Positions 1-64,000 of a stretch of DNA of 64,000 nt are shown one piece after another. The translations under genes were made by a program, and so were the position numbers. The stretch spans positions 1,364,001-1,428,000 of the forward strand of contig CP069394.1 in the NCBI GenBank assembly GCA_016887485.1. Direction: 5' to 3'. The stretch comes from Chloroflexota bacterium (GTDB lineage Bacteria; Chloroflexota; Anaerolineae; Anaerolineales; Anaerolineaceae). The notes beneath the pieces are model-generated. The model did no database searches, had not been told where the DNA came from, and saw nothing but the letters and a program-made list of their open reading frames with translations. Numbering within the stretch: the first letter of the stretch is position 1; each line of letters opens with the position of its first letter.

Positions 1-102
1 GGTTATATTACCTCTTCTTCTATACGGAAAGTGAACACCTGATCTGACCCCCAAAAACTGATCCAGATAATGTGATAGTATTTGGTGAAATTGGAGTTTA
101 GA

Positions 103-380
103 AATGACACGAAGACGAGTTTATATTCCGGAACAAATCATCACCATACTACGAGAGGCTGAGATCCTCATCTTCAAGGCAAGACAGTGAAAGAAGCCAG
201 AAAGCTACTGGAGATCAGCGAGTAGACCTATTATCGCTGGCGGAGAGAATATGAGGGCATGGATATAACACAGGCCAAAAAAATGGAGAGAATGAAGAAG
301 AAAATACCAGGTTAAAAAACTGGTGACTGATCTCTCTTTGGAAAATGCCATCTATAAGGAGGTGCTGGGAAAAAAGTAAT
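103..380 (+). pseudogene. IS3-family transposase OrfA remnant
   Basis: Reading from the ATG at 103 gives MTRRRVYIPEQIITILREAE, the usual start of an IS3 OrfA helix-turn-helix protein. The frame is lost soon afterwards. Near 220-262 a second frame gives the family signature TYYRWRREYEGMD, directly preceded by an in-frame TAG. The leucine-zipper end is recognisable as LVTDLSLENAIYKEVLGKK just before 380. The protein cannot be made intact. Confidence 0.7.
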
Positions 381-417
381 TGCGCCTGACTGCAAGGGTC
401 AAGCTGTCAGGTAGGCC

Positions 418-1237
418 GTGGAAGCCTTGGATATCTCCGAACACAGAGCCTGCCAGACGATAGGCCAGCCACGGTCAACCCAGCGTTACGACAAGCCTGT
501 CCCTGAGGATGAAGCACTGCTCAGACAAAGGAAAATTGAGCTGGCCAGTCAGTATGGGCGCTATGGGTATCGGGTGATCACAGCATTACTAGGGAATGAG
601 GGTTGGATCATCAACCACAAGCGGGGCAGCGCATTTAGCGGGAGGAAGTGCGAAAAATACCCCAAAAATAGCCAATACGTGGCAGATTATGACTCAATGA
701 TGGTTCATTAGTAAGATTGAGGCCGTTGTTCTCCAAACATGTGTGGAGTTATGACTCCATGGAAGATTGCACCCAAATGGGGTCAAGTTCCGCATTCTGA
801 ATGTAATCGATGAATATCCGCGGAAATGTCTCGCTGTGAAGGTGGCCAGGAGGTTGACCTTCCACAATGTCGTTGAGGTGCTCACTGACCTATTCATTAA
901 GCGTGGCGCTCCCGTCCATATCCGTTCTGATAAAGGCCCTGAATTCATTGCCATGCGGGTCTGGGATTGTTCAGCAAGGCTCCATGTTCGTCCTTAATCA
1001 ATTGAGCCTGGTAACCCCTGGGGGAATGGTTATTTTGAATCGGTCAACGGCAAAATGCATGATGAGTTATTGAATAGAAAAATTTTCTACACACTAAAGG
1101 AGGCTCAAATATTGATCGAGGTGTGGCAGAAACATTACAACACGGTCCGTCCTCATAGTTCTCTAGGCTATCATCCCTCTGTACTTGCAACTAACTTGGT
1201 TCAACCTACTCAATTTCAGCCGATTGGACTATCATGA
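418..1237 (+). pseudogene. IS3-family transposase OrfB (DDE integrase) remnant in pieces
   Basis: Three pieces in different frames together resemble an IS3 OrfB. The first (418-711) contains RACQTIGQPRSTQR and ELASQYGRYGYRVITALL, the N-terminal HTH_21-like part. The second (767-997) contains NVIDEYPRKCLAV and RSDKGPEF, the first two catalytic Asp regions. The third (about 1010-1237) contains the C-terminal YNTVRPHSSLGYHP motif with the region of the last catalytic Glu. At least three frameshifts separate them, so the copy is inactive. Confidence 0.8.
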
Positions 1238-1267
1238 AGGGACGATACAACATATAGGGTCAGGTTG

Positions 1268-1568
1268 CGGAGACGTGCAGATTTCCATTTAGGACAGCCT
1301 GGAATCGGTAAGGAAAGAAACGAGAGAACCCTTGTCCAAGAGATAAAGTGATACCAATTAAGGCCGCCTTTAAGCATTTTGGAATGATCTAGTAAAACCG
1401 GAATTTCTGAAACAAAGATAAACGTTACTAAGCATGAGATGGTTACGATCATGGTTATGATCTTATAGATAACTCAATAGGGTCATAAACCTTATTGTTT
1501 ATATATGATGTTAAAAATAATGAAGTAGACCTCGGCAACAACGCATTGCATCACAGGAAACCGAATAA
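1268..1568. other. Non-coding stretch after the IS remnant
   Basis: I see no convincing gene here. A short open frame on the minus strand (1216-1452) overlaps the IS end and resembles nothing known to me. The stretch probably holds the promoter of the gene at 1569, but I could not identify a clear -35/-10 pair. Confidence 0.5.
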
Positions 1569-2471
1569 ATGAGTTTCCATAAAACAAAGAAATCAACACA
1601 TCAAAATTGTCGTTCTCTTTTGCAGAAAGCGATTAGGCGGGGCAATGAAGATATTACTCGAAAAACAGCTTACCATCTAATTGACAATGGAGATAAAGCA
1701 TGGCTCAGAAGCAGGTGTGTTGTCATTTGTGCTGAGGAGTGCTGGCCATACCTTAGAGAATTAAATTACACAACTGATGAGATCGAAACTTTAGAGAATC
1801 TATCGATCCTTGCCAGAAGAAAAAAGAATAAGGATGCGGCCGGATTAGGATCTTTAGGATATGCTCTGTCTCAGGGAGAGGAAAGCGTCCTCCAAGGCCA
1901 AACCAACAATAAACCCGTCAAAATAATATCTCGAGCTATTACACGTCCAGATGCATATTGGCTGTGGTTGAAGTCGCTCGCTTCCCGTCCAGAAGAAGAA
2001 AGTCTCGTGGATCACCTGATCTCATTGCATAAAAAAGGGGGATGGCCCTGGGATCGGGCTTTTATTCAGGCTGCAGGATATCTATTTTTCCATGATCCTA
2101 AAGAGATTTTGAATGAATCCAAGGAAATTGTAAATACCAAATTCCCCTTTTGGGTAGCCATTGATAAGCATACTGCTGACGGTAAAAACGCTATTAGAGA
2201 TACTGCGGATGAGTTGGGAATACCCAATCGCCAATTAGGGTGGATTAGTTTTTACATGGAAAGTGGCCGAACACGTAACTCGCATACTTTTTATTGGTGG
2301 GAAAGAGAAAAGAAATGGAGGTTAAACAAGCTCGGAATTAGTGTTCAAGAGGCAGAAGACATTTGGAAAGAAGCAAGACTGAAAATCGCTGAAAGGTTAA
2401 GCTGTGAAGCCAAAGAATTGGAAGATCACATTAACCAAAATATCATTGCAACTCAACATAGTCTATTTTAG
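1569..2471 (+). CDS. Unknown protein resembling the RarA/MgsA C-terminal collar
   Basis: This 300-residue protein has no Walker motif. Its N-terminal part (residues about 15-60) carries LLQKAIRRGNED followed by CVVICAEECW. This resembles the collar region of the clamp-loader-like ATPase RarA/MgsA, which has a LQKAIRG...D pattern and then a (I/V)ASEDIG pattern. The rest is unassigned. It has several Trp-rich stretches, such as WLWLKSLAS and FYWWEREKKWRL. It lies 11 bases upstream of the next gene on the same strand, so the two are probably co-transcribed. The collar relationship is inferred by eye; the function is unknown. A role in a two-gene defence or DNA-transaction unit is possible from its island setting. 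Confidence 0.6.
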   Translation: MSFHKTKKSTHQNCRSLLQKAIRRGNEDITRKTAYHLIDNGDKAWLRSRCVVICAEECWPYLRELNYTTDEIETLENLSILARRKKNKDAAGLGSLGYALSQGEESVLQGQTNNKPVKIISRAITRPDAYWLWLKSLASRPEEESLVDHLISLHKKGGWPWDRAFIQAAGYLFFHDPKEILNESKEIVNTKFPFWVAIDKHTADGKNAIRDTADELGIPNRQLGWISFYMESGRTRNSHTFYWWEREKKWRLNKLGISVQEAEDIWKEARLKIAERLSCEAKELEDHINQNIIATQHSLF

Positions 2472-2482
2472 GAAGGGACCAA

Positions 2483-3370
2483 ATGTTTAAGAAAAATCAG
2501 ATTGAAGAATTAGTTGAATTGTTACAAAAACGGGATGTCAAACTGTACCACTCGGCTCAATACAAAGATTTCAAATCGTATCTACATATTGGCGGAATAC
2601 CTTCGAGAGCCTTGCTCGAGAAGGAAAAACAAAACATGACGAAATTTGTTACCGATCAAAATGATAAAGACAATGGCGTGTGGGATAAGGTTTTTCTAAA
2701 TTTAGAAGATTTCGGGAAAATTTTTGCAAAGGGGCATGCTGGTGTACCCACTGTTTACGGCCCAATTACATTCATCTTCTCTCCAGCCGTTTTAAAAAAA
2801 GCTGAAGACGTGGCTATTTGTCTCCGGTCTGCAGGATGCATGGGATTTGATCGTCGAGTGGAATCGCTAAATCAAATGAAGGAAGTTGACAGTCTTTTCA
2901 GCCGTGAATTTCAAGACGACTATCATTTTCAATACCTAAACCCAATATTAAAAACCAAAGTTGAATTAAAAGCAACCTTCAATTTGCCAAGCGCCAGCAG
3001 CCCTGAACTTAGTCTAACCTTTTCAGGTCAATATGCTGACTTTGATGAATCCCTAATTGGAGTTTTGGTGGATCCTTATCAAATTAATGAATCGAAATTG
3101 GTGGATTTAGTTAGAGAAGATTTATATAGAGCAAATATTCAAATAGAATCAAAACAAAGATGGTGGGGCGATCGTTGGTATATGATGCCTGAAATTGTCG
3201 AAATTATCCAAAATGAAGTTCCCACACTAGATGAATTAATGAACAAAGAAAATCTAAGTGCTCGATTTACATCGTGGATTAATAGACTTAAGGATAACGA
3301 GTTAGATTATCAGTGGCAAAATTATGCAACGTATTTGAGAGAAGGGACTATTATTCCAATTGTTTCTTAA
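2483..3370 (+). CDS. Unknown protein, possible ADP-ribosyltransferase-like fold
   Basis: A 295-residue cytoplasmic protein with no signal peptide. Residues 20-45 read VKLYHSAQYKDFKSYLHIGGIPSR, given here as the short pieces KLYHSAQY and HIGGIPSR. This layout of an early H/Y and a later small-residue loop recalls DarT-like ADP-ribosyltransferases, whose N-termini read (L/I)YHIT...I...GL. Later segments such as NGVWDKVFLNLEDFG and YGPITFIFSP could form the following strands. The match is weak and I cannot point to a catalytic Glu with certainty. It follows the RarA-collar-like gene by 11 bases, and the start at 2483 is preceded by GGAAGGGACC, a plausible ribosome binding site. Confidence 0.55.
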   Translation: MFKKNQIEELVELLQKRDVKLYHSAQYKDFKSYLHIGGIPSRALLEKEKQNMTKFVTDQNDKDNGVWDKVFLNLEDFGKIFAKGHAGVPTVYGPITFIFSPAVLKKAEDVAICLRSAGCMGFDRRVESLNQMKEVDSLFSREFQDDYHFQYLNPILKTKVELKATFNLPSASSPELSLTFSGQYADFDESLIGVLVDPYQINESKLVDLVREDLYRANIQIESKQRWWGDRWYMMPEIVEIIQNEVPTLDELMNKENLSARFTSWINRLKDNELDYQWQNYATYLREGTIIPIVS

Positions 3371-3500
3371 ATGAGAAATTTCCCTCGCAGAATTGAATAC
3401 CCTTGCCAATTGTGTTGAAAAGGATCGAAAATCACCGGCTATAATCCAGTTTTATTTACGTTCGCATTTCGTAAAGCAATAGGTTAATTTTTGCTCCTAA

Positions 3501-5588
3501 TTAATTTATTATTTTCAGGTGATTCGTAGGAATATCTTGTAGGAACCGTGAACCCTTTCCTTCGGTGGCTATCATACACAATTCCTCTGATGCTCGGGTC
3601 ATGCATACATAAAGCAATTTGCGTTCCATTCTTATTGCATCCTGCAGATCATCGGCATTAGTGATGTGACTCGTGTTTCTTGGGATCACGCCTTCTTCTA
3701 CATTCATCAATATCACAACTGGAAATTCCAAACCCTTTGCAGAATGAAAAGTGATGGTTTTAATATCATTTTCGAAGACATCAAAATGATCTTCTCTAAA
3801 ATGACAGACTGGTATCTGAGCTTGCTGCAAATAATTTTTAGCAATTTGTACCCGATCGTTTGAACGACACAATACTGCAATATCACCCAACCTGTAGTGA
3901 TTTGATTCTGCAAATTGTAAAATCAAATCCTTCATCTTCTTCAAGTCCTGATCGCTCTCAGAGCTAACATAATGCAATCTTGGTTTGAAGCCCGGACGGT
4001 CGCTGCAGCTGGGTTCGATTGCCTCATCCAATTCATGTTGTGGATCAGCTTTTGATAATGCCCAGGCAGCTTCCAGGATCGGCTTTGGGTTACGGAAGTT
4101 TTTTGCCAAATTTCTCACTCTGGCCCCATAGATAGTAATGTTCGCGTCTTTCCATGAGATGCCCTTGTAATAGATACTTTGCGAAGGATCTGCTAAAAGG
4201 CATAAACCACGGCTCTCCCCACCCCCCGCCAATGCGGCTGCTAGTTCTAATTCCTTAGGTGTTAAATCCTGTGCTTCGTCGATAACTACCTCTGGATAAG
4301 GCTCAAAATTGTTTCCCATCTCTTTGATTTTTGCAAGTGATTCCAGAACAAGATCCCCTTCATCCATAATTTGTTTTTCTTTTAATCGAGATTGATAATC
4401 CTGATAAATTTTCCAAATGATCCTACGGGCATTTTGTTGAAGTGGCCGCCCTCTACCAACCCGACTGATTTGGCTATATTCCTGCCAGCTTTTCACTCCC
4501 CTGCCTTTAATCACTTGGTCAATTTCAGTTTTGATGAAGTTTTCCTGCTTCAAGAAGAAAAAATCTGCTTCTTTGGGTACGATATTAGATATTGAAGATG
4601 ATAGTTGCGTTTCAGCTAACGAAAAATCTAATCGGCGTTTGTGATCGCCTAAAAAAGACTGGCACCAGTCTCTAACTGTTGATGCCTCAATCCTTTTTGA
4701 AAGTTCCGTATGTGAATCGGTTGAGGTTAGTTCATAAAATAATTTTTCCACGACTTTGGTAAGGGTTTCAGTATACGTGAGAAATAATACCGGCTTTGTT
4801 GAGAATAACCTTTGTGCTTTAGAAAGCTGCAAAGCTCTATAAACGCCCACCGTTGTTTTTCCTGAACCCGCCACTCCTTTGATCAGGATCGTTCCTGTCG
4901 CATTGGCGTTTACAATCTCCTCCTGCTCCAGCGAAAGATCCAGCATCAGCCGCTTAATCTTGCCTTTACAGTACTGTTCTAATCGATCTGCACTTTCCCT
5001 ATAAAGAATATTGTGGATATCCAAATAATTATCTGGGGACCAGTTTGGGGTTGTGTAAATACTTAACAGAATATCATTGGCCTGTTTTGGTAAATTAAGT
5101 TCATAGATGAAATCGAAGTCAGTTACTTTTCTAACTTTATCAATTTTTTCTTCTGGAACACCGAACAAACGTAAATGATTGGGATTGACCCTTTGAAAAA
5201 TTCCAGGTTGATTCCGTTGCCAACTTTCACCTTCTGTTGGTTTTTTATTTTCCATATCGGATTTGGGATTGATCTCAGAGATTACAACACAAGAAGAAAT
5301 ATCATCAAGATCCGCTAAATCGTCAATTAATTTATGCTTCCCTACCCGCCATAAAACTATTGTTCGACGACTATCTCCATAAAACCAGGCAATCCGATAA
5401 TTATCATTGACATAGGATCGGAACACATCTTTCCTTGTGAAGCTATTGAATTTATGAGATTGCAATGAATTGTGATGAGGATTCTGCTGTAACAAGGTTT
5501 GCGTTTTCGGTAATTGCTTATCCCTCACATGCGTGGGCAAATCTTTTAGGTCACTTTCATATTTTTTAGTTATCTTCAAGGTGTACAT
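3501..5588 (-). CDS. RelE/ParE-like domain fused to a UvrD/Rep-type DNA helicase
   Basis: The first 95 residues (starting MYTLKITKKYESDL, ending LWRVGKHKLIDDL) look like a RelE/ParE-superfamily toxin fold. A superfamily 1A helicase follows. Walker A is GVAGSGKTT near residue 245, the DEAQD box sits near residue 437, and QSIYYKG, NFRNPKPI, FHSAKGLEFPVV and LLYVCMTRA cover motifs III-VI. An upstream ATG at 5609 would add seven residues, but 5588 is the start typical of RelE/ParE proteins. No antitoxin gene is adjacent, and fusion to a helicase argues against a free toxin. Such fusions occur in bacterial accessory regions; whether the domain cleaves RNA here is unknown. The neighbouring upstream genes converge on it. 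Confidence 0.85.
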   Translation of the reverse strand: MYTLKITKKYESDLKDLPTHVRDKQLPKTQTLLQQNPHHNSLQSHKFNSFTRKDVFRSYVNDNYRIAWFYGDSRRTIVLWRVGKHKLIDDLADLDDISSCVVISEINPKSDMENKKPTEGESWQRNQPGIFQRVNPNHLRLFGVPEEKIDKVRKVTDFDFIYELNLPKQANDILLSIYTTPNWSPDNYLDIHNILYRESADRLEQYCKGKIKRLMLDLSLEQEEIVNANATGTILIKGVAGSGKTTVGVYRALQLSKAQRLFSTKPVLFLTYTETLTKVVEKLFYELTSTDSHTELSKRIEASTVRDWCQSFLGDHKRRLDFSLAETQLSSSISNIVPKEADFFFLKQENFIKTEIDQVIKGRGVKSWQEYSQISRVGRGRPLQQNARRIIWKIYQDYQSRLKEKQIMDEGDLVLESLAKIKEMGNNFEPYPEVVIDEAQDLTPKELELAAALAGGGESRGLCLLADPSQSIYYKGISWKDANITIYGARVRNLAKNFRNPKPILEAAWALSKADPQHELDEAIEPSCSDRPGFKPRLHYVSSESDQDLKKMKDLILQFAESNHYRLGDIAVLCRSNDRVQIAKNYLQQAQIPVCHFREDHFDVFENDIKTITFHSAKGLEFPVVILMNVEEGVIPRNTSHITNADDLQDAIRMERKLLYVCMTRASEELCMIATEGKGSRFLQDIPTNHLKIIN

Positions 5589-5609
5589 TGGCGATTTTTC
5601 TCTATTCAC

Positions 5610-6237
5610 TTTGATGAACGAAGCAGTTATGTGGTAAAGCAGCGAGAATTAATGGTTATTGATTTTTATTTAAGCGAAGATAATAATTTGGAAATTGTAT
5701 GGGTTATGTCACTGTTTTCCCTCTTTACTTGGCTTTTTGTTTATCTATAATATCATTAATGATGAGATTAAATTCATGTAAACCATCAAAGTGATTATTT
5801 GGTAAGAATGATAAGGTATAGCCAAGTGAAATTATGAATGAGAAACTGCTTTCTTTGTAAAGAACCTCAATACAAATAACGAAACCCCTCCCCGATTCCT
5901 TTGATGAACTAATCACACAAAAAAAGAGTGGGGGAAAAATCAATGGACAACATTGTTTTCATTCCTGCGACACCAATTTACTAATTACGAAGAACTCTTT
6001 ACTGCTCTTGATGAATTCATTCCATTGGGTGTGACCTGACCCCAAAATACGATCACTATATCTTGACCATTTTTTTAGAGGTCAGATCAATAAATATTTT
6101 TTTAGAAAACTAATGGAAAATTTTTTTAGATCAATAATCAAATATTAATCACTCTACTCCCCGAATAGAATCACAATCCGACGTCAGATAGGGGTTGAAC
6201 TACCACATGATAATCCAAATTTAAAACAAATTAACTG
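5610..6237. other. AT-rich gene-poor gap with a solo IS-end-like sequence
   Basis: No convincing gene is present. A 72-codon open frame on the minus strand (5725-5943) has no recognisable homology. Near 6033-6045 the sequence TGACCTGACCCCA closely matches the ends of the IS3 remnant at the left edge of the window, which suggests an old excision or deletion scar. A half copy of a palindrome found near 21607 (GACGTCAGATA) lies at 6180-6190. Confidence 0.5.
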
Positions 6238-6636
6238 TTAAATCAAGCTAATTGGATTAGGATCATTTCTCTTTCCCCTATACTCCAATCGATAATGCGC
6301 AAAAGCCGCTATCTCCGACAGAATAACAGGTTCCAATTTCCCTAAGGCCATATCTTCAGCGATTTCTTTATAGACCTCAGCCATTTCAGGTTCAATGCTA
6401 AGAATTATCATTATTTGTTTCATCAATTCATCATTCTCAAACTGAAGGTTCTGTGCGGATTCAACAGGAATACCAAGAAAATCACAGATCTTGATAAGTG
6501 TATCAACTTAAACAGTCTCCCCGTTTACAACCCGTGCGACAGTCGAGTAACCTATGCCAATCAACTTGCCCTCTTACCGAACAGACATATTTTCGGAGTC
6601 CATTCTATTTCTAAGCAATCTCGCTAAGTCTTCCAT
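6238..6636 (-). pseudogene. Decayed XRE-family regulator, paralogue of the gene at 6943-7344
   Basis: Read from the ATG at 6636, the frame gives a protein aligning end to end with the intact regulator upstream, but TAA codons interrupt it at 6574-6576 and 6508-6510. The remaining pieces include MEDLARLLRNRMDSENMSVR, then STVARVVNGETV, then the conserved C-terminal IEPEMAEVYKEIAED and ILSEIAAFAHYRLEY. No frameshift is needed. Both stops fall in or right after the helix-turn-helix, so DNA binding should be lost, although a 62-residue C-terminal piece could in theory be made from an internal ATG at 6426. Confidence 0.85.
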
Positions 6637-6865
6637 AGTCTCTCAATTATCACTAATGCTTAGAACACATTCAATATTTTTTTTAAGCCAATTCTATTCC
6701 AACAAAAATATCTTTTCAATATTTGCATGACATTCTCTATCTCTTCCACTACAAGGGGGTTATATAAAATTTTTTGCCCGATGAGGGGTCTGTGTATATA
6801 AATTGATTATTTAAATTTATAAAGTGAACATCCCACCCCACCCCTTGTTTATTTTCCCAGAACAG

Positions 6866-6897
6866 ATAACACCAATCCGACATCGGATTGGTGTTAT
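6866..6897. repeat. Perfect 15-bp-arm palindrome, CCAATCCGA family
   Basis: The arms ATAACACCAATCCGA and TCGGATTGGTGTTAT pair perfectly around a two-base centre. It lies just past the 3' end of the XRE gene (minus strand) but lacks a clear T-run, so it is at best a weak terminator. The inner CCAATCCGA/TCGGATTGG core recurs in a second hairpin at 20753-20784 with different but still complementary outer bases. Confidence 0.7.
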
Positions 6898-6942
6898 AAA
6901 AGCGTATGAAATTTCGCGAGAAAATTCCTGCTTTTCTATTTG

Positions 6943-7344
6943 TCAATTCTTTTTCAAATAATCCAGCCTATAATGGGCAAAAGCAGCGATCTCATTTAAG
7001 ATTCTCTTGTCAAGTCTATCATCAGCTAAGTTATGTCCAATTTCAATAAACACCTCAGCTAATTCAGGTTCTATACCGATTACCCTTAAGATCTGATCTA
7101 CCAAATCATCTGTTTCCTCCCGTAAATTGAGCATCGATTCTACAGGCACTCCGAGGAAATTACAGAATTTCACCAGTGTTTCGATTTCAACAGTCTCGCC
7201 ATTGAGAGCTCTAGCCACAGTTGAATGACTAACGCCAATTAATTTACCAGCATCACGGACAGATAGCCCTTGCATATCCATCCGATCTCTTAGCATACTG
7301 GCAAGTTTGCTTGTTTTTTTCTTACCCATCTTTGTATTATCCAA
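6943..7344 (-). CDS. XRE-family transcriptional regulator
   Basis: A 133-residue protein. Residues about 12-65 form a lambda-repressor-like helix-turn-helix (MLRDRMDMQGLSVRDAGKLI, then HSTVARALNGETV). A helical C-terminal segment follows (residues about 85-130), containing IEPELAEVFIEIGHNL and ILNEIAAFAHYRLDY. It probably binds DNA as a dimer and controls its own promoter or nearby defence genes. A broken paralogue lies immediately downstream. Upstream there is a consensus-like -10 and an inverted repeat TTGTT-N5-AACAA that could be its operator. Its targets are not known. Confidence 0.85.
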   Translation of the reverse strand: MDNTKMGKKKTSKLASMLRDRMDMQGLSVRDAGKLIGVSHSTVARALNGETVEIETLVKFCNFLGVPVESMLNLREETDDLVDQILRVIGIEPELAEVFIEIGHNLADDRLDKRILNEIAAFAHYRLDYLKKN

Positions 7345-7411
7345 TCCTCATTCCAGCAAATACTGAAAGAAAAACAAAATTACAATCTATTGTGTACATC
7401 ACGTCAGACAA

Positions 7412-7437
7412 ATTATACCAAATTGTTGACAGAACAA
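7412..7437 (-). promoter_or_regulatory. Putative promoter and operator of the XRE gene
   Basis: On the minus strand a perfect TATAAT lies at 7412-7417, about 70 bases before the XRE start. Just upstream, 7423-7437 is the inverted repeat TTGTT-GACAG-AACAA, placed where the -35 region and spacer would be. This is a typical position for autorepression. No strong -35 hexamer is visible. Confidence 0.4.
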
Positions 7438-7563
7438 CGTTCGACAAATCACGTTTCTCCAATAATCAATAACTAATCCAACTCATCCCCAGCAGACATC
7501 CAAGCTACCTTTTGCTTCGGGAAAGGTAGCTTTCCAATCAAGAAATACTGCCCTTATTACTTC

Positions 7564-8283
7564 TCAATACCCCCACTCCACATGCCCCAAAGGAGCCCTA
7601 TTCAGCTCATCTCTCACATACTTCCAATTAGGCATATATTCATCCATCAATGAAATAAAATAAGCGTTATGACTTGGTTCAATGAGGTGGATCAGTTCAT
7701 GGATAATGATATATTCCAGGCAGATCTCGGGTTTCTTTGCCAGTTCTGTATTCAGATGAATATTCTTGCTCACAGGATTACAGCTTCCCCACTTCGTCTT
7801 CATCCATTGCACGATTATCTTATTCGCATTGACACCTAATTTATCTTCCCATTTCTCAAATAAAGGTGCTGCAATTCTACGAATTTCTTCACGATACCAG
7901 GCTGCCACAACCTCTTCCCTTTTTCTCAGGTCACTACCAGGTCGGACAGTCAAGATTAACTGATCGTGCTTCAGTTGGACAGAAGGAGCTTGATCTGCCT
8001 CAATAATATTGAGCAAATACCTTTTTCCCCAGACATAATGGCTTTCAATATCAAGATACTCACGAGGTGTCTCGCGTTTCTGCGCCTGAAATTTCCTTTG
8101 TTGCTGTTTTATCCATCCTATTTTGGATATGATATAAAGGCGGATGATATCCAGATCCATCCGCTCTGGTGCTGCCACCCGGACATCGCCGTCCGGCGGA
8201 TAGACACTGAGATGGATATTCTTGATAGCCTTGAATTCCACTTCTACTGGGATTTCACCAATCAATATTTTGTCAGCCATCAA
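7564..8283 (-). CDS. YgjP/SprT-like zinc metallopeptidase (DUF45 family)
   Basis: A 239-residue protein of the YgjP-like family, often found with type I restriction systems. The zinc-binding HExxH appears as HELIHLIEPSHNAYF near residues 195-209; the second His of SHN is the usual third ligand. The N-terminal half contains VYPPDGDVRVAAPERMD and the C-terminal half WGSCN, both typical of the family. It overlaps the end of hsdR by 4 bases and is the last gene of the restriction operon, so it is co-expressed with HsdRMS. Its substrate in this setting is unknown; a processing or regulatory role for the restriction enzyme is an inference. Confidence 0.9.
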   Translation of the reverse strand: MMADKILIGEIPVEVEFKAIKNIHLSVYPPDGDVRVAAPERMDLDIIRLYIISKIGWIKQQQRKFQAQKRETPREYLDIESHYVWGKRYLLNIIEADQAPSVQLKHDQLILTVRPGSDLRKREEVVAAWYREEIRRIAAPLFEKWEDKLGVNANKIIVQWMKTKWGSCNPVSKNIHLNTELAKKPEICLEYIIIHELIHLIEPSHNAYFISLMDEYMPNWKYVRDELNRAPLGHVEWGY

Positions 8284-11200
8284 TACTCACGTTGGTGATA
8301 AATGATCTGAAAAATCCGCTCTACCTCATCCTGATTTCCAACAATCTCATAAATCGCTGACTTGATCACATTTTCCTTCGCCTGATACCCTCGCCACTCA
8401 TCCGGCCGCACGACTTTAACCATTCTATCAATTCGCAATGCCAAATCCATGTCCTGGTCAAGGTTATTCCATAGAGCTCTTTTCCCTGGTGTGTTAAGTA
8501 GTTCAGGGGTATCGTCCGATCGGCCAGTATTGACCTGGGTCGCTATGTCAGCAATTCGCCTGAGATACTCCTCGTATTCAATCGCCCTTGCTCTCCGAGC
8601 CGCAATTACCTCATCCAAGAGAGTGGACATTTTCTCAAAGAAGGCCGGATCATTGAGGAACTCCCTGATAATCTTCCGACGGACGTTATTTTCGATGACT
8701 TCTGCGATTGCTGCTTCATTGCCTCTTAGACCAGCCAGCCTTTCAGCAATGGCACTTGCAATACCTGATTTCACAATCAAATCCAGTAAGCCAAGATGAT
8801 CAAATGGCGAGATTTTCCGAGGCACATCAGCCTCGATATAGGTATCAATCAGGTGTCGCATGTCCGCTTCATAAGGTTTCAGGTCAAGAGTTTCATCACT
8901 GGCATTCCTAATAATTTGGCGCAGATTCAGATAACGGTCCATTGTTCGTTTGATCCGCTCAATATCATCCCCTGTATAGCCAGCCTCAGGAAGTTCATCA
9001 GAGATATTTGCATAAGACCGGATTAGAGAAACCGTGGATTTATAAAGCATCACCCGGCGTGGCTCGTGCTCCTTCAAATCTTCTGGGATTTCCGTATTGC
9101 CACAGAAATAATGGATGTTTTCCAACTCACCTTTTGGTTCCTCGACAGGCTCAACTAACAAAGCCAGAGTCTCAATCGCGTTATCCAGTCGCTCCCTCCC
9201 CTTCTTCAAACGGTCCTGGATCAGCACCTCAGGCGCAGAGCCGCCGGCACTGTGGTCCAACTCAGATGTATAGACTGCAATCGCGTTTTCCACCTTCTTG
9301 AAAAGGTCCTTGTAGTCCACAATATAACCAAAATCTTTATCTTCACCGTCCAATCGGTTCACCCGACAGATCGCCTGGAAAAGGCCATGGTCCTGCATGG
9401 TTTTATCTATATACAAATAAGTGCAGTGAGGAGCATCAAATCCTGTCAGCAATTTATCCACCACGATCAGCAGCTTCATATTGGCCGGCTCACTGAGAAA
9501 CAATTCCTTCATCACATCTTCGTAGGTTTCGGTCCTCGATTTGTTGGGTTGAGCCTCAATTCCCTCAAGAAGTTTCTCGTAGGTTTTATAGATAAATTGT
9601 CTATCCGTTTCCGAGTTGGCACCTGTTTCTTCAAGGGTGATATCACCCACATAGGGATTGTAGGATGTGATCAGAGCACATTTATTTTTGAAAGGTGTCT
9701 CCTGAAAAAGCTCGTAATATTTACAAGCTTCATAGATACTGGAAACGACCAGCATTGCGTTACCGCGTTCATCGTTAAGCCGTCGCTTAGTACTGAAGTC
9801 GAAAATAATATCACCAACCACCCGACCCATCCGAGCCCGGGAACTGAGCACCTTTTGCATGGTGCCCCATTGCTTCTTGAGCTCATCCTTCTGCCAATCA
9901 TTCAGCCCTCTGGTTTTTGCATCAAACCAGGCGTCAATTCGATCCTCCGAACTTAGTCGCTGGTCAATGTCCCGCGCCTCATAGATCAGATCCAGAATGA
10001 CACCATCCTCCACACCCTCATTGAATTTATAGGTATGGATATAGTTTCCAAAAACCTCAAGGCTGGTCTTGGCATCTTTTTTCAAAAGTGGGGTCCCCGT
10101 GAAACCAATGAAGACCGCATTCGGCATGGTCGCTTTCATAAACCGGTGCAATTTATTGCTTTGGGTCCGGTGGCATTCATCCACGAAAACAAAGATCTCA
10201 CCCACCGTTGGGCTGGGTTGGCTTTCCATATCTTCCAGGAAGGCATCCATATCACCCACATCCCGATGGCCAAATTTATGGATAAGCGAACAAAGTAACC
10301 TCGGCGTTGCCTGACCCAACTGATGCAACAAATCGCGTCCACTGGTTGCCCGATGGATGCTTTCACCCATTTCTGTAAAAACGCCCTGGATCTGCTTATC
10401 GAGTTCATCCCGGTCTGTGATGATGGCCACTCGGGCATTGGGATTATTTTCCAAAATCCACTTTGCCAGGTAGACCATCACAATGCTCTTGCCGCTGCCC
10501 TGGGTGTGCCAGATGATGCCGCCCTCTCTACGTCGGATATGTTCCTGGGCAGCTTTGAGCGCAAAATACTGGTGCGCACGCGGGAGCTTCTTGATCCCGC
10601 CATCGAACAGCACAAAGTCATGCAACAATTCAATGATCCGATGTTTCTCGCACAAGATCAGCAGGTATTTATCAAGTTTGAAGCGGGTATTATCCTCTTC
10701 GTTTTCCTTCCACTTGAGGAAATACTTCTCCGGTGTGCCGATCGTTCCATACTTCAGACCTTCGCTGTCATTCCCTGCGAAGACGAACTGGACGGTGCTG
10801 AAAAACCAGGCGTTGAAATTTGGCTGCTGATTGGATAGGTTTTGCCGGATGCCATCCCCGATGCTGACCCGGCTGTTCTTCAACTCAATCACCCCAACCG
10901 CGATCCCATTGACATAGAGCACAACATCCGGACGGCGCTCATGCCCCCCTCGCAGCGTGACCTCTTCGGCAACGGCAAAGTCATTCTTTTCGGGTTCATC
11001 CCAGTTGATCAGGTGAACGAGTTCATGAACTTCGCCAGCTTCTACCTTTACAGACACACCATAACGCAGCAGGTTGTAAACGGCCTTGTTATTTTGATAC
11101 AACGAATTGTGGCTGTTATCCGCCTTGCGATGAAGCAGTTCCACCGCCCGGCTGATCTGAGCCGGCGTATACCCGCTCTTGCTCAGCCAGTCCTTCAGAT

Positions 11201-11327
11201 ATTTTTCCCAGATGTTGCTGTTCTCAAAGTCCGACCGGTCCCCCAGATATCGGTAACCTAACTCCTCTGTAAATAAACCAATCACCCGGTTTTGGGTCGC
11301 TCGTTCCGGTACGCCAATGTTACTCAT
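8280..11327 (-). CDS. hsdR: Type I restriction enzyme, motor/nuclease subunit HsdR
   Basis: At 1015 residues this has the usual HsdR length. It begins with the PD-(D/E)XK nuclease region: RPDVVLYVNGIAVGVIELK, with the D near residue 134 and ELK near 150. The SF2 translocase follows, with Walker A TQGSGKSIVMVYLA near 276 and the DEAH-type box DECHRTQSNK near 381. GFTGTPL, LLIVVDKLLTGFDAP and QAICRVNRLDG are later helicase motifs. It translocates and cuts DNA that HsdS/HsdM find unmethylated. It is separated by 11 bases from the upstream PD-(D/E)XK gene and overlaps the downstream metallopeptidase by 4 bases, so translation is probably coupled. Confidence 0.97.
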   Translation of the reverse strand: MSNIGVPERATQNRVIGLFTEELGYRYLGDRSDFENSNIWEKYLKDWLSKSGYTPAQISRAVELLHRKADNSHNSLYQNNKAVYNLLRYGVSVKVEAGEVHELVHLINWDEPEKNDFAVAEEVTLRGGHERRPDVVLYVNGIAVGVIELKNSRVSIGDGIRQNLSNQQPNFNAWFFSTVQFVFAGNDSEGLKYGTIGTPEKYFLKWKENEEDNTRFKLDKYLLILCEKHRIIELLHDFVLFDGGIKKLPRAHQYFALKAAQEHIRRREGGIIWHTQGSGKSIVMVYLAKWILENNPNARVAIITDRDELDKQIQGVFTEMGESIHRATSGRDLLHQLGQATPRLLCSLIHKFGHRDVGDMDAFLEDMESQPSPTVGEIFVFVDECHRTQSNKLHRFMKATMPNAVFIGFTGTPLLKKDAKTSLEVFGNYIHTYKFNEGVEDGVILDLIYEARDIDQRLSSEDRIDAWFDAKTRGLNDWQKDELKKQWGTMQKVLSSRARMGRVVGDIIFDFSTKRRLNDERGNAMLVVSSIYEACKYYELFQETPFKNKCALITSYNPYVGDITLEETGANSETDRQFIYKTYEKLLEGIEAQPNKSRTETYEDVMKELFLSEPANMKLLIVVDKLLTGFDAPHCTYLYIDKTMQDHGLFQAICRVNRLDGEDKDFGYIVDYKDLFKKVENAIAVYTSELDHSAGGSAPEVLIQDRLKKGRERLDNAIETLALLVEPVEEPKGELENIHYFCGNTEIPEDLKEHEPRRVMLYKSTVSLIRSYANISDELPEAGYTGDDIERIKRTMDRYLNLRQIIRNASDETLDLKPYEADMRHLIDTYIEADVPRKISPFDHLGLLDLIVKSGIASAIAERLAGLRGNEAAIAEVIENNVRRKIIREFLNDPAFFEKMSTLLDEVIAARRARAIEYEEYLRRIADIATQVNTGRSDDTPELLNTPGKRALWNNLDQDMDLALRIDRMVKVVRPDEWRGYQAKENVIKSAIYEIVGNQDEVERIFQIIYHQREY

Positions 11328-11338
11328 TTATTTCTCCC

Positions 11339-12349
11339 TTAGATAGCATATAGATCGCGATACCACGCAATCCAGTGGTTCATTTCCGGGTCGTTAATAG
11401 CAGCGGCAGCGTTAACTACGTCTGCCGAAGTATACGTGGTGAACCCGGGATTATGATTAATCAGGTGCTGATAGGCCTGCAAGGTCTTATCCAACGCCGT
11501 GTTTCCAGGATGCCTCACCACTGAAAAGGTGACTTGTTGGAAAGGTTGGCGTTCATCCTGCTCAATACTCAGGCCCAGCAGCTGGTTGCGCCAGAGCTGG
11601 TTCATGCCACCCTTGAATATGCAGTGGTCATAGTCCGCATGATTGACAAAGAAGTCCTGATTCTTTTCTGTAATCTCCCAATAATGGTAGTGGTTCGCAC
11701 TATGATAATAACAAACGTCTTTCTCCATCAGGATCTCGGAAATCGACCGCGAACAATCATGGCTGGCATTCCGCCCATTGCTTCGGCTTCCACCGCAGGT
11801 CGTGAACTCAGCTTCAGTCAGTTTATGCTCGATCAGCCACAGGCACAGCTCGTCTTGATGGTTATAATAGGCGATCCCGATATCCGAATCGGTGCCGGTT
11901 GTTGGCCGCTTATCCCCCAGGGTGCCGAAAGGCTCATCCCAGAATTCGATTCGGAAGCCATGGTCCAGGTAGTCGGTTGCCAGGCGGGAAAAATCGGGCT
12001 TGAGTGCCGAGAAAACAGCATCCGCCTTGGGATGCAGCAAAATGGGCAGGAACAGGTTGGCGTTCGCCACCTGGGAGCTGGCCACGTGATTGCTGTAATT
12101 ATGCAACTTGAATGGGAATTTTTCATGATGACGCATAAAGGCCACCAGAGTTGGGGGATAGATCATTGGAAATTGACCCGCATAGGACTCGGGTAAGATC
12201 GCATCATTCGGAGCCTCCCCATGGCAACCTGGTTCCCGGGTGATATGTGCCCATTTCCAATTGACCAGATGGACCTGCATGCCTAATTGAAAAGGTCTCA
12301 GAGAGCCATTAAGCCTGTATTGCCGCCCTTCAATACTGTAGACTTTCAT
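11339..12349 (-). CDS. PD-(D/E)XK nuclease-like protein inside the type I operon
   Basis: A 336-residue protein inserted between hsdS and hsdR. A likely nuclease core is visible at residues about 150-180: GTDSDIGIAYYN, then LCLWLIEHKLTEAEF. This gives D near 155, E near 173 and K near 175, in the D...(E)xK arrangement. CGGSRSNGRNASHDC follows and could bind metal through its Cys/His residues. The pattern resembles PGN_0703-type restriction-endonuclease-like proteins. It overlaps hsdS by 4 bases. It may be an extra effector nuclease or an accessory factor; which one cannot be told from sequence. Confidence 0.65.
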   Translation of the reverse strand: MKVYSIEGRQYRLNGSLRPFQLGMQVHLVNWKWAHITREPGCHGEAPNDAILPESYAGQFPMIYPPTLVAFMRHHEKFPFKLHNYSNHVASSQVANANLFLPILLHPKADAVFSALKPDFSRLATDYLDHGFRIEFWDEPFGTLGDKRPTTGTDSDIGIAYYNHQDELCLWLIEHKLTEAEFTTCGGSRSNGRNASHDCSRSISEILMEKDVCYYHSANHYHYWEITEKNQDFFVNHADYDHCIFKGGMNQLWRNQLLGLSIEQDERQPFQQVTFSVVRHPGNTALDKTLQAYQHLINHNPGFTTYTSADVVNAAAAINDPEMNHWIAWYRDLYAI

Positions 12350-13605
12350 ACCAAGCGAATCCTCCCTGTCAGTAATTCTTGCATCATACCTTCTTTAATT
12401 TTATTAAGTTTATCAAGCTTATTTTCCAAAGTGGTAATTTCATTATCCATACTCGATAACACTTCTGCAATTGCAGCTTGCTCAATAATATCAGTGGGAT
12501 AGAACACACTTAGTTCTCGGAATCTCTTTAGCGTAATAACATATCTGGTTCCACTTCCTTCACACATTGTTTCTGCCTGTGAGAGAAAGTGTCTAGTAGC
12601 AAAGATATAGGCTCGAAATAATAGATCCCAATTATTGTTTTCATAAAGACGCAACCTAACAAGATGATAACTGTAAGCAGCATCCTGTATATCTTCCATC
12701 GCCACTGCGGAATTAGCAATGTCATATGGGACTTCGGAGGTGGGAGTAAAGAAAATATCCCCTTTTTGTACTGAACATTTCAGTATCTTTTTTGTTGGGG
12801 CAGTAACCCAATGATGTAAATCCTTTGAGAAAATCAAATTCCTATGATACACATCTAAATAATTAACAAGTCTTATTGGAGACTCATCAGTCTTAATTTT
12901 CTTATCAATTCCCGCTCCTGAAATTTCTCCAATTTCGCCTAATTGCCTTTCTTCCCACCTTCCCGTAAAACCCGGCAGCCTTCGTTTCCCCGTCAGCAAT
13001 TCCTGCATGACACCTTGCTTGATCAGGCGCTTCTTGGCGATCAGCTGCTCCAGCGAGTCAATGTAGGCATCCATGTCGCTCAGGACTTCGGCGATGGCTT
13101 TTTGTTCTTTGAGAGTGGGAGGAATAATAACTTTTATGCTATCGAGGATTTTCGTATTTAGAGATGCCATCGTTTGTCCGACAGCGACTTCTCTTACTCG
13201 TTGCTTCAAAGGCTCGGATTGGAATTGATAAATAAGATATTCGGGTAAAACTAATTTGCGAAAAGGTCTGACTCTCAATAATCTTCCAGAGAAAAGCCAT
13301 CCAACTTCACTTGATCTAATTAGAGCACTACGATCAACAGAACCAACTCTACTAAAAACTATGTCGCCTTTGTTAAGGAGATAAGCTTTTAATCGTTTCT
13401 TATCGGTATCAGAAACTAAGGGAAGGTTATCGTGTATAACATTAGTGATTCCAAGGTGTTCAACAGTAATTATTGGCGTACCACTTTGAACATAGTCTTT
13501 TTCATGTAAAGTTGAACCGAATGGACCTGTCTTCACATCTGATATTTCACTGACCTTCATCACGGTCCAGTCTTCTGGGAACAATCCAATTTCTGTTATT
13601 TTCAT
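12346..13605 (-). CDS. hsdS: Type I restriction enzyme, specificity subunit HsdS
   Basis: A 419-residue protein with the HsdS duplicate layout. There are two target recognition domains, residues about 1-150 and 215-370. Each is followed by a conserved helical spacer. The first spacer is EQKAIAEVLSDMDAYIDSLEQ...KQGVMQELLTGKRRLPG. The second is EQAAIAEVLSSMDNEITTLE...KEGMMQELLTGRIRLV. The two half-sites determine the bipartite DNA sequence read by the HsdMS methylase and the HsdRMS nuclease. It overlaps hsdM and the PD-(D/E)XK gene by 4 bases each. The target sequence cannot be predicted by eye. Confidence 0.97.
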   Translation of the reverse strand: MKITEIGLFPEDWTVMKVSEISDVKTGPFGSTLHEKDYVQSGTPIITVEHLGITNVIHDNLPLVSDTDKKRLKAYLLNKGDIVFSRVGSVDRSALIRSSEVGWLFSGRLLRVRPFRKLVLPEYLIYQFQSEPLKQRVREVAVGQTMASLNTKILDSIKVIIPPTLKEQKAIAEVLSDMDAYIDSLEQLIAKKRLIKQGVMQELLTGKRRLPGFTGRWEERQLGEIGEISGAGIDKKIKTDESPIRLVNYLDVYHRNLIFSKDLHHWVTAPTKKILKCSVQKGDIFFTPTSEVPYDIANSAVAMEDIQDAAYSYHLVRLRLYENNNWDLLFRAYIFATRHFLSQAETMCEGSGTRYVITLKRFRELSVFYPTDIIEQAAIAEVLSSMDNEITTLENKLDKLNKIKEGMMQELLTGRIRLV

Positions 13606-16019
13606 ATCCGATCAATCCCAGGAAAGCCGATCTGGTCAAGGTGATTGATTACTTTATTTTCCAGTTCTGCAATTAACTGGTTTAATTGCGGCAATGGAAT
13701 CTTATAACGTTTATTAAGATCATTCAGACTTAAAACTAGTTGCTGACCAATCGTTTTTATTTCTTCTTGTAAAGAAGACGAAGTCGTCATCATCCACTTA
13801 TTAGTAATAACTAATGTTTTAATATCATTATCAGTAAGATTGGGGTAATGATTATAGGATCTCAGGTCAAGAAATGAATCGGCTCTTCTAAGTTCTTTTT
13901 TTAGGCTAGCAAGTTCTTTGTAACAATTTATCCAAAGACTCAATATCTTGGACTCTTCCTGAGCTTCAGGATCAATCCTTAATTCTGATAAACGAGAATT
14001 TACATTTGTTTTATTGATTTTCTCAAAGTCAGCAAAAACACCTTCCTCATCACTATGTTCTTCTTCCAGCTCAGAAATTTGTGAAGTGAGATCTTCAATT
14101 TTTTCATTTAATCCATCAAGCTGTTTTTTTTCGTCCTTGAAAAATCGATCTACAAGATATGGTTTGGGGATCAAATCGCAAGCCCAACCCTTATCCTTCT
14201 CCTTGCCATTCTTATCGGTTTCAATAATCCGATAAGTCTCCGCCTTCCAGCCATCGGTTGAGATCAGATAGCAGTCATCCTGCATGGTCTCTTCCCAATA
14301 ATCCATTAGATGCTGGTAGATATCATAGGGATCAATCAACGGCAGGTCCTGGTAGTGTTCCAGCAGGTCATTGGAGAGTGTTTTGATCAGTTCTTTGGGT
14401 TTGAATCCCGGTTCGAGGGCCTTAAGTTTGGGAACCCACTTTTCCTGCCACGCGGCGAAGTGATCGGCCATTTCCTGGGTGAAAGCCATAAATTCGGGAT
14501 TTTCCTCAATGGTCGATCGGATCGCTGATTCCTTAACAGCGAGGTCAACATGTCCTGGACGGTTTTCCTTGAAGAGTGTCACCTTCAATCCCGGGAAGGC
14601 CTGCCAATAGCGCTGCAGGGCGTCAATATCCCGGGCAGGGATTCCGCCCTTCAGGTGCCCTTCGATATCCTGCAGGTCTTCCGGCTCCTGGGTGTCAATA
14701 TAGCGTGGCAGGTTGAGGTTGTATTCATGCCCCTCAATTTCTTCAAAGGACACCATCCGGGAATATTTCTCGATCTCGGTCTGGTTCTTAAAGGCGTCCA
14801 CGATCTTGTGAATATCCCGGGCGCGCAGGCGGTTCTTTGGGCCGTCCTTGATAAAGCCCTTGCTGGCGTCGATCATGAAGATGCCTTTGCGCGCCTGGGC
14901 GTTTTGTTTTTCCAACACCACAATGCAAGCCGGGATGCCTGTGCCATAAAACAGGTTAGCCGGCAGCCCGATGATGCCTTTGATGTAACCCTTGCGGATC
15001 AGGTTGCGCCTGATTTCCGCTTCCGAATTACCCCGGAAGAGCACGCCATGGGGCATGATGCAGGCCCCCACGCCGGTGCTTTTGAGCGACCGGACAATAT
15101 GCAGCAAATAAGCATAATCGCCCTGACGGTTAGGTGGCACGCCGAAGGATTCGAACCGACCATAGATATCATGATCCGGATCGAAACCGGTTCGCCAGCG
15201 TTTATCAGAGAAGGGTGGATTGGCGACCACAAAGTCAAATTGTTTGAGGGCCTCGCCTGTCAAATATTGGGGTTTTGACAGGGTGTTTTCCTGTTTGATT
15301 GTCGCTGTTGGATTGTTGTGGAGGATCATGTTCATCCGCGCCAGACCGCTGGTGGCCGCATCTTTTTCCTGGCCATAGAGGGTCACGGGAGTTGTGGCTT
15401 CCTCGCCAACTTTGAGCAGCAGTGAACCCGATCCACAGGTAGGGTCATAGACGGCGGTTTCTGCGCTGGTATTGGCTTCACGAATGCCAATCACCTGCGC
15501 AATCACCCGGCTGACCTCAGCCGGCGTATAGAATTGCCCCTTGCTCTTCCCGCTCTCCGTGGCGAAATTGCGCATCAGATATTCGTAGGCATCACCCAGC
15601 AGGTCATCATCATCCGCCCGGTTCTTGGAGAAATCCAGCGCAGGGTTTTCAAAAATGGCGATCAGGTCCGTCAGGCGGTCCACCATATCTTTTCCGGAGC
15701 CTAATTTATTCGGATCGTTGAAATCGGGAAAATCAGCACGTGATATTTGCGCGTTGGCATTGACCAGAGGGCCAATAATTTTCTTATTGATCTGGTCGCC
15801 AATGTCTGATTGGCCTTTCAACGCCACCATATCCTTGAAGCTTGCGCCTTTTGGGATATTGATTGGAGCATAGGGCGTCCCGGCATATTTATCGCTGATG
15901 TATTTGATGAACAGGAGGACCAGGACATAGTCCTTGTATTGGCTGGCATCCATGCCGCCGCGCAGGGCGTCGCAGCTTGCCCAGATTGTCGAGTAGAGTT
16001 CTGATTTTTTGAGTGCCAT
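13602..16019 (-). CDS. hsdM: Type I DNA methyltransferase subunit HsdM
   Basis: An 805-residue N6-adenine methylase subunit. The N-terminal helical domain begins with the family pattern ASCDALRGGMDASQYKDYVL. The SAM-binding motif I is VYDPTCGSGSLLLK (near residue 180) and the catalytic motif IV is VANPPFSDKRW (near 268). The C-terminal 250 residues form an extended helical, coiled-coil-like region (EKIEDLTSQISELEEEHSDE). This makes the protein longer than the usual 500-550 residues, a layout seen in one HsdM subgroup. It methylates the HsdS target and protects host DNA. It overlaps hsdS by 4 bases. Confidence 0.97.
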   Translation of the reverse strand: MALKKSELYSTIWASCDALRGGMDASQYKDYVLVLLFIKYISDKYAGTPYAPINIPKGASFKDMVALKGQSDIGDQINKKIIGPLVNANAQISRADFPDFNDPNKLGSGKDMVDRLTDLIAIFENPALDFSKNRADDDDLLGDAYEYLMRNFATESGKSKGQFYTPAEVSRVIAQVIGIREANTSAETAVYDPTCGSGSLLLKVGEEATTPVTLYGQEKDAATSGLARMNMILHNNPTATIKQENTLSKPQYLTGEALKQFDFVVANPPFSDKRWRTGFDPDHDIYGRFESFGVPPNRQGDYAYLLHIVRSLKSTGVGACIMPHGVLFRGNSEAEIRRNLIRKGYIKGIIGLPANLFYGTGIPACIVVLEKQNAQARKGIFMIDASKGFIKDGPKNRLRARDIHKIVDAFKNQTEIEKYSRMVSFEEIEGHEYNLNLPRYIDTQEPEDLQDIEGHLKGGIPARDIDALQRYWQAFPGLKVTLFKENRPGHVDLAVKESAIRSTIEENPEFMAFTQEMADHFAAWQEKWVPKLKALEPGFKPKELIKTLSNDLLEHYQDLPLIDPYDIYQHLMDYWEETMQDDCYLISTDGWKAETYRIIETDKNGKEKDKGWACDLIPKPYLVDRFFKDEKKQLDGLNEKIEDLTSQISELEEEHSDEEGVFADFEKINKTNVNSRLSELRIDPEAQEESKILSLWINCYKELASLKKELRRADSFLDLRSYNHYPNLTDNDIKTLVITNKWMMTTSSSLQEEIKTIGQQLVLSLNDLNKRYKIPLPQLNQLIAELENKVINHLDQIGFPGIDRI

Positions 16020-16032
16020 GGTGGTTGGTTTA

Positions 16033-16518
16033 TTACTCCTTGATCTTTTTTTCGTGAACCAGAAAATAACCGGATGAGCTGCGGGCCAGCGTATCCGACA
16101 TCGGATAGACCGAACTGACCGCCTGCAGCTTGTTCAGGTCTTTCATCTCAATCTTGGTAATTTTTCCTATTTTCATGAACACTTTCATGAATTGGAGGAT
16201 ATCTTTTTCAGTGTAATACGGAGGGATCAACGCCTGATCAGTCGGCAACTCCCTGCTAATTGAAAGGAGGGGCGCCTGATAAGCTGTTGATTTCTTCCGG
16301 TTGCCTTTGACCAAATAAAGATAAGTGGGGATATTCTCGGCAATCTGTTGTGTGAGTTTGTCAATCCTTATTTGAGAAATGGTCTGACCCATCTTCCCAA
16401 ACCAGACCGAGCCCTTTTTCTCAACGACTTCATTATGAAGGGCAACAACATCGCCCACATCAAATAGACTATCAGCAAATCGGACGATGAGATGGAAGGG
16501 CTTCTCTTGTTTGGCCAT
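16033..16518 (-). CDS. Unknown protein of the restriction operon
   Basis: A 161-residue soluble protein that I do not recognise. It starts MAKQEKPFHLIVRFADSLFD and includes VWFGKMGQTISQ, LYLVKGNRK and SGYFLVHEKKI at the C-terminus. The alternation of hydrophobic strands around single Trp/Phe residues suggests a small mixed alpha/beta or beta-barrel domain. It lies 2 bases after the PD-(D/E)XK gene and 13 bases before hsdM, so it belongs to the operon. An accessory or inhibitory role is only a guess from its position. Confidence 0.75.
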   Translation of the reverse strand: MAKQEKPFHLIVRFADSLFDVGDVVALHNEVVEKKGSVWFGKMGQTISQIRIDKLTQQIAENIPTYLYLVKGNRKKSTAYQAPLLSISRELPTDQALIPPYYTEKDILQFMKVFMKIGKITKIEMKDLNKLQAVSSVYPMSDTLARSSSGYFLVHEKKIKE

Positions 16519-16520
16519 GG

Positions 16521-17051
16521 TTATGCAACAAACTCCTCACCAGAGGGCAGCAAGACAACATGAACACCGGTTAACAGTGTTTTATATTTGTCCAGCTTCA
16601 TCAGTTCAAAAGTCCTTGGCTCGGTGACAAAGAATATTTTGATGTCAGCGTTAGCTTCCCGGAGTTTCTTGAAATCGTTTCTGAAGGTGTTTATCTGCTG
16701 AGCACCCAGGTCATTTGATTTATAGGGCGAGGTTGTTTTAATTTCAGCGACCAAATGCCGGCCATCCGGAAGTTTGACATCAATATCCAGGCCTGGCGCG
16801 CCTTGAGGTTTATCCGCTGCGTTGAAACCTTGCAAGTTAAATTCTTCTTCAAGGTAACGCTTTGCCAGGAGGGTTGAAACGAATCCGATGTCATTGTTGA
16901 AGTTGCCCTGGATCGATTTGATACTGTTCAGATAGTCAAACCAGGCTGCGATATCCTCGTATTCAGGATAGGGATTCTCTGATTGAAAGGAATGGATCCG
17001 ATCCAATCTCCGCCGGATGTCTTCGAGTGTATGCAATTCCCTGATTTCCAT
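16521..17051 (-). CDS. Small PD-(D/E)XK restriction-endonuclease-like protein
   Basis: A 176-residue protein. The C-terminal half has a clear nuclease-type core: APGLDIDVKLPDGRHLVAEIK, with Asp near residue 88 and EIK near 103-105. LGAQQINTFRNDFKKL (helix) and IKIFFVTEPRTFELM (strand and helix) follow. The N-terminal 60 residues are helical. It overlaps the end of the GmrSD-like gene by one base. It may supply a nuclease activity to that protein or to the type I enzyme; the substrate is unknown. Confidence 0.7.
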   Translation of the reverse strand: MEIRELHTLEDIRRRLDRIHSFQSENPYPEYEDIAAWFDYLNSIKSIQGNFNNDIGFVSTLLAKRYLEEEFNLQGFNAADKPQGAPGLDIDVKLPDGRHLVAEIKTTSPYKSNDLGAQQINTFRNDFKKLREANADIKIFFVTEPRTFELMKLDKYKTLLTGVHVVLLPSGEEFVA

Positions 17052-18946
17052 TAGCCCTCCAACAGCTTCCGCAACCGATCAGGATTCCATGTGTATTTTG
17101 CCAGTGCGATATATAAGGCTTGGCGCTCATCCAGATCCGCCTTCTTAAATTGCTCGTGGGGCTTGAAAGGAAGACCAGATTGCTTGATAAAACTGAGAAA
17201 CCCGGGATTATGCGCATAACATTGAGGACTAAGTGATTGCGCTAATAAGTTCTGGCCATAATAATGATTGTATTTTTCCTGATAGGTACAATCGTTATAA
17301 CTCGCGTTGAATTTTTTAGGTAGCAATAGGAGGCCGCCTATCCGGTTGCGATATTCGCTAAAGTCAAATGGATGGTTGAATTCATCTGTGTGACGTTCCG
17401 GATGATTTGCCCAGATGTGCTCGACTTCATAAGGGTTCTTGGGGTCGCCTTTAACATTGATATATTCTAGGTAATGGGATGGCTGGCCGGAACCACGTTC
17501 AATAGTATCCGTCATCCGCGCCAATAACCGATGAATCATATAACGGTTCTTCTTGTGAAGTGAAAACCTGTCAAAATTATCAAAATCATCTTGATCATCC
17601 AGCCGGCGAACCAAAATCGGGATCAGGTCCTCAAGGGATTTTCTCCGGATTTCCCGCATAATAAGAAACAGCGTATATTGCATCGTAGAATAATTAATGC
17701 TGTGCCAGTTCCATAGCCGACGGGCAAGGACAATTTCAAGGAAAGTAGAAACAGCCTGGATTTTTAATTGGATTGTCGATTTATCATCGTCAGGCGTGAG
17801 AGGCGCAAGAATTACTGGATACTGCAATGTCAACCCTAATTGGGCTATATGGAAAACATCTTCCAATCCAGGAAGGTATTCTGATGACGCCTTGCGTAAT
17901 ATCAGATATTGCTGCCCATAAAAAGTAAAATCATTCTTAATAAAGGTATAAAAATCGTCAGAGGTTGTTAAACCGATCCCGACTTTAATATTCTCCTTTT
18001 CTTGAACAATATCCTTATGGTCCCTGACCCATCGATGGAATTCGGTCCCCAACCGATCAAAGTCCCGTGGTTTTGCATTTTTCTTTCTCTCACGGATAGA
18101 CTGAGCATATTGGCTTCTTAACCAGGCTTTCAAAAAATCAGAAACCTCTTCAGGTGAAATTTCTTTAAGCTCATGGCTTTGAGCCTTCCAAATATTAGCA
18201 GCTTCGTCCCGTTTTTCTTCATCTATGATATTGGCCAGCAAATACCCTTTGAGCATATCTGTGGGCGTCAGCGAAAGGCCACGATCATTCATGGTCTCGA
18301 AAATCATATAAGCATCATTATCAGAATATGCTGTGATCTCCACCAGGTGAACATTATCGATCAGCCAATCAATAAAATATGGTAGGGTTTCATCTTTAAT
18401 GTCTGGATCAAAGAAGCTCTCAATATCTTTATATCGGGCGATGATATTCTTGACTGATTCGGATTGGCCATTAATTTCATAATCTTCCTGGTTGAAGATC
18501 GCTTCCATGGCCGCTGCTCGCTCCTCCACGTCCAGGTTGAATGATTTCTCACCGTATTTCTCTGAGAAGATCATTTCCTTGATGCTGACTTTGTCTTCAC
18601 GATCGCTTTGGAGATTATCGAGATAGATCAACAAGAGAGTAAGTGTTGTCAGACGCTGCTGACCATCAATTATGAACTTCTGACCATTCTTCGCGCTAAT
18701 GACAATTGAGCCAAGAAAGTACTGTCCGTAACCAGCAACGGCTTTGCGCTCGTTCTCATCTTCATGATCATCTAGAAATCGGTTGGTAAGGTCCTGGAGC
18801 AATTCCGAGACCTGCTTAGTTGTCCATTTATATTCACGCTGATAATAGTCAATGGTGTATTTGACCCCCGATAATAAGCTGCGAATTGACTTTGATACAC
18901 CACGGATTTCCCGTTGAAGTTCTTTTTCCCTCTCGGCATCTGTCAT
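17051..18946 (-). CDS. GmrSD-like DUF262/DUF1524 protein
   Basis: A 631-residue protein with both halves of the type IV restriction enzyme GmrSD in one chain. The N-terminal DUF262 (ParB-like, GmrS) shows IDGQQRLTTLTLL near residues 92-104 and IFETMNDRGLSLTPTDML near 215-235. The C-terminal DUF1524 (GmrD, His-Me-finger nuclease) shows YEVEHIWANHPERH near 505 and RIGGLLLLPKKFNASYND. Family members cut modified (for example glucosylated) phage DNA with NTP hydrolysis. It is the first gene of the operon that also encodes HsdMSR, so modification-dependent and modification-blocked restriction would be co-expressed. Confidence 0.92.
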   Translation of the reverse strand: MTDAEREKELQREIRGVSKSIRSLLSGVKYTIDYYQREYKWTTKQVSELLQDLTNRFLDDHEDENERKAVAGYGQYFLGSIVISAKNGQKFIIDGQQRLTTLTLLLIYLDNLQSDREDKVSIKEMIFSEKYGEKSFNLDVEERAAAMEAIFNQEDYEINGQSESVKNIIARYKDIESFFDPDIKDETLPYFIDWLIDNVHLVEITAYSDNDAYMIFETMNDRGLSLTPTDMLKGYLLANIIDEEKRDEAANIWKAQSHELKEISPEEVSDFLKAWLRSQYAQSIRERKKNAKPRDFDRLGTEFHRWVRDHKDIVQEKENIKVGIGLTTSDDFYTFIKNDFTFYGQQYLILRKASSEYLPGLEDVFHIAQLGLTLQYPVILAPLTPDDDKSTIQLKIQAVSTFLEIVLARRLWNWHSINYSTMQYTLFLIMREIRRKSLEDLIPILVRRLDDQDDFDNFDRFSLHKKNRYMIHRLLARMTDTIERGSGQPSHYLEYINVKGDPKNPYEVEHIWANHPERHTDEFNHPFDFSEYRNRIGGLLLLPKKFNASYNDCTYQEKYNHYYGQNLLAQSLSPQCYAHNPGFLSFIKQSGLPFKPHEQFKKADLDERQALYIALAKYTWNPDRLRKLLEG

Positions 18947-19788
18947 GATTATGATTATCCTTTGTACTGGTGTAATTAACGGTATGGCTCGCTAACAATC
19001 GTTTATGCAATAGTTAACCCAAACCCTCACCTATTATAATGCCAAGTATTCCCATCTTTAACTCAGTCTCCATCTCACTGATGATGGACGAAATAAATTT
19101 ACATGCGAGGGGCCTAGGACTATATTACCGTTATGATGCAAAATTCCAAAAAAGATATTAATCTTTTGTGAATTGGTATACCAAACGCTTTCCTTGGACT
19201 CCCTTCATAAATCAGTGTATTGGTTTTTAGGTATCCCTCTCTGGCTGGACTAAATAAAGAGAAAAACAACATATTTGACTGGTTTTTCCAAGGAGTTGGC
19301 GCGAATAATTCGATGATGGAAAAAGCATTGCAAGCTTTCATGAATTAACTGATGTTTATAGATATCAATCCCCGGATTTACTCACTATTCGGTTGTTCCC
19401 CTTATTTAATTAATAGATTAATTAAATCTTATTTCGTAATAAATATTATTAATGGAATAAGATATTAATTCATTAAGTAATCTTAAATCGTTAACCAATT
19501 TAATTGATAATTGATTAATAAATATTGATCAATTTAATAAGTTAATCGTTAATTAATATTTTATTTAAATCTAACCTTTTCAAAATAAGCTAATGGAAAG
19601 AGTATCCAAACAATAAGAAAGGGAAGACGTAATCAACCACTCCTGGCGTTCATTTTGGACTTAATGCTTGACAATTTGTCCTTTTTATGACACAATCAAG
19701 TTGTAACACTCATTCGACTTATTTTCTCACTAGTCGTACGATGTAAAGACAACTATTCACTTTTACTAGTAAGAAAGGATCCAAATTT
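18947..19788. other. Long intergenic region with a very AT-rich core
   Basis: No convincing gene lies here. A 73-codon minus-strand frame at 19120-19341 is unrecognised. From about 19395 to 19575 the sequence is almost only A and T, with many TTAATTAA-like steps and short inverted repeats such as AATTAAT and ATTGATCAAT. The region separates the divergent restriction operon and the ssb genes. It could be an easily melted origin-like or promoter region of an integrated element, but no iterons or DnaA boxes were identified. Confidence 0.5.
19668..19696 (+). promoter_or_regulatory. Putative sigma-70 promoter of the ssb pair
   Basis: TTGACA at 19668-19673 and CACAAT at 19691-19696 are separated by 17 bases. 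They lie about 95 bases upstream of the first ssb start. The -35 matches the consensus perfectly and the -10 matches at four of six positions. Confidence 0.55.
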
Positions 19789-20184
19789 ATGTCATATCAA
19801 AGAATTTTGGTTCGAGGCAATATTGGAAGCGAACCAAGAATCAAAGAATTTGCCAAGGGAGATTCTGTATGCAACTTCTCAATTGCCGTGAACGAATCAT
19901 ATACAAATCGCTCCGGGAAAAAAGTGCCCAGCACAACCTGGTTTCAATGTGCAGCCTGGAATGCAATTGGCAAGAACATTCATCAATATAAACATAAAGG
20001 CGAGCCGATATTCATAGAAGGAAAGATGATATTTAATAAAGGGAACGATGGAAATATTTACCCACAAATTATCGTTCAAACGGTGGACTTCATTGGCGGA
20101 ATTCAACAAGAATTACATGAACGCCAAGAATTACCTAAAATGTGTGCAACTGCACCTGAAGATGAGTTCCTTTGGAATGACTGA
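19789..20184 (+). CDS. ssb: Single-stranded DNA-binding protein
   Basis: A 131-residue SSB with an OB-fold in residues 1-105 (RILVRGNIGSEPRIKEF, VCNFSIAVNESY, TTWFQCAAWNAIGKNI, GEPIFIEGKMIFN). It ends in an acidic tail (EDEFLWND), but not the usual DDDIPF-type tip. It binds ssDNA during replication, repair or element transfer. AGAAAGGA lies 8 bases before the ATG. The stop overlaps the start of the next gene (TGATG), so the two are translationally coupled. Its location beside an integrase suggests the SSB belongs to the mobile element rather than the core replisome. Confidence 0.9.
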   Translation: MSYQRILVRGNIGSEPRIKEFAKGDSVCNFSIAVNESYTNRSGKKVPSTTWFQCAAWNAIGKNIHQYKHKGEPIFIEGKMIFNKGNDGNIYPQIIVQTVDFIGGIQQELHERQELPKMCATAPEDEFLWND

Positions 20185-20567
20185 TGGTTATACCAGAAAT
20201 CAATACAGAATATACTTCCTTTGAGAGTCAATCAAATACAAATTTCAAAGAAACTGAACATTTCTACAATGTTACTGTCATGGGGAAAATTGTCGCTGAA
20301 CCCTTCATCCACAATTACCCATCTGGAAAATGTGTTTGTCTTTTTAGGATCGATAAGACCGCGATTGGTATCAACGCTAATCAAAGTTCTTATGAGAAGG
20401 CGATAGAATACTGCGCAGCATACAATGAAATTGGGTGTGATATTCTGAATCAATGCCGATTAGGAGATACTATAGCCATTGAGGGATTCCTCAAATTCTA
20501 TTCAGATCGTTATGGAAAAACTATATACGATTTGATTGTGACCAACTTCATAAATATGTCCATCTGA
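20184..20567 (+). CDS. Second, divergent SSB-like OB-fold protein
   Basis: A 127-residue protein. It has the SSB layout: FYNVTVMGKIVAEPFIHNYP, then VCLFRI, YCAAYNEIGCDI, GDTIAIEGFLKFYSDRYG. It lacks the C-terminal acidic tail and keeps the core strands. It probably binds ssDNA, perhaps as partner or regulator of the first SSB. Its start overlaps the previous stop by one base. Tandem ssb genes of this kind are common on plasmids and integrative elements. A strong GC-rich hairpin follows at 20592-20639. Confidence 0.8.
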   Translation: MVIPEINTEYTSFESQSNTNFKETEHFYNVTVMGKIVAEPFIHNYPSGKCVCLFRIDKTAIGINANQSSYEKAIEYCAAYNEIGCDILNQCRLGDTIAIEGFLKFYSDRYGKTIYDLIVTNFINMSI

Positions 20568-20591
20568 TAATACAAGAAAAATCAGTGCCAA

Positions 20592-20639
20592 GACGCTCCC
20601 AGGAATCCCGTCAGAAGCCACAGGAAAGCCTGGGAGCGA
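20592..20639 (+). terminator. Putative terminator hairpin after the ssb pair
   Basis: CGCTCCCAGG and CCTGGGAGCG form a perfect 10-bp stem with a long loop, about 25 bases after the second ssb stop. There is only a weak T-tract (ATTTGTAT), so termination may be partial. Confidence 0.5.
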
Positions 20640-20752
20640 TTTGTATACAGAACATATGTTCTTGTATGCCATATAATGATTTTTCTCTTAGAAACGCTCC
20701 AAGTAATTTATCACAACTTCACATCAGGTGTTTTCTTACTACCTATAAAAGC

Positions 20753-20784
20753 AACAGCCCAATCCGAAATCGGATTGGGCTGTT
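20753..20784. repeat. Perfect 15-bp-arm palindrome, CCAATCCGA family
   Basis: Arms AACAGCCCAATCCGA and TCGGATTGGGCTGTT pair perfectly around AA. The inner CCAATCCGA/TCGGATTGG core is identical to the hairpin at 6866-6897, while the outer bases differ but still pair. It lies downstream of the minus-strand gene ending at 20936 and could act as its terminator; a weak T-tract (CTTTTATAG) follows on the minus strand. Confidence 0.65.
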
Positions 20785-20935
20785 TGGGCTCATACGCTGA
20801 ACTGCGGAAAGGTATATTTAGCAAAAACCTTCTGATCTCATGCTAATACGTGTCGATCAATCCAAGGTCTGAATTATTGCCTATCTATCAATCAATAATC
20901 CCCTCACTTTTCCCATGTGCCAAATGTAACTTGTG

Positions 20936-21535
20936 TTATTCAAACCGGCCATGGAATGACAGCGTTAGTTTTTTCCCGCAATTTGGACACGGATCACGGA
21001 CTTCAAGAAAGCCATCCTTGTTTTCCTCCCAGTTGAATTTTGTGGTAAACGTATAGCCGCAAAGACAGGTTGCTTTGACTTCTCCTCGGATTTCCCTAAC
21101 TGATCTTTTTGGGGGATGACCGATAGATAATAAACTATCTATATCTGAATTTACAGCATTTGTCTCATCCAATGATTGAAGCATTATAATAGCTTCCTTG
21201 ATTGGCAGCGGAAGCTTATCGTCTTTGAGCTTGATGAAACAAAATTCTTCAGTTGAGAATTGTTGCGCCTCATCAAGATTTGTCGTGACGTCATTTCCCT
21301 TCAGGAAAACAGGTTCTTCTGGAATAACAAATTTACCCAAATCCAATATGACCTGATTCGATGTGCATGCTTTACATACATTTCCAAACCCTCGCCCACT
21401 TGCCCCCCAATCTATGCAATTATCACAAACAAACCGGTAGCAAATTCCACAAAGATGACCTTTCGGAGGATCCCCCACATTACCTTCAATCGAGATCAAT
21501 TCGCCACACAAGTCACATTTCCGTAAAAGCTCCAT
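20936..21535 (-). CDS. Zinc-ribbon protein of unknown function
   Basis: A 199-residue protein with several paired-cysteine metal sites. The N-terminal part has CDLCGE (about residues 7-12), CGICYRFVCDNC (about 30-41) and CKAC (near 56), probably a RING- or B-box-like double zinc site. The C-terminal part has CLCGYTF and CPNCGK (about 155-190), a separate zinc ribbon. The middle is acidic and low in recognisable motifs. It may bind nucleic acid or protein. It lies between the ssb pair and the integrase on the likely integrated element. Function is unknown. Confidence 0.75.
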   Translation of the reverse strand: MELLRKCDLCGELISIEGNVGDPPKGHLCGICYRFVCDNCIDWGASGRGFGNVCKACTSNQVILDLGKFVIPEEPVFLKGNDVTTNLDEAQQFSTEEFCFIKLKDDKLPLPIKEAIIMLQSLDETNAVNSDIDSLLSIGHPPKRSVREIRGEVKATCLCGYTFTTKFNWEENKDGFLEVRDPCPNCGKKLTLSFHGRFE

Positions 21536-21606
21536 CGTTGTTCCTTTATTTACATGTAGTAGAGTTTATTTACTGGCACAAATTTCCTGATATTTTATTT
21601 ATTACG

Positions 21607-21622
21607 TATCTGACGTCAGATA
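21607..21622. promoter_or_regulatory. 16-bp perfect palindrome TATCTGACGTCAGATA
   Basis: A perfect 16-base palindrome between the integrase 3' end and the zinc-ribbon gene, about 70 bases upstream of the latter's start. A half copy (GACGTCAGATA) is at 6180-6190 beside the decayed XRE gene, and a related CACGTCAGAC lies near 7400 in the XRE promoter. It may be a regulator-binding site. Confidence 0.4.
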
Positions 21623-21636
21623 GCTGATCTGTCGTT

Positions 21637-22551
21637 TTATTGCCCCATACGATGCATCAAATGGTCTAACGGTGAAGCCACCATTTGTGCGTTTATCAAA
21701 TCTTCTGGCAACAAAGCAATATATCTTTGAGTAGTTTTTACAGACCTATGCCGCAAAATCCTCCGTAACTGTTCCACACCCCCTTTATTCCGCAAGAAAT
21801 TAGTCGCATATGTATGGCGCAATTTATGAGGACCGTAGGATCCATCAACACCAACCCTTTTTAGTTTAGTCTTGACCAATGTGGATAAACCGCTTTTTGT
21901 ATATCGACTACCCTGCTTCGTGACAAAGAAAGCATCCTCACTTAGATTTCCTACAATTTCTGGACGAATATCAAATAAGTATCGATGCATATCAAGAGTG
22001 AGCTTTTTCCCCAATGGGATTATCTCCTCGCGTCGGCCTTTTCCGTAAATCTTGCACCAACCATTATCTAAATTCACATCTTTGACATTCAGTCTTTGGA
22101 CCTCAGAAAGTCGAGCACCAGTATCAAGGAAAAATTCAAAAATGAGCCGCACCCTGAATGTGCAACGAGCATTCAGGTAAAGCCAAAGTCTATCCAATTC
22201 ATCATCACTCAATGTCTCAGGTAGTTTCTCCTCAACCTTCGGCGCCTTGACTTTATCTGTAGGCGCCAGGACCTTATATTCCTGAGCCTGAAGCCATCTA
22301 CAGTAGGTTCGAATAACAGAATAGTACTTATGGAGAGTTGCGTCTGATAACTTGCCATGACGCCCTTCCCTTTTCATTTGATACCCAAGGAATGCTCTAA
22401 CTTGCCTGGCCTCAAAGTCCTTAAGGTCAATATCCCCAAGGTAATCAACCATTTCCCCTGCCATAGATGAATAGATCTGCATTGTCTTCACAGACACATT
22501 TTCAATTTCTTTTGCTATCAACCATTCATCGACAGAGTCTTTTAGCTTCAT
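21637..22551 (-). CDS. XerC/XerD-like tyrosine recombinase (integrase)
   Basis: A 304-residue tyrosine recombinase. The N-terminal core-binding domain (residues 1-95) has the usual SAM-like start (SVDEWLIAKEIENVSVKT). The catalytic set is complete: Arg in TGARLSEV (near 145), Lys in GKGRREEI, H-x-x-R in HKLRHTYATNFLR (near 242-245), HR in ILRHRSVKTTQRY (near 268) and the nucleophile Tyr about nine residues later. It cuts and rejoins DNA at specific sites. It lies about 330 bases from a tRNA-Gly gene that is truncated at the anticodon loop, so it is the likely integrase of the element occupying that site. Confidence 0.93.
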   Translation of the reverse strand: MKLKDSVDEWLIAKEIENVSVKTMQIYSSMAGEMVDYLGDIDLKDFEARQVRAFLGYQMKREGRHGKLSDATLHKYYSVIRTYCRWLQAQEYKVLAPTDKVKAPKVEEKLPETLSDDELDRLWLYLNARCTFRVRLIFEFFLDTGARLSEVQRLNVKDVNLDNGWCKIYGKGRREEIIPLGKKLTLDMHRYLFDIRPEIVGNLSEDAFFVTKQGSRYTKSGLSTLVKTKLKRVGVDGSYGPHKLRHTYATNFLRNKGGVEQLRRILRHRSVKTTQRYIALLPEDLINAQMVASPLDHLMHRMGQ

Positions 22552-22650
22552 ATTCTTTCCTCCTGGATCATAATAATGTGATATCTATATATTAGCACAT
22601 ACATTCTAATGTGTCAACTATATTATTCGTATTGTCTCAGGTACAGTCCG

Positions 22651-22677
22651 TTTCTCTTTATATTCAATAAAGAGAAA
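22651..22677. repeat. Perfect inverted repeat beside the integrase
   Basis: TTTCTCTTTAT and ATAAAGAGAAA form 11-bp arms around a 5-base loop, between the integrase start and the truncated tRNA. It is in the right place to be an integrase arm-binding site or an element-end structure; it could also be a simple hairpin. Confidence 0.4.
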
Positions 22678-22880
22678 ATATAGTGTACCCCACGTAAATT
22701 GTGTAGTAGGCTATGAAATACCTTCATCAAAAATAAGTGGAGCAGTTTATGGACAACCTCACAAACTAATTTTGAAATTGAAAACCCCCATATACAGCCG
22801 AAATGCCCTTTTAAATGCAAATAGGCCCATATATCGGGGCCTACTACAGAATCTGTAATGTCTTATCTATAAGACGCTAT

Positions 22881-22918
22881 TTGGCAAGGAGACGTTCTAC
22901 CAATTGAACTACACCCGC
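22881..22918 (-). pseudogene. tRNA-Gly(GCC) 5' half, truncated after the anticodon loop
   Basis: Read on the minus strand from 22918, the sequence is a normal tRNA-Gly for 38 bases: acceptor GCGGGTG, TA, D-arm GTTCAATTGGTAGAAC, G, anticodon stem TCTCC, loop TTGCCAA. Nothing after it can complete the anticodon stem, T-arm or acceptor. A strong promoter precedes it. Ending exactly at the loop is what integration with crossover in the anticodon loop would leave. The sequence after the break folds into short hairpins (GTCTTAT/ATAAGAC, then TAGGCCC/GGGCCTA). Confidence 0.8.
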
Positions 22919-22936
22919 ATAAGTTAAGCGACCAAT

Positions 22937-22965
22937 ATTTTACTAGAGTTAGGCCAGATTGTCAA
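22937..22965 (-). promoter_or_regulatory. Promoter of the truncated tRNA-Gly
   Basis: On the minus strand TTGACA (22960-22965) and TAAAAT (22937-22942) are spaced by exactly 17 bases. The -10 ends 18 bases before the tRNA 5' end, as expected for a real tRNA promoter. Confidence 0.7.
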
Positions 22966-23083
22966 TGAATAAAGAGAGTGTTCCATCAATCCCACGCACT
23001 ATTACTATAAGACGATCCAATAATCCATCCATTTCATCCTATATTAGAGTGGTGAGGAACATCCGCATAGGCGGGGTAAATAA

Positions 23084-23566
23084 TTGCAGCCCCATTCACA
23101 GGAGAGTCACATTTTAGCAAACGGCAACGGTTCAAACCCGGGATTCGAGGAACGTCTCTGGACAGCAGCCGACAAGCTGCGCGGCACGATGGACGCGTCG
23201 GAATATAAGCACGTCGTCCTCGGCCTGATCTTCCTCAAATACATCTCGGACACCTTCGAAGAATTCTACAACCGCCTCAACCAGCAGTAATATGCCGACC
23301 CCGGAAGACCGGGATGAATACCTGGCGGAGAATGCCTTCTGGGTCCCGAAGGATGCCCGCTGGCCGCACCTGATGGCCAAGGCCAAAGACCCCAAGATCG
23401 GCGTCATCATTGACGACGCGATGACCGCCATTGAGGTCGAGAACCCCCGCCTGAAAGCTGTGCTCCCCAGGACTATGCCCGGCCAGCCCTGGATTAGTTC
23501 CGCCTGGGGCAGCTGATTGACCTGATGCTGGAGCAGGCCGAAGTGCTATGCGATGCCTGGGGGTAA
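23084..23566 (+). pseudogene. N-terminal fragment of a second hsdM, frameshifted
   Basis: From a TTG at 23084 the frame gives the HsdM N-terminal signature: [36 protein letters not shown], ending NRLNQQ and a stop at 23288-23290. The next frame continues with PEDRDEYLAENAFWVPKDARW and AIEVENPRLKAVLP, the continuation of the same family, then loses frame again near 23475. The methylase domain is missing. It is more GC-rich than its neighbours and belongs to a different HsdM subgroup from the intact gene at 13602-16019, so it is an independent, decayed acquisition. Confidence 0.85.
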
Positions 23567-23637
23567 AAATAGCTTATTAACTATAGGTTGATATCGGTCA
23601 GGATATTGCACCTATTACGCTTAAGACAAATATTTAG

Positions 23638-23664
23638 AAATCCCAGCAATCAATGCTGGGATTT
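23638..23664 (-). terminator. Terminator hairpin at the end of the EamA-type gene
   Basis: AAATCCCAGCA and TGCTGGGATTT form a perfect 11-bp stem whose loop contains the transporter's stop codon. T-rich sequence lies on both sides, so it could work in both directions. Confidence 0.65.
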
Positions 23665-24564
23665 TGTAAATATCCTGCCTTTTCGAATTTGAACCAGTAT
23701 CAGACCAACTAACATCAGCAATATTCCAAATACTTGATTCAAAAGCAGCGTTTCACCTAAGAAGATCACCGACAATATGGAGGTCCAAATTACAGTGGAT
23801 GCACCCAGGATTGAAGCCTCATACGAGCGTAAAGTTCTCAGGATTAAATTCCAGACAGTCAGGCCAATCGCGCGGGTCACAATACCCACAAAGAGAATGA
23901 TGCCAAAATCTGCTACTGTTGGAATCACAGGAGAGAAACCATCCATAAACAGATAAATAATGATCGCTAAAGATCCGCCAATGGAAATTGCCAAGGTTGA
24001 GATCACATTATTACTGATCTTATTTTCAGTCACCTGAGCCAGTTTCCTGGTAATGTTATTTGTGTAGGCAACTCCAGTAATGGAAACCAACACCATGACA
24101 ACACCGATCAACTGGTTATCTTTTGGCAGCTCCGGGAAAAAGAGCCTCAACCCGGAAAATGCAATCACCGCTCCAACAATCTGCCACAACGTAGGCGCTT
24201 CCTTTAAAAGAAAGATGCTCATAGCCATTGTTATGAAACCAATGAAATTGGTCAGGTAAGAATGGGTAGATGCATTGAGGTAATTCAAAGAATAAATCCC
24301 CAATGTTCCCAAGACAAAATTAAAAAAGGCAATTTGGAGGATAAGCGACCAAACCTGCTTTGTCATCAATTCCTTTGGAATCCGTTCTTTTTTAATGACA
24401 AAGGTATATATAAGCATCGTGACAATTCCCACAAACAAGCTGCAATAGATGAACGTAATTGGAGACATGTCACGATATGCAAACTTTGTCAGTATATTTG
24501 ATACTGACATGCTGATTAGAATCCCCAAGGTAATTGCAATAGTTGTAGAGCGTTTCTTCAGCAT
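23650..24564 (-). CDS. EamA/DMT-superfamily transporter
   Basis: A 304-residue integral membrane protein with about ten transmembrane helices in two similar halves, the standard drug/metabolite transporter layout. Recognisable family stretches include ILTKFAYRDMSPITFIY in the first half and GASTVIWTSILSVIFLGE near residue 255 in the second. It ends in a short basic cytoplasmic tail. It probably moves a small metabolite across the membrane. It follows the sugar operon on the same strand but is separated from it by a long hairpin at 24612-24649, so it may be transcribed separately. Substrate unknown. Confidence 0.88.
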   Translation of the reverse strand: MLKKRSTTIAITLGILISMSVSNILTKFAYRDMSPITFIYCSLFVGIVTMLIYTFVIKKERIPKELMTKQVWSLILQIAFFNFVLGTLGIYSLNYLNASTHSYLTNFIGFITMAMSIFLLKEAPTLWQIVGAVIAFSGLRLFFPELPKDNQLIGVVMVLVSITGVAYTNNITRKLAQVTENKISNNVISTLAISIGGSLAIIIYLFMDGFSPVIPTVADFGIILFVGIVTRAIGLTVWNLILRTLRSYEASILGASTVIWTSILSVIFLGETLLLNQVFGILLMLVGLILVQIRKGRIFTKSQH

Positions 24565-24611
24565 AAATTCCTTCTGTGTAATATTGCTCTAGGGATAAGC
24601 CCTTTTTCATG

Positions 24612-24649
24612 AATAGGATTTGTACTTATAAATAAGTACAAATCCTATT
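24612..24649 (-). terminator. Long perfect hairpin ending the sugar operon
   Basis: Two perfect 18-bp arms (AATAGGATTTGTACTTAT and its complement) around two bases, lying about 45 bases past the sugar isomerase stop on the minus strand. It is likely a terminator or mRNA-stabilising structure. The T-tract is short. Confidence 0.55.
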
Positions 24650-24693
24650 TCAATTAATTATTTCAGCCAGTATTACTGCGTTGGTGATTAACC

Positions 24694-25527
24694 CTACATC
24701 CTTCCAATTTTGTGCAAGTAATTCCGAGCACTCAAACCAGTCTCGTAATTGCAAATCCGCTGGTAATCCTGTTCAAAACAAGCAAATCCATCAAATTTGA
24801 TATCTTCAAGGGCTTTGAAAACCTCAGCAAAGTCAATCGTACCCATGCCAAGGACCTTGAACCGGAACATCTGATCAGCCAAAGCAAAATCTTTTGAATC
24901 ACAGACGTCCTTGAGATGAACATAAGCGATCCGGTCACCAATTTCTCTGATCTTGTCATAGACCTTCATGCCAGCCAGACGAGTATGAGCTGTATCCAGG
25001 CAAATCTTCACGGACGGTTCAAAACCCTCGAGCGCTCGTGTAATATCCTCTTCGTAATGAACTGTTGATCCAAAATGGGGATGGAAACAAACTGTAACGC
25101 CATGGTCCTGGGCTATTTCATTAATCTTATTAACCTTGATAATCGTCTCTTCAAGCTCTTCAGGTGTTGGACGTTCACCTCTGGGTGTTGTTGTAAATGG
25201 CGCTTGGAGATTCATCAAGTTGGCATCATGTTTATTGAGGAATTCGCAGCACTTCTTTGCCATAGCCAAATCTTGTTCAAAATCCGTCTTAATATAATGA
25301 TATACATTGACGAATTTCATATCATATTTTGCACAAAGATCGTCGAATTCCGCATCGGCGCCCTCGAATAGATTTACAATTAAGTTGAAGTCTTCGAAAT
25401 ACTTGAAACCCAGGTCTGAAACCTCTCGCAAGGAATCTTCAAAGTTCTTCTTCAAATTTGAACTGGTGGGTCCCCATTCATTATGTTCATCCATTAACCA
25501 GGTCCATAATGTATATGCAATTTTCAT
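24694..25527 (-). CDS. Sugar phosphate isomerase/epimerase, AP-endonuclease-2 TIM-barrel family
   Basis: A 277-residue protein of the xylose-isomerase-like TIM-barrel family. Probable metal ligands lie in VTVCFHPHFGSTVHYEED (His), VKICLDTAHTRLAG (Asp and His), IAYVHLKDVCD (His and Asp) and the C-terminal GFACFEQDY (Glu). Family members isomerise, epimerise or dehydrate sugars and inositols using a divalent metal. It is the last gene of the LacI-controlled sugar operon, 39 bases after the MalG-like permease, so it probably acts on the imported sugar or its oxidised form. The exact substrate cannot be assigned. Confidence 0.88.
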   Translation of the reverse strand: MKIAYTLWTWLMDEHNEWGPTSSNLKKNFEDSLREVSDLGFKYFEDFNLIVNLFEGADAEFDDLCAKYDMKFVNVYHYIKTDFEQDLAMAKKCCEFLNKHDANLMNLQAPFTTTPRGERPTPEELEETIIKVNKINEIAQDHGVTVCFHPHFGSTVHYEEDITRALEGFEPSVKICLDTAHTRLAGMKVYDKIREIGDRIAYVHLKDVCDSKDFALADQMFRFKVLGMGTIDFAEVFKALEDIKFDGFACFEQDYQRICNYETGLSARNYLHKIGRM

Positions 25528-25566
25528 ATCAAATCCTCCTATGGTTGATTTAGTAATCCGTGCTGT

Positions 25567-26430
25567 TTAACCTTTTACAGCACCTTTTGTCAATCCTTCA
25601 ATGAATTGTTTTTGTCCGATGATGTAGAGCAAGACAACCGGGATCGTCATGATTGATAATGATGCAAACAACTGGGGGTAATTTGTTTGATATTGGCCGA
25701 TAAATGACACGAGACCAATAGGTAGTGTTTGCAGTTTTTCACTTCGGATCAGAATACTGCTCATAAAATATTCATTCCAAGTGTTCAGCCCAGTGAAAAT
25801 AATTACTGTTGCATAGGCGGGCTTTGAAATCGGCAGAACCACCTTGAAAAACGCTGTTATCGGGTTGCATCCATCCACCAAAGCTGCCTCTTCAATGGAT
25901 TTTGGCAACGATATGAAATAGGCTCGCATTAGGAATATTGCAAATCCCAAATTCAATGCCGCCAGAACCAGGATCAGAGACAACCGTGTATTTTGAATAC
26001 CCAAACCAATCACAACAGAAAACGTAGGAATGGCTGTTACCCCTCTTGGAATCATTAGGCTCAATAAGAAGAAATAGAACAACAAATTACTGCCAGGGAA
26101 CTTCATCTTGGCAAACGCATATGCTGCTAAAGAAGCTAATGGCAAAACCAACGCCAGGGTTCCAACAGTGATAATTACACTATTGATAAACTTCGGCCCG
26201 AGATTTGCCATCTGCCAGGCTTCAATGTAATTTCGCCAAATTGGCACTTCAGGGAACCCCCATACATTTACATAGAATTCATTTGGGGTTTTTAAAGAGC
26301 CTAAGAGCATCCAAATTACTGGATATACTGTAAAAATTACGACCAAGAAAAGAATGACATAGGCTGTGATATCCAGCCCAAGGCTTTTTAGTTTCTCAGA
26401 TTTAATAGTGTTCTTTTGTTTCATGTTCAA
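25567..26430 (-). CDS. Carbohydrate ABC transporter permease, MalG type
   Basis: A 287-residue permease with six predicted membrane helices. The EAA loop that contacts the ATPase is visible as SIEEAALVDGCNPITAFFKV near residues 178-198. Features such as YPVIWMLLGSLKTPNEF near the N-terminus and IGQKQFIEGLTKGAVKG at the C-terminus are typical of the CUT1 MalG subfamily. It pairs with the MalF-type permease 9 bases upstream to form the channel. No ATP-binding subunit is encoded nearby, so a shared MsmK/UgpC-type ATPase must be supplied from elsewhere. Confidence 0.95.
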   Translation of the reverse strand: MNMKQKNTIKSEKLKSLGLDITAYVILFLVVIFTVYPVIWMLLGSLKTPNEFYVNVWGFPEVPIWRNYIEAWQMANLGPKFINSVIITVGTLALVLPLASLAAYAFAKMKFPGSNLLFYFFLLSLMIPRGVTAIPTFSVVIGLGIQNTRLSLILVLAALNLGFAIFLMRAYFISLPKSIEEAALVDGCNPITAFFKVVLPISKPAYATVIIFTGLNTWNEYFMSSILIRSEKLQTLPIGLVSFIGQYQTNYPQLFASLSIMTIPVVLLYIIGQKQFIEGLTKGAVKG

Positions 26431-26439
26431 CTCGCTTCT

Positions 26440-27333
26440 CTACATCTCGTATGAATTCTTTTGAGAGAAATACATCTGGAGAACACCGAATACAAGCACT
26501 ATGACAAACATAATCATCGACATAGCATTACCTTTGCCGACAGCAGCATAACGAGTAGTTGTCGAGACAATCCATGTCAGGGCGACTTCGGTGGAGTGGA
26601 AAGGCCCACCACCTGTCATAACGTAGACCAGATCATAGTTACTCACAAAAGCTCCGGTGATCGATAACAGGAAGCTGACAATGGTTACCTGCATCACCAA
26701 CGGGATAGTGACATGAAAGAAACAATGCCACCGCCCTGCACCATCAATCCGAGCCGCTTCATATAATTCTTCTGGGATAGCCTGGATGCCCGTCAAGAAA
26801 AGTACCATATGGAACCCAACCCATTTCCAAATATCAACGAACATAATAGACCAAAGCGCAATCTTTGGATCAGACAACCATCCCTGAATTAATGATTCAA
26901 GGTGCACAAGCGTTAAAAAGTTATTGATAAGTCCAAATATGGGATTATACATCCAAGACCAAAGCATACCAGCCACAACAAATGCCAAAGTAACCGGTAA
27001 GAAGGTTGACGTTCGAAAGAATGTACGAAACTTAATATTCCGATTTAATAATAACGCCAAGAAAAGCGCTATAACATTTTTTGCGATCGAAACGACAAAA
27101 GCAAACAATAGCGTATTCTTCATCGCCGACCAGAATATTTCGTCTTTGAACACGAATTTATAATTTTTTATGCCAATCCATTCCATCTCAGAAAGGCCAT
27201 CCCACCGATAAAAGGAGACATGAAGGCCCTTTATCATTGGATAGATCACAAATATCGAATAAAGAATAACGGCTGGTAACACCATCATATAAATTAAGCC
27301 GTATTTCTTTATAGCCAGCGTCAGTTTTTTCAT
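26440..27333 (-). CDS. Carbohydrate ABC transporter permease, MalF type
   Basis: A 297-residue permease with six predicted helices. The N-terminal YSIFVIYPMIKGLHVSFYRWDG and the EAA loop PEELYEAARIDGAGRWHCFF (near residue 190) are characteristic of CUT1 MalF/UgpA proteins. It forms the transmembrane pore with the downstream MalG-type protein and receives sugar from the lipoprotein encoded upstream. It starts 76 bases after the binding-protein stop. That gap holds a GC-rich inverted repeat at about 27357-27392 (CCGCGACGGG / CCCGTCGCGG), common after binding-protein genes, where it can raise binding-protein expression over permease expression. Confidence 0.95.
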   Translation of the reverse strand: MKKLTLAIKKYGLIYMMVLPAVILYSIFVIYPMIKGLHVSFYRWDGLSEMEWIGIKNYKFVFKDEIFWSAMKNTLLFAFVVSIAKNVIALFLALLLNRNIKFRTFFRTSTFLPVTLAFVVAGMLWSWMYNPIFGLINNFLTLVHLESLIQGWLSDPKIALWSIMFVDIWKWVGFHMVLFLTGIQAIPEELYEAARIDGAGRWHCFFHVTIPLVMQVTIVSFLLSITGAFVSNYDLVYVMTGGGPFHSTEVALTWIVSTTTRYAAVGKGNAMSMIMFVIVLVFGVLQMYFSQKNSYEM

Positions 27334-27409
27334 GGATTACCTTTCACAATGGCTCCAACCGCGACGGGTAAAAAAGGGAGCGCCCCGTCGCGGTTGGTTT
27401 GCACAAAGA

Positions 27410-28837
27410 TTAATCAATTACCTCAATCTCAGGCAGGTTCTTCATTGTCACCTTATCCCAATCTTCTACCGTCCATGTGGACCACCAGTCAAATTGGAAA
27501 TCTTCTTCTTCAATCAATGTGTCCAATGCGTTCTGAACAGCTTGTGTTGCTTCTTCAGAAGTCATATTACCTGTAAGCACAGCTGGAATACCAGAAACAA
27601 ACGCATCATTCACTTCCACCGGCCAAATCCAGTCCAGGAATGTGATGGTGTTTGGATAGAATTCTGCAACCAGTTCCTCGGCCAGAGGTTCTGTATCAGT
27701 CGAAGGCACTGCTGCAATAGATGGGCCTAAGGGATCCCGACGAGAGAGAATCTTTGTCGCATTCTCAGGGCGAGAAATGAATTCAAAGAACTGTCGAGAG
27801 AGGCCATAATTCGCAGGATCAGCAAACGACGGAATCATGAAGCAGTCACCGGGGCCGCCACCATGCTGGGAAGTGGAACCTTCAACAATGATCGGGAACT
27901 CAAAGATACCGATTTCAAAGGCATCTTCAACTGCAGCACGAACGGGAGAAAGATGCCAGGTGCCAGCATAGAACATCGCTGCTTTTTCCTGAGCAAAGAC
28001 TGCAAACTTGGCATCAGAATCCGTGTCAAGCGATTCTTGCGTTAGGATTCCATCACTGTAGAATTGTGCAATCTTATCAAAAGCCGCCATCTCAGCTTCA
28101 CCAGTAAATTGTTTGTTACCTGAGAGGAATTCGACAATATTAGCAATCGATGTGTTACCAGTCGTCTGAGCATAGGCCTCAAAATACCAAATCGGCCAGA
28201 ACCAGGGGGCTTTCCCATCATGGATCATTGGAATGATCCCTTTTTCTTCTTCAATAACCTTGGCAACAGCTAATAGTTCTTCGTAGGTTGTCGGTTCTTC
28301 CAAACCTAATTCATCAAACATGGTCTTGTTATAGATCACACCGGTCGTTGATGAAGCGCCAAAGGGGATGCCCCAAACTTTATCATCAATGGTGTAAGCC
28401 AGGAAAGACCCTTCAGAGAAACGATCCTGGAATGGTTCAATATACTCAGTCAGATCCATGGCAATACCAGAGCGTACCAAGGTGGTATTGATCAAGCCTG
28501 CACCAGCGGAACTAATGTCCACAGGTTCACCAGCCATACGAGCTGTCTCAAGCATTTGGGGAACTTCATTCCACGCCCCTTGCCATTTGACCTCGACAGT
28601 CACGCCATATTCTTCCTCGAAATCAGCAATAACTTCATCCCAAGCTTCAGCTTCTCCAGGATATGTACGTTCACTACCGATGATATGAAGCGTACCATTA
28701 CCAAGGCCTGTCACTTCTTCTGCCCCGTCATCTTCCGAACCAGACACTACTTCAGTGGCCTCGCCTTGTGTACAAGCAGTCACTGCACCTGCCAGCATCA
28801 CAAAAATAAACAGTAAAGAGACTATTTTCTTACCCAT
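27410..28837 (-). CDS. Carbohydrate ABC transporter substrate-binding lipoprotein
   Basis: A family-1 extracellular solute-binding protein of about 475 residues. The N-terminus MGKKIVSLLFIFVMLAGAV is a lipoprotein signal peptide ending in the lipobox AVTAC, followed by an acidic Ser/Glu linker. The body has typical MalE-like motifs: WGIPFGASSTTGVIYNK and YAGTWHLSPVR. A start at 28852 would add five residues, but the Met at 28837 sits better for a signal peptide and has AAGGAGTG upstream. It captures the sugar outside the cell for the two permeases. It is Trp- and Asp-rich towards the C-terminus. Confidence 0.95.
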   Translation of the reverse strand: MGKKIVSLLFIFVMLAGAVTACTQGEATEVVSGSEDDGAEEVTGLGNGTLHIIGSERTYPGEAEAWDEVIADFEEEYGVTVEVKWQGAWNEVPQMLETARMAGEPVDISSAGAGLINTTLVRSGIAMDLTEYIEPFQDRFSEGSFLAYTIDDKVWGIPFGASSTTGVIYNKTMFDELGLEEPTTYEELLAVAKVIEEEKGIIPMIHDGKAPWFWPIWYFEAYAQTTGNTSIANIVEFLSGNKQFTGEAEMAAFDKIAQFYSDGILTQESLDTDSDAKFAVFAQEKAAMFYAGTWHLSPVRAAVEDAFEIGIFEFPIIVEGSTSQHGGGPGDCFMIPSFADPANYGLSRQFFEFISRPENATKILSRRDPLGPSIAAVPSTDTEPLAEELVAEFYPNTITFLDWIWPVEVNDAFVSGIPAVLTGNMTSEEATQAVQNALDTLIEEEDFQFDWWSTWTVEDWDKVTMKNLPEIEVID

Positions 28838-28925
28838 TTTCACTCCTTCCAAATACTTTCAAAGTTAAGGTTTATAAATTTTCTCCATTTAGCCCAACAA
28901 TCTACCATAGACCTCCTTGGAAAGA

Positions 28926-29942
28926 TCAATTCCAATACAATGCAAATCCCAGAATGACAATTCCTGAAATATAAAGGGCAATACCAAGTGCAAGCGTTAG
29001 ACCGACTTTCTTTGAAGTTCCGCGATATTCTCCGTAGATCAGCCCCCAGAGATATGACCACATGTTATAGGTCTGACCTAATGGCCAAGAAATCGCTAAA
29101 CTCACAATCGGGGTGGCAAAGGAGTGGATAATATTGCCGCCATAATGGGCTATAGCTGAAACTAATCCAAAAATCCTAACCTTTAAAGGTGCATGGAAAA
29201 TGCTTTTGATGAATAACTTCTTCTTCACCAATATTATTGAGCAGACAATTCCAATACCAATAAAAGCTCCGGACGACAGCATAAACATGAACACTATTGG
29301 GGGTAATCCTCGCAAATTCTGAGGCGATTCAAGTCCAATGGACATACCCAATGTATAGCAAGGCGCAAAAATCAAAGATGTAAGCAGTAGAGTTAGAACG
29401 GCCTTGCGAAGAGTTTTAGTATCCGCTTTCTTCTCACTGTCATTTTTGTTCAGTTCATCATTCTTCAATTTTGTCGAATACACACAGGCCATTGAAGCGC
29501 CCACCAGCACGATCGCTGCCAGGAGAACTAGCCAAAGGTTGGCATTTGGATCAATTGATTTCATCACAATCGAGATGCCAGTTCCGACCAAAACGCTGCC
29601 AGTTGAACTGATGGCAGTGGCTAAAATCAGACCCATCTTGCTCATGACATTCAGGTTGATCCGCATCCCAATTGCATACATCGCACCACAGAATAAGGTG
29701 CCGTAAATCACGATCGGATCAGCCTGTAATCGGCTCCTGATGATGGAGGTAAAGGCCCCCCCCACCAAAACCACCATCACCGAGAAAACAAGGAGAACAG
29801 AGAAGAAGAAAACATGAAGCAGATACCCATCAACAGGATAATTATCCAAATGTTTAATGAATTGGAACCATGAGCCCCACATAAAGGCCGCGAACAAGAT
29901 AACAAATATGGCTCCTAATGGGTTAAGATTTGGAATCGTCAC
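28926..29942 (-). CDS. DMT-superfamily (GRP/RhaT-like) membrane transporter
   Basis: A 338-residue membrane protein with about ten helices. The opening GAIFVILFAAFMWGSWFQF, the central GTGISIVMKSIDPNANLWL and the C-terminal AISWPLGQTYNMWSYLWGL recall glucose/ribose-uptake (GRP) or RhaT-like sugar transporters. Residues near 165-180 form a charged cytoplasmic linker (KLKNDELNKNDSEKKADTK). It sits within the sugar operon beside an ABC importer, so it could be a second uptake route or an exporter for the same sugar. Substrate unknown. Confidence 0.8.
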   Translation of the reverse strand: MTIPNLNPLGAIFVILFAAFMWGSWFQFIKHLDNYPVDGYLLHVFFFSVLLVFSVMVVLVGGAFTSIIRSRLQADPIVIYGTLFCGAMYAIGMRINLNVMSKMGLILATAISSTGSVLVGTGISIVMKSIDPNANLWLVLLAAIVLVGASMACVYSTKLKNDELNKNDSEKKADTKTLRKAVLTLLLTSLIFAPCYTLGMSIGLESPQNLRGLPPIVFMFMLSSGAFIGIGIVCSIILVKKKLFIKSIFHAPLKVRIFGLVSAIAHYGGNIIHSFATPIVSLAISWPLGQTYNMWSYLWGLIYGEYRGTSKKVGLTLALGIALYISGIVILGFALYWN

Positions 29943-29957
29943 GAAAGAATCCTCAGA

Positions 29958-31034
29958 TTAGATTTTGACAGCTTTAATAATATTGGCACTCAGCTCAATG
30001 TCATTGCGGGCTTTCTCGCTGTTGGTGAAAGGCTCTTTATCTTCTGTGATGCACTCATAGAAGTGGCGCCATTCACGCTTAAAAGCTTCGTCATATGAAA
30101 CGTATACAGTCTTATCAACATTGGCTTTGGGGTCATGGACATCCTGTTCATTGATCTTGACCAGGGTCTGAGCGTTTTTGATATATGGGAAGGGGAATTG
30201 AACCGAAATTCGTTTCGAGTCAGAGAAAACCTCAAACCTTTCATCCCAATCCCGACGTTTAAGAAGTAATCCGCCCTCATAAACGCAGCGAATATCCTCG
30301 CCAAATTTTAAGACGGCCAAGATAGTATCGTTGTTGTAAACGTCCGCATATTGAATTTCAGTTGGCCGCCCGAAGGCTTCCTGCAGAAGGATGGCGTCAT
30401 GGACCATCAGATATAACAAAGTGCTATAGGCGACACCAAGTTCTTTCCTGTCCTCACCAATGCCTTTGATCATTTTGCGCATATCAGAATCCGCCATTTC
30501 ATCACGGACTTCCTGAGGGAGGTCATCGTTACGGACCTCATCATAGATCTCGCCATTGATTGTGTAATCGCCGCCAAAATCGTGAACCCGAACCAAATGC
30601 ACATCGTCCAGTTCCTTGATCAACGGAAGCACATATTGGTATGCGGGATCCTGACGCTTCATCATGCCAACCATATATTTAACGCCACTTGCTTTTTCGG
30701 CGGCGATGATGGCATCCGCTTCTTCGACGTTGAAGCACATCGGCTTTTCACAGAAGACATGTTTACCGGCATTCATGGCTGCAATGGTAACTGGCGCATG
30801 GTCCCGGGTGGTAACCAAAACGATGTCAACATCGTCGGATTTGACCAGGTCGTGATAATCGGTGTAACGTTTCTCAATGTTGTAGCGAGGCCCAAGATAG
30901 TTCAGGATCTTTTCACTGAGATCGCAAATAGCGGTAACTTCCAAATTGGGCAATTCCTGGAGTAATGGGAGGTGAGCCACCTGGGCAATCTCACCACACC
31001 CAACGATACCAACACGTAAAACCTTTTTATCCAT
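29958..31034 (-). CDS. Gfo/Idh/MocA-family oxidoreductase
   Basis: A 358-residue NAD(P)-dependent sugar dehydrogenase family protein. The Rossmann motif VGIVGCGEIAQVAHLP is at residues 7-22 and the family signature HVFCEKPMCFN near residue 92. The C-terminal alpha/beta substrate domain has LGVAYSTLLYLMVHDA, with the likely catalytic His in the last motif. It probably oxidises or reduces a hydroxyl of the imported sugar, a common partner of TIM-barrel isomerases of the type found at the end of this operon. It lies 15 bases before the DMT gene and about 80 after ribokinase. Confidence 0.93.
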   Translation of the reverse strand: MDKKVLRVGIVGCGEIAQVAHLPLLQELPNLEVTAICDLSEKILNYLGPRYNIEKRYTDYHDLVKSDDVDIVLVTTRDHAPVTIAAMNAGKHVFCEKPMCFNVEEADAIIAAEKASGVKYMVGMMKRQDPAYQYVLPLIKELDDVHLVRVHDFGGDYTINGEIYDEVRNDDLPQEVRDEMADSDMRKMIKGIGEDRKELGVAYSTLLYLMVHDAILLQEAFGRPTEIQYADVYNNDTILAVLKFGEDIRCVYEGGLLLKRRDWDERFEVFSDSKRISVQFPFPYIKNAQTLVKINEQDVHDPKANVDKTVYVSYDEAFKREWRHFYECITEDKEPFTNSEKARNDIELSANIIKAVKI

Positions 31035-31116
31035 TATGATTCTCCTTGATCGATTGTAACTTTCTAATAATCAAAATATTTAGTCAAAATATAGGTAAAC
31101 AAGTTAAAGCTAAATT

Positions 31117-32043
31117 TCAATCAGTTTGATTTTCCAAAAGATATCTATACACTTCCTCGGCATTTGGAATTGATGTTTGTGCGCCAAGTTCCGTTACGGC
31201 CAAAGCCGCTGCGGCACTGGAAAAACGCATCGCTTCTTGCGTTGATTTCTTTTGGAGCATTGATGCAGCAAAAGCACCTACAAAGGTGTCACCAGCGGCA
31301 GTCGTATCGACGACTTCGACCTGAAATGCTGGTTGGTGAAAATTTGTATCCGTATTGAGAATAAATGCACCACCGCTCCCCAAGGTGACGATAACAGTAT
31401 CAATCCCTTGATAATGCAAAATTTCTGCAGCTTCTTTGGCTCTGAGTCTATCGGTAATCGGAAAACCAACCAGGCTGGCGCATTCGATCTCGTTCACGAT
31501 AAGTACACTGACCTGCTTTAAGTAATTTTCAGGAATAGGATATATAGGCGCAGGGTTTAGGACTACCGGAATATTATCCTCGGCTGCCCGGTGAATGATA
31601 TGAAAAACCGTTTCCAGAGGGACCTCATGCTGCAACAGGATCAATGAAGACTTCGAAATTTCATCCCATCGGTCGTCAATCCACTCCGGCGTTACATAAG
31701 CATTAGCGCCGGGCACAATCACAATTCGGTTTTCACCGCTCTGCTCAACCAGGATCGTGGCTGTTCCAGTAGACACGTCAGCGACAGTCTCTACAAATTC
31801 TGTATTGACACCAGCTTTCTGGAGTTCTGAGATCATCTTAGGCCCAAAGGTGTCCTGACCAACGCAGCCGAACATAAATACACTGCCACCGGCTCGGCTG
31901 GCCGCAACTGCCTGGTTTGCTCCCTTACCTCCCGGGATCACATTAAAACTATCACCAGAAAGGGTTTCACCAGCTTCGGGAACCCTCGTGGTCTGAACGA
32001 CAAGATCAATATTTAGACTACCAATGACGGCAATGCTGTTCAC
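31117..32043 (-). CDS. rbsK: Ribokinase-family sugar kinase
   Basis: A 308-residue PfkB-family kinase close to ribokinase. The first signature is PGGKGANQAVAASRAG (near 37-52) and the second, with the catalytic Asp, is DTTAAGDTFVGAFAA (near 243-257). It keeps the ribokinase N-terminal substrate strand (VIGSLNIDLV) and the conserved NPAPI. It phosphorylates ribose or a related pentose at O5 with ATP. It overlaps lacI by 4 bases. Together with the distant rbsD it points to a pentose or a nucleoside-derived sugar. Confidence 0.9.
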   Translation of the reverse strand: MNSIAVIGSLNIDLVVQTTRVPEAGETLSGDSFNVIPGGKGANQAVAASRAGGSVFMFGCVGQDTFGPKMISELQKAGVNTEFVETVADVSTGTATILVEQSGENRIVIVPGANAYVTPEWIDDRWDEISKSSLILLQHEVPLETVFHIIHRAAEDNIPVVLNPAPIYPIPENYLKQVSVLIVNEIECASLVGFPITDRLRAKEAAEILHYQGIDTVIVTLGSGGAFILNTDTNFHQPAFQVEVVDTTAAGDTFVGAFAASMLQKKSTQEAMRFSSAAAALAVTELGAQTSIPNAEEVYRYLLENQTD

Positions 32044-33059
32044 TTTCTGTTTTCCTTTGCGCTGGTTGATTCTCGTACGATTAATTCCGCGTTTAGGCTT
32101 ATCCGTTTATGCCCATCAGTGCGGTTTCCTTGGATTTTATCTATGAGTAAATGAATGACTTGCTCTGCCATTTCGTCAAAAGGCTGGGCAATTGTGGTGA
32201 GCGATGGGGTTGTTATTGCCGCAAGCTCAATATCATCAAAGCCAATCACTGAAATATCATCAGGAATGTTGAGACCAGCTTTACGAATAGCGGCAATTGC
32301 GCCAATCGCCATCATGTCATTCAAAACAAATACTGCAGTTGGCTTGCAGGAACCATTCAGGAGATCTGTCATTTCAGACATCCCTCCATCAAAGCGGAAA
32401 TTGCCAGCCTTGACTAAACTCGATTTGAAGGGAATATTACGTTCCGCAAGTGCTTTCTTGTAACCTTCTACCCGTTTCATACTCGGTGAAAGGTGATTCG
32501 GCCCCGTTATGCAAGCGATACATTCATGACCCAGGTCCAACAAGTACTTTGTCGCCTCATAACCTGCGGCCTCATTATCAAGCAAAACAACGTCTGCAAA
32601 CTCGAGTGGTACATAACGGTCAGCGACGACAACCGGGATCTTATTTTTTAACAGAGATTGGAGATCCTCCACATCACCCCCTGTTGCCATAAAGATCACC
32701 CCATCAACCTGTTTCGCAATTAAAGTATTTATATAATTACTTTGTTTATTTGGATCATTGTCGCTATTACCAAGAATAACGCTATAGCCCAGTTGAAAAC
32801 CTAAATCCTCAATTTTGCGAGAAATTTCAGCAAAGAAGAGGTTGGACGCGTCTGGCACAATCAGACCAATTGTCTTCGTGGACCCAACCCGTAAAGACCT
32901 TGCCAGGCTGTTCGGCGTATAATCCAATTTCTTTAAAGCGTCTTCAACGCGAGCCTTGGTTTCTGGTTTGACTCGTCTGGTGCCATTAATCACATGAGAC
33001 ACCGTTGTATAAGACACCCCTGCTTCTTTTGCTACATCTTTTATCGTAACCTTGTCCAT
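32040..33059 (-). CDS. LacI-family transcriptional repressor
   Basis: A repressor of about 339 residues. The N-terminal DNA-binding domain reads MDKVTIKDVAKEAGVSYTTV, then HVINGTRRVKPETKARVEDA and the hinge NSLARSLRVGSTKTIGLI. The periplasmic-binding-protein-like core contains PVVVADRYV, CITGPNHLSPSMKRVEG and DDISVIGFDDIELA. The Met at 33059 is the natural start; a start at 33089 would run through the operator. It is the first gene of the sugar operon. Its likely operator sits just before its own start, and a matching one lies in front of rbsD. The effector is probably the sugar or its phosphate. Confidence 0.95.
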   Translation of the reverse strand: MDKVTIKDVAKEAGVSYTTVSHVINGTRRVKPETKARVEDALKKLDYTPNSLARSLRVGSTKTIGLIVPDASNLFFAEISRKIEDLGFQLGYSVILGNSDNDPNKQSNYINTLIAKQVDGVIFMATGGDVEDLQSLLKNKIPVVVADRYVPLEFADVVLLDNEAAGYEATKYLLDLGHECIACITGPNHLSPSMKRVEGYKKALAERNIPFKSSLVKAGNFRFDGGMSEMTDLLNGSCKPTAVFVLNDMMAIGAIAAIRKAGLNIPDDISVIGFDDIELAAITTPSLTTIAQPFDEMAEQVIHLLIDKIQGNRTDGHKRISLNAELIVRESTSAKENRK

Positions 33060-33073
33060 TGCTTCCCTCTCTA

Positions 33074-33095
33074 GCAAACGATTGCGCAAACGTTT
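33074..33095. promoter_or_regulatory. LacI-type operator in front of the lacI-rbsK operon
   Basis: AAACGATTGCGCAAACGTTT at 33076-33095 is palindromic at 18 of 20 positions with the central TTGCGCAA typical of LacI-family sites. Its 14-base segment GCAAACGATTGCGC (33074-33087) is repeated exactly at 35760-35773. It lies just after the predicted -10, which suits repression. Confidence 0.8.
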
Positions 33096-33100
33096 TATTT

Positions 33101-33129
33101 AATTTAGCATAAGATTTAGCCCATGTCAA
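33101..33129 (-). promoter_or_regulatory. Promoter of the lacI-rbsK-transport operon
   Basis: On the minus strand TTGACA (33124-33129), a 17-base spacer and TAAATT (33101-33106) lead into the operator. The TTGACATGGG start is shared with the rbsD promoter at 35786-35814. Confidence 0.7.
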
Positions 33130-33468
33130 TAGAAAATTAACACTTCTTTATCGTTTATTAAGGTCTTCCCACCCCTACAAGCCTGATTTCCGGATTAAAT
33201 TGAATAAACAACCAACTTCTTCGCAATTCCACCAGTTTTTCAAACCGGCAAACCTTCCGTGCGCTTCGGCTTTCCACCTTGAATCCACTATGTTCCGCAT
33301 CAATCCCTCCCCCTACCCTTGACAAACATCCTTAGTATGGATATTCTCAAAATGATTAATGATCTAATCTAATAAACAATGTTATTCGTTAAGAATAATC
33401 GGGGTTAGCCTCACCTCCCGATACCTGCATAATAGCCCCATACAACTGGCTGAAAGGAATAGCCTTTT
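33130..33468. other. Intergenic region between lacI and the plus-strand gene at 33469
   Basis: Besides the promoters annotated at each side, I see no gene. The middle is C- and T-rich on the plus strand (about 33220-33315). Confidence 0.5.
33319..33347 (+). promoter_or_regulatory. Putative promoter of the gene at 33469
   Basis: TTGACA at 33319-33324, 17 bases, then TATTCT at 33342-33347. It lies about 120 bases before the start codon. Confidence 0.5.
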
Positions 33469-34329
33469 ATGAATAATAGCTTTCCAAGAACAACCGTCGC
33501 CGGCGTCTCCTTACCCAGAATGATTATTGGCTGCAACTGGGTTTCAGGGTTCAGTCACCTGAGCGCTTCCAATGACTTATTTATTAAACAAACCCATCAG
33601 GGGCCAAAATCTGTCAGTGATATTTTTGAGACCTTTTTGGAACACGACATCAACGCTGTTTTAGGCCTCTTCAGTGTCGATCATAACCTCCTACCAGCTG
33701 TCAAGATGGCGCAGGAAAATTCGGGAAAAGAGATGATCATCATTGATGAACCAATCATCAATGTCGACGATAATCCCACAGCGCGAGCCGAAGCCAGGCA
33801 GACAATAGAAGAATGTGCCAAGCGAGGCGCAACTTTCTGCATGCCATTGCATTCCTGCGTCGAGCAGCTCCTCAACAAAAACACCCAATCCATCGATCGC
33901 TTACCGGATTATCTGGATATGATCCGGCAAGCCGGTATGATCCCCGGACTTTCGGCCCATATGCCTGAAGTTGTGCAATATGCTGATATCAATGAATACG
34001 ATGTCGAGACCTATATCCAAATCTATAACAGCATGGGTTTCCTAATGCAGATCGAAATCGAAAGTGTCGCCAAGATCATCCACAACACAAAGAAGCCTGT
34101 CATCACCATCAAGCCCCTGGCAGCAGGTCGCACCACACCATTCGTGGGCCTAAACTTTGTATATAACACCATCCGCGAACAGGACATGGTCTGTATCGGC
34201 ACATTCAATCCCCGTGAAGCGGCTGAAGATATCGAAATCGCAAGAGCGGCCATTGAACGCCGGGCACCGGAAGTGTCTCTCAGGGACAGCCCCTTTAACA
34301 CCTCTGTCGTTAAAGGTGAAATAGAATAA
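33469..34329 (+). CDS. Unknown protein, probably a TIM barrel
   Basis: A 286-residue protein that I do not recognise with certainty. The repeating beta-alpha pattern (RMIIGCNWVSGFS, EMIIIDEPIIN, MIPGLSAHMPEVV, MQIEIESVAKII, KPVITIKPLAAGRTTP, MVCIGTFNPREAAED) suggests a TIM barrel. The late KPLAAGR...VGLNF with IGTFNP recalls the C-terminal half of aldo/keto-reductase-like barrels. It is transcribed away from lacI and flanked by regulon members, so a role in the same sugar pathway is likely. No clear catalytic set was identified. Confidence 0.65.
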   Translation: MNNSFPRTTVAGVSLPRMIIGCNWVSGFSHLSASNDLFIKQTHQGPKSVSDIFETFLEHDINAVLGLFSVDHNLLPAVKMAQENSGKEMIIIDEPIINVDDNPTARAEARQTIEECAKRGATFCMPLHSCVEQLLNKNTQSIDRLPDYLDMIRQAGMIPGLSAHMPEVVQYADINEYDVETYIQIYNSMGFLMQIEIESVAKIIHNTKKPVITIKPLAAGRTTPFVGLNFVYNTIREQDMVCIGTFNPREAAEDIEIARAAIERRAPEVSLRDSPFNTSVVKGEIE

Positions 34330-34356
34330 TCCCGAATCTCAACCAGTCAAAATAAA

Positions 34357-34388
34357 AACAGGTTCTCTTTGAATAGAGAGAACCTGTT
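34357..34388. terminator. Bidirectional terminator between convergent genes
   Basis: AACAGGTTCTCT with AGAGAACCTGTT forms a stem of at least 12 bp. It is followed by TTTTATTG-type sequence on the plus strand and by a TTTTTATTTT tract on the minus strand. It separates the gene ending at 34329 from the ThuA-like gene ending at 34416. Confidence 0.8.
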
Positions 34389-34415
34389 AATTTTATTGAA
34401 TTTTCAACTTGTTCA

Positions 34416-35165
34416 TTACTTGCGAGCCGCCCAAAGCATCCCCCGACGCATAATTTCCGTAACCTCGGGGATCTCAAAAACAGCATCAACATGACCAAGT
34501 GAGCTGTAGAACACTCGACCCTTCCCCCACAACTTAGTATAAACCACCGGCATCGCAACCGGCCCATTTGCACTGTGCGGTCCCACAGTATGCACTAGAG
34601 TGGTTGCTAGAACGTTCACGCATGGGTCCAGGTGCAAATAGTATTGTTCCGAATGCACCCTAAAGTCCGGAATCCCTTCCACTATTGGAGAAGCTGCGCC
34701 CCGCCTGACATTGACAATGTAATCTGTCTGGAATCCATCTGAAGGTGTGGGATAGTTCTTTTGCACATAGGCCAAATTTTCTTCCGTCAGTTTTGAGATG
34801 TGGTGATAATACACGTCCCCAGGGTGCGCCACCCATTGGCTGCCTGTCATGAATTGATACTCAACTGACCAGCGGAAGGAGTCACACATGCCGCCATGAG
34901 CGCCCGCCAGCCCAACCCCAGATTCGACAGCCTCTGATAGGAAAAAGGCATAGCGATCGTCAAGTTCGCCCTGAGTCCACATGGGAATGATCAAATCCAT
35001 AGACAGCAAAAAGTCCTTGTCGCCCAGACATTCCAACGTGTCATAGACAAAGACTTCAAAGTCTTCTTTTTCCAATAAACTAGCAAATCGCTTGCTGACT
35101 AATTTCGGTTCATGGCCTTGCCATCCACCATGAAATATCAAAGCTTTCCTTGTCATTTGTACCAA
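34416..35165 (-). CDS. ThuA-like protein (trehalose-utilisation family)
   Basis: A 249-residue protein of the ThuA / glutamine-amidotransferase-like fold. Family features are ALIFHGGWQGHEP at the start, VGLAGAHGGMCDSFRW near residue 87 (the position of the nucleophile elbow in the fold), the late GPVAMPVVYTKLWGKGRVFYS and LGHVD at the C-terminus. ThuA proteins act in disaccharide catabolism with Gfo/Idh/MocA oxidoreductases, and one is present in this regulon. It lies about 115 bases after rbsD on the same strand and is probably co-transcribed from the LacI-controlled promoter. Confidence 0.88.
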   Translation of the reverse strand: MVQMTRKALIFHGGWQGHEPKLVSKRFASLLEKEDFEVFVYDTLECLGDKDFLLSMDLIIPMWTQGELDDRYAFFLSEAVESGVGLAGAHGGMCDSFRWSVEYQFMTGSQWVAHPGDVYYHHISKLTEENLAYVQKNYPTPSDGFQTDYIVNVRRGAASPIVEGIPDFRVHSEQYYLHLDPCVNVLATTLVHTVGPHSANGPVAMPVVYTKLWGKGRVFYSSLGHVDAVFEIPEVTEIMRRGMLWAARK

Positions 35166-35281
35166 CTCCTGTTATCCCATAAGAATTCGGGTGTAAATAT
35201 ATGCGCCTGGATTAATCTATGGATTTAGCAAATACAAGCCAACTAATAAACCGTTATTCATTTTAAGTTGAAGAACGCAAT

Positions 35282-35677
35282 TTAGAAATTCACACCACCA
35301 ACAAGGATAATATTGGCATAAGGCGAAGTCTCGCCAGTTCTGATAATACATTTCGCATTGGCAGTCAGCTTCTTGAATTCCTCATGGGGCACCATCTCGA
35401 CTGGTTTTCCGCCCATCAAAGATTCAATTTCCTTTAGAGTCTCTGGATTCTTCTCGACGATTTCACTCGCCACGATATATGATTCCACAACAAGTTCTGC
35501 TTCAACTGATTTCAAAACCTGTAAGAAAGTAGGGATCATCGCTGTAACTGATACATCGACAATAGCAACCCCCTCCGGAATGGGTAAACCACAATCTGCA
35601 ATACAAAAATATTCCGTATGGCCTAGTGCTGCAATCTCGGCAACAATATCAGGATTAAGAACTCTATCTTTTTTCAT
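35282..35677 (-). CDS. rbsD: RbsD-like D-ribose pyranase
   Basis: A 131-residue protein of the RbsD/FucU family. The conserved catalytic region is IAALGHTEYFCIADCGLPIP, with His near residue 20 and Asp near 28. The C-terminus has RTGETSPYANIILVGGVNF, the usual active-site Tyr/Asn segment. It converts beta-pyranose to furanose forms of ribose or a related sugar, supplying ribokinase. AAAGGAGAAAA precedes the ATG. A LacI-type operator and a strong promoter lie about 80-135 bases upstream. It and the ThuA-like gene form a second transcription unit of the regulon. Confidence 0.92.
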   Translation of the reverse strand: MKKDRVLNPDIVAEIAALGHTEYFCIADCGLPIPEGVAIVDVSVTAMIPTFLQVLKSVEAELVVESYIVASEIVEKNPETLKEIESLMGGKPVEMVPHEEFKKLTANAKCIIRTGETSPYANIILVGGVNF

Positions 35678-35758
35678 TTTTCTCCTTTAGTAAACAAATT
35701 CTATTATTGTGAGGCTATTTCAATAAAATTTTAATAAAACAATTATCAAAAGGTGTTA

Positions 35759-35773
35759 CGCAAACGATTGCGC
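35759..35773. promoter_or_regulatory. LacI-type operator in front of rbsD
   Basis: CGCAAACGATTGCG (35759-35772) is an inverted repeat (CGCAA-N4-TTGCG). It shares GCAAACGATTGCGC exactly with the site before lacI. It lies just downstream of the rbsD -10. Confidence 0.8.
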
Positions 35774-35785
35774 TTTATATTTATA

Positions 35786-35814
35786 AAATTATCATAAATA
35801 TGGACCCATGTCAA
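35786..35814 (-). promoter_or_regulatory. Promoter of rbsD-thuA unit
   Basis: On the minus strand TTGACA (35809-35814), a 17-base spacer and TAATTT (35786-35791). The first ten bases TTGACATGGG match the lacI promoter exactly. Confidence 0.7.
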
Positions 35815-36096
35815 TGAAATTTAACTTCCCTTTAGCTAAAATAGAATAAATCGGTTTTGAAATATATTTTTTTCACTTATTTCAGTTACGAATATATCGC
35901 CCCACCATCGCTTATATATCAGGTTCTTATCCACAATTTCTCAACTCGTTAAGATTGTTTCTTTATACTTTCAACATATATGACCGCCCCAAAAACAGGT
36001 CTAGTTATTATTGATTTTTTTATCCAACAACAATTCAGCCTATTCAGATAAAGGCATGAATAAACTAGTAGCTATCATTAATAATACTTACAGAAA

Positions 36097-36175
36097 AAGG
36101 AGCCGGCATCCCACCGGAGAAGACTTAGTTTCCGACGCCGGAAATAGGAGCATCCCTATATAGGGGACAAAGCCC
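36097..36175. other. Structured, GC-richer segment, possible RNA element
   Basis: Several stems are visible: CCGG/CCGG (36103-36106 with 36114-36117), TTTCCG/CGGAAA-type pairing (36129-36144), and CCCTATATAGGG (36154-36165). GGAGC followed by CATCCC occurs twice, at 36099-36112 and 36147-36156. On the minus strand the first stem is followed by CTCCTTTTT, a terminator-like end. I could not match it to a known riboswitch. The strand and function are unknown. Confidence 0.35.
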
Positions 36176-36203
36176 GTAATTGGAATATATACACAGTATA
36201 TGG

Positions 36204-36230
36204 GGGGTTAAAAAAGAGAGCTTTTAGCCC
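36204..36230 (-). terminator. Terminator-like hairpin after the second tRNA-Gly half
   Basis: On the minus strand GAGGGCT-AAA-AGCTCTC (one G-U pair) is followed by TTTTTT. It comes about 10 bases after the truncated tRNA at 36241-36278 and would end its transcript. Confidence 0.65.
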
Positions 36231-36240
36231 TCATTTCTTT

Positions 36241-36278
36241 TTGGCAAGGAGACGTTCTTCCAGATGAACTAAACCCCT
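36241..36278 (-). pseudogene. Second tRNA-Gly 5' half, truncated after the anticodon loop
   Basis: On the minus strand 38 bases read as acceptor AGGGGTT, TA, D-arm GTTCATCTGGAAGAAC, G, anticodon stem TCTCC, loop TTGCCAA. The last 17 bases (GAACGTCTCCTTGCCAA) are identical to the fragment at 22881-22918, while the D-loop and acceptor have drifted. No T-arm or 3' half follows; instead there is a terminator hairpin. A promoter precedes it. It looks like an older copy of the same kind of truncation. Confidence 0.75.
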
Positions 36279-36294
36279 ATTTTTGCTTAGCGAG

Positions 36295-36322
36295 TTTTTA
36301 TCAACCATAACTGAAATGTCAA
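36295..36322 (-). promoter_or_regulatory. Promoter of the second tRNA-Gly half
   Basis: On the minus strand TTGACA (36317-36322), 16 bases, then TAAAAA (36295-36300), which ends 16 bases before the tRNA 5' end. Confidence 0.55.
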
Positions 36323-36488
36323 GCAATTGACCGATAAAATAATTTATTGTTGGTGGTTGTTTCCTCGCGGGCAGAAAACAGAAATCAAATATGCCTTTTT
36401 ACCAGAAACAATCAAAGAACAACGAGGCTCCATCTCGTCCGGCATTATATTAGTGAAACAAACCCAATAGAGTCAATCAATAATTTAG

Positions 36489-37769
36489 TTATCCAGAATT
36501 TTGGACATTATCATTAACGATTAAGTCCATAATCACCTGGTCGGTTTCAGCCATCCCCTGTTTAGCGATCTTTCCCACATTCCGAATTAATACCTCGATA
36601 TCCGATTGTAAAATGCCTGACATTTCATAATATTTACTTGATTGCATTGCTAGCTGGTGACCAAGAATCGCGGCATCCAAGCCCGAGGCAATCTTTGCGG
36701 CACAAGATGACTTAGCGCCATCACAAATCACGCCGGGGATATTCGCCATGATATTGGAAATCGTCCAGTTGATCTGCTTCAAGGAGCCGCCCTTCAAATA
36801 GGTCATACCTGCTCCTGCCGAGATTGCCGCGCTGATTGCGCCACAGAACGCGGAAAGCCTGCCAATCCCCGACTTCTGATGAATGGTCAACAAATTCGAA
36901 AATACCAGAGTGCGGATAAGCTCCTCTTCCGAGGCACCCCAGGATTTTGCCAGGCTGATCAACGGCACTGAACATGTGATGCCCTGATTGCCACTACCCG
37001 AATTTGTTACCACTGGGAAGGGACAACCCGTCATTCGGGCTTCTGAAGCCGCTGAAGCATATGCTCTGGCCTTCTCATAATCATCATCAGGGTGACGCTG
37101 CAAGATCAACTGCCCTAACCCAACCGCTAATTTTCGATTGATCCCATAGTCCGCAATGGCCGAATTATATTCAATTTGAGGTTCAATCATCGGCCGAACA
37201 TCAGCCAGATCAACCTCATTGGCAAATTCATAAATCCTTGCTACCGAGAGAATGGAACGATCAACAAAGGTTCCTAAATAGTTACCGGAATCATCCTGTT
37301 GCTGGAAGAATATCTGACCGTTCTTTTTAATCAGTGTGATATTGGTGTGCGTGTGTTTGATTTCCACTAGGGCGGAATCGGGCCCTTTAAACATTTCGAC
37401 CTGAATATGTAAATCAATGTCGGATTCGAGAAGCCCGACCTCACAAAATTGTCCTTCCACAAGGGCTTGAGTTTGTTCCACCTGATCAGGCTCAACTTCC
37501 GAGATGACTTCCATTCCCAAATATGGCTTCCCACCCAAAGCGCCCAATATGGCGGCGGCTTTAATGCCGATTAGCCCATTGGAATTTGGAACTGTCACAC
37601 TCCGCGTGTTCTTGAAGATATTACGACTGCAAAGCACTTGCATTTTCTCAGGCTCACAGTGCAGCATCTCTCTGGCTTTTGCTGCTGCCAGGGCAATTGC
37701 GATCGGCTCCGTACACCCTGTCGCGGGTACAAGCTCTTCCTCAAGAATTTTCACATAATCAAGATACAT
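36489..37769 (-). CDS. CyuA/YhaM-like L-cysteine desulfidase (UPF0597 family)
   Basis: A 426-residue protein of the YhaM/CyuA family, related to the Fe-S serine dehydratase alpha chain. It starts with YVKILEEELVPATGCTEPIA, where the Cys is a probable 4Fe-4S ligand. Further conserved Cys lie in GSGNQGITCSVPL and ICDGAKSSCAAKIA, the last two being the usual cluster-binding region. Family members break cysteine into pyruvate, ammonia and sulfide, or deaminate related amino acids, using an oxygen-sensitive cluster. It is the last gene after the peptide ABC transporter and MmgE/PrpD, so its substrate may derive from the imported compound. Confidence 0.88.
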   Translation of the reverse strand: MYLDYVKILEEELVPATGCTEPIAIALAAAKAREMLHCEPEKMQVLCSRNIFKNTRSVTVPNSNGLIGIKAAAILGALGGKPYLGMEVISEVEPDQVEQTQALVEGQFCEVGLLESDIDLHIQVEMFKGPDSALVEIKHTHTNITLIKKNGQIFFQQQDDSGNYLGTFVDRSILSVARIYEFANEVDLADVRPMIEPQIEYNSAIADYGINRKLAVGLGQLILQRHPDDDYEKARAYASAASEARMTGCPFPVVTNSGSGNQGITCSVPLISLAKSWGASEEELIRTLVFSNLLTIHQKSGIGRLSAFCGAISAAISAGAGMTYLKGGSLKQINWTISNIMANIPGVICDGAKSSCAAKIASGLDAAILGHQLAMQSSKYYEMSGILQSDIEVLIRNVGKIAKQGMAETDQVIMDLIVNDNVQNSG

Positions 37770-37907
37770 TTGCCTGTTCAGGATAAACTCCTCATTCTCT
37801 GTTTAAATAGCGCTAAGTGTCCAATGCGTATTTCAGCCCAAGCTATGGAAAAACATCGAGCTGAAACCTATTGAACAACAATTAACCTTTTTGAACTAAT
37901 GGAAATT

Positions 37908-39278
37908 CTAACCGATAATGGGAATCGCTTTCAGTAAATCCAACATTGGATCCAAACTCGCCTGGCGTTCAAGGCTCATTGCGAATTCATACAAATCATT
38001 CTGCTGGCTTTCCTCCAATGCTTCCTCTGTCAGGCCATTAAACTTATTCAAAAGATACTCGTCAGAATTATCCTTGACCGACAAAGCTGAATCATATTCC
38101 TCACGCAGAACCTGCCCGTCCATCAGGGTGATCTCAATAATACAAGCCCTCTTTCCGGTGGGCCCGGTGCCATATTCATTATGCCGGGAGGTGACAACCT
38201 TTTTCCTCATCTCAACATACCGAGGATCTCTTAGCCGTTCAGTTGTGTACGTCGCCGGGGTCACCTCTCCATCAATAATGGCTGCAGAAACAGAATGGGT
38301 CAGAGATAAACGACTGGATGTTGTGTTTAAAGACTCAGGAAGGCCCCCATCCAGATCGTAGGAATAAGGATAGGAATCAACCAGAATGGATTTGATTTGA
38401 TCGGGGGCAATATCATGCTTTTCCTGCAATTTAAACACTGTCTTAATCGCCGGATTAACCGCGAAACAGGCAGGAAATTCTTTGATGGATAATTCGTTAA
38501 TCAAATAGGGTTGCCCAGGTTTGATCTCTTTTCCAGTATGACCCTGAAAGACAGTCTTCAGAGATTTTACACCATGGAGAACAGTATCGGGGCCGGTTAG
38601 GCCACGGCTCGCAGCTTCAACCGCAAACATCGCCAGATATGCTCCCCATCCGCCATAAAGATCCTTTGAGTTGGCCCCCTCAACAAAACCAACAAACGGG
38701 CAAAGTGGGAGCAAGGAGGCCGTCATACCAAATGCATTACATAACTGGTCAACAGACAGACCTCTGAGCAATCCAGTCGCCGCGACTGCACCTAATCCGC
38801 CCACAAAACCAGGGTTATGCAGTCCCAATTCACGGATTCTTTCAATCGAAAGCAAAGCCATTCGGGTGCAGACATCATAGCCAAAAACCACTGCCCGGAT
38901 GACATCTTCCACTGGAACCGGGAAACGCTGATACGTCGCCAGAACAGTTGACCAGACATAAATCCCAGGATGCGCCGATGCTTTAGTGCCATCGTTCAAT
39001 TCAATGCTAGACAACCTAGCTGCGTTAGAGAATGCAGCAATAATTGGGAGCACGGGTTGTTGGTCAGCCCAGATACTGGCTGTGCCAGCGCTCGGGTTTA
39101 AATCGCGGATCAACTGCAACAGATCCTGACAGCTCTGGTGGGACGCCGTATAGATACTCCCACCCAAATAATTCACTAATGAACGTTTTACCTGATGCAA
39201 AGTTTCAGCATCAATATCAGAAAACGAATATGAATTGAAATATTCTGCAAGTTCTCTGAAATAACTTTTCTCTGTCAC
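37908..39278 (-). CDS. MmgE/PrpD-family protein
   Basis: A 456-residue member of the family that includes 2-methylcitrate dehydratase PrpD and cis-aconitate decarboxylase. Recognisable features are ARLSSIELNDGTKASAHPGI near residues 87-106 (the conserved D and H region), VRAVVFGYDVCTRMALL, the Gly-rich VGGLGAVAATGLLRGLS, and the late IKEFPACFAVNPAIK. The last of these aligns with the K...PSC...H region, though here CFAVN replaces the usual C...QG/H. It probably dehydrates or decarboxylates a C5-C7 carboxylic acid. It is encoded between the ABC ATPases and CyuA on the same strand; the exact substrate is unknown. Confidence 0.88.
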   Translation of the reverse strand: MTEKSYFRELAEYFNSYSFSDIDAETLHQVKRSLVNYLGGSIYTASHQSCQDLLQLIRDLNPSAGTASIWADQQPVLPIIAAFSNAARLSSIELNDGTKASAHPGIYVWSTVLATYQRFPVPVEDVIRAVVFGYDVCTRMALLSIERIRELGLHNPGFVGGLGAVAATGLLRGLSVDQLCNAFGMTASLLPLCPFVGFVEGANSKDLYGGWGAYLAMFAVEAASRGLTGPDTVLHGVKSLKTVFQGHTGKEIKPGQPYLINELSIKEFPACFAVNPAIKTVFKLQEKHDIAPDQIKSILVDSYPYSYDLDGGLPESLNTTSSRLSLTHSVSAAIIDGEVTPATYTTERLRDPRYVEMRKKVVTSRHNEYGTGPTGKRACIIEITLMDGQVLREEYDSALSVKDNSDEYLLNKFNGLTEEALEESQQNDLYEFAMSLERQASLDPMLDLLKAIPIIG

Positions 39279-39392
39279 TTTATATCCTTTGCTGAATATA
39301 TAACTGCAGCCATCGAAAATAGTCCAAATGATACAGGGTCAGTTTTCCGATGGCTTCAGTAAATTCTTCTTCAAAAAAACTTTCTTTTTCCT

Positions 39393-40367
39393 CTAAAGCC
39401 CGTTAATCTCTCGCACCCAATGGCAGGCAACGAAGTGATCAGGAAGAACCTCTTCGAACTTGGGCGTGCTATTGAAACACTTTTCCTTTGCATACTCACA
39501 ACGAGCTGCGAACCGACAACCGGGCTTGGGTTCAATAGGCGATGTGATCTCACCTGTCAACAACTTGCGTACCCGGGTCTTATGAATTTTTGGCTCAGGG
39601 ATTGCAGCAAGAAGCGCTTTAGTATACGGATGTAATTGTTTATCAAATAAAGCATCAGTTGAGCATTTCTCAACCGTAACACCCAAATACATGACCATGA
39701 TGTTCTTGGAGATATGCTTGATTACTGAAAGGTTATGTGTGATGAAAATGTAGGTAAAATCCTTTTCCTCTTGAAGATCCTGCATCAAATTGAGGATCTG
39801 GGCCTGAATGGAAACATCCAAAGCGGAAATGGGTTCATCACAGACAATGAACTTCGGGTTCAAAGCGAGGGCTCGGGCGATCCCGATTCTCTGCCGGCGT
39901 CCCCCATCCAATTCATGTGGATATGAATTAACATAGCGCCTGGCCAAACCGACGGTATCCATCAAAGTATAGACCTGCTTTTCAATTTCTGCTTTCTTGG
40001 CACACAATTTATGAATGACCAGAGGTTCTGAGATACTCTCGCCAACCGTCAAACGGGGATTCAATGAGGAATACGGGTCCTGAAAGATAATCTGCATCTT
40101 TTGCCGCAATGCGTGAGTTTGCCGGGCATTCGAGTTTGTGATATCTTCGCCATCAAAAATCACCTTTCCAGCCGTGGAATCAATCAACCGAATAATCACA
40201 CGTCCCAAGGTAGATTTACCACACCCAGATTCACCAACCACACCTAATGTCTCGCCTTGATTAACGACAAAGCTGACATCATCGACAGCGTGTAACATTC
40301 CCCTGGGGGTTTTGAAATATTTTTTTAAGTTACTTACCTCAAGCAGACTATCCATTTTTTTCTCCAA
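39393..40367 (-). CDS. Oligopeptide/dipeptide ABC transporter ATPase, DppF/OppF type
   Basis: A 324-residue ATPase. Walker A is VVGESGCGKSTLGRV near residue 40, the signature reads ELDGGRRQRIGIARAL near 155, and Walker B with catalytic Glu is FIVCDEPISALD near 176. The C-terminal oligopeptide-transporter extension contains PGCRFAARCEYAKEKC, a four-Cys stretch thought to bind an Fe-S cluster in this family. The signature has LDGGR in place of LSGGQ, a variant also found in other DppF proteins. It works with the DppD-type ATPase to drive the DppBC channel. Confidence 0.95.
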   Translation of the reverse strand: MEKKMDSLLEVSNLKKYFKTPRGMLHAVDDVSFVVNQGETLGVVGESGCGKSTLGRVIIRLIDSTAGKVIFDGEDITNSNARQTHALRQKMQIIFQDPYSSLNPRLTVGESISEPLVIHKLCAKKAEIEKQVYTLMDTVGLARRYVNSYPHELDGGRRQRIGIARALALNPKFIVCDEPISALDVSIQAQILNLMQDLQEEKDFTYIFITHNLSVIKHISKNIMVMYLGVTVEKCSTDALFDKQLHPYTKALLAAIPEPKIHKTRVRKLLTGEITSPIEPKPGCRFAARCEYAKEKCFNSTPKFEEVLPDHFVACHWVREINGL

Positions 40368-40415
40368 CGAAAAAGGTACGACATTGTTTCATCTTCGCCA
40401 TAAGACATCCATCCA

Positions 40416-41390
40416 TCATTTGTAAAGTAAGCATTTGACCAAATGCCCAGGCGAAACTTCAATATCCTCAGGGGCAATTAATTCACACTCTGGCATCTTA
40501 TGGCTGCATCGTGGGTAGAAAGGACAGCCAGTTGGAAGATGAGTTGGATCTGGCATCAGGCCGACAATTGGGGTAAGCCTGTCAACCTTGCTGTTCAAAT
40601 CCGGCAGAGAACCAAACAATCCCTTGGTATAAGGGTGCATCGTATGGTCATAAATATCTTCCAGAGAGCCAATCTCAACAATCTGTCCTGCGTACATAAT
40701 CGCCACCCGATCACAGATCTCAGCGAGCACACCCAGATCGTGTGTGATCATGATCATTGCAGTATTCAGCCTTTTCTTCAATCCACCCATCAAATCAAGA
40801 ACCTGAGCCTGGATGGTCACATCCAAAGCGGTCGTAGGTTCGTCAGCAATGATCAAGCTTGGGTTACAGGCTAGCGCGATCGCGATGATGACCCTTTGCT
40901 TCATGCCGCCAGAGAACTGGTTGGGATATTCAACCATACGCTCTTTGGGTATCCCCACCATCTCCAACATTTCAGCAGCCTTAATCTCAGCATCCGCGCG
41001 GGATAGTTTCTCGTGCAAACGGACTACCTCTGAAATTTGATCACCGACGGTCAAAACCGGGTTCAAAGCCGTCATTGGGTCTTGGAAGATCATGGATAAT
41101 TCATTTCCACGATACTTTCGCATCGCCGAATTACTCAATTTGAGCAGGTCTTTTCCATGAAAGATAATCTGCCCATCAATGACTTTTCCGGGCGGCTCAG
41201 GGATAAGCCCCATCAAACCAAGCGCGGTCGTTGTCTTCCCTGCGCCAGTTTCACCGGCTAAGCCCAAGGTCTCACTTTCCTTCAAGGAAAAGCTTATATC
41301 ATTGACTGCCCTGACAACACCTTCCTCGGTAATGTAATGGATTGTCAGGTTTTTTACTTCAAGAATGTTATCGTTCGTTTCATAAGTCAT
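40416..41390 (-). CDS. Oligopeptide/dipeptide ABC transporter ATPase, DppD/OppD type
   Basis: A 324-residue ATPase. Walker A is LAGETGAGKTTTALGLMG near residue 40, the signature is QFSGGMKQRVIIAIALA near 157, and Walker B is LIIADEPTTALDVT near 180. The C-terminal oligo_HPY extension carries PTGCPFYPRCSHKMPEC. It starts 13 bases after dppC and ends about 48 bases before dppF. Together the two ATPases form the motor of a peptide-type importer. Confidence 0.96.
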   Translation of the reverse strand: MTYETNDNILEVKNLTIHYITEEGVVRAVNDISFSLKESETLGLAGETGAGKTTTALGLMGLIPEPPGKVIDGQIIFHGKDLLKLSNSAMRKYRGNELSMIFQDPMTALNPVLTVGDQISEVVRLHEKLSRADAEIKAAEMLEMVGIPKERMVEYPNQFSGGMKQRVIIAIALACNPSLIIADEPTTALDVTIQAQVLDLMGGLKKRLNTAMIMITHDLGVLAEICDRVAIMYAGQIVEIGSLEDIYDHTMHPYTKGLFGSLPDLNSKVDRLTPIVGLMPDPTHLPTGCPFYPRCSHKMPECELIAPEDIEVSPGHLVKCLLYK

Positions 41391-41403
41391 ATATACTGGC
41401 CCC

Positions 41404-42297
41404 TTACTTCTTCAACTTTGGATCGAGAGCATCGCGGAGGCCATCTCCGAAGAGGTTCAATGCCATCACCGTTAACATGATCGCCAGGCCAGGCCCAATA
41501 ACCATATATGGGTTATCCCGCATATAAGTCCTTGCGCTAGAGAGCATGGCTCCCCATTCGGGAACTGGCGGCTGGATCCCTAACCCCAGAAAACTCAATG
41601 AGGCACATAGGAGAATTGACTTCCCAATACCAAGTGTTGCCTGGACGATGATAGGTGCCAGAATGTTCGGGAAAATGTGAACCCTCAGAATACGTCCAGT
41701 ATTGGCACCAATTGCACGTGCCGCTTCAACATAATCCTGATCGCGAACCGTCATCGTGGCAGCGCGCACAACCCGGGCAAAGTTGGGCACAGAACTGACC
41801 GCAACCGCAATCAAAGCGCTTGTGATTCCAGCGCCAAGAGTCGAAGCGATAGCAATCGCAAGGACAACTCTTGGAATCCCATAGAGAATATCGCAGATAC
41901 GCATGATAACATTGTCTACCATATTCCCAAAATACCCAGCAATCGCACCCAGGATGCAACCCACTAAAGCGCCAGCTGACAATGAGATAAAACCGATCCG
42001 CAGGGAGATGCGTGACCCATAGATGATCCGACTCAAAATATCTCTGCCGAATTCGTCCGTTCCTGCCAAATGCTGCAGCGAAGGTGATTGCATGATTTCT
42101 GAATAATTCTGCTTATCATACGGATATGGTGCAATAACATTCGCAAATATAGCTAACAACACCAAAATTAGCAGCATTGCCAGACCAGCCAACGCTAAAC
42201 GGTTTTTCTTCAGCCGTCGCCACACTTCCTGGAACTGGCTGCGTTTCTTAACAATCACAATTTTGTTTTCGTGAACCTTTTGGTTTTTATTATCCAT
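41404..42297 (-). CDS. Peptide-type ABC transporter permease, DppC type
   Basis: A 297-residue permease. It opens with a basic cytoplasmic N-terminus and the family helix LALAGLAMLLILVLLAIFANVIAPY, here cited only by its start LALAGLAMLLI. HLAGTDEFGRDILSRIIYG and the EAA loop YVEAARAIGANTGRILRVH (near residue 195) are diagnostic of DppC/OppC. Five or six helices are expected. It forms the channel with DppB, whose gene is five bases upstream. Confidence 0.96.
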   Translation of the reverse strand: MDNKNQKVHENKIVIVKKRSQFQEVWRRLKKNRLALAGLAMLLILVLLAIFANVIAPYPYDKQNYSEIMQSPSLQHLAGTDEFGRDILSRIIYGSRISLRIGFISLSAGALVGCILGAIAGYFGNMVDNVIMRICDILYGIPRVVLAIAIASTLGAGITSALIAVAVSSVPNFARVVRAATMTVRDQDYVEAARAIGANTGRILRVHIFPNILAPIIVQATLGIGKSILLCASLSFLGLGIQPPVPEWGAMLSSARTYMRDNPYMVIGPGLAIMLTVMALNLFGDGLRDALDPKLKK

Positions 42298-42302
42298 TTA
42301 GC

Positions 42303-43328
42303 CTAACTCTCCTGCGCATCAGTGTTACTCGGTAGACTGGACGTTGATACAGGATCTTCTTTTGAAGTCTTCTTCCTCGTAATATATTGAGAACGAATCC
42401 GTGGATCCACTAATGCATACAGAAGGTCAACAACCAAATTAACACCACTCTGTAGCATTGCCAACATCAGCACAGAACCTTGAACTAAGGGATAATTCCT
42501 TGCCTTGATGGCATCCACCATCATTTTCCCCAGGCCAGGTATGGCAAAAACCTGTTCATTGACCACAGCACCACCCAAGCTCCCGGCAAACTGGATACCA
42601 ACGATTGTCAGGATGGGGATCAAAGCATTGGTGAGAGCATGTTTGAACAAGATCACATTCTCAGACTGGCCTTTAGCCCTGGCGGTTCGGATGTAATCCG
42701 AACGGATCACCTCAAGCATGCTCGATCTTGTGATCCGTGCGATCGTAGCCACCGGCACAGCAGCAATACTTACCACAGGCATAAGATAATAGATCGGCCC
42801 ATATAGGCCTGAGGCCGGTAGCCAACCCAGTTTAACTGAGAATAATAAAACTAATAACAAAGCCAGCCAGAAACTGGGCATCGTGATGCCTAATAATGAC
42901 AAGATACGTACCAGATTGTCAACGAAACTGTACTGCTTTGTTGCAGATATGATTCCAGCTGGCACACCAATAATGACAGCAAAAATTATGACATAAAAAG
43001 CAACCCGAGCAGTTACAGGTAATCTGGTCATAATTTCTTCACTGACAGGTAGCTTGGAAACATATGAAACACCAAGATCGCCCTTTAACAAATCACCCAT
43101 ATAGTGGAAATATCGCGACATAAAACTATCATTCAGCCCCATCTCTTCGCGAAGCGTTTCCACTTCTGATTCCGTTGCCAAGTCACCTAATAGTGCTCGC
43201 GCTGGATCACCCGGCGTAAAATATAGAAGGGTAAAAATCACAAAGCTGATGCCAATTAACACCGGTATCATGGCAAGAATTCTTTTTAGTGCATAACGAG
43301 CCATAAGAGATTGCTCCTTACATTGCAA
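42303..43328 (-). CDS. Peptide-type ABC transporter permease, DppB type
   Basis: A 341-residue permease. The start YALKRILAMIPVLIGISFV and FTLLYFTPGDPA are the DppB/OppB N-terminal signature. The EAA loop is YIRTARAKGQSENVILFKHA near residue 210, and NEQVFAIPGLGKMMVDAI follows. The C-terminal 25 residues are a polar Ser/Thr-rich tail not found in most relatives. The first Met at 43328 may be too far upstream: MARYALKRI, nine codons in, is the more usual family start. Confidence 0.95.
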   Translation of the reverse strand: MQCKEQSLMARYALKRILAMIPVLIGISFVIFTLLYFTPGDPARALLGDLATESEVETLREEMGLNDSFMSRYFHYMGDLLKGDLGVSYVSKLPVSEEIMTRLPVTARVAFYVIIFAVIIGVPAGIISATKQYSFVDNLVRILSLLGITMPSFWLALLLVLLFSVKLGWLPASGLYGPIYYLMPVVSIAAVPVATIARITRSSMLEVIRSDYIRTARAKGQSENVILFKHALTNALIPILTIVGIQFAGSLGGAVVNEQVFAIPGLGKMMVDAIKARNYPLVQGSVLMLAMLQSGVNLVVDLLYALVDPRIRSQYITRKKTSKEDPVSTSSLPSNTDAQES

Positions 43329-43411
43329 AGAAAGAGAATAGTCGCCACAGGGAACCCCCTATGGCAACTATTCCTATTTTTCGTTGTTACTACTTCTTCG
43401 CTTGGTACATT

Positions 43412-45007
43412 TTACTCTTGTGTGAATTCAATCACTGTGAAATCAGGAATACCAGTACTCACAAATTCAAAATTAAGAATGGTTCCACTGGCGGCATACC
43501 CTCTCTCCGGATAAGCAAGAGGAAGAAGATACAGTTTGTCCCAGAGGTAGTCCTGCAGTTCCTCATAGATCGGAATACGATCTTCCATCGCATAGGTTTG
43601 CTCACCGGCGTCCAGAAGGTCCTGAACATGCTGGTCGTTATGGCGGAGGGAAATTGTGCGGGCAAGAGGCCATGCAACCAGAGCACTCGCCGGGTCAAGA
43701 ATGGTGGCGCTGTTGGACATAACCGTCATGGGCAGTTCACCGGCATTATTCATCGTTGTAAAGGTAGTGATATCAACCATTTCAATTGTGGCGGTGATAC
43801 CAACTTCTTTGAGCATGCTCTGAATAATCTCGATGGCGGCATTGTAATTCTGCTGCTGGAAGGTGATGAATTTAACTTCTAGACCATCTTCATAACCGGC
43901 TTCAGCGAGCAATTCTTTGGATTTCTCGGGATTATATTCCCAGGGACCCTCTACCTTATAACCAGGAATGCTTTTTGCCATGAAACCATCAGCAGCTTCT
44001 GCGTAACCCTGGTAAGCGGTTGTGGCAACAGCTTCTACATTGATTGCATATGCAATAGCTTTGCGGATCAACTCATTGCCATAAAGTTCATTTTCGTTAT
44101 TGAAGCAAAGGTAGACCATCTTGAGGGAGGTACCCTTGAGCATCTGCAGGGAGGGATCCTCATCGATCCGACCCCAATCGGTGGTTGAAAGGTCGAAAGC
44201 AATATCAACGCCACCGGTCTCAAGTTCAATAGCACGGGAGGAAGCTTCCAGAATAACGCGGAAGACCAATTTGCCATAAGCAGGTTCCACACCCCAATAG
44301 CTATCGTTTTTCACCAATTCAATCCGGTCACCAGCGACCCATCCACTGAACATCATGGGGCCAGTACCAACGGGGGCACGGCCAAAGGCTTCTGCACCCA
44401 TGCTTTCATAGGCAGCCTTGCTGAAAATAGCGCCACGATAGCAGGCAAATGCTTCCATGATCGGGGCAAAAGGATACTGTAACTTAAATTCTACAGTGAA
44501 GTCATCAATGACCTGAGAATTCTCTATATCCAGTGCACCAAAAATTGTGCTGGTGAAGTTGCTTGTTTGAGCTATGCTCATCGAGAACAGAACATCTTCA
44601 GCGGTCATCGGAGTGCCATCATGGAACAGCACATCCTCACGAAGTGTGAAGCGGATTGTGGTGTCATCGATGATGTCAAATCCCGTTGCCAGCCAAGGCA
44701 CAAGTTCACCATCCACGTTCTTGATCAGAGATTCAAAAACAGTCTGGGTAGCAAGAAAAACAACTTCATTGGAAGCTGCATAGGCATCCAATGTTGGAGG
44801 TTCCTGGCTGATTGCAACCACTAATTGTTCGCGGAGAATCCTGTCGGAGCTATCCGCAACGACTTCCTCACCTGAGGTTTCCTCACCAGAAACCTCTGAA
44901 GAGCCATCATCGTCAGGAACTACTGCTTCAGTGACAGCGGAGCTTTGGCATCCCACTATGCTAAGCACCATGATGGCAACTAACAAAAACAACAAACTAC
45001 GTTTCAT
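43412..45007 (-). CDS. Peptide/nickel-type ABC substrate-binding lipoprotein (SBP family 5)
   Basis: A 531-residue family-5 binding protein. The signal peptide MKRSLLFLLVAIMVLSIVGC ends in the lipobox SIVGC, followed by an acidic Ser/Glu linker. Typical body motifs are LATGFDIIDDTTIRFTLRED, FHDGTPMTAEDVLFS and PVGTGPMMFSGWVAGDRIEL. Family members bind peptides, opines, nickel complexes or oligosaccharides. As first gene of the ABC operon it brings substrate to DppBCDF. The enzymes that follow (MmgE/PrpD, CyuA-like) suggest an amino- or carboxylic-acid-like cargo rather than bulk peptides; that is an inference. Confidence 0.95.
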   Translation of the reverse strand: MKRSLLFLLVAIMVLSIVGCQSSAVTEAVVPDDDGSSEVSGEETSGEEVVADSSDRILREQLVVAISQEPPTLDAYAASNEVVFLATQTVFESLIKNVDGELVPWLATGFDIIDDTTIRFTLREDVLFHDGTPMTAEDVLFSMSIAQTSNFTSTIFGALDIENSQVIDDFTVEFKLQYPFAPIMEAFACYRGAIFSKAAYESMGAEAFGRAPVGTGPMMFSGWVAGDRIELVKNDSYWGVEPAYGKLVFRVILEASSRAIELETGGVDIAFDLSTTDWGRIDEDPSLQMLKGTSLKMVYLCFNNENELYGNELIRKAIAYAINVEAVATTAYQGYAEAADGFMAKSIPGYKVEGPWEYNPEKSKELLAEAGYEDGLEVKFITFQQQNYNAAIEIIQSMLKEVGITATIEMVDITTFTTMNNAGELPMTVMSNSATILDPASALVAWPLARTISLRHNDQHVQDLLDAGEQTYAMEDRIPIYEELQDYLWDKLYLLPLAYPERGYAASGTILNFEFVSTGIPDFTVIEFTQE

Positions 45008-45126
45008 CCTTTATCTCCTTATATGGTTTATGAGTGAAACTAATATCGATCTTTCTCTACGCAATACAGCAGTGCGTTATTCCATAAGTGGCTAATTCTT
45101 GGTCACAAACAATATTGAGGCTAACA

Positions 45127-46020
45127 TTATTCGGACCTGACCTGGTTCGTGTCAAAATGTTCTTTGAGACTCTCCTGGATCTGTATAATAATCGGCTTTA
45201 CGGCACTATCCGTCTTCCAGATCAAATAGATCTTGCGATTGATTGGGTAGTTTTTAATCCGTAGGAAGGATAAGTTATATTGAACCAAAGGAGGAATTCT
45301 TGGAATGAGCGACACCCCAAAATCAGAAGCGACATATGAAGCAATCGAATTGCATTCTTCCGCTTCAAACACCACGTTTGGATCAACTTCATATCCGGTA
45401 AAAATGTCATCAATCACATGGCGGAGATGAGTCCCGGATTTAATCAATGCGAATTTCTCACTCGCAATCGTGGAAAAATCCACTTCCTCTTCATCAGCCA
45501 AGGGATGTGATTTTGGCACAACCAGGAAAATCTCCTGGGAAAATACTTGGTAACTTGAAATCCCTTCGCCCTGATAATATGGCGTGAAAGCAAGGTCCAG
45601 TTTATCCTGCTGAATTTTCTGAACCAGATCTTCCGACGTGCCCTGGTAGAAGGAAAACGTAAAGTCCTCATTTGCGGCAAGATGGGGAAGCAGACTGAAG
45701 ATGCTGGGCAGGAAATCGTAGCTAAGGCTAAAAATGTATCCCAATCGCAGATTCAAGGGATTCATCATATCCTTTAGCTTCAATTCACCGGCAAGCAATG
45801 AATCAATGGCTGTCTGCGCAAAAGGCAAAAAAGCTGTCGCGAATTTTGTAGCGGTGATAGTCTTCCCGTGCTTGTCAAACAGCTTCACGCCTAATTCTTT
45901 CTCAAGTTCTCGTATGGCATAACTCAAACTTGGCTGCGAAACATATAATTCATTAGCCGCTTCAGTGTAGTGAAGTGTCTGGTATAAAGTGGTAAAACAT
46001 TTTAACTGATGTAATCTCAT
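45127..46020 (-). CDS. LysR-family transcriptional regulator
   Basis: A 297-residue LysR protein. The winged helix-turn-helix is at residues 1-60 (MRLHQLKCFTTLYQTLHYTE, then YVSQPSLSYAIRELEKELGVKLFD), followed by a linker helix and the two-subdomain effector-binding region (LRLGYIFSLSYDFLPSIF, IFLVVPKSHPLADEE, GVSLIPRIP). It lies upstream of the peptide-type ABC operon on the same strand, with about 120 bases between, and probably controls that operon and perhaps the aldehyde dehydrogenase gene on its other side. The effector is unknown. Confidence 0.93.
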   Translation of the reverse strand: MRLHQLKCFTTLYQTLHYTEAANELYVSQPSLSYAIRELEKELGVKLFDKHGKTITATKFATAFLPFAQTAIDSLLAGELKLKDMMNPLNLRLGYIFSLSYDFLPSIFSLLPHLAANEDFTFSFYQGTSEDLVQKIQQDKLDLAFTPYYQGEGISSYQVFSQEIFLVVPKSHPLADEEEVDFSTIASEKFALIKSGTHLRHVIDDIFTGYEVDPNVVFEAEECNSIASYVASDFGVSLIPRIPPLVQYNLSFLRIKNYPINRKIYLIWKTDSAVKPIIIQIQESLKEHFDTNQVRSE

Positions 46021-46201
46021 GATCGCATCCTAATTCTCATGCCTAGTGAATGTTTACAGGAAACAGTGCAAATGTTTATCAAACCATTCGAGTCTATCAC
46101 AACAAGAACACTATTTTGCCTGTTCTTCACGCTTAGGACATGAGTAATCATTAAAAGCCTCTTCCCTCAAACCTCAATAAAAAGTCAACCACATGTCTTA
46201 A

Positions 46202-47689
46202 TTACAGCTCTTTCGAAGGATCATAAAACTCACCAAACAGTTCCTCGTTGGATGGTCGATCCTCTGGAATAGGCCTTGAGACCCATGTTGTATTTATATA
46301 ATGCTTTAGGCTAATATTCTCGGAGACAATGTTGCCTCCCCATGTACCACAGCCCATTGATGAAGTCATCGGCATGCCATTCGTGAATGAACCGGCATTC
46401 GATTTCGACTGTGGCTGACGAACCATGATCCGGCTGACAGGCGCTACGAGGGCCAGCCTGTCGATGTGGTCATCGTCAAATGAGAAGATGCCAACGGAAT
46501 GTCCCTTGCCACCCACTTCATATATAGCCTTCATCATAGTGAGAGCGTTCTCAAACTCACCCGAATATTTATGAACGGCCATCAAAGTAGTCAGTTTTTC
46601 ACTGCAGAACGGATATTCCTTGCCAATCCCATCGCCAATTACGAAAATGAATTTCCGATCATCAGGAATGGAAAAACCGGCGATTTCAGCCAACTTTTGA
46701 GGTCGGATGGCGATAGTGTTCGGAAGTCGATGGCCTTCCTCATCCCACATGACCTTCCTGAGCATTTCACGCTCCTGGTCGGATGCCATGTAGCCACCCT
46801 CGTCCTGAAGGCCTTCTAACACCTGGTCATAAACCTGGTCGGATACAATCAGATTCCCATCAGCAGAACAACCGGAACCGAAATCGGATGTCTTGCTCAG
46901 CATGGAGTTATGACAAGCTACTTTTACATCCGTTGTTTCATCAAAAATCATAGTCGCATTGCCTGCGCCGGAGCCATAAGCTGGTGTACCGGAGCTATAG
47001 GCCGCCCGCACCATAGCCTTACCGCCCGTAGCAATAACTAATGAAGCACGTTTCATCAACTCAGCTGTTTGCGCCTTACTGGGCTTGGTCAAGCACTGCA
47101 GAATATCTGCAGGTGCACCGCATTGCCTCAATGCTTCACGCATCAATTCGATTGTTGTATTTGTTGTCTTTGCAGAGCGTGGATGGGGCGAAAAAATGAC
47201 GACATCCCTGGCTTTAATCGCATAGATCGCCTGACCAACAGGTGTAAGCGCTGGGTTTGTAGTCGGCACCAGAGAGGCAATGACACCCACAGGCTTGCCG
47301 TACTTCACAATGCCCTTTTCAGGAATCTCTTCAATAACGCCGATTGATTTCTCTCGAAGAGCATCTCGTAAGCAGCCAATAATCTTAAACCGTTTACCTT
47401 GGCGGCCAACAGGGTCACCCAAATTGCTCTCCTCAACCCCCATATCCACCAACTTGAGGAATGTCTCCTTATTAGCCACCGACCAGGCTACGGCCTGACA
47501 CAAGCGGTCCACTGTTTTCTGATCAAACCCTTCAGCAATTTCTAATGCCTTATGAGCTTTTGAAAAAACATCATCTAGTTCAGAATGTTCAACTGCTGTG
47601 ATTTCTTTTTCCAATGGGAACCTTCCGTTGATTAATACCTGCTTAACGAGTGTTAAAATATTTTCAATAAATATTTTTATGAGCCTCAT
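46202..47689 (-). CDS. CoA-acylating aldehyde dehydrogenase, SauS/EutE-like
   Basis: An approximately 480-495-residue member of the acylating aldehyde dehydrogenase group. Family stretches are KYGKPVGVIASLVPTTNPA (near residue 128), VIFSPHPRSAKTT, and the catalytic-Cys region DFGSGCSADGNLIV near 273. The C-terminal TNGMPMTSSMGCGTWGGNI resembles sulfoacetaldehyde dehydrogenase (acylating) and its close relatives. It would convert an aldehyde plus CoA and NAD(P)+ into acyl-CoA, or the reverse. The first 25 residues look unlike the family, so the true start may be an internal GTG/TTG. It is divergent from aroD and may share its control region. Confidence 0.87.
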   Translation of the reverse strand: MRLIKIFIENILTLVKQVLINGRFPLEKEITAVEHSELDDVFSKAHKALEIAEGFDQKTVDRLCQAVAWSVANKETFLKLVDMGVEESNLGDPVGRQGKRFKIIGCLRDALREKSIGVIEEIPEKGIVKYGKPVGVIASLVPTTNPALTPVGQAIYAIKARDVVIFSPHPRSAKTTNTTIELMREALRQCGAPADILQCLTKPSKAQTAELMKRASLVIATGGKAMVRAAYSSGTPAYGSGAGNATMIFDETTDVKVACHNSMLSKTSDFGSGCSADGNLIVSDQVYDQVLEGLQDEGGYMASDQEREMLRKVMWDEEGHRLPNTIAIRPQKLAEIAGFSIPDDRKFIFVIGDGIGKEYPFCSEKLTTLMAVHKYSGEFENALTMMKAIYEVGGKGHSVGIFSFDDDHIDRLALVAPVSRIMVRQPQSKSNAGSFTNGMPMTSSMGCGTWGGNIVSENISLKHYINTTWVSRPIPEDRPSNEELFGEFYDPSKEL

Positions 47690-47911
47690 TCTAAAAGAAT
47701 AGATTGCGAATGTCTAATACAAGTTTTCGTTGCTATGATTTATTTTATTTATCAATTCCATTTACCCACTAAAAGACATGGTCTTTTCATTTAAGCGGAT
47801 TTTCACTCAAAAAATATTAATAAATTTTTTTATCAGTCAAATGGATTCTTGAATTGTACTTAGGCCAATTTTCATGATAAAAATGGATAAAGTTAGTAAA
47901 AATTTTTCTTA
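47690..47911. promoter_or_regulatory. Divergent AT-rich promoter region between the aldehyde dehydrogenase and aroD genes
   Basis: About 220 AT-rich bases with no gene. Both flanking genes are transcribed outwards, so their promoters must lie here. Several short A/T runs are visible but no clear -35/-10 pair could be chosen. Confidence 0.5.
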
Positions 47912-48709
47912 TTGAAGATTTGCATGAGGTGTGACATTATCAAGCCATTAACAATTCGCGACATCGAAATCGGAACTGGTATACCAAAGATTATTGTTCC
48001 CATCGTCGGTAAAACCCAGAAAGAAATCCTGTCAGATGCGAAATCCATCGTCGAAATCGGCGCAGAACTAATTGAATGGCGCGCTGATTTCTATGAAGAT
48101 GTTCGCGATGAACAGAAAATCAAAGAAACTCTGCACGTTCTCCGGCTGATCATTGGCGATATTCCTTTAATTTACACCATTCGCACTGCTGCAGAAGGCG
48201 GACAAATTCAGATCTCCGGTCCAAATTATGCCGATCTCCTCAATTTTATTGCCAGCCTCGGCGACGTGGATATTATTGATGTTGAATTGTTTAAAGAAGG
48301 CCTAAAGGTAGATCAACTCGTTCAGGACCTTCATGCACATGAGACTTATGTCATTATGTCCAACCATGATTTTTATGCGACACCAAATAAAGATGAGATC
48401 ATCAGCCGTCTTAGGAAAATGCAAGAGCTTGGCGCTGACCTACCAAAGATCGCTGTGATGCCAAATTCATCCGCCGATGTTCTCACCCTATTGTCGGCAA
48501 CCGAAGAAATGGCAACCAAATATGCCGATCGCCCCCTGGTGACCATGTCCATGGGCGGTCTCGGTTCGATCAGCCGATTGAGTGGAGAAATCTTCGGATC
48601 ATCTATGACATTTGGCAGCGCAGGCAAGAGCTCTGCGCCGGGACAAATTTCCGTTAGTGAATTGAAACAAAGTTTGCTAGCCATCCATTCCTCACTGGAC
48701 AAATCGTAA
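47912..48709 (+). CDS. aroD: Type I 3-dehydroquinate dehydratase
   Basis: A 265-residue class I dehydroquinase. Active-site residues look intact: Glu and Arg in IEWRADFYED, Arg in YTIRTAAEGG, the catalytic His in MSNHDF (near 151), the Schiff-base Lys in LPKIAVMP (near 178), and the closing loop ISRLSGEIFGSSMTFGSA with SAPGQ. It converts 3-dehydroquinate to 3-dehydroshikimate. The longest frame starts at a TTG (47912); the ATG at 47924 is an alternative, and neither has a clear ribosome binding site. It opens the plus-strand operon with the aroC-like, IolE-like and ThDP-enzyme genes. Confidence 0.93.
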   Translation: MKICMRCDIIKPLTIRDIEIGTGIPKIIVPIVGKTQKEILSDAKSIVEIGAELIEWRADFYEDVRDEQKIKETLHVLRLIIGDIPLIYTIRTAAEGGQIQISGPNYADLLNFIASLGDVDIIDVELFKEGLKVDQLVQDLHAHETYVIMSNHDFYATPNKDEIISRLRKMQELGADLPKIAVMPNSSADVLTLLSATEEMATKYADRPLVTMSMGGLGSISRLSGEIFGSSMTFGSAGKSSAPGQISVSELKQSLLAIHSSLDKS

Positions 48710-48771
48710 TTATTTATTTTTCAATAGAGCTTCCATTTACAAGCGTCTGGTGAAAAAACCAGAAAGGACAA

Positions 48772-49959
48772 TTGCTTATTATGATGGGCAACACGTTTGG
48801 TCGAGTATTTCGAGTAACAACTTGTGGCGAATCCTATGCAGGTTGCTTCCGCAAAGATAGAGGCATCCCTGAAACGTTGTATGGTGGATTACTCACAATC
48901 ATTGATGGCGTTCCCGCCGGCATCAAGATCACGGCTGAGGATATTCAGATTGAACTGGATAAACGCAAACCCGGACAAACTCCGCTTGATTCTCCCAGGC
49001 TTGAAAAGGATAAGGTATATATTTTTTCCGGTGTGATGGAAGACGATCTTTCCACAGGCGCTCCCATCGGGATTGTGATCCCCAACAATGATATTAAAGA
49101 TGTCCATGTGGGCCAATATCGTGATTATCGCTGGAATATCCGCCCCGGCCATGCAAAATATGGCTTCATGAAGAAATATGGCGAGTTTACTGATTGGGTA
49201 GGCGCTGGACGAGCCTCTGGCCGAGAGACAGTCAGCAGAGTGGCCGGTGGTGCCGTGGCCAAACAGATCCTTGATAAAATGGGGATTGAAGTCCTGGCCT
49301 ATACAGTGGCTTCCCATGGGATCAAGGCCAAGCCTGTGACCTTTGAAGAGGCCAAGAAGAATTATCGCGCCAACTCAATCAATTGTCCTGATGAAGAAGC
49401 AGCCCAGAAGATGATCGAAGATATCCTGGCTGTCAAGGAAACCGGCGATACCTGTGGTGGTGTGGTTGAGGTGGTTGTTCATGGTGTGCCTGCTGGGCTT
49501 GGCGAACCGGTCTTCGATAAGCTTTCTGCAACCATTGCTCATGGGCTGATGTCCATCGGCGCTGTTAAAGGTCTGGAATTTGGTGCAGGCTTTGGCGTTG
49601 CTGATATGCTGGGTAGCGAATGCAACGACGAAACCTACGTCAACAAAGAAAACGGCCGGGTGAACTTCTACTCCAACAATTCCGGCGGTATCCTGGGCGG
49701 CATTTCCAATGGTGATGAGATCCGGCTCCGGGTTGCTGTCAAACCCACCCCCACTGTCTCCGTTCCTCAACGGGCAGTGAACATGGATAAGATGGCCGAC
49801 GAAATTCTTGAGCCGATCACCCGCCGAGACGCCTCAATTCTCCCCCGGATCTATCCCGTCTGCGAAGCAATGGTCCGGCTGGCTTTGGTTGATGCCATCC
49901 TGATGGTCAAGGGTTCTCGGGCAATGACAGACATGGATCCAAAATGGGATTTAGTCTAG
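48772..49959 (+). CDS. aroC: Chorismate-synthase homologue with altered active site
   Basis: A protein of up to 395 residues that aligns with AroC along its length (GNTFGRVFRVTT, LDKRKPGQTPLDSPR, RPGHAKYGFMKKYG, RASGRETVSRVAGGAVAK, NNSGGILGGIS). The near-invariant GESHG, whose His protonates the reduced flavin, reads GESYAG here. About a dozen extra residues follow it (CFRKDRGIPETL). The second His (RPGH) is kept, while the RHDP region becomes RRDA. Starts are possible at TTG 48772 or ATG 48781/48784. AGGA just upstream best suits the TTG. It may catalyse a related elimination rather than normal chorismate synthesis. Confidence 0.88.
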   Translation: MLIMMGNTFGRVFRVTTCGESYAGCFRKDRGIPETLYGGLLTIIDGVPAGIKITAEDIQIELDKRKPGQTPLDSPRLEKDKVYIFSGVMEDDLSTGAPIGIVIPNNDIKDVHVGQYRDYRWNIRPGHAKYGFMKKYGEFTDWVGAGRASGRETVSRVAGGAVAKQILDKMGIEVLAYTVASHGIKAKPVTFEEAKKNYRANSINCPDEEAAQKMIEDILAVKETGDTCGGVVEVVVHGVPAGLGEPVFDKLSATIAHGLMSIGAVKGLEFGAGFGVADMLGSECNDETYVNKENGRVNFYSNNSGGILGGISNGDEIRLRVAVKPTPTVSVPQRAVNMDKMADEILEPITRRDASILPRIYPVCEAMVRLALVDAILMVKGSRAMTDMDPKWDLV

Positions 49960-49982
49960 TTTAGACGTAATACACAAATTTT

Positions 49983-50048
49983 GGAGAGCCTGTCTGAAAA
50001 GCAGTAAGAACATCGTTCTACGCTTCGATATTCAAGGCTCTCCTTTTT
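49983..50048 (+). terminator. Terminator or attenuator between the aroC-like and IolE-like genes
   Basis: GGAGAGCC (49983-49990) pairs with GGCTCTCC (50036-50043), enclosing a smaller GTAAGAAC/GTTCTAC hairpin, and is followed by TTTTT. It lies 25 bases after the aroC-like stop and just before the next gene, so it could reduce read-through. Confidence 0.6.
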
Positions 50049-50067
50049 ATTTACTGAACAGGATAAA

Positions 50068-50886
50068 TTGATTCATATGGCTCAAGAATTCTCACTAGCT
50101 CAATTGACGGTACTAAACGCCTCTCCAGTGGAACTGGCGACTATCGCCTCCCAGGCGGGTTATGACTATTTCAGCATGCGACAAATCTATATGGGGCTGC
50201 CCGAAGAACCGGATTTCGACCTCTCAAAGAATAAACAGCTCATGTCGGAAACCAAACGCGTTATGGAAGAGACAGGCATCCGCCTATTAGATATCGAGCT
50301 GGCTCGAATTGTCGATGATGTAGACCCAGCCAGATATGAGCCTGCTTTTCAAACCGCAGTAGAATTAGGCGGGAAGCATGTGCTTAGCAGCATCTGGACG
50401 GACAACCGAGACCTGTATATGACCCGCTTCGCCCAGCTTTGTGACCTGGCGGCTCAATACGATCTGACCGTAGAGCTGGAATACGTCCCCATCGCAGCCG
50501 TCAAGGACCTGTCAGGTGTGGTAGCGGTGCTGAATGAAGTTAGCCGGGAAAACGCCGGGATCCTGGTGGATATTCACCACTTCCACCGGGCTGGTGACAA
50601 ACCGGAAATCCTCTCAGTTCTGCCCAGGAATTGGTTCCATATGGTCCACCTCTGCGATGCAGAGGTAGAGATTCCAACCACTACCGAGGAAATGATTTAT
50701 ATTCTAAGAGAAAATCGGGCTTTTCTGGGAGAAGGCGGCATTGATGTCAAATCCATCATCTCCGCGCTGCCCCAGGTTCCCTACTCCATTGAACTGCCCA
50801 GGTTAAGCTATAGTTCGCAACATGGCTATTTGGAACACGCTAAAAAGTGTCTCGAAACCTCAAAACAATATTTGGGTGTCGAATAA
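50068..50886 (+). CDS. IolE/IolI-like TIM-barrel isomerase or dehydratase
   Basis: A 269-272-residue xylose-isomerase-like TIM-barrel protein. Probable metal ligands are Glu in LLDIELARI, Glu in VELEYVPI, Asp and His in ILVDIHHFHRAG, His in MVHLCDAEVE and Glu in YSIELPRL. This E-D-H-E arrangement resembles IolE, hydroxypyruvate isomerase and 3-dehydroshikimate dehydratase proteins. The start is TTG 50068 or ATG 50077; the GGATAA upstream is closer to the TTG. In a shikimate-type cluster, a dehydratase or isomerase acting on a cyclic polyol such as dehydroshikimate is a reasonable idea, but not shown. Confidence 0.85.
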   Translation: MIHMAQEFSLAQLTVLNASPVELATIASQAGYDYFSMRQIYMGLPEEPDFDLSKNKQLMSETKRVMEETGIRLLDIELARIVDDVDPARYEPAFQTAVELGGKHVLSSIWTDNRDLYMTRFAQLCDLAAQYDLTVELEYVPIAAVKDLSGVVAVLNEVSRENAGILVDIHHFHRAGDKPEILSVLPRNWFHMVHLCDAEVEIPTTTEEMIYILRENRAFLGEGGIDVKSIISALPQVPYSIELPRLSYSSQHGYLEHAKKCLETSKQYLGVE

Positions 50887-50927
50887 TCTTATAAATGTAA
50901 AACGGTTTGTAATTAGGAGAATTTCAA

Positions 50928-52706
50928 GTGGAAAAACTTGTCGCTGATCAAATTGTTGACTATCTTGAGCGCAGGGGCGTGACGCATATCTTTGGCCTGT
51001 GCGGCCATACAGTCATCGCCATGCTGGATGCGCTTAGCCGGAGTGAAAATATCACCTATGTAAGCAATCGCCATGAGCAGATTGCCGCAACAGCCGCGGA
51101 TGGCTACGCACGAGTGACCCATAGGGCCAGCGTAGTCCTTTGCCACCTGGGGCCTGGGCTGACAAATGCCACCACCGGCGTTGCCAATGCCAGCCTGGAT
51201 GGGATCCCGATGGTTGTCATCGCCGGGGATGTCCCAAGTTACTATTTTGGCAAGCACCCCCATCAGGAAGTCAACATGCACGCTGATGGGGATCAATTTG
51301 AGATCTATCGCCCATTTGTGAAGCGAGCCTGGCGAATTGACGATCCGGAATCACTGCCAAGGATCCTGGACAGAGCGTTCCAGCTTGCTGAGAGCGGCAA
51401 ACCGGGTCCCGTGCTCATCTCCGTACCCATGGATATGTTCTCCAGGAAAATCCCCACCAAATTGTTTGAACGAACCTTCAGCAATTCCCATGAGATCGCC
51501 AAACCAGCCCTGGATAGAACAATTGCTAAAAAGATCGCTGAACGTCTGCTCTCCGCCAAATCTCCGGTGATCCATGTTGGGGGCGGCGTCAGGGCCTCAC
51601 AAGCCGAGAAAGCCTTACAGCAGCTCGTGGAATACCTTGAGGTTCCCGTCTCCAGAACATTGATGGCGCAAAGCGTGCTGCCGGATACCCACCCGCTCAT
51701 GCTGGGACAAACCGGCTTCTGGGGGTCGGAATTGACCCATAGCTATACGTCACAGGCTGACCTGATCCTGGCGATAGGCACCCGTTTTGCCGAAGCCGAT
51801 TCGTCCTCCTGGTATGATGGAATCACCTTTGACACCAACAAGACAAGCTTCATCCAAATCGATATTGAGCCACAGGAGATCGGCCGGAACTACCCCGTGG
51901 AAATTGGCGCGGTGGCTGACCCTCGGCTCGCCCTTGAACAGATCCTTGAAGAAGTGAAGCAATGCCAGCCTGAACCCATCCAACATCCGGAAACCATCGA
52001 AAAGATCTCAAAGGCCCGCGAAGCGTTTGCTAAAGAGAATCATTCACTCAAGACGGATGACCGTTTCCCCATGACGCCGCAGAGGATCCTATGGGAGGTC
52101 AAACAGGTGCTCCCCGACGATGCCTTGATTTTCACCGATGTCGGATGGAACAAGAATGGCGTCGCCCAACAATATGCCGTGACTCAGTGCGACACGATCC
52201 ATCATCCCTCCGGATTAGCTACCATGGGCTTCGGGCCCGCCGCTGTGCTTGGCGCAAAACTCGCCGCACCGAAAAAGGTCGTTGTCACTTTGGTGGGCGA
52301 TGGCGGCTTTGGAACTAATCCATCCGTGCTGGCCACAGCTAGGGAAATGGCCCTCCCGATCATCTGGATCGTGATGAACAATTCAGCCTTTGGGACCATC
52401 GCCGGGCTTGAGAAGGCCCACTACCATACCGAATTTGGTACCGTTTTCAAAGCAGATGAACAGCCTTATTCACCGGATTGGGCGCAGGTAGCCAAAGGAT
52501 ATGGAATTCAAGCTGCAACAATCAATTCCGCTGAGGAACTTGGCCCACAGTTAAAGGTTGCCCTGGAAGCCAATGCACCATTCCTAATCGATTGCCCAAT
52601 GGAAAATATCCCCGTGCCTACCCCAGGGATCTGGAACATCAATGATATTTATACTGAAAAGCCAGAAATAACCAATGGACGCAAAAAATTTGCTGATGAA
52701 GAGTAG
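50928..52706 (+). CDS. Thiamin-diphosphate-dependent enzyme, acetolactate-synthase-like
   Basis: A 592-residue ThDP enzyme with the three-domain layout of acetolactate synthase. The catalytic Glu is in RHEQIAATAADGYAR near residue 51. The ThDP-Mg site is VVTLVGDGGFGTN...VMNNSAFG near 460-490. GPGLTNATTGVANA and GKPGPVLISVPMD are typical of the N-terminal domain and its end. It starts at a GTG preceded by GGAG. It may be a decarboxylase, carboligase or C-C lyase (for example sulfoacetaldehyde acetyltransferase-, glyoxylate carboligase- or diketone hydrolase-like); the substrate cannot be told from motifs. It ends the plus-strand operon at a strong shared terminator. Confidence 0.9.
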   Translation: MEKLVADQIVDYLERRGVTHIFGLCGHTVIAMLDALSRSENITYVSNRHEQIAATAADGYARVTHRASVVLCHLGPGLTNATTGVANASLDGIPMVVIAGDVPSYYFGKHPHQEVNMHADGDQFEIYRPFVKRAWRIDDPESLPRILDRAFQLAESGKPGPVLISVPMDMFSRKIPTKLFERTFSNSHEIAKPALDRTIAKKIAERLLSAKSPVIHVGGGVRASQAEKALQQLVEYLEVPVSRTLMAQSVLPDTHPLMLGQTGFWGSELTHSYTSQADLILAIGTRFAEADSSSWYDGITFDTNKTSFIQIDIEPQEIGRNYPVEIGAVADPRLALEQILEEVKQCQPEPIQHPETIEKISKAREAFAKENHSLKTDDRFPMTPQRILWEVKQVLPDDALIFTDVGWNKNGVAQQYAVTQCDTIHHPSGLATMGFGPAAVLGAKLAAPKKVVVTLVGDGGFGTNPSVLATAREMALPIIWIVMNNSAFGTIAGLEKAHYHTEFGTVFKADEQPYSPDWAQVAKGYGIQAATINSAEELGPQLKVALEANAPFLIDCPMENIPVPTPGIWNINDIYTEKPEITNGRKKFADEE

Positions 52707-52725
52707 TAACTAAATTAAACTAAAA

Positions 52726-52757
52726 AAAGAGCTTGCAAAATGCAAGCTCTTTTTTTG
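52726..52757. terminator. Bidirectional terminator between the two convergent operons
   Basis: AAAGAGCTTGCA and TGCAAGCTCTTT pair as a 12-bp stem (AAA loop) with A-tract on the left and T-tract on the right, so it works for transcripts from both sides. It separates the ThDP-enzyme gene from the FrhB-type gene. Confidence 0.9.
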
Positions 52758-54050
52758 TTAGAAATAAATTTCGAAGTTCGAATACTTCCTCAACAAGCTC
52801 ATGGGCACAATTTTAAGAAGTTTTCGAAAAATGGGTTTCGCCGTCAAAATGCTAACCAGAAGAATACGAAAACCAGCAAAATAAAACACTGGTTTCATCT
52901 TAATCTCGCCATCAGGTGCAGTCATCTTGATCTTAGGTGTTGATTTGCCAAACACGCGATATGCGAGCCTGATCCGTGCCCACAGGGCTAGTTTCTTATG
53001 TAGGATTGGCCTGTGTTGGGAATGCAGGAATTTATCGATCCCCACCTCTCGTAAGACGAGTTTATTAGCAGCGCGGGCACTTTCTAATAATTCAAAACCA
53101 GTTTTAGTGCGGGCAACTACAATCGACTTCTCATCGGGCTGCCGAATATCTTCAAGCCGGATTGCATCACCTGTGGAGATATCAGCCAGGTCAGCCGTTG
53201 CATCGTGGCATAAAAGACAGCGGGGATGTCCAAATATCTGACCAGAAAAACCCTGAAGTTGTTCAGGCTTATACACATGGACCTCCTCGCCATTCGCCAA
53301 TGTCACCATCAGATGACCGGGCCATTCAGGTTGCCGATATTTGATATCCTTGACATCAGCCATGTCAATACCATAACGCTCAAAAGCAAAGCGCTGCCCC
53401 TGAATCGTCGGTCGTCCCCCACAATAGAGGCCAATAGTAAATGCAATCTTTTCCTGCAGGCTTTTATTAATGGCCTGGGCTTTTCGCAGTGCTTGAATTT
53501 CACAAGGCAACCCTACAAAGGCAAATTTACCTTCCGCATGACGTATCTCCCTGAGGCACTGACCAATGGGCGCTGGCCAATAGAATGAACCGGCAGATTT
53601 GAGAACGGATTCCTTATCTGTGGCCAAAACCGCTTTCAATTCGAATGGCAGACCCTCCTGTGGGGTCAGGAGGTAAGCCCCCCGGATCATCCCGGATTCA
53701 ATAGCATGAATGATAAGCGAGCTGACGATCCCTCCTGAAGCGGAGGTCTTCTTGACCATTTCATCCGGGCTATATCCTAAAAATGCCTGGATGGTGTTTC
53801 CGGCCCAATAGTCTTCAGGTAGTTCCCCAAACACCTGCCTGTTGAGCTGGTCCATATCTACTACAGCCCCGGGGCAGACTTTCAAACAGATCCCAGAACA
53901 TTTCTCACAAAAGCTGTCATCCTGGATATGGATCCGATTTCGCCCCTCATCATCAGGAACCAATTTAATATTATTGTGAGGGCACATGCCCTCACAAGTT
54001 CCACACTCTAAACAAAGACCGGTCTGATCAACTTCAAGAACATTCTTCAT
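52758..54050 (-). CDS. FrhB-family Fe-S flavoprotein (coenzyme F420 hydrogenase/dehydrogenase beta-like)
   Basis: A 430-residue protein. The N-terminus carries two ferredoxin-like clusters: CLECGTCEGMCPHNNI (residues about 14-29) and CEKCSGICLKVCPGAV (about 47-63). The FrhB_FdhB N- and C-terminal domains follow (SASGGIVSSLIIHAIE, FVGLPCEIQALRKA, GLYCGGRPTIQG, HPRCLLCHDATADLADI). The family reduces substrates such as F420, divinyl-chlorophyllide or polysaccharide pyruvyl acceptors via FAD and Fe-S. Here it lies 23 bases downstream of the EPSP-synthase-like gene and could deliver electrons to a reductive step of the cluster, perhaps reduced flavin for the AroC-like enzyme; that is an inference. 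Confidence 0.9.
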   Translation of the reverse strand: MKNVLEVDQTGLCLECGTCEGMCPHNNIKLVPDDEGRNRIHIQDDSFCEKCSGICLKVCPGAVVDMDQLNRQVFGELPEDYWAGNTIQAFLGYSPDEMVKKTSASGGIVSSLIIHAIESGMIRGAYLLTPQEGLPFELKAVLATDKESVLKSAGSFYWPAPIGQCLREIRHAEGKFAFVGLPCEIQALRKAQAINKSLQEKIAFTIGLYCGGRPTIQGQRFAFERYGIDMADVKDIKYRQPEWPGHLMVTLANGEEVHVYKPEQLQGFSGQIFGHPRCLLCHDATADLADISTGDAIRLEDIRQPDEKSIVVARTKTGFELLESARAANKLVLREVGIDKFLHSQHRPILHKKLALWARIRLAYRVFGKSTPKIKMTAPDGEIKMKPVFYFAGFRILLVSILTAKPIFRKLLKIVPMSLLRKYSNFEIYF

Positions 54051-54073
54051 AGGTTATCATTCTTTCAATTTGA

Positions 54074-55384
54074 TCACGCCGGATCAGAGATTATCTCAAG
54101 GTCCGCACCTAAGGCTGAAATATCCTTTATAAAACCGGGATATGAAACGCCGGCCGCCTGAGGATCAGTGATATAAGTCGGCCCATCAGCAACCAAACCG
54201 GCAATCGTAAAACTCATCATGACGCGATGGTCCTTGAATGAATCGACACTTGCTCCTTTGAGCTTCTTGACGCCCTGGATGATCAACCCATCCCGCGTAA
54301 CCTCCACCGGGACACCCATCTTGTTTAATTGAGCCATCGCTTCTAACCGGTCACATTCTTTATAATGGACCTGTTCAGCATTCACAATCCGGCTCTCACC
54401 CTCGCCATGAGCCAATAAAATGCTCAAAACCGGGATCATATCAGGAGCATCATTACAATCGATCTCAATGCCCTTCAGCGGCTTGCCGCCATAGACCTCA
54501 ATGGTCTTCGCCTCAGCGTCAATTCGGACATCCGCGCCCATCTGCTCAAGCGCTTCCAGTATCTTCGATTCCGGATGGAAAGCATTGGGGTCCATATTGG
54601 AATAACAAATATGTGAATCGCTGATGGCAGCCAAAACCAGACCAAATGAAGCCAAGGCAATATCACCCGGAATATGGACCTGGGCTGGATGGAATTTTTG
54701 GCCACCTTTTACGAAGAAACTGGAGTGGTCTTCTTTTCCCTCAGCTTCAACGCCAAATTGAGCCATCATCTGGATCATCAAATCCGTGTAGCTTGCTTCG
54801 TTCAGTTTTCCATCTTCAATATCAACCGTCACGTCATGACCGGTAAACGGAGCCGCTAAGAGTAATCCGCTGGTCCAAGGCGAGATCAATCCATTGATCC
54901 ACACATGATCCGATAGTTTTGTGATATCTCCCGAACGGATGACAACCGGCAGCAAACCATTCGAGCGAGTTGACCAGGTATCAATGCCCCAGCGGTTCAA
55001 AGCATCAATATAGGGTCCCAAAGGCCTGGAGCGCAAGGACTCATCTCCGGTGTAGACAATCGTGCCCGGGGCAGTTGAGGTGACCGCCAGCAGGAAGTTG
55101 ATGGTCGAACCCGAGTTACCACAATCCAGGATATTCGCCGGAGTCTGGAATGGGCCGCCAACTACCTTATACCCGTTCTCGATGGCTGTAAATTTTATGC
55201 CCATTTGAGCCAGACAAGTAACCGTGGACATATTGTCCAAGGAGGTGCTCATTCCGGTAATGGTCGATTCACCCTCAGCCAACGCTGCGAGAATCAGCGC
55301 TCGATGTGTGTGATATTTCGAAGGAGAAGCCTTTAATGTTCCCTCCAGTGAATGCTCTAATGGTGAGACTTTCAATACATTCAT
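54074..55384 (-). CDS. aroA: EPSP-synthase homologue with altered substrate-binding residues
   Basis: A 436-residue member of the EPSP synthase family with the inside-out double-domain layout. Kept residues include Lys and Arg of ASPSKYHTHRAL, SRPLGP, Asp in NDAPDMIPVL, KECDR and KDHRVMM. Three normally conserved positions differ: the SKS motif reads SKY (near 22-24), GNSGTTxR reads GNSGSTIN (near 94-101), and the SSQ/SAQ motif that holds shikimate-3-phosphate reads SPW (near 169-171). It may transfer enolpyruvyl to a different acceptor or have lost normal activity. It ends 23 bases before the FrhB-type gene and lies 45 bases after aroE. Confidence 0.9.
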   Translation of the reverse strand: MNVLKVSPLEHSLEGTLKASPSKYHTHRALILAALAEGESTITGMSTSLDNMSTVTCLAQMGIKFTAIENGYKVVGGPFQTPANILDCGNSGSTINFLLAVTSTAPGTIVYTGDESLRSRPLGPYIDALNRWGIDTWSTRSNGLLPVVIRSGDITKLSDHVWINGLISPWTSGLLLAAPFTGHDVTVDIEDGKLNEASYTDLMIQMMAQFGVEAEGKEDHSSFFVKGGQKFHPAQVHIPGDIALASFGLVLAAISDSHICYSNMDPNAFHPESKILEALEQMGADVRIDAEAKTIEVYGGKPLKGIEIDCNDAPDMIPVLSILLAHGEGESRIVNAEQVHYKECDRLEAMAQLNKMGVPVEVTRDGLIIQGVKKLKGASVDSFKDHRVMMSFTIAGLVADGPTYITDPQAAGVSYPGFIKDISALGADLEIISDPA

Positions 55385-55429
55385 TATGCTAGGATCCTTT
55401 CACAAATGGTTCAATCAGCTCAATCTTGC

Positions 55430-56290
55430 TTATTTTAAAGAGTTCTGGCAGACTTCAAACATCAAGTCTACAGTGGGTTTAACACCTGTCCATGATTCAA
55501 AACAGATCGCGCCCTGGTAAACCAGCATTCCAAGCCCGGATATTGTCTTATGACCTTCGGTTTTTGCGCGAGAGAGGAATTTGGTCATTTGGGGGTTATA
55601 AACGATATCAAAAAAGGCCGCCCCATCCGGTAAATCCACACCATCAGGCCAGGGAGTAGTATCGACCTTTGGTGACATTCCCACCGGGGTTGCGTTGACC
55701 ACTAAGTCAAGTCCATTCAGACTAAGATTTCTGAAGTTTTCTTCGCTAGGGGGTAAATATTCCACTTTATCAGGTGAATATACTGATCCCAAATCATGAA
55801 TCAATGACGCTGCCTGTGATTCAACGGTATCCATCACCGTAATGTGCTGGATATCAAACTGTGAAAGGCCAAAAAGTGCCGCCCTGGCAGCGCCACCTCC
55901 GCCGATCATCAGAATATTAAATCTGTCAGGTTCCAAGCCTTCTGAGGTAAGATGCTGGATGAACCCAGGGGCATCGGTATTCATTCCGATCAACTTGCCA
56001 TCGATGTTCTTAATCGTATTAACCGCGTTCATCTTCATAGCCGTGTCTTCGACCTCGTCCAGATATTGGATGACCTCGGTTTTGTAGGGCACGGAGACGT
56101 TGCACCCCTCAAAAGACAAAGCTTTCAACCCCTTAACCGCTGCTTCAAGCTCGCCGGGCCTTGTCCCCAGGGGTAAATAAACCCAATCCATCCCCAAGGA
56201 CTCAAACACGGTATTGTGCATGATGGGACTAAGGCTGTGACCGACAGGCCAGCAAATCAGGCCTAATTTCTTTGTTTTTGAAGTGATCAT
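55430..56290 (-). CDS. aroE: Shikimate dehydrogenase
   Basis: About 286 residues when started at the ATG at 56290; the longer frame from 56368 would overlap the upstream gene. Shikimate-binding residues look intact: Ser pair in GHSLSPIMHN, Lys in NVSVPYK, Asn in AVNT, Asp in NTDAPGF and Gln in GMLVYQGA. The NADP-binding loop is MIGGGGAARAAL near the middle. It reduces 3-dehydroshikimate to shikimate, or runs in reverse in quinate/shikimate catabolism. It starts 14 bases after the citryl-CoA-lyase-like stop and belongs to the same minus-strand operon. Confidence 0.94.
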   Translation of the reverse strand: MITSKTKKLGLICWPVGHSLSPIMHNTVFESLGMDWVYLPLGTRPGELEAAVKGLKALSFEGCNVSVPYKTEVIQYLDEVEDTAMKMNAVNTIKNIDGKLIGMNTDAPGFIQHLTSEGLEPDRFNILMIGGGGAARAALFGLSQFDIQHITVMDTVESQAASLIHDLGSVYSPDKVEYLPPSEENFRNLSLNGLDLVVNATPVGMSPKVDTTPWPDGVDLPDGAAFFDIVYNPQMTKFLSRAKTEGHKTISGLGMLVYQGAICFESWTGVKPTVDLMFEVCQNSLK

Positions 56291-56303
56291 TGATATCCTA
56301 TTC

Positions 56304-57122
56304 CTATTCTTCGTCCTCAGGTTGGTAGAATTTGGGCAATTCTCGATCGGCAACGCCGACATAACCAAAATCTACCGGATCAATCCGCCGCATCCGGGGC
56401 ATACTCTCAATTTCTTCATAGGCATGGATGAGCAAACTGGACAGACGCGCGATGAGGAAAGGCGCGTTCCCAAGCCCAACCGGGTAACCCAGCTCGCAGA
56501 GAATCGCCGCAACCGCCCCATCGACATTAATAGGCAACTCTTTACCAGCCCTTTCAGATAAAGCCTTTGAAATAGCCTGGGCAATGGCAAGGTATTGTCC
56601 GTTAACACCAGCATCCATTGTCAGCGCGAAAAGTTTATCAACCCGAGGGTCATGATGATGTTGGCGATGGCCAAAACCTGGGATCTTTCTTCCTGCTTCT
56701 TTTTCACTCTGTAGAAAATCCACCACGATGGCAGCTTTTTCTTCTTCGCCGCCGGAGGTTTCTTCAGTCAATTCTAAAACCTTTATCAGAACTTTCATAC
56801 AATCTTCAACAGCAGCACCATGAGATTTGTCCAGCGTCAGGAAACCAGCCACTGCAGCATTTTTCATACAAGCGCCACCCGAGGCAGCAGTCCTGGTGGC
56901 CAAAGCGGATGGCGATCCAGGTCCATGATCAATAGAAGCCACCATTAGGGCATCAACGACTCTGCCAACCTTTGGCGAGGGCAGTTCACCCGTGAACAGT
57001 AAGTGGACAACATGAGAGAATGGAACTGTTCCCATCATCTCTACCAGATCGTATCCCCTAACTCGGATCTGATCTTCCGTTGTATAAGATATTTCAGTAT
57101 CCCAATGTTTTATGGTCGCCAT
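56304..57122 (-). CDS. Short citrate-synthase-family protein, citryl-CoA-lyase-like
   Basis: A 272-residue protein with only the catalytic core of citrate synthase. The catalytic triad positions are present: His in SIDHGPGSPSA (near 73), His in IPGFGHRQHHHDPR (near 150) and Asp in PINVDGAVAAIL (near 200). The size and sequence style match citryl-CoA lyase and the C-terminal part of ATP-citrate lyase rather than full citrate synthase. It would split or form a citryl-CoA-like compound using acetyl-CoA and a keto acid. It is the first gene of the minus-strand operon, so it is expected to be made together with the AroE, AroA-like and FrhB-type proteins. Confidence 0.87.
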   Translation of the reverse strand: MATIKHWDTEISYTTEDQIRVRGYDLVEMMGTVPFSHVVHLLFTGELPSPKVGRVVDALMVASIDHGPGSPSALATRTAASGGACMKNAAVAGFLTLDKSHGAAVEDCMKVLIKVLELTEETSGGEEEKAAIVVDFLQSEKEAGRKIPGFGHRQHHHDPRVDKLFALTMDAGVNGQYLAIAQAISKALSERAGKELPINVDGAVAAILCELGYPVGLGNAPFLIARLSSLLIHAYEEIESMPRMRRIDPVDFGYVGVADRELPKFYQPEDEE

Positions 57123-57579
57123 AATCTACCCTTCAGTTTTTAATATGAGTTATTAGCCTGCTAACTGGCATCTCGCCTTCTTCGATGCTGTACTTCACCG
57201 AAAATTCTTATATGCCAGGCGAGCCCAATCATAAATTTTTTTATCGTAACAATTTATCGAGAAAAATATTTTTAATGTTGGTGAGATAATTTCTTGAACA
57301 TTTATCCTGGTTGGCTCATCCGTCAAGTGAAAATCCAGCTCCCAGGCTATTAATGTACTGTGACGTTATACTTCTCATTAGATATTTTATGAGGTCGCAG
57401 CATCGGCGTCAATCGAAATAACAGAGGCCATAATATAAATATTTATTAACTGCTTGATTTTCAGCTCGAATAATTTTATGGATTATACAGATTGGATTTT
57501 TTCAGCGGAGTTATACCGGACCACAGAAAGACTTCCCCTCCCCCTGTCCGGATCAGGACCTTTAAAGGGTTTATAATTA
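57123..57579. other. Intergenic region before the TPR gene
   Basis: No gene was found. It must contain the promoter of the minus-strand operon. A possible minus-strand TTGACG lies near 57318-57323 but without a good -10. Near 57550-57572 there is a short inverted repeat (AGGACC...) and TTTATAATT in front of the plus-strand gene. Confidence 0.45.
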
Positions 57580-58290
57580 ATGTTTCAAACGGGAGGCCAT
57601 TTTGAACTCCAAAACAAGTTAGCCAGTAGAATTATACCCTTGACATTAAGAAGGCTACGCAACATGTTTAAAAAACAATCGCTATCCTCAAAAAAGAACT
57701 TCGCAAAACTATTACAAGCCAGGGATTTTATGGGAAAGGGCAACTTTCCTGAAGCTTTGAAAATATATCAACCCTTATTCAAGTGCACAGAGTCTGCATT
57801 GGTTGCAAGTGCCATTTCATCATGCTATATTCTGATTTCGGACTTTACCTCTGCATATAAATGGATCCATAAAGCAATTTCCATTGATCCCCGGGAAGAA
57901 TACATTACATCTTTGGCTTTTTACCATTGGTTTGAGGCTGATTACGAAAATTCCGCAAGACTTTATAAAGAGGTCCTGAGCATAAATCCGCACAACACTT
58001 TTGCGGCAGACCAAATCATATCAATCTATATAACTCCGGGAGGAGAACAATGGGTTGATGAAGATTACGCAAAAGATTGCCTGCTCACTATAAGCAATAA
58101 TTCCGTTATTGATCAATCATATTCTTACTATTTATTGGGAAAAATAGCATTCAAACATCATGAGTATCAGGCAGCAAGGGGATACCTGGAAAAAGCTGCG
58201 GTTTTCGGTCGGCCTTTAGGAGAACGATATAATAAAGAGATGATCGAAATGATGGAAATCATTTCCCAGGAAGGCGCTAAGGCTTCTTAG
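57580..58290 (+). CDS. TPR-repeat protein of unknown function
   Basis: A protein of 208-236 residues. Several tetratricopeptide repeats can be seen: MGKGNFPEALKIYQPLFK, SDFTSAYKWIHKAISIDP, DYENSARLYKEVLSINP and HEYQAARGYLEKAAVFG, each with the Ala/Gly/Pro spacing of TPR helix pairs. It is a protein-interaction scaffold. The first 28 residues look unlike a TPR, and the ATG at 57664 (MFKKQSLSSKKN) is an alternative start. It stands between the shikimate-like operon and the signalling cluster and may belong to neither. Confidence 0.75.
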   Translation: MFQTGGHFELQNKLASRIIPLTLRRLRNMFKKQSLSSKKNFAKLLQARDFMGKGNFPEALKIYQPLFKCTESALVASAISSCYILISDFTSAYKWIHKAISIDPREEYITSLAFYHWFEADYENSARLYKEVLSINPHNTFAADQIISIYITPGGEQWVDEDYAKDCLLTISNNSVIDQSYSYYLLGKIAFKHHEYQAARGYLEKAAVFGRPLGERYNKEMIEMMEIISQEGAKAS

Positions 58291-58440
58291 TGAATTTCCC
58301 TTGATTGATCCGCTTAAATTCTTTTGCGAAGGTTGGGTTGGTAAAACCCAAAACTAGTTTTTTCTTCTTGGTTTTCCGGGTGAAATAAAGCTCAAATTCA
58401 TTCACAGCCTTGACCCAAGTCTGAACCGATTTTCACCTCA
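58281..58440 (-). pseudogene. Short coding remnant
   Basis: On the minus strand a 50-codon stretch gives KSVQTWVKAVNEFELYFTRK followed by a basic run and LVLGFTNPTFAKEF, ending in TAG that overlaps the 3' end of the TPR gene. The composition looks coding, but a TGA sits immediately upstream and no start codon is available. I do not recognise the family. It is probably the tail of a lost gene. Confidence 0.35.
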
Positions 58441-58994
58441 TCGGAAATCTACTCTTTCGTTTTATCATCATTATCAGAAACCAAATGCAAATATCCTCGC
58501 AGGCACTCCAGTGATTAAAGACGGTAGCGTCAAAAAAACAACGCGATTGACCTAATCTCACAACCGCAAGTTGATGGCCTGCTCATTGGTAGATGAGCAT
58601 GGGATATGGATAATTTTCTAAAAATCATCTCCAAGGTTGAGGAACTCAATACGCGAATGTCGCAACTTTTCAATCCAGCAATGTAAATTTTCTTGAAAAT
58701 GGGATTGATCACCAAGTAGCAAATAAGTATGCCTTGTGTCACTGACAAAGCCTTACATATGAAAGCCTATATCAGTGTTTGGATCACGTCCATGCAAAAA
58801 AGCAGATACGTGATGCAGATTGAAAGGGCTGGACAATCGGTAATATGGAAACTATCGAATAACCCTGAAGTTTCTGTTTATCTATATAGGTTGTTCAGAA
58901 GGGTATGTTAGAATTATCATTATTCGTAGAGAAAAAACCTTCCAGCATCTTACCAGTACTTATAACCATTTCTATTCAAAATAAGCGAGGTCTT
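58441..58994. other. Gap before the AAA+/RyR gene
   Basis: Short open frames on both strands (for example 58530-58748 minus, 58729-58911 plus) show no recognisable family. The upstream 30 codons of the long frame that opens at 58905 have no homology that I can see. The promoter of the AAA+/RyR operon is probably here. Confidence 0.45.
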
Positions 58995-61625
58995 ATGACT
59001 GCTCCTTCTTCTGGTAATTGCGTTTTAATCACTGGCGATTTGGCTTTGGATTGGCATATCATCAATCAGGCACAAAATCAGGGGGACAGTATCGGCTGGA
59101 ACAGAAATATGTGGACCAGGGCCTGCTCTCAAATCGGCGGGGCCGGGCTGCTGGCTGATCTAATTAAACAGTCCACAGCTTTGGATCCCCAACTCCAATC
59201 AACAACATTCCTAACGCCCAATATCTCCAAGCAGCCTTTTCACCCCTGTCAGGACCAGTTTCATAACTCCTATGCTCTTTGGTCGAAATTCTCAGAGGGA
59301 AAACAATCCGTCTGGCGGGTGTCACAGTTCCTCGGGTTAGACCCGGTCGAGAGTTATGTGAAGGATGGAATAGCGCCCTTCCCCATCTCAACCACCGAAA
59401 CGCCCAATGTCCTCGTGATTGACGATGCCAACCTGGGATTCCGCGATCACCCAGAATTCTGGCCTGATGCCATTAAAAATGGGGCTGATCTGGATTGGAT
59501 CATCTACAAGATGGCTTGTCCTATCGCCCAAGGACCCCTTTGGGAACATCTCCGCGACAACTACGCCGAGAAACTGGTAGTTGTCATTCCCGTTCAAGAC
59601 CTCCGAAAGAGTGAAGTCCATATCAGCCAGGGCCTGTCCTGGGAGCGGACCGCACAGGATATTGTGTGGGAATTGGTTTATAACCCAACGATCAACAGCC
59701 TGGGAACCTGTTCAGATGTCATCGTCTCTTTCAACCCCGCCGGTGCCGTCCATCTGACCCACAGAAAAGCAGGACAGCTCAGCCCTGTGCCCGAAGGTTT
59801 CTTATATTTCGACCCGGATATCATTGAAGGCAGTTGGCGGGAAAAACACAGCGGTGAGGTTATAGGCTACACAACCTGCCTGACCAGCAGCCTTGCGCAT
59901 CAGCTCATCAAAGACCCGAAAAATCCTGATCTTTCCCAGGGCATCCAATCCGGGCTTTCAGCCATTCGGCTCCTGCACCTGGAAGGATATCAGCTCAATC
60001 AGGATAATCCTGAAAAACTTCAATTCCCAATAGAATCCATTGCCAGGCATATCACTGAGCCCTCTGCATCCTTTGCCAAGGTCAAGATCCAAAATCCAGT
60101 GTTTGTCTATGACCAAAAGGCAAGCCTATCGGATGAAGAGAGGCGCAATGGCTGGTGGACAATTCTCGAAGATCAATATCTTGAAAATCTGCATCAAATT
60201 GCGGAAAAGATTGTTCTGAATGGCATTGAGCCAACCTTGAAAAATGTCCCTCTGGGGAGATTTGGACACCTGTTATCCGTGGACCGGCAGGAAATTGAGA
60301 GTTTTCGCAGTATCCACAACCTGGCCAGCGAATATCTGAAGAAAGGGAACCAGAAGAAACCACTTTCGATTGCGGTATTTGGCGCCCCAGGTTCCGGTAA
60401 ATCCTTTGGCATCACCCAGGTGGCTCAATCACTGGCAGAGGGCCAGGTAGAGGTGTTGGAATTTAACCTCTCCCAGTTCTCCGGACCGGAAGAGATCATT
60501 GATGCTCTTCATCGCGTGCGTGATGTGGTACTGTCCGGTAAAATCCCGCTGGTCTTTTGGGATGAATTCGATTCCCGGTTGAACGACCAGGATCTGGGAT
60601 GGCTGCGCTTTTTCCTCTCCCCCATGCAGGATGGTTCCTTCCGTCAGGAGCAGATCGTTCATCCAATTGGACGTTCAATATTCGTCTTTGCTGGCGGAAC
60701 GAGTCACCGAATTGATGAATTCGGCAAGAAATTATCTGATGAAAAGTATCGGGCCGCCAAAGTGCCTGACTTTGTCAGCCGGTTGAAGGGCTTCGTGAAT
60801 ATCATGGGGCCAAACCCGCCAGAGAACACAATGGAGTCAGATCCCTATTACATCATCCGCCGGGCCATCTTATTGCGGTCACTACTTGAAAGATCCGCGA
60901 AGAATCTTTTCACCAAAATTAACGGCATAAAGGTTCTAAATATTGACGGCGGCGTACTCAAAGCTTTCCTTGAGGTAGATAGGTACAAACACGGCATCCG
61001 GTCAATGGAATCGATCATCACAATGAGTTCGCTTAGCGACAAGCATGCCTATGAGAGGTCCTGCCTGCCCCCCAGCGACCAATTGAACCTGCATGTTGAT
61101 TCGGTCGAATTCCTCTCACTTGTGCAGACCATGAAGCTGCAAGGTGAGCTGCTGGAAAAACTCGCCCAGGCAAATCACACGATCTATCAACGGATGATGA
61201 CCGGGAAATCCACCGGTTCGGCCCAGGACAGCAGTAAGAAAGATTGGGACGACCTGCCGGAGGACGAAAAGGAACAAAATCGCAATGCCATCAAAGATAT
61301 TCCCAATAAATTAGCATCCATCGGTTACGTGATGATCCCCTCCAGAAGCAACCAGCCAATCTTCCACTTCCCACAGCAAGATCAGGATGCCATTGCCCTG
61401 GCAATGATCGAACATAACAGATGGTGGAACAATAAACTGGAGATGGGCTGGGAAGTTGGCCCTGTTACCGATAAAGAAAATAAAATCCATGCCTCGATGG
61501 TCCCCTGGGAAGAACTCAGCCCGGAAGAGCAGGAAAAGGACATCGAGTTCATCCGGGCGATTCCGAAAATCCTGGCCGAAGCAGGCTATACAATGAATAA
61601 AGTGAAACAGGACGAGAAGGCTTAA
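58995..61625 (+). CDS. AAA+ ATPase with C-terminal RyR domain
   Basis: About 876 residues from the ATG at 58995 (an in-frame ATG at 58905 would add 30; AGG lies 5 bases before the chosen start). The N-terminal part begins CVLITGDLALDWHI with GGAGLLADLI near residue 47, resembling a ribokinase-like (PfkB) fold. A central AAA+ module follows: Walker A VFGAPGSGKSFG (near 462), Walker B VFWDEFDS (near 520) and a sensor strand IFVFAGGT. The C-terminal RyR domain reads LAMIEHNRWWNNKLEMGW, then WEELSPEEQEKDIEFIRAIP. A half repeat precedes it (WDDLPEDEKEQNRNAIKDIP). RyR domains occur in predicted nucleotide-signalling conflict systems with SLOG and TIR proteins, and both follow here. Confidence 0.88.
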   Translation: MTAPSSGNCVLITGDLALDWHIINQAQNQGDSIGWNRNMWTRACSQIGGAGLLADLIKQSTALDPQLQSTTFLTPNISKQPFHPCQDQFHNSYALWSKFSEGKQSVWRVSQFLGLDPVESYVKDGIAPFPISTTETPNVLVIDDANLGFRDHPEFWPDAIKNGADLDWIIYKMACPIAQGPLWEHLRDNYAEKLVVVIPVQDLRKSEVHISQGLSWERTAQDIVWELVYNPTINSLGTCSDVIVSFNPAGAVHLTHRKAGQLSPVPEGFLYFDPDIIEGSWREKHSGEVIGYTTCLTSSLAHQLIKDPKNPDLSQGIQSGLSAIRLLHLEGYQLNQDNPEKLQFPIESIARHITEPSASFAKVKIQNPVFVYDQKASLSDEERRNGWWTILEDQYLENLHQIAEKIVLNGIEPTLKNVPLGRFGHLLSVDRQEIESFRSIHNLASEYLKKGNQKKPLSIAVFGAPGSGKSFGITQVAQSLAEGQVEVLEFNLSQFSGPEEIIDALHRVRDVVLSGKIPLVFWDEFDSRLNDQDLGWLRFFLSPMQDGSFRQEQIVHPIGRSIFVFAGGTSHRIDEFGKKLSDEKYRAAKVPDFVSRLKGFVNIMGPNPPENTMESDPYYIIRRAILLRSLLERSAKNLFTKINGIKVLNIDGGVLKAFLEVDRYKHGIRSMESIITMSSLSDKHAYERSCLPPSDQLNLHVDSVEFLSLVQTMKLQGELLEKLAQANHTIYQRMMTGKSTGSAQDSSKKDWDDLPEDEKEQNRNAIKDIPNKLASIGYVMIPSRSNQPIFHFPQQDQDAIALAMIEHNRWWNNKLEMGWEVGPVTDKENKIHASMVPWEELSPEEQEKDIEFIRAIPKILAEAGYTMNKVKQDEKA

Positions 61626-61627
61626 TC

Positions 61628-62182
61628 TTGACCCGGATTGGTGTTACAGGACACAGAATCCTGGCAGAAATAGGAAAACTAAATCAAGCGATTGATATCG
61701 GTTTAATTAAAATTGAAGAATGCCTGCCTGCGCCATTCGCTATTGTCTCTTCGCTCGCTGAAGGAACAGATCAATTGGTCGCTGAACGCGCATTGACACG
61801 GTGGCCGGATTGCAGCCTGATCGTCCCCCTGCCCTTGCCAACCCCGATCTACCAATCCCAATTTACCAACCAGGATGCGCTGGCGACTTTCAACCAGCTC
61901 CTTTCCGCTGCTGATGAAATCATGTCCCCACCTGAAGCAAAAGACCTGCCGGATGCTTACCTGCAAGCCGGACAGGTGATGCTTGAGATGAGCGATGTGA
62001 TCATCGCCATCTGGGATGGAGAGCCGGCTCAGGGTATTGGTGGCACAGAAAATATCGTTGCCCTGGCACGCGAGAGGGGCATTTCACTGGTTTGGATCCA
62101 TGCCGGCAACCGCCGACCGGGGACCGACAAGCCAACGAGCCTTGGCCACGAGCAGGGCCAGGTCAGCTTTGAAGGGCTATAG
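61628..62182 (+). CDS. SLOG-superfamily nucleotide-binding protein
   Basis: A 184-residue Rossmann-like protein starting at a TTG two bases after the AAA+/RyR stop. The SLOG (LOG/DprA-like) signature is visible as TRIGVTGHRIL at the N-terminus, VSSLAEGTDQLVAERAL near residue 40 and DVIIAIWDGEPAQGIGGTEN near 127, where GG-T forms the nucleotide phosphate-binding loop. SLOG proteins are predicted sensors or producers of NAD- or nucleotide-derived signals, and some bind cADPR-type molecules. The tight spacing shows it is co-translated with the AAA+/RyR protein. Whether it senses or makes the ligand is unknown. Confidence 0.85.
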   Translation: MTRIGVTGHRILAEIGKLNQAIDIGLIKIEECLPAPFAIVSSLAEGTDQLVAERALTRWPDCSLIVPLPLPTPIYQSQFTNQDALATFNQLLSAADEIMSPPEAKDLPDAYLQAGQVMLEMSDVIIAIWDGEPAQGIGGTENIVALARERGISLVWIHAGNRRPGTDKPTSLGHEQGQVSFEGL

Positions 62183-62223
62183 CCCAGCAGAAAAAATCAA
62201 CATATTACTTGGAGAGTTAATTC

Positions 62224-63762
62224 ATGACCCATGATGTTTTCATCAGCTATTCACACACAGATCAGGCTGTCGCCAACGCAATAGTGGCCAGCCTTGAAGG
62301 CGAGGGCATCCGCTGCTGGATCGCGCCTCGGGATGTCACCCCTGGGCAGACCTGGGGCGAGGCTATTGTGGATGCCATTGAAGCCTCTCAAATCATGGTG
62401 ATGGTACTCTCCGACAATTCTAACCACTCCCGCCAGGTCCTTCGTGAAGTGGAACGGGCAACCGCCAAAGAAGTGATTATCATCCCATTCCGGATCGAAA
62501 ATATTGACCCGACAGGCGCAATGGCGTATTTTCTTTCCGCCGAACATTGGCTGGATGCGCTCACACCCCCGCTGGAAAAGCACATTAATAAACTCGTCCG
62601 GACCGTTTCAGCGTTTCTATCCGGCGAGCAGCCTCCTGACAAACCTTTCCAATCCGGCCCAAAAAAGAAGAAGTGGCTGCCTTATATGATCGGGATGGCT
62701 GCCGTTCTGGTGTTTTCCATTTTGGGCTTCCTGGTCTACAGAGCACTCAATCCGGTTCAGAATAGAGTACCTGACAGTCCTGGCACCACACCTACCTCAT
62801 CCATTGTATCCGCCATTGAGCCCACGGTAACCACTGCCTCAGTGTCCAGCTTCGAGCTGATCGGTGAATATCGGACATCTCATGCCGCTGAGGGCCTGTA
62901 CATTGAGGATAACACGCTCTACCTGGCGAATGGCGCGGACAACCTGATGCGAATAAATGTCAGCAATCCCACCAATCCCATGCCTCTGGATGTCTATAGC
63001 GCCTATGGCGCGCTGGAAGTGGCCGTTGAAAATGGCGTAGCCTATATCATCATCGGCGAGGACTCCAAAGAGTTTCTGGTGATCGACTTCAATAACAACA
63101 CATCCTTCACCTATTCCAACCAAAATAGTGATCTCCCCTGGAATTTATCTCACCTGGCCGTCCAAAATGACCTGGTACATATCACCGGTCATAATTACTG
63201 GGGCATTATTGACCTGACAGACCCGGGCAATGCCAATGAACTTTGGAGCTGGGAGCCACCGACTAATTCAGGCGTGACCTGCACCGTTGTGCTGGATGGC
63301 GATATCGCTTATATCGGTGCCGGTTGGGAAGGACTCTATGTTTTTAATATCAGCGATCCGAGCAGCCCTGAGCTCATTGGCGGCTATGACACGCCCAATT
63401 GGATCGTGGGCATGTCCCTTTCCGGTGACAACCTTTTCTTATCCCTGGGCGATACCGGCCTTCTAGCGCTGGACGTCTCGGACCCCAGCCGACCGATCAT
63501 GATGGATACCCTAGAAACCGACGGATACGTCATGGAATCCTCGGCCACCGAAGACACGCTATTCCTTACCTACATCGTCATGGATGGTTATGATGTCGTG
63601 GAAAGCGGTGTTTATGCTATTGATATCACCGACCCGGCCAAGCTGGCTATCATTGCAACCTACACTGACCTGCATCAGGCTTCAGATATCCAAGCCTGGG
63701 GAGACGCCGTTTTTGTAACGGACAAACCCTGGGGACTTGCCGTTCTGCGACTGACCCCCTAA
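62224..63762 (+). CDS. Membrane TIR-domain protein with LVIVD beta-propeller
   Basis: A 512-residue protein. Residues 1-135 form a TIR domain: strand A HDVFISYSHTD, the BB-loop region WIAPRDVTPGQTWGEAI, and the probable catalytic Glu75 in SRQVLREVERA. A basic stretch KKKKWLP leads to a single membrane helix (about 151-174). A Ser/Thr/Pro-rich linker and six or so LVIVD-type repeats follow (LMRINVSNPTNP, GLYVFNISDPSSP, GLLALDVSDPSRP, GVYAIDITDPAK), which should form an extracellular beta-propeller. GGAG precedes the ATG. The layout suggests an outside sensor coupled to an inside NADase- or signal-type TIR domain. Confidence 0.9.
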   Translation: MTHDVFISYSHTDQAVANAIVASLEGEGIRCWIAPRDVTPGQTWGEAIVDAIEASQIMVMVLSDNSNHSRQVLREVERATAKEVIIIPFRIENIDPTGAMAYFLSAEHWLDALTPPLEKHINKLVRTVSAFLSGEQPPDKPFQSGPKKKKWLPYMIGMAAVLVFSILGFLVYRALNPVQNRVPDSPGTTPTSSIVSAIEPTVTTASVSSFELIGEYRTSHAAEGLYIEDNTLYLANGADNLMRINVSNPTNPMPLDVYSAYGALEVAVENGVAYIIIGEDSKEFLVIDFNNNTSFTYSNQNSDLPWNLSHLAVQNDLVHITGHNYWGIIDLTDPGNANELWSWEPPTNSGVTCTVVLDGDIAYIGAGWEGLYVFNISDPSSPELIGGYDTPNWIVGMSLSGDNLFLSLGDTGLLALDVSDPSRPIMMDTLETDGYVMESSATEDTLFLTYIVMDGYDVVESGVYAIDITDPAKLAIIATYTDLHQASDIQAWGDAVFVTDKPWGLAVLRLTP

Positions 63763-63784
63763 TCCGATTCATTGCGAGGCAAAT

Positions 63785-64000
63785 ATGGATCGCGCCGTGT
63801 ATGTGTGCTATTCAACCAGAGATAAAACGGCCACGGATCAGGTCGTGAGACCGATCGACGATTGCAATAAGGTGTTCACCTTTTATTCCCCTTCTTATCT
63901 GGACTCCAAAGTGTGCCTTGAGGAATTCAACATTGCCCTTTGCCGACATAGAGAGTCAGACGACCCTGTTTTATTACCGGTCTATCTCTATTCCGCCATC
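63785..64000 (+). CDS. TIR-like protein, partial at the window edge
   Basis: The first 72 codons of a gene that runs off the window. It reads VYVCYSTRDKTATDQ, then FYSPSYLDSKVCLEEF and LLPVYLYSAI, matching TIR strand A, the S..C..E catalytic-Glu helix and the next strand. Only about 30 residues separate strand A from the Glu helix, where 55-65 are normal, so the middle of the domain is missing or much shortened. It starts 22 bases after the membrane TIR gene. It could be a truncated partner, a compact TIR variant or a decaying gene; the remainder is outside the window. Confidence 0.65.
   Translation, partial: MDRAVYVCYSTRDKTATDQVVRPIDDCNKVFTFYSPSYLDSKVCLEEFNIALCRHRESDDPVLLPVYLYSAI

What the first reader, a model, noticed from the sequence alone, without database searches (positions are those of the whole stretch)
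58995..64000. AAA+/RyR - SLOG - membrane TIR - TIR cluster, a probable nucleotide-signalling conflict system
Four consecutive plus-strand genes combine an AAA+ ATPase carrying an RyR domain, a SLOG nucleotide-binding protein 2 bases later, a transmembrane TIR protein and a second TIR-like gene. Co-occurrence of RyR, SLOG and TIR domains is a described theme of predicted NAD/nucleotide-centred immunity. This exact arrangement, with an AAA+ core and an extracellular propeller, is not one I recognise as a characterised system.
Basis: partly seen in the sequence, partly recalled or inferred. Interest (0 to 1): 0.75.

Follow-up and report, generated by a model that had tools for sequence, protein, structure and literature searches.

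The report
Bacterial TIR, RyR and channel cluster
This bacterial gene cluster joins a TIR enzyme gene with proteins carrying the regulatory domain of animal ryanodine receptors, one of them built like an ion channel, which suggests that bacteria may use TIR-made cyclic ADP-ribose signals to gate a channel, an idea that can be tested in the laboratory.

Summary
The four genes are present. The first protein (876 aa from 58995) is a ribokinase-like domain, an AAA+ ATPase and C-terminal RyR repeats. A SLOG-like gene follows after 2 bases, then a TIR-TM-LVIVD propeller protein, then a shortened TIR. The window cuts the cluster: about 3 kb beyond it lies a second RyR protein, a 2-TM, two-RCK channel-like protein. 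These hold the genome's only two RyR matches.
The architecture is widespread (245 relatives; 80 loci kept). SLOG, TIR and the RyR channel gather within 5 kb: TIR 64.6 per Mb, against 8.4 at 5-10 kb and about 0.5 per Mb in 41 genomes of the phylum.
A May 2026 preprint shows phage RyR domains that bind or cleave TIR-made 2'/3'cADPR, using H75, W78, H100 and D117. The window AAA-RyR keeps all four; the channel keeps H and W but has N at the other two. I infer TIR-made nucleotide signalling read by RyR domains, with the channel as receptor-effector and AAA-RyR as second reader or off-switch. No activity was tested. Immunity is plausible but unproven: neighbours show no visible excess of known defence genes. 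New variant of TIR second-messenger systems.

The parts
58995..61625 (+). AAA-RyR protein (876 aa): ribokinase-like domain, AAA+ ATPase, RyR repeats
59016..60101 (+). N-terminal ribokinase (PfkB)-fold domain, residues about 8-369; no Asp in any of 45 rows at columns 289-298 around the conserved Gly
   Evidence: AF2 model, Foldseek and VIA-align against PDB (pseudouridine kinase 7c1x Z 19.9, rmsd 4.5, 291 aligned); conservation
60381..60404 (+). Walker A GAPGSGKS (residues 463-470); Walker B DE at residues 523-524
   Evidence: K469, S470, D523, E524 in 45 of 45
61143..61601 (+). C-terminal RyR repeats (residues about 717-869); pocket H807, W810, H832, D849 = RyDEP H75, W78, H100, D117
   Evidence: PF02026; alignment with RyDEP
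61628..62182 (+). SLOG-like protein, 184 aa, TTG start, 2 bases after AAA-RyR
   Evidence: partner next to AAA-RyR in relatives
62224..63762 (+). TIR (Pfam residues 5-113) - one TM (about 151-173, by eye) - LVIVD propeller protein; presumed catalytic Glu75
63785..64000 (+). Shortened TIR-like gene, continues to position 64102 (L002:5286-5603), 105 aa in all

Best explanation
A TIR-driven nucleotide-signalling system. On an unknown trigger the TIR protein cleaves NAD+ into a cyclic ADP-ribose-type signal (inferred). RyR domains read the signal through the pocket that phage RyDEP uses for cADPR isomers and animal RyR repeat-12 uses for adenine nucleotides (pocket conserved here: shown; binding: inferred). 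The TrkA-RyR membrane protein, a 2-TM, two-RCK channel-like protein with a C-terminal RyR unit, is the most likely effector: ligand on RyR or RCK would change ion flow and depolarise or arrest the cell (inferred). The soluble ribokinase-AAA-RyR protein with its SLOG partner reads the same signal; because its last RyR repeat keeps the RyDEP catalytic pair (H, D), it may also destroy the signal and set the threshold or switch the response off (inferred). The cluster is an accessory module, present in some species and absent from most congeners sampled (shown).
For: Both RyR matches of the genome lie here. Of 8 of 251 genomes of the phylum with PF02026, 6 have a TIR gene within 1.1 kb of a RyR gene, three of them (G016, G145, G185) with neither AAA-RyR nor channel; the other two lie on contigs of 5.8 and 3.2 kb. 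Around 75 non-redundant AAA-RyR loci, TIR density is 64.6 per Mb within 5 kb and 8.4 per Mb at 5-10 kb; in 41 genomes of the phylum there were 63 TIR_2 matches, about 0.5 per Mb. SLOG lies within 5 kb in 33 of 75 and the TrkA channel in 21 of 75; in 6 loci SLOG is fused to AAA-RyR. RyDEP pocket, all sequences at hand: AAA-RyR H 74/77, W 70/77, H100 58/77, D117 71/77; channel H 20/20, W 18/20, H100 10/20, D117 8/20 with N 12/20. Channel model: TM1, pore helix, TM2, two RCK domains, RyR; Foldseek finds TrkA, GsuK, MthK and human RyR3 repeat-12; VIA-align: LjCASTOR gating ring Z 19.8, rmsd 3.6, 298 aligned, GsuK Z 18.8, rmsd 10.3, 348 aligned; profile hits RyR1-3 at about 1e-30. RyR ligand chemistry: PMC13232231 (parts 1-2 of 6 of the text and passages read) and PMC12627627 (passages).
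Against: No activity is tested. TIR is within 5 kb in only 28 of 75 AAA-RyR loci and the channel in 21 of 75; 19 of 75 show none of SLOG, channel or TIR, some on short contigs. In the genus sample 4 of 16 genomes have RyR; G253 and G261 have it with no TIR found on the 29 and 13.7 kb read. In the preprint, phage homologues other than RyDEP bound but did not cleave the signal despite high conservation, so the kept H/D pair does not prove hydrolysis. The window genome's channel has N at both the H100 and D117 positions, and 8 of 20 channels keep Asp, so the split is not strict. The pore has no TVGYG signature, so conduction and selectivity are open. Animal RyR repeat-12 binds ATP-like ligands and ADP, so the ligand could be an ordinary adenine nucleotide. 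The SLOG protein has no significant Pfam or PDB match.
Confidence: 0.42

Rival explanations
1. The RyR domains sense ordinary adenine nucleotides or NAD(H), so the cluster is an energy or redox sensor coupled to ion transport and to an AAA+ machine; TIR proteins are separate partners.
For: Animal repeat-12 binds AMP-PCP and ADP (PMC12627627, passages). RCK/TrkA domains of solved relatives are listed with ATP analogues, ADP and NAD (titles of hits). 47 of 75 AAA-RyR loci have no TIR within 5 kb, some on short contigs.
Against: The steep TIR gradient around AAA-RyR and the TIR gene beside RyR in 6 of 8 genomes, three of which have no AAA-RyR or channel.
Confidence: 0.22
2. A signalling system for stress, envelope damage or multicellular behaviour rather than anti-phage immunity, with the extracellular propeller of the TIR protein as sensor.
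For: Neighbouring ORFs show few PADLOC matches and no visible excess close to the cluster. The window cluster sits between a citrate-synthase-like gene on the left (with a TPR gene between) and a pyridine-nucleotide-disulfide reductase/rhodanese gene on the right. The TIR protein has a TM segment and an LVIVD propeller that would lie outside. No relative in viral contigs.
Against: Patchy presence: 4 of 16 genomes of the genus, and in G260 at another place, over 1.1 Mb from the gene that flanks the window cluster. nSTAND2-TIR, DUF4062-NACHT-TPR and WD40 proteins in the clusters of congeners resemble immune receptors. Phages carry RyR proteins that act against TIR signals.
Confidence: 0.25
3. 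The RyR proteins are a brake or antidote: the TIR protein alone is the toxic NADase, and AAA-RyR plus SLOG only remove its product to prevent self-harm.
For: AAA-RyR keeps the RyDEP H/D pair (H 74/77, D 71/77), and RyDEP itself is a signal destroyer.
Against: It gives no role to the channel protein, whose RyR unit has often lost the catalytic Asp (12 of 20 N), or to the AAA+ motifs kept in 45 of 45.
Confidence: 0.08

Closest known systems
Thoeris (types I, II and later ones)
   Same: TIR enzyme encoded next to SLOG-like and membrane proteins; TIR product as second messenger is the working model (Thoeris signals: PMC13232231; ThsA SLOG sensing: PMC9503650, passages; type II make-up recalled).
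   Different: No SIR2-SLOG ThsA-type protein in the cluster; adds AAA-RyR and an RCK channel-like protein with RyR. ThsB models match the window TIR weakly (PADLOC 1.8e-6; Pfam ThsB_TIR 19.3 bits against 21.2; NCBIfam ThcB4 22.9 bits against 220). The TIR of G096 passes Pfam ThsB_TIR (28.6 against 21.2).
Phage RyDEP and RyR-domain sponges (PMC13232231)
   Same: Same domain family (PF02026) and same pocket residues at the same spacing.
   Different: RyDEP is a 138-aa stand-alone phage protein between a phosphoribosyl pyrophosphokinase and a nicotinamide phosphoribosyltransferase gene. Here the domain is fused to an AAA+ ATPase and to a channel-like protein in cellular genomes.
RCK channels GsuK, MthK and plant CASTOR/DMI1
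   Same: 2-TM pore unit and two RCK domains; GsuK sequence match over TM and RCK1 (4gx0, 3.2e-14), CASTOR gating ring Z 19.8, rmsd 3.6, 298 aligned.
   Different: Carries a C-terminal RyR unit; LESGxVxG-type consensus where K+ channels have TVGYG.
Animal ryanodine receptors, repeat-12 domain
   Same: Channel-attached RyR unit related in sequence (about 1e-30) and fold.
   Different: The channel body is an RCK-type channel, not a RyR pore.
NTP-dependent conflict systems of multicellular prokaryotes (PMC7159879, passages only; Burroughs et al. 2015 recalled, not held)
   Same: TIR, SLOG, AAA+/STAND and propeller parts combined in changeable sets (partly recalled).
   Different: The held text of the 2020 paper has no occurrence of 'RyR' or 'ryanodine'. 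I could not read the 2015 paper, which may describe RyR-bearing loci.

Membership tests
Thoeris | TIR protein with catalytic Glu | tested here: met
   Glu75 of the window TIR aligns with E in 32 of 35 TIR domains; that this Glu is the catalytic one is recalled TIR knowledge
Thoeris | Match to curated Thoeris protein models | tested here: not met
   Window TIR: NCBIfam ThcB4 22.9 bits against 220; Pfam ThsB_TIR 19.3 against 21.2. A relative (G096) passes ThsB_TIR
Thoeris | ThsA-type SIR2-SLOG effector | tested here: not met
   No SIR2 family in the Pfam scans of the eight cluster proteins
RyR domain PF02026 | Score over the curated cut-off | tested here: met
   55 and 55.7 bits against 27.4
RyDEP-type glycosidase | H75/W78/H100/D117 pocket in AAA-RyR | tested here: met
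   AAA-RyR of the window has all four
RyDEP-type glycosidase | Same pocket in the channel protein of this genome | tested here: not met
   H and W kept, N at the H100 and D117 positions
RyDEP-type glycosidase | Cleavage of 2'cADPR or 3'cADPR | not testable with these tools
   needs enzyme assay
RCK ion channel | Two TM helices with pore helix, then RCK domains | tested here: met
   AF2 model of a 44% identical homologue, L034,
RCK ion channel | K+ selectivity signature TVGYG (recalled) | tested here: not met
   absent from the 19 aligned proteins
RCK ion channel | Ion conduction | not testable with these tools
   needs electrophysiology or flux assay
Ribokinase/PfkB | Fold | tested here: met
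   VIA-align Z 17-20 against PfkB-family kinases, Foldseek
Ribokinase/PfkB | Catalytic Asp of the GxGD motif (motif recalled) | tested here: inconclusive
   No Asp at columns 289-298 in 45 rows, but the motif position was set by eye, not by a structural alignment
SLOG superfamily | Significant match to a SLOG family or structure | tested here: inconclusive
   YpsA E 0.14 below cut-off; no significant PDB match; with Pfam only stray single-member matches, one to DNA_processg_A at 0.0084
Anti-phage defence system | Neighbourhood rich in known defence genes | tested here: inconclusive
   No visible excess of PADLOC matches within 5 kb, but the tool lists only the 25 commonest families

The most novel reading that the evidence does not exclude
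Bacteria encode an ion channel gated by a TIR-made cyclic ADP-ribose through a ryanodine-receptor domain, with a soluble AAA+ RyR protein that reads or degrades the same signal. This would be a bacterial counterpart of cADPR-RyR signalling and a TIR pathway that acts through ion flux instead of NAD+ depletion.
Probability: 0.27. Interest if true: 0.92.

Novelty: new variant of a known kind. Interest (0 to 1): 0.74.

Why it matters
RyR domains were very recently shown to bind or cleave TIR-made immune signals, but in phages. This work shows cellular RyR proteins genetically tied to TIR genes in several phyla (by record title), one of them channel-like, with a tendency to split the key residues (H/D pair kept in AAA-RyR, Asp often lost in the channel). 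That makes three things testable: whether bacteria have RyR receptors for cADPR isomers, whether TIR signalling can gate an ion channel, and whether the old link between cADPR and animal ryanodine receptors has a prokaryotic root.

Tried and rejected
TPR gene at 57580-58290 as a member: no homologue at E 1e-4 in the 82 loci, so left out. Viral spread of AAA-RyR: 31 stretches of viral contigs matched a pattern, none encodes a relative; 3 plasmid records match, 2 of them over at least 80% of the query. Defence-island test by PADLOC: ORFs of 120-700 aa, without the core genes, from loci other than L002, L014 and L090; 149 of 334 within 5 kb and 150 of 223 at 5-10 kb were scanned, picked at random; one picked ORF (L019:361-921) was left out by oversight. 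Matches were sparse in both. Empty site: the next gene downstream of the cluster was found in near relatives; in the 6 stretches read none of the 13 genes to its left in the window genome matched, but one stretch (G258) reaches only about 1.1 kb on that side, so no clean empty site could be shown. Naming the SLOG family by Pfam or PDB: nothing convincing. Control with TrkA channels without RyR: 26 loci, none with TIR, SLOG or RyR, but each is only 3.1-3.6 kb long. The TIR background uses Pfam TIR_2, the counts around AAA-RyR a profile made here, and the 75 loci are from many phyla, so the ratio is rough. Rfam on the window: 0 matches. VIA-align lists only what Foldseek ranked; for the AAA-RyR model its rows cover the ribokinase-like part only. 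Two 304-aa ORFs in the window that looked like a repeat are unrelated.

Literature: searches (no paper), 30, 31, 36, 39, 99, 100 of the held library listed no paper that I could recognise as describing a bacterial AAA-RyR/TIR/TrkA-RyR cluster; only listings were read except for the papers named, and long result lists were shown in part (30 of 158, 20 of 37, 15 of 17,152). Most subscription papers are not held. I recall that Burroughs et al. 2015 treats such nucleotide-centred systems; it is not held.
Full report
What is there. The window is G000:C1:1364001-1428000 of a 2.9 Mb genome. Its phylum is taken to be Chloroflexota, because G096, listed as of the same order, has the same 13,956-base contig as record CAKZJX010000049.1, titled Anaerolineae. 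The four reported genes exist. The first, 876 aa from 58995, has an N-terminal half that Pfam does not name but whose AF2 model (mean pLDDT 85.8, 45 sequences) is a ribokinase fold: Foldseek and VIA-align (pseudouridine kinase 7c1x Z 19.9, rmsd 4.5, 291 aligned; other PfkB kinases Z 17-19). Then come an AAA+ domain (Walker A and B residues kept in 45 of 45) and C-terminal RyR repeats (PF02026, 55 bits). A SLOG-like gene starts 2 bases on, then a TIR-TM-LVIVD protein, then a shortened TIR whose gene leaves the window and ends at window position 64102.

Beyond the window (locus L002 = G000:C1:1422500-1442000). L002:5632-6255 (+) is an unnamed 207-aa protein; L002:6284-7453 (-) a Reg_prop propeller; L002:7380-8393 (-) a 337-aa protein without Pfam family; L002:8539-10251 (-) a 570-aa membrane protein with TrkA_N (73.7 bits) and RyR (55.7 bits). 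Homologues of all four lie in the same cluster, spread over about 26 kb, in congener G260, in another order and orientation; in G253 the same four are found, the channel gene cut by the contig end. The clusters there also hold a nSTAND2-TIR protein and WD40 proteins (G260) and DUF4062-NACHT-TPR and WD40 proteins (G253). So the recurring unit is larger and more changeable than the four genes reported.

Spread. One scan of genome contigs with the two-sequence AAA-RyR alignment gave 331 pattern matches, 245 of them relatives; the best 80 loci were kept, from Chloroflexota, Acidobacteria, Planctomycetes, Actinobacteria, Bacteroidales, an archaeal MAG and others by record title. Viral contigs: none. 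In the phylum it is rare: full-length AAA-RyR in 2 of 201 genomes, PF02026 in 8 of 251, and in 4 of 16 genomes of the genus. In G260 the RyR genes lie over 1.1 Mb from the gene that flanks the cluster in the window genome. This is an accessory module.

Neighbours. After removal of near-identical anchors, 75 remain (7 dropped). Within 5 kb (557 kb of flank): SLOG in 33, TIR in 28 (36 ORFs), channel in 21; at 5-10 kb (358 kb): 1, 3 and 1. TIR density falls from 64.6 to 8.4 per Mb. In 41 genomes of the phylum there were 63 TIR_2 matches, own genome included, in 14 genomes, about 0.5 per Mb by my sum over the listed genome sizes (about 134 Mb); other phyla may differ. SLOG follows AAA-RyR directly in 25 loci (gaps from -205 to 41 bases, 19 of 25 between -4 and 24) and is fused to it in 6. 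19 of 75 loci show none of the three partners.

RyR and TIR beyond this family. Of the 8 of 251 genomes with a RyR domain, G000, G096, G082, G016, G145 and G185 have a TIR gene within 1.1 kb of a RyR gene; G011 and G177 do not, on contigs of 5.8 and 3.2 kb. In the genus, G260 has the nSTAND2-TIR protein about 5 kb from AAA-RyR; G253 and G261 show no TIR on the stretches read.

The RyR pocket. The preprint PMC13232231 (parts 1 and 2 of 6 read, plus passages; [quoted passage not shown] that 6 of 8 phage homologues bind the signals; and that the homologues tested other than RyDEP did not degrade them. I took the DyoEdafos gp78 protein from its record, found the four residues at those numbers, and aligned it with 45 hand-picked full-length AAA-RyR and 19 TrkA-RyR C-termini: AAA-RyR H 45/45, W 44/45, H100 37/45, D117 44/45; channel H 19/19, W 16/19, H100 10/19, D117 D 7/19 and N 12/19. 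With every RyR region from the loci after removal of identical ones (77 AAA-type, 20 channel-type; cut and fused ones included, gaps counted as misses): AAA-RyR H 74/77, W 70/77, H100 58/77, D117 71/77; channel H 20/20, W 18/20, H100 10/20, D117 8/20 and N 12/20. Six other RyR ORFs: H 6/6, D117 5/6 with one cut. Window AAA-RyR: H, W, H, D (residues 807, 810, 832, 849). Window genome channel: H, W, N, N. The Fisher test on the hand-picked set gives 1.7e-7, but the sequences are related, so this overstates the case. The first AAA-RyR repeat has Asn at the D117 position in 44 of 45. Human RyR3 repeat-12 binds AMP-PCP and ADP in its cleft (PMC12627627, passages).

The channel-like protein. The AF2 model of the G096/L034 homologue (579 aa, 44% identical, pLDDT 82.3, 17 sequences) shows TM1 (6-41), a pore helix (48-59), TM2 (72-108), two RCK domains and the RyR unit; which helices cross the membrane is my reading. 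Profile search of the PDB finds animal RyR1-3 over the RyR unit (about 1e-30) and GsuK over TM and RCK1 (4gx0, 3.2e-14). Foldseek: TrkA, GsuK, MthK, human RyR3. VIA-align: KtrA Z 20.7 (rmsd 2.8, 262 aligned), MtDMI1 and LjCASTOR gating rings Z 19.8 (rmsd 3.3-3.6, 288-298 aligned), GsuK Z 18.8 (rmsd 10.3, 348 aligned). TVGYG is absent in the 19 aligned; the consensus there is LESGxVxG, with Glu in 14 of 19. Ion selectivity is open.

The TIR proteins. The Glu position (window Glu75) is E in 32 of 35 domains (43 matches before removal of short and identical ones). Their other parts vary: LVIVD propellers in the window and in L094, WD40 in G096/L034 and L056, concanavalin-like or TPR parts in others, a nSTAND2 NTPase in G260 (8 TIR proteins of relatives were scanned, one).

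Defence link. PADLOC at 1e-10 on 149 ORFs within 5 kb: RtcR-like 3, mad2 2, mad3 2, AriA 2, and one ORF each for TnsB, TIR-TM, PDC-M72A and several type I and II methylase models (57 families, 25 shown). On 150 ORFs at 5-10 kb: mad2 3, mad3 3, RtcR-like 2, and one each for PD-T4-6, PDC-S05 and type I specificity models (178 families, 25 shown). This does not support a defence-island setting and does not exclude immunity. A plasmid copy in Methylobacterium lies about 1.4 kb from a SIR2-family gene, with two small genes between.

Mechanism. Shown: gene content, clustering, conservation of ATPase motifs, TIR Glu and RyR pocket, and the channel-like fold by prediction. Inferred: that TIR makes a cADPR-type signal, that RyR reads it, that the membrane protein conducts ions, and that AAA-RyR/SLOG reads or removes the signal.

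Novelty. The literature searches listed no description of this cluster that I could recognise in the held library; the held text of the 2020 eLife survey of conflict systems has no occurrence of RyR. Burroughs et al. 2015, which I recall as treating nucleotide-centred systems of this sort, is not held, so domain co-occurrence may already be in print. I file it as a new variant of TIR second-messenger systems.

Noticed in passing
window 8280-22551: A separate defence island about 36 kb to the left: HsdR (8280-11327), HsdM (13602-16019), a GmrSD-type protein (17051-18946) and a phage-type integrase (21637-22551) by Pfam.
   Followed up: partly
L014:4592-4897 (-): In G096 a 101-aa ORF between the TIR-WD40 gene and a WD40 gene is a near-identical partial copy of the RyR unit of the neighbouring TrkA-RyR gene: a recent partial duplication or an assembly fault.
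   Followed up: no
L018:1617-5687 (-): In G185 an ORF (949 aa) matching both the RyR and SLOG profiles lies 21 bases from a TIR gene.
   Followed up: no
L145:7074-12059: In G016 a 94-aa stand-alone RyR gene lies between a SLOG gene and a TIR gene, without AAA-RyR or channel on the 12 kb contig: a possible minimal TIR-RyR-SLOG module.
   Followed up: no
phage records: 192 phage records match a bacterial stand-alone RyR protein, most often Salmonella, Pseudomonas and Arthrobacter phages; two unannotated phage records from human faeces match at 53-60% identity over 97% of the protein.
   Followed up: no
L002:5632-6255 (+): Unnamed 207-aa protein without Pfam match; homologues lie near RyR genes in G260, G253 and G261.
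   Followed up: partly
L094:13530-15182: An Anaerolineaceae relative has a second TIR-LVIVD protein beside its AAA-RyR and a TrkA-type gene, so the window's TIR-propeller form recurs.
   Followed up: no
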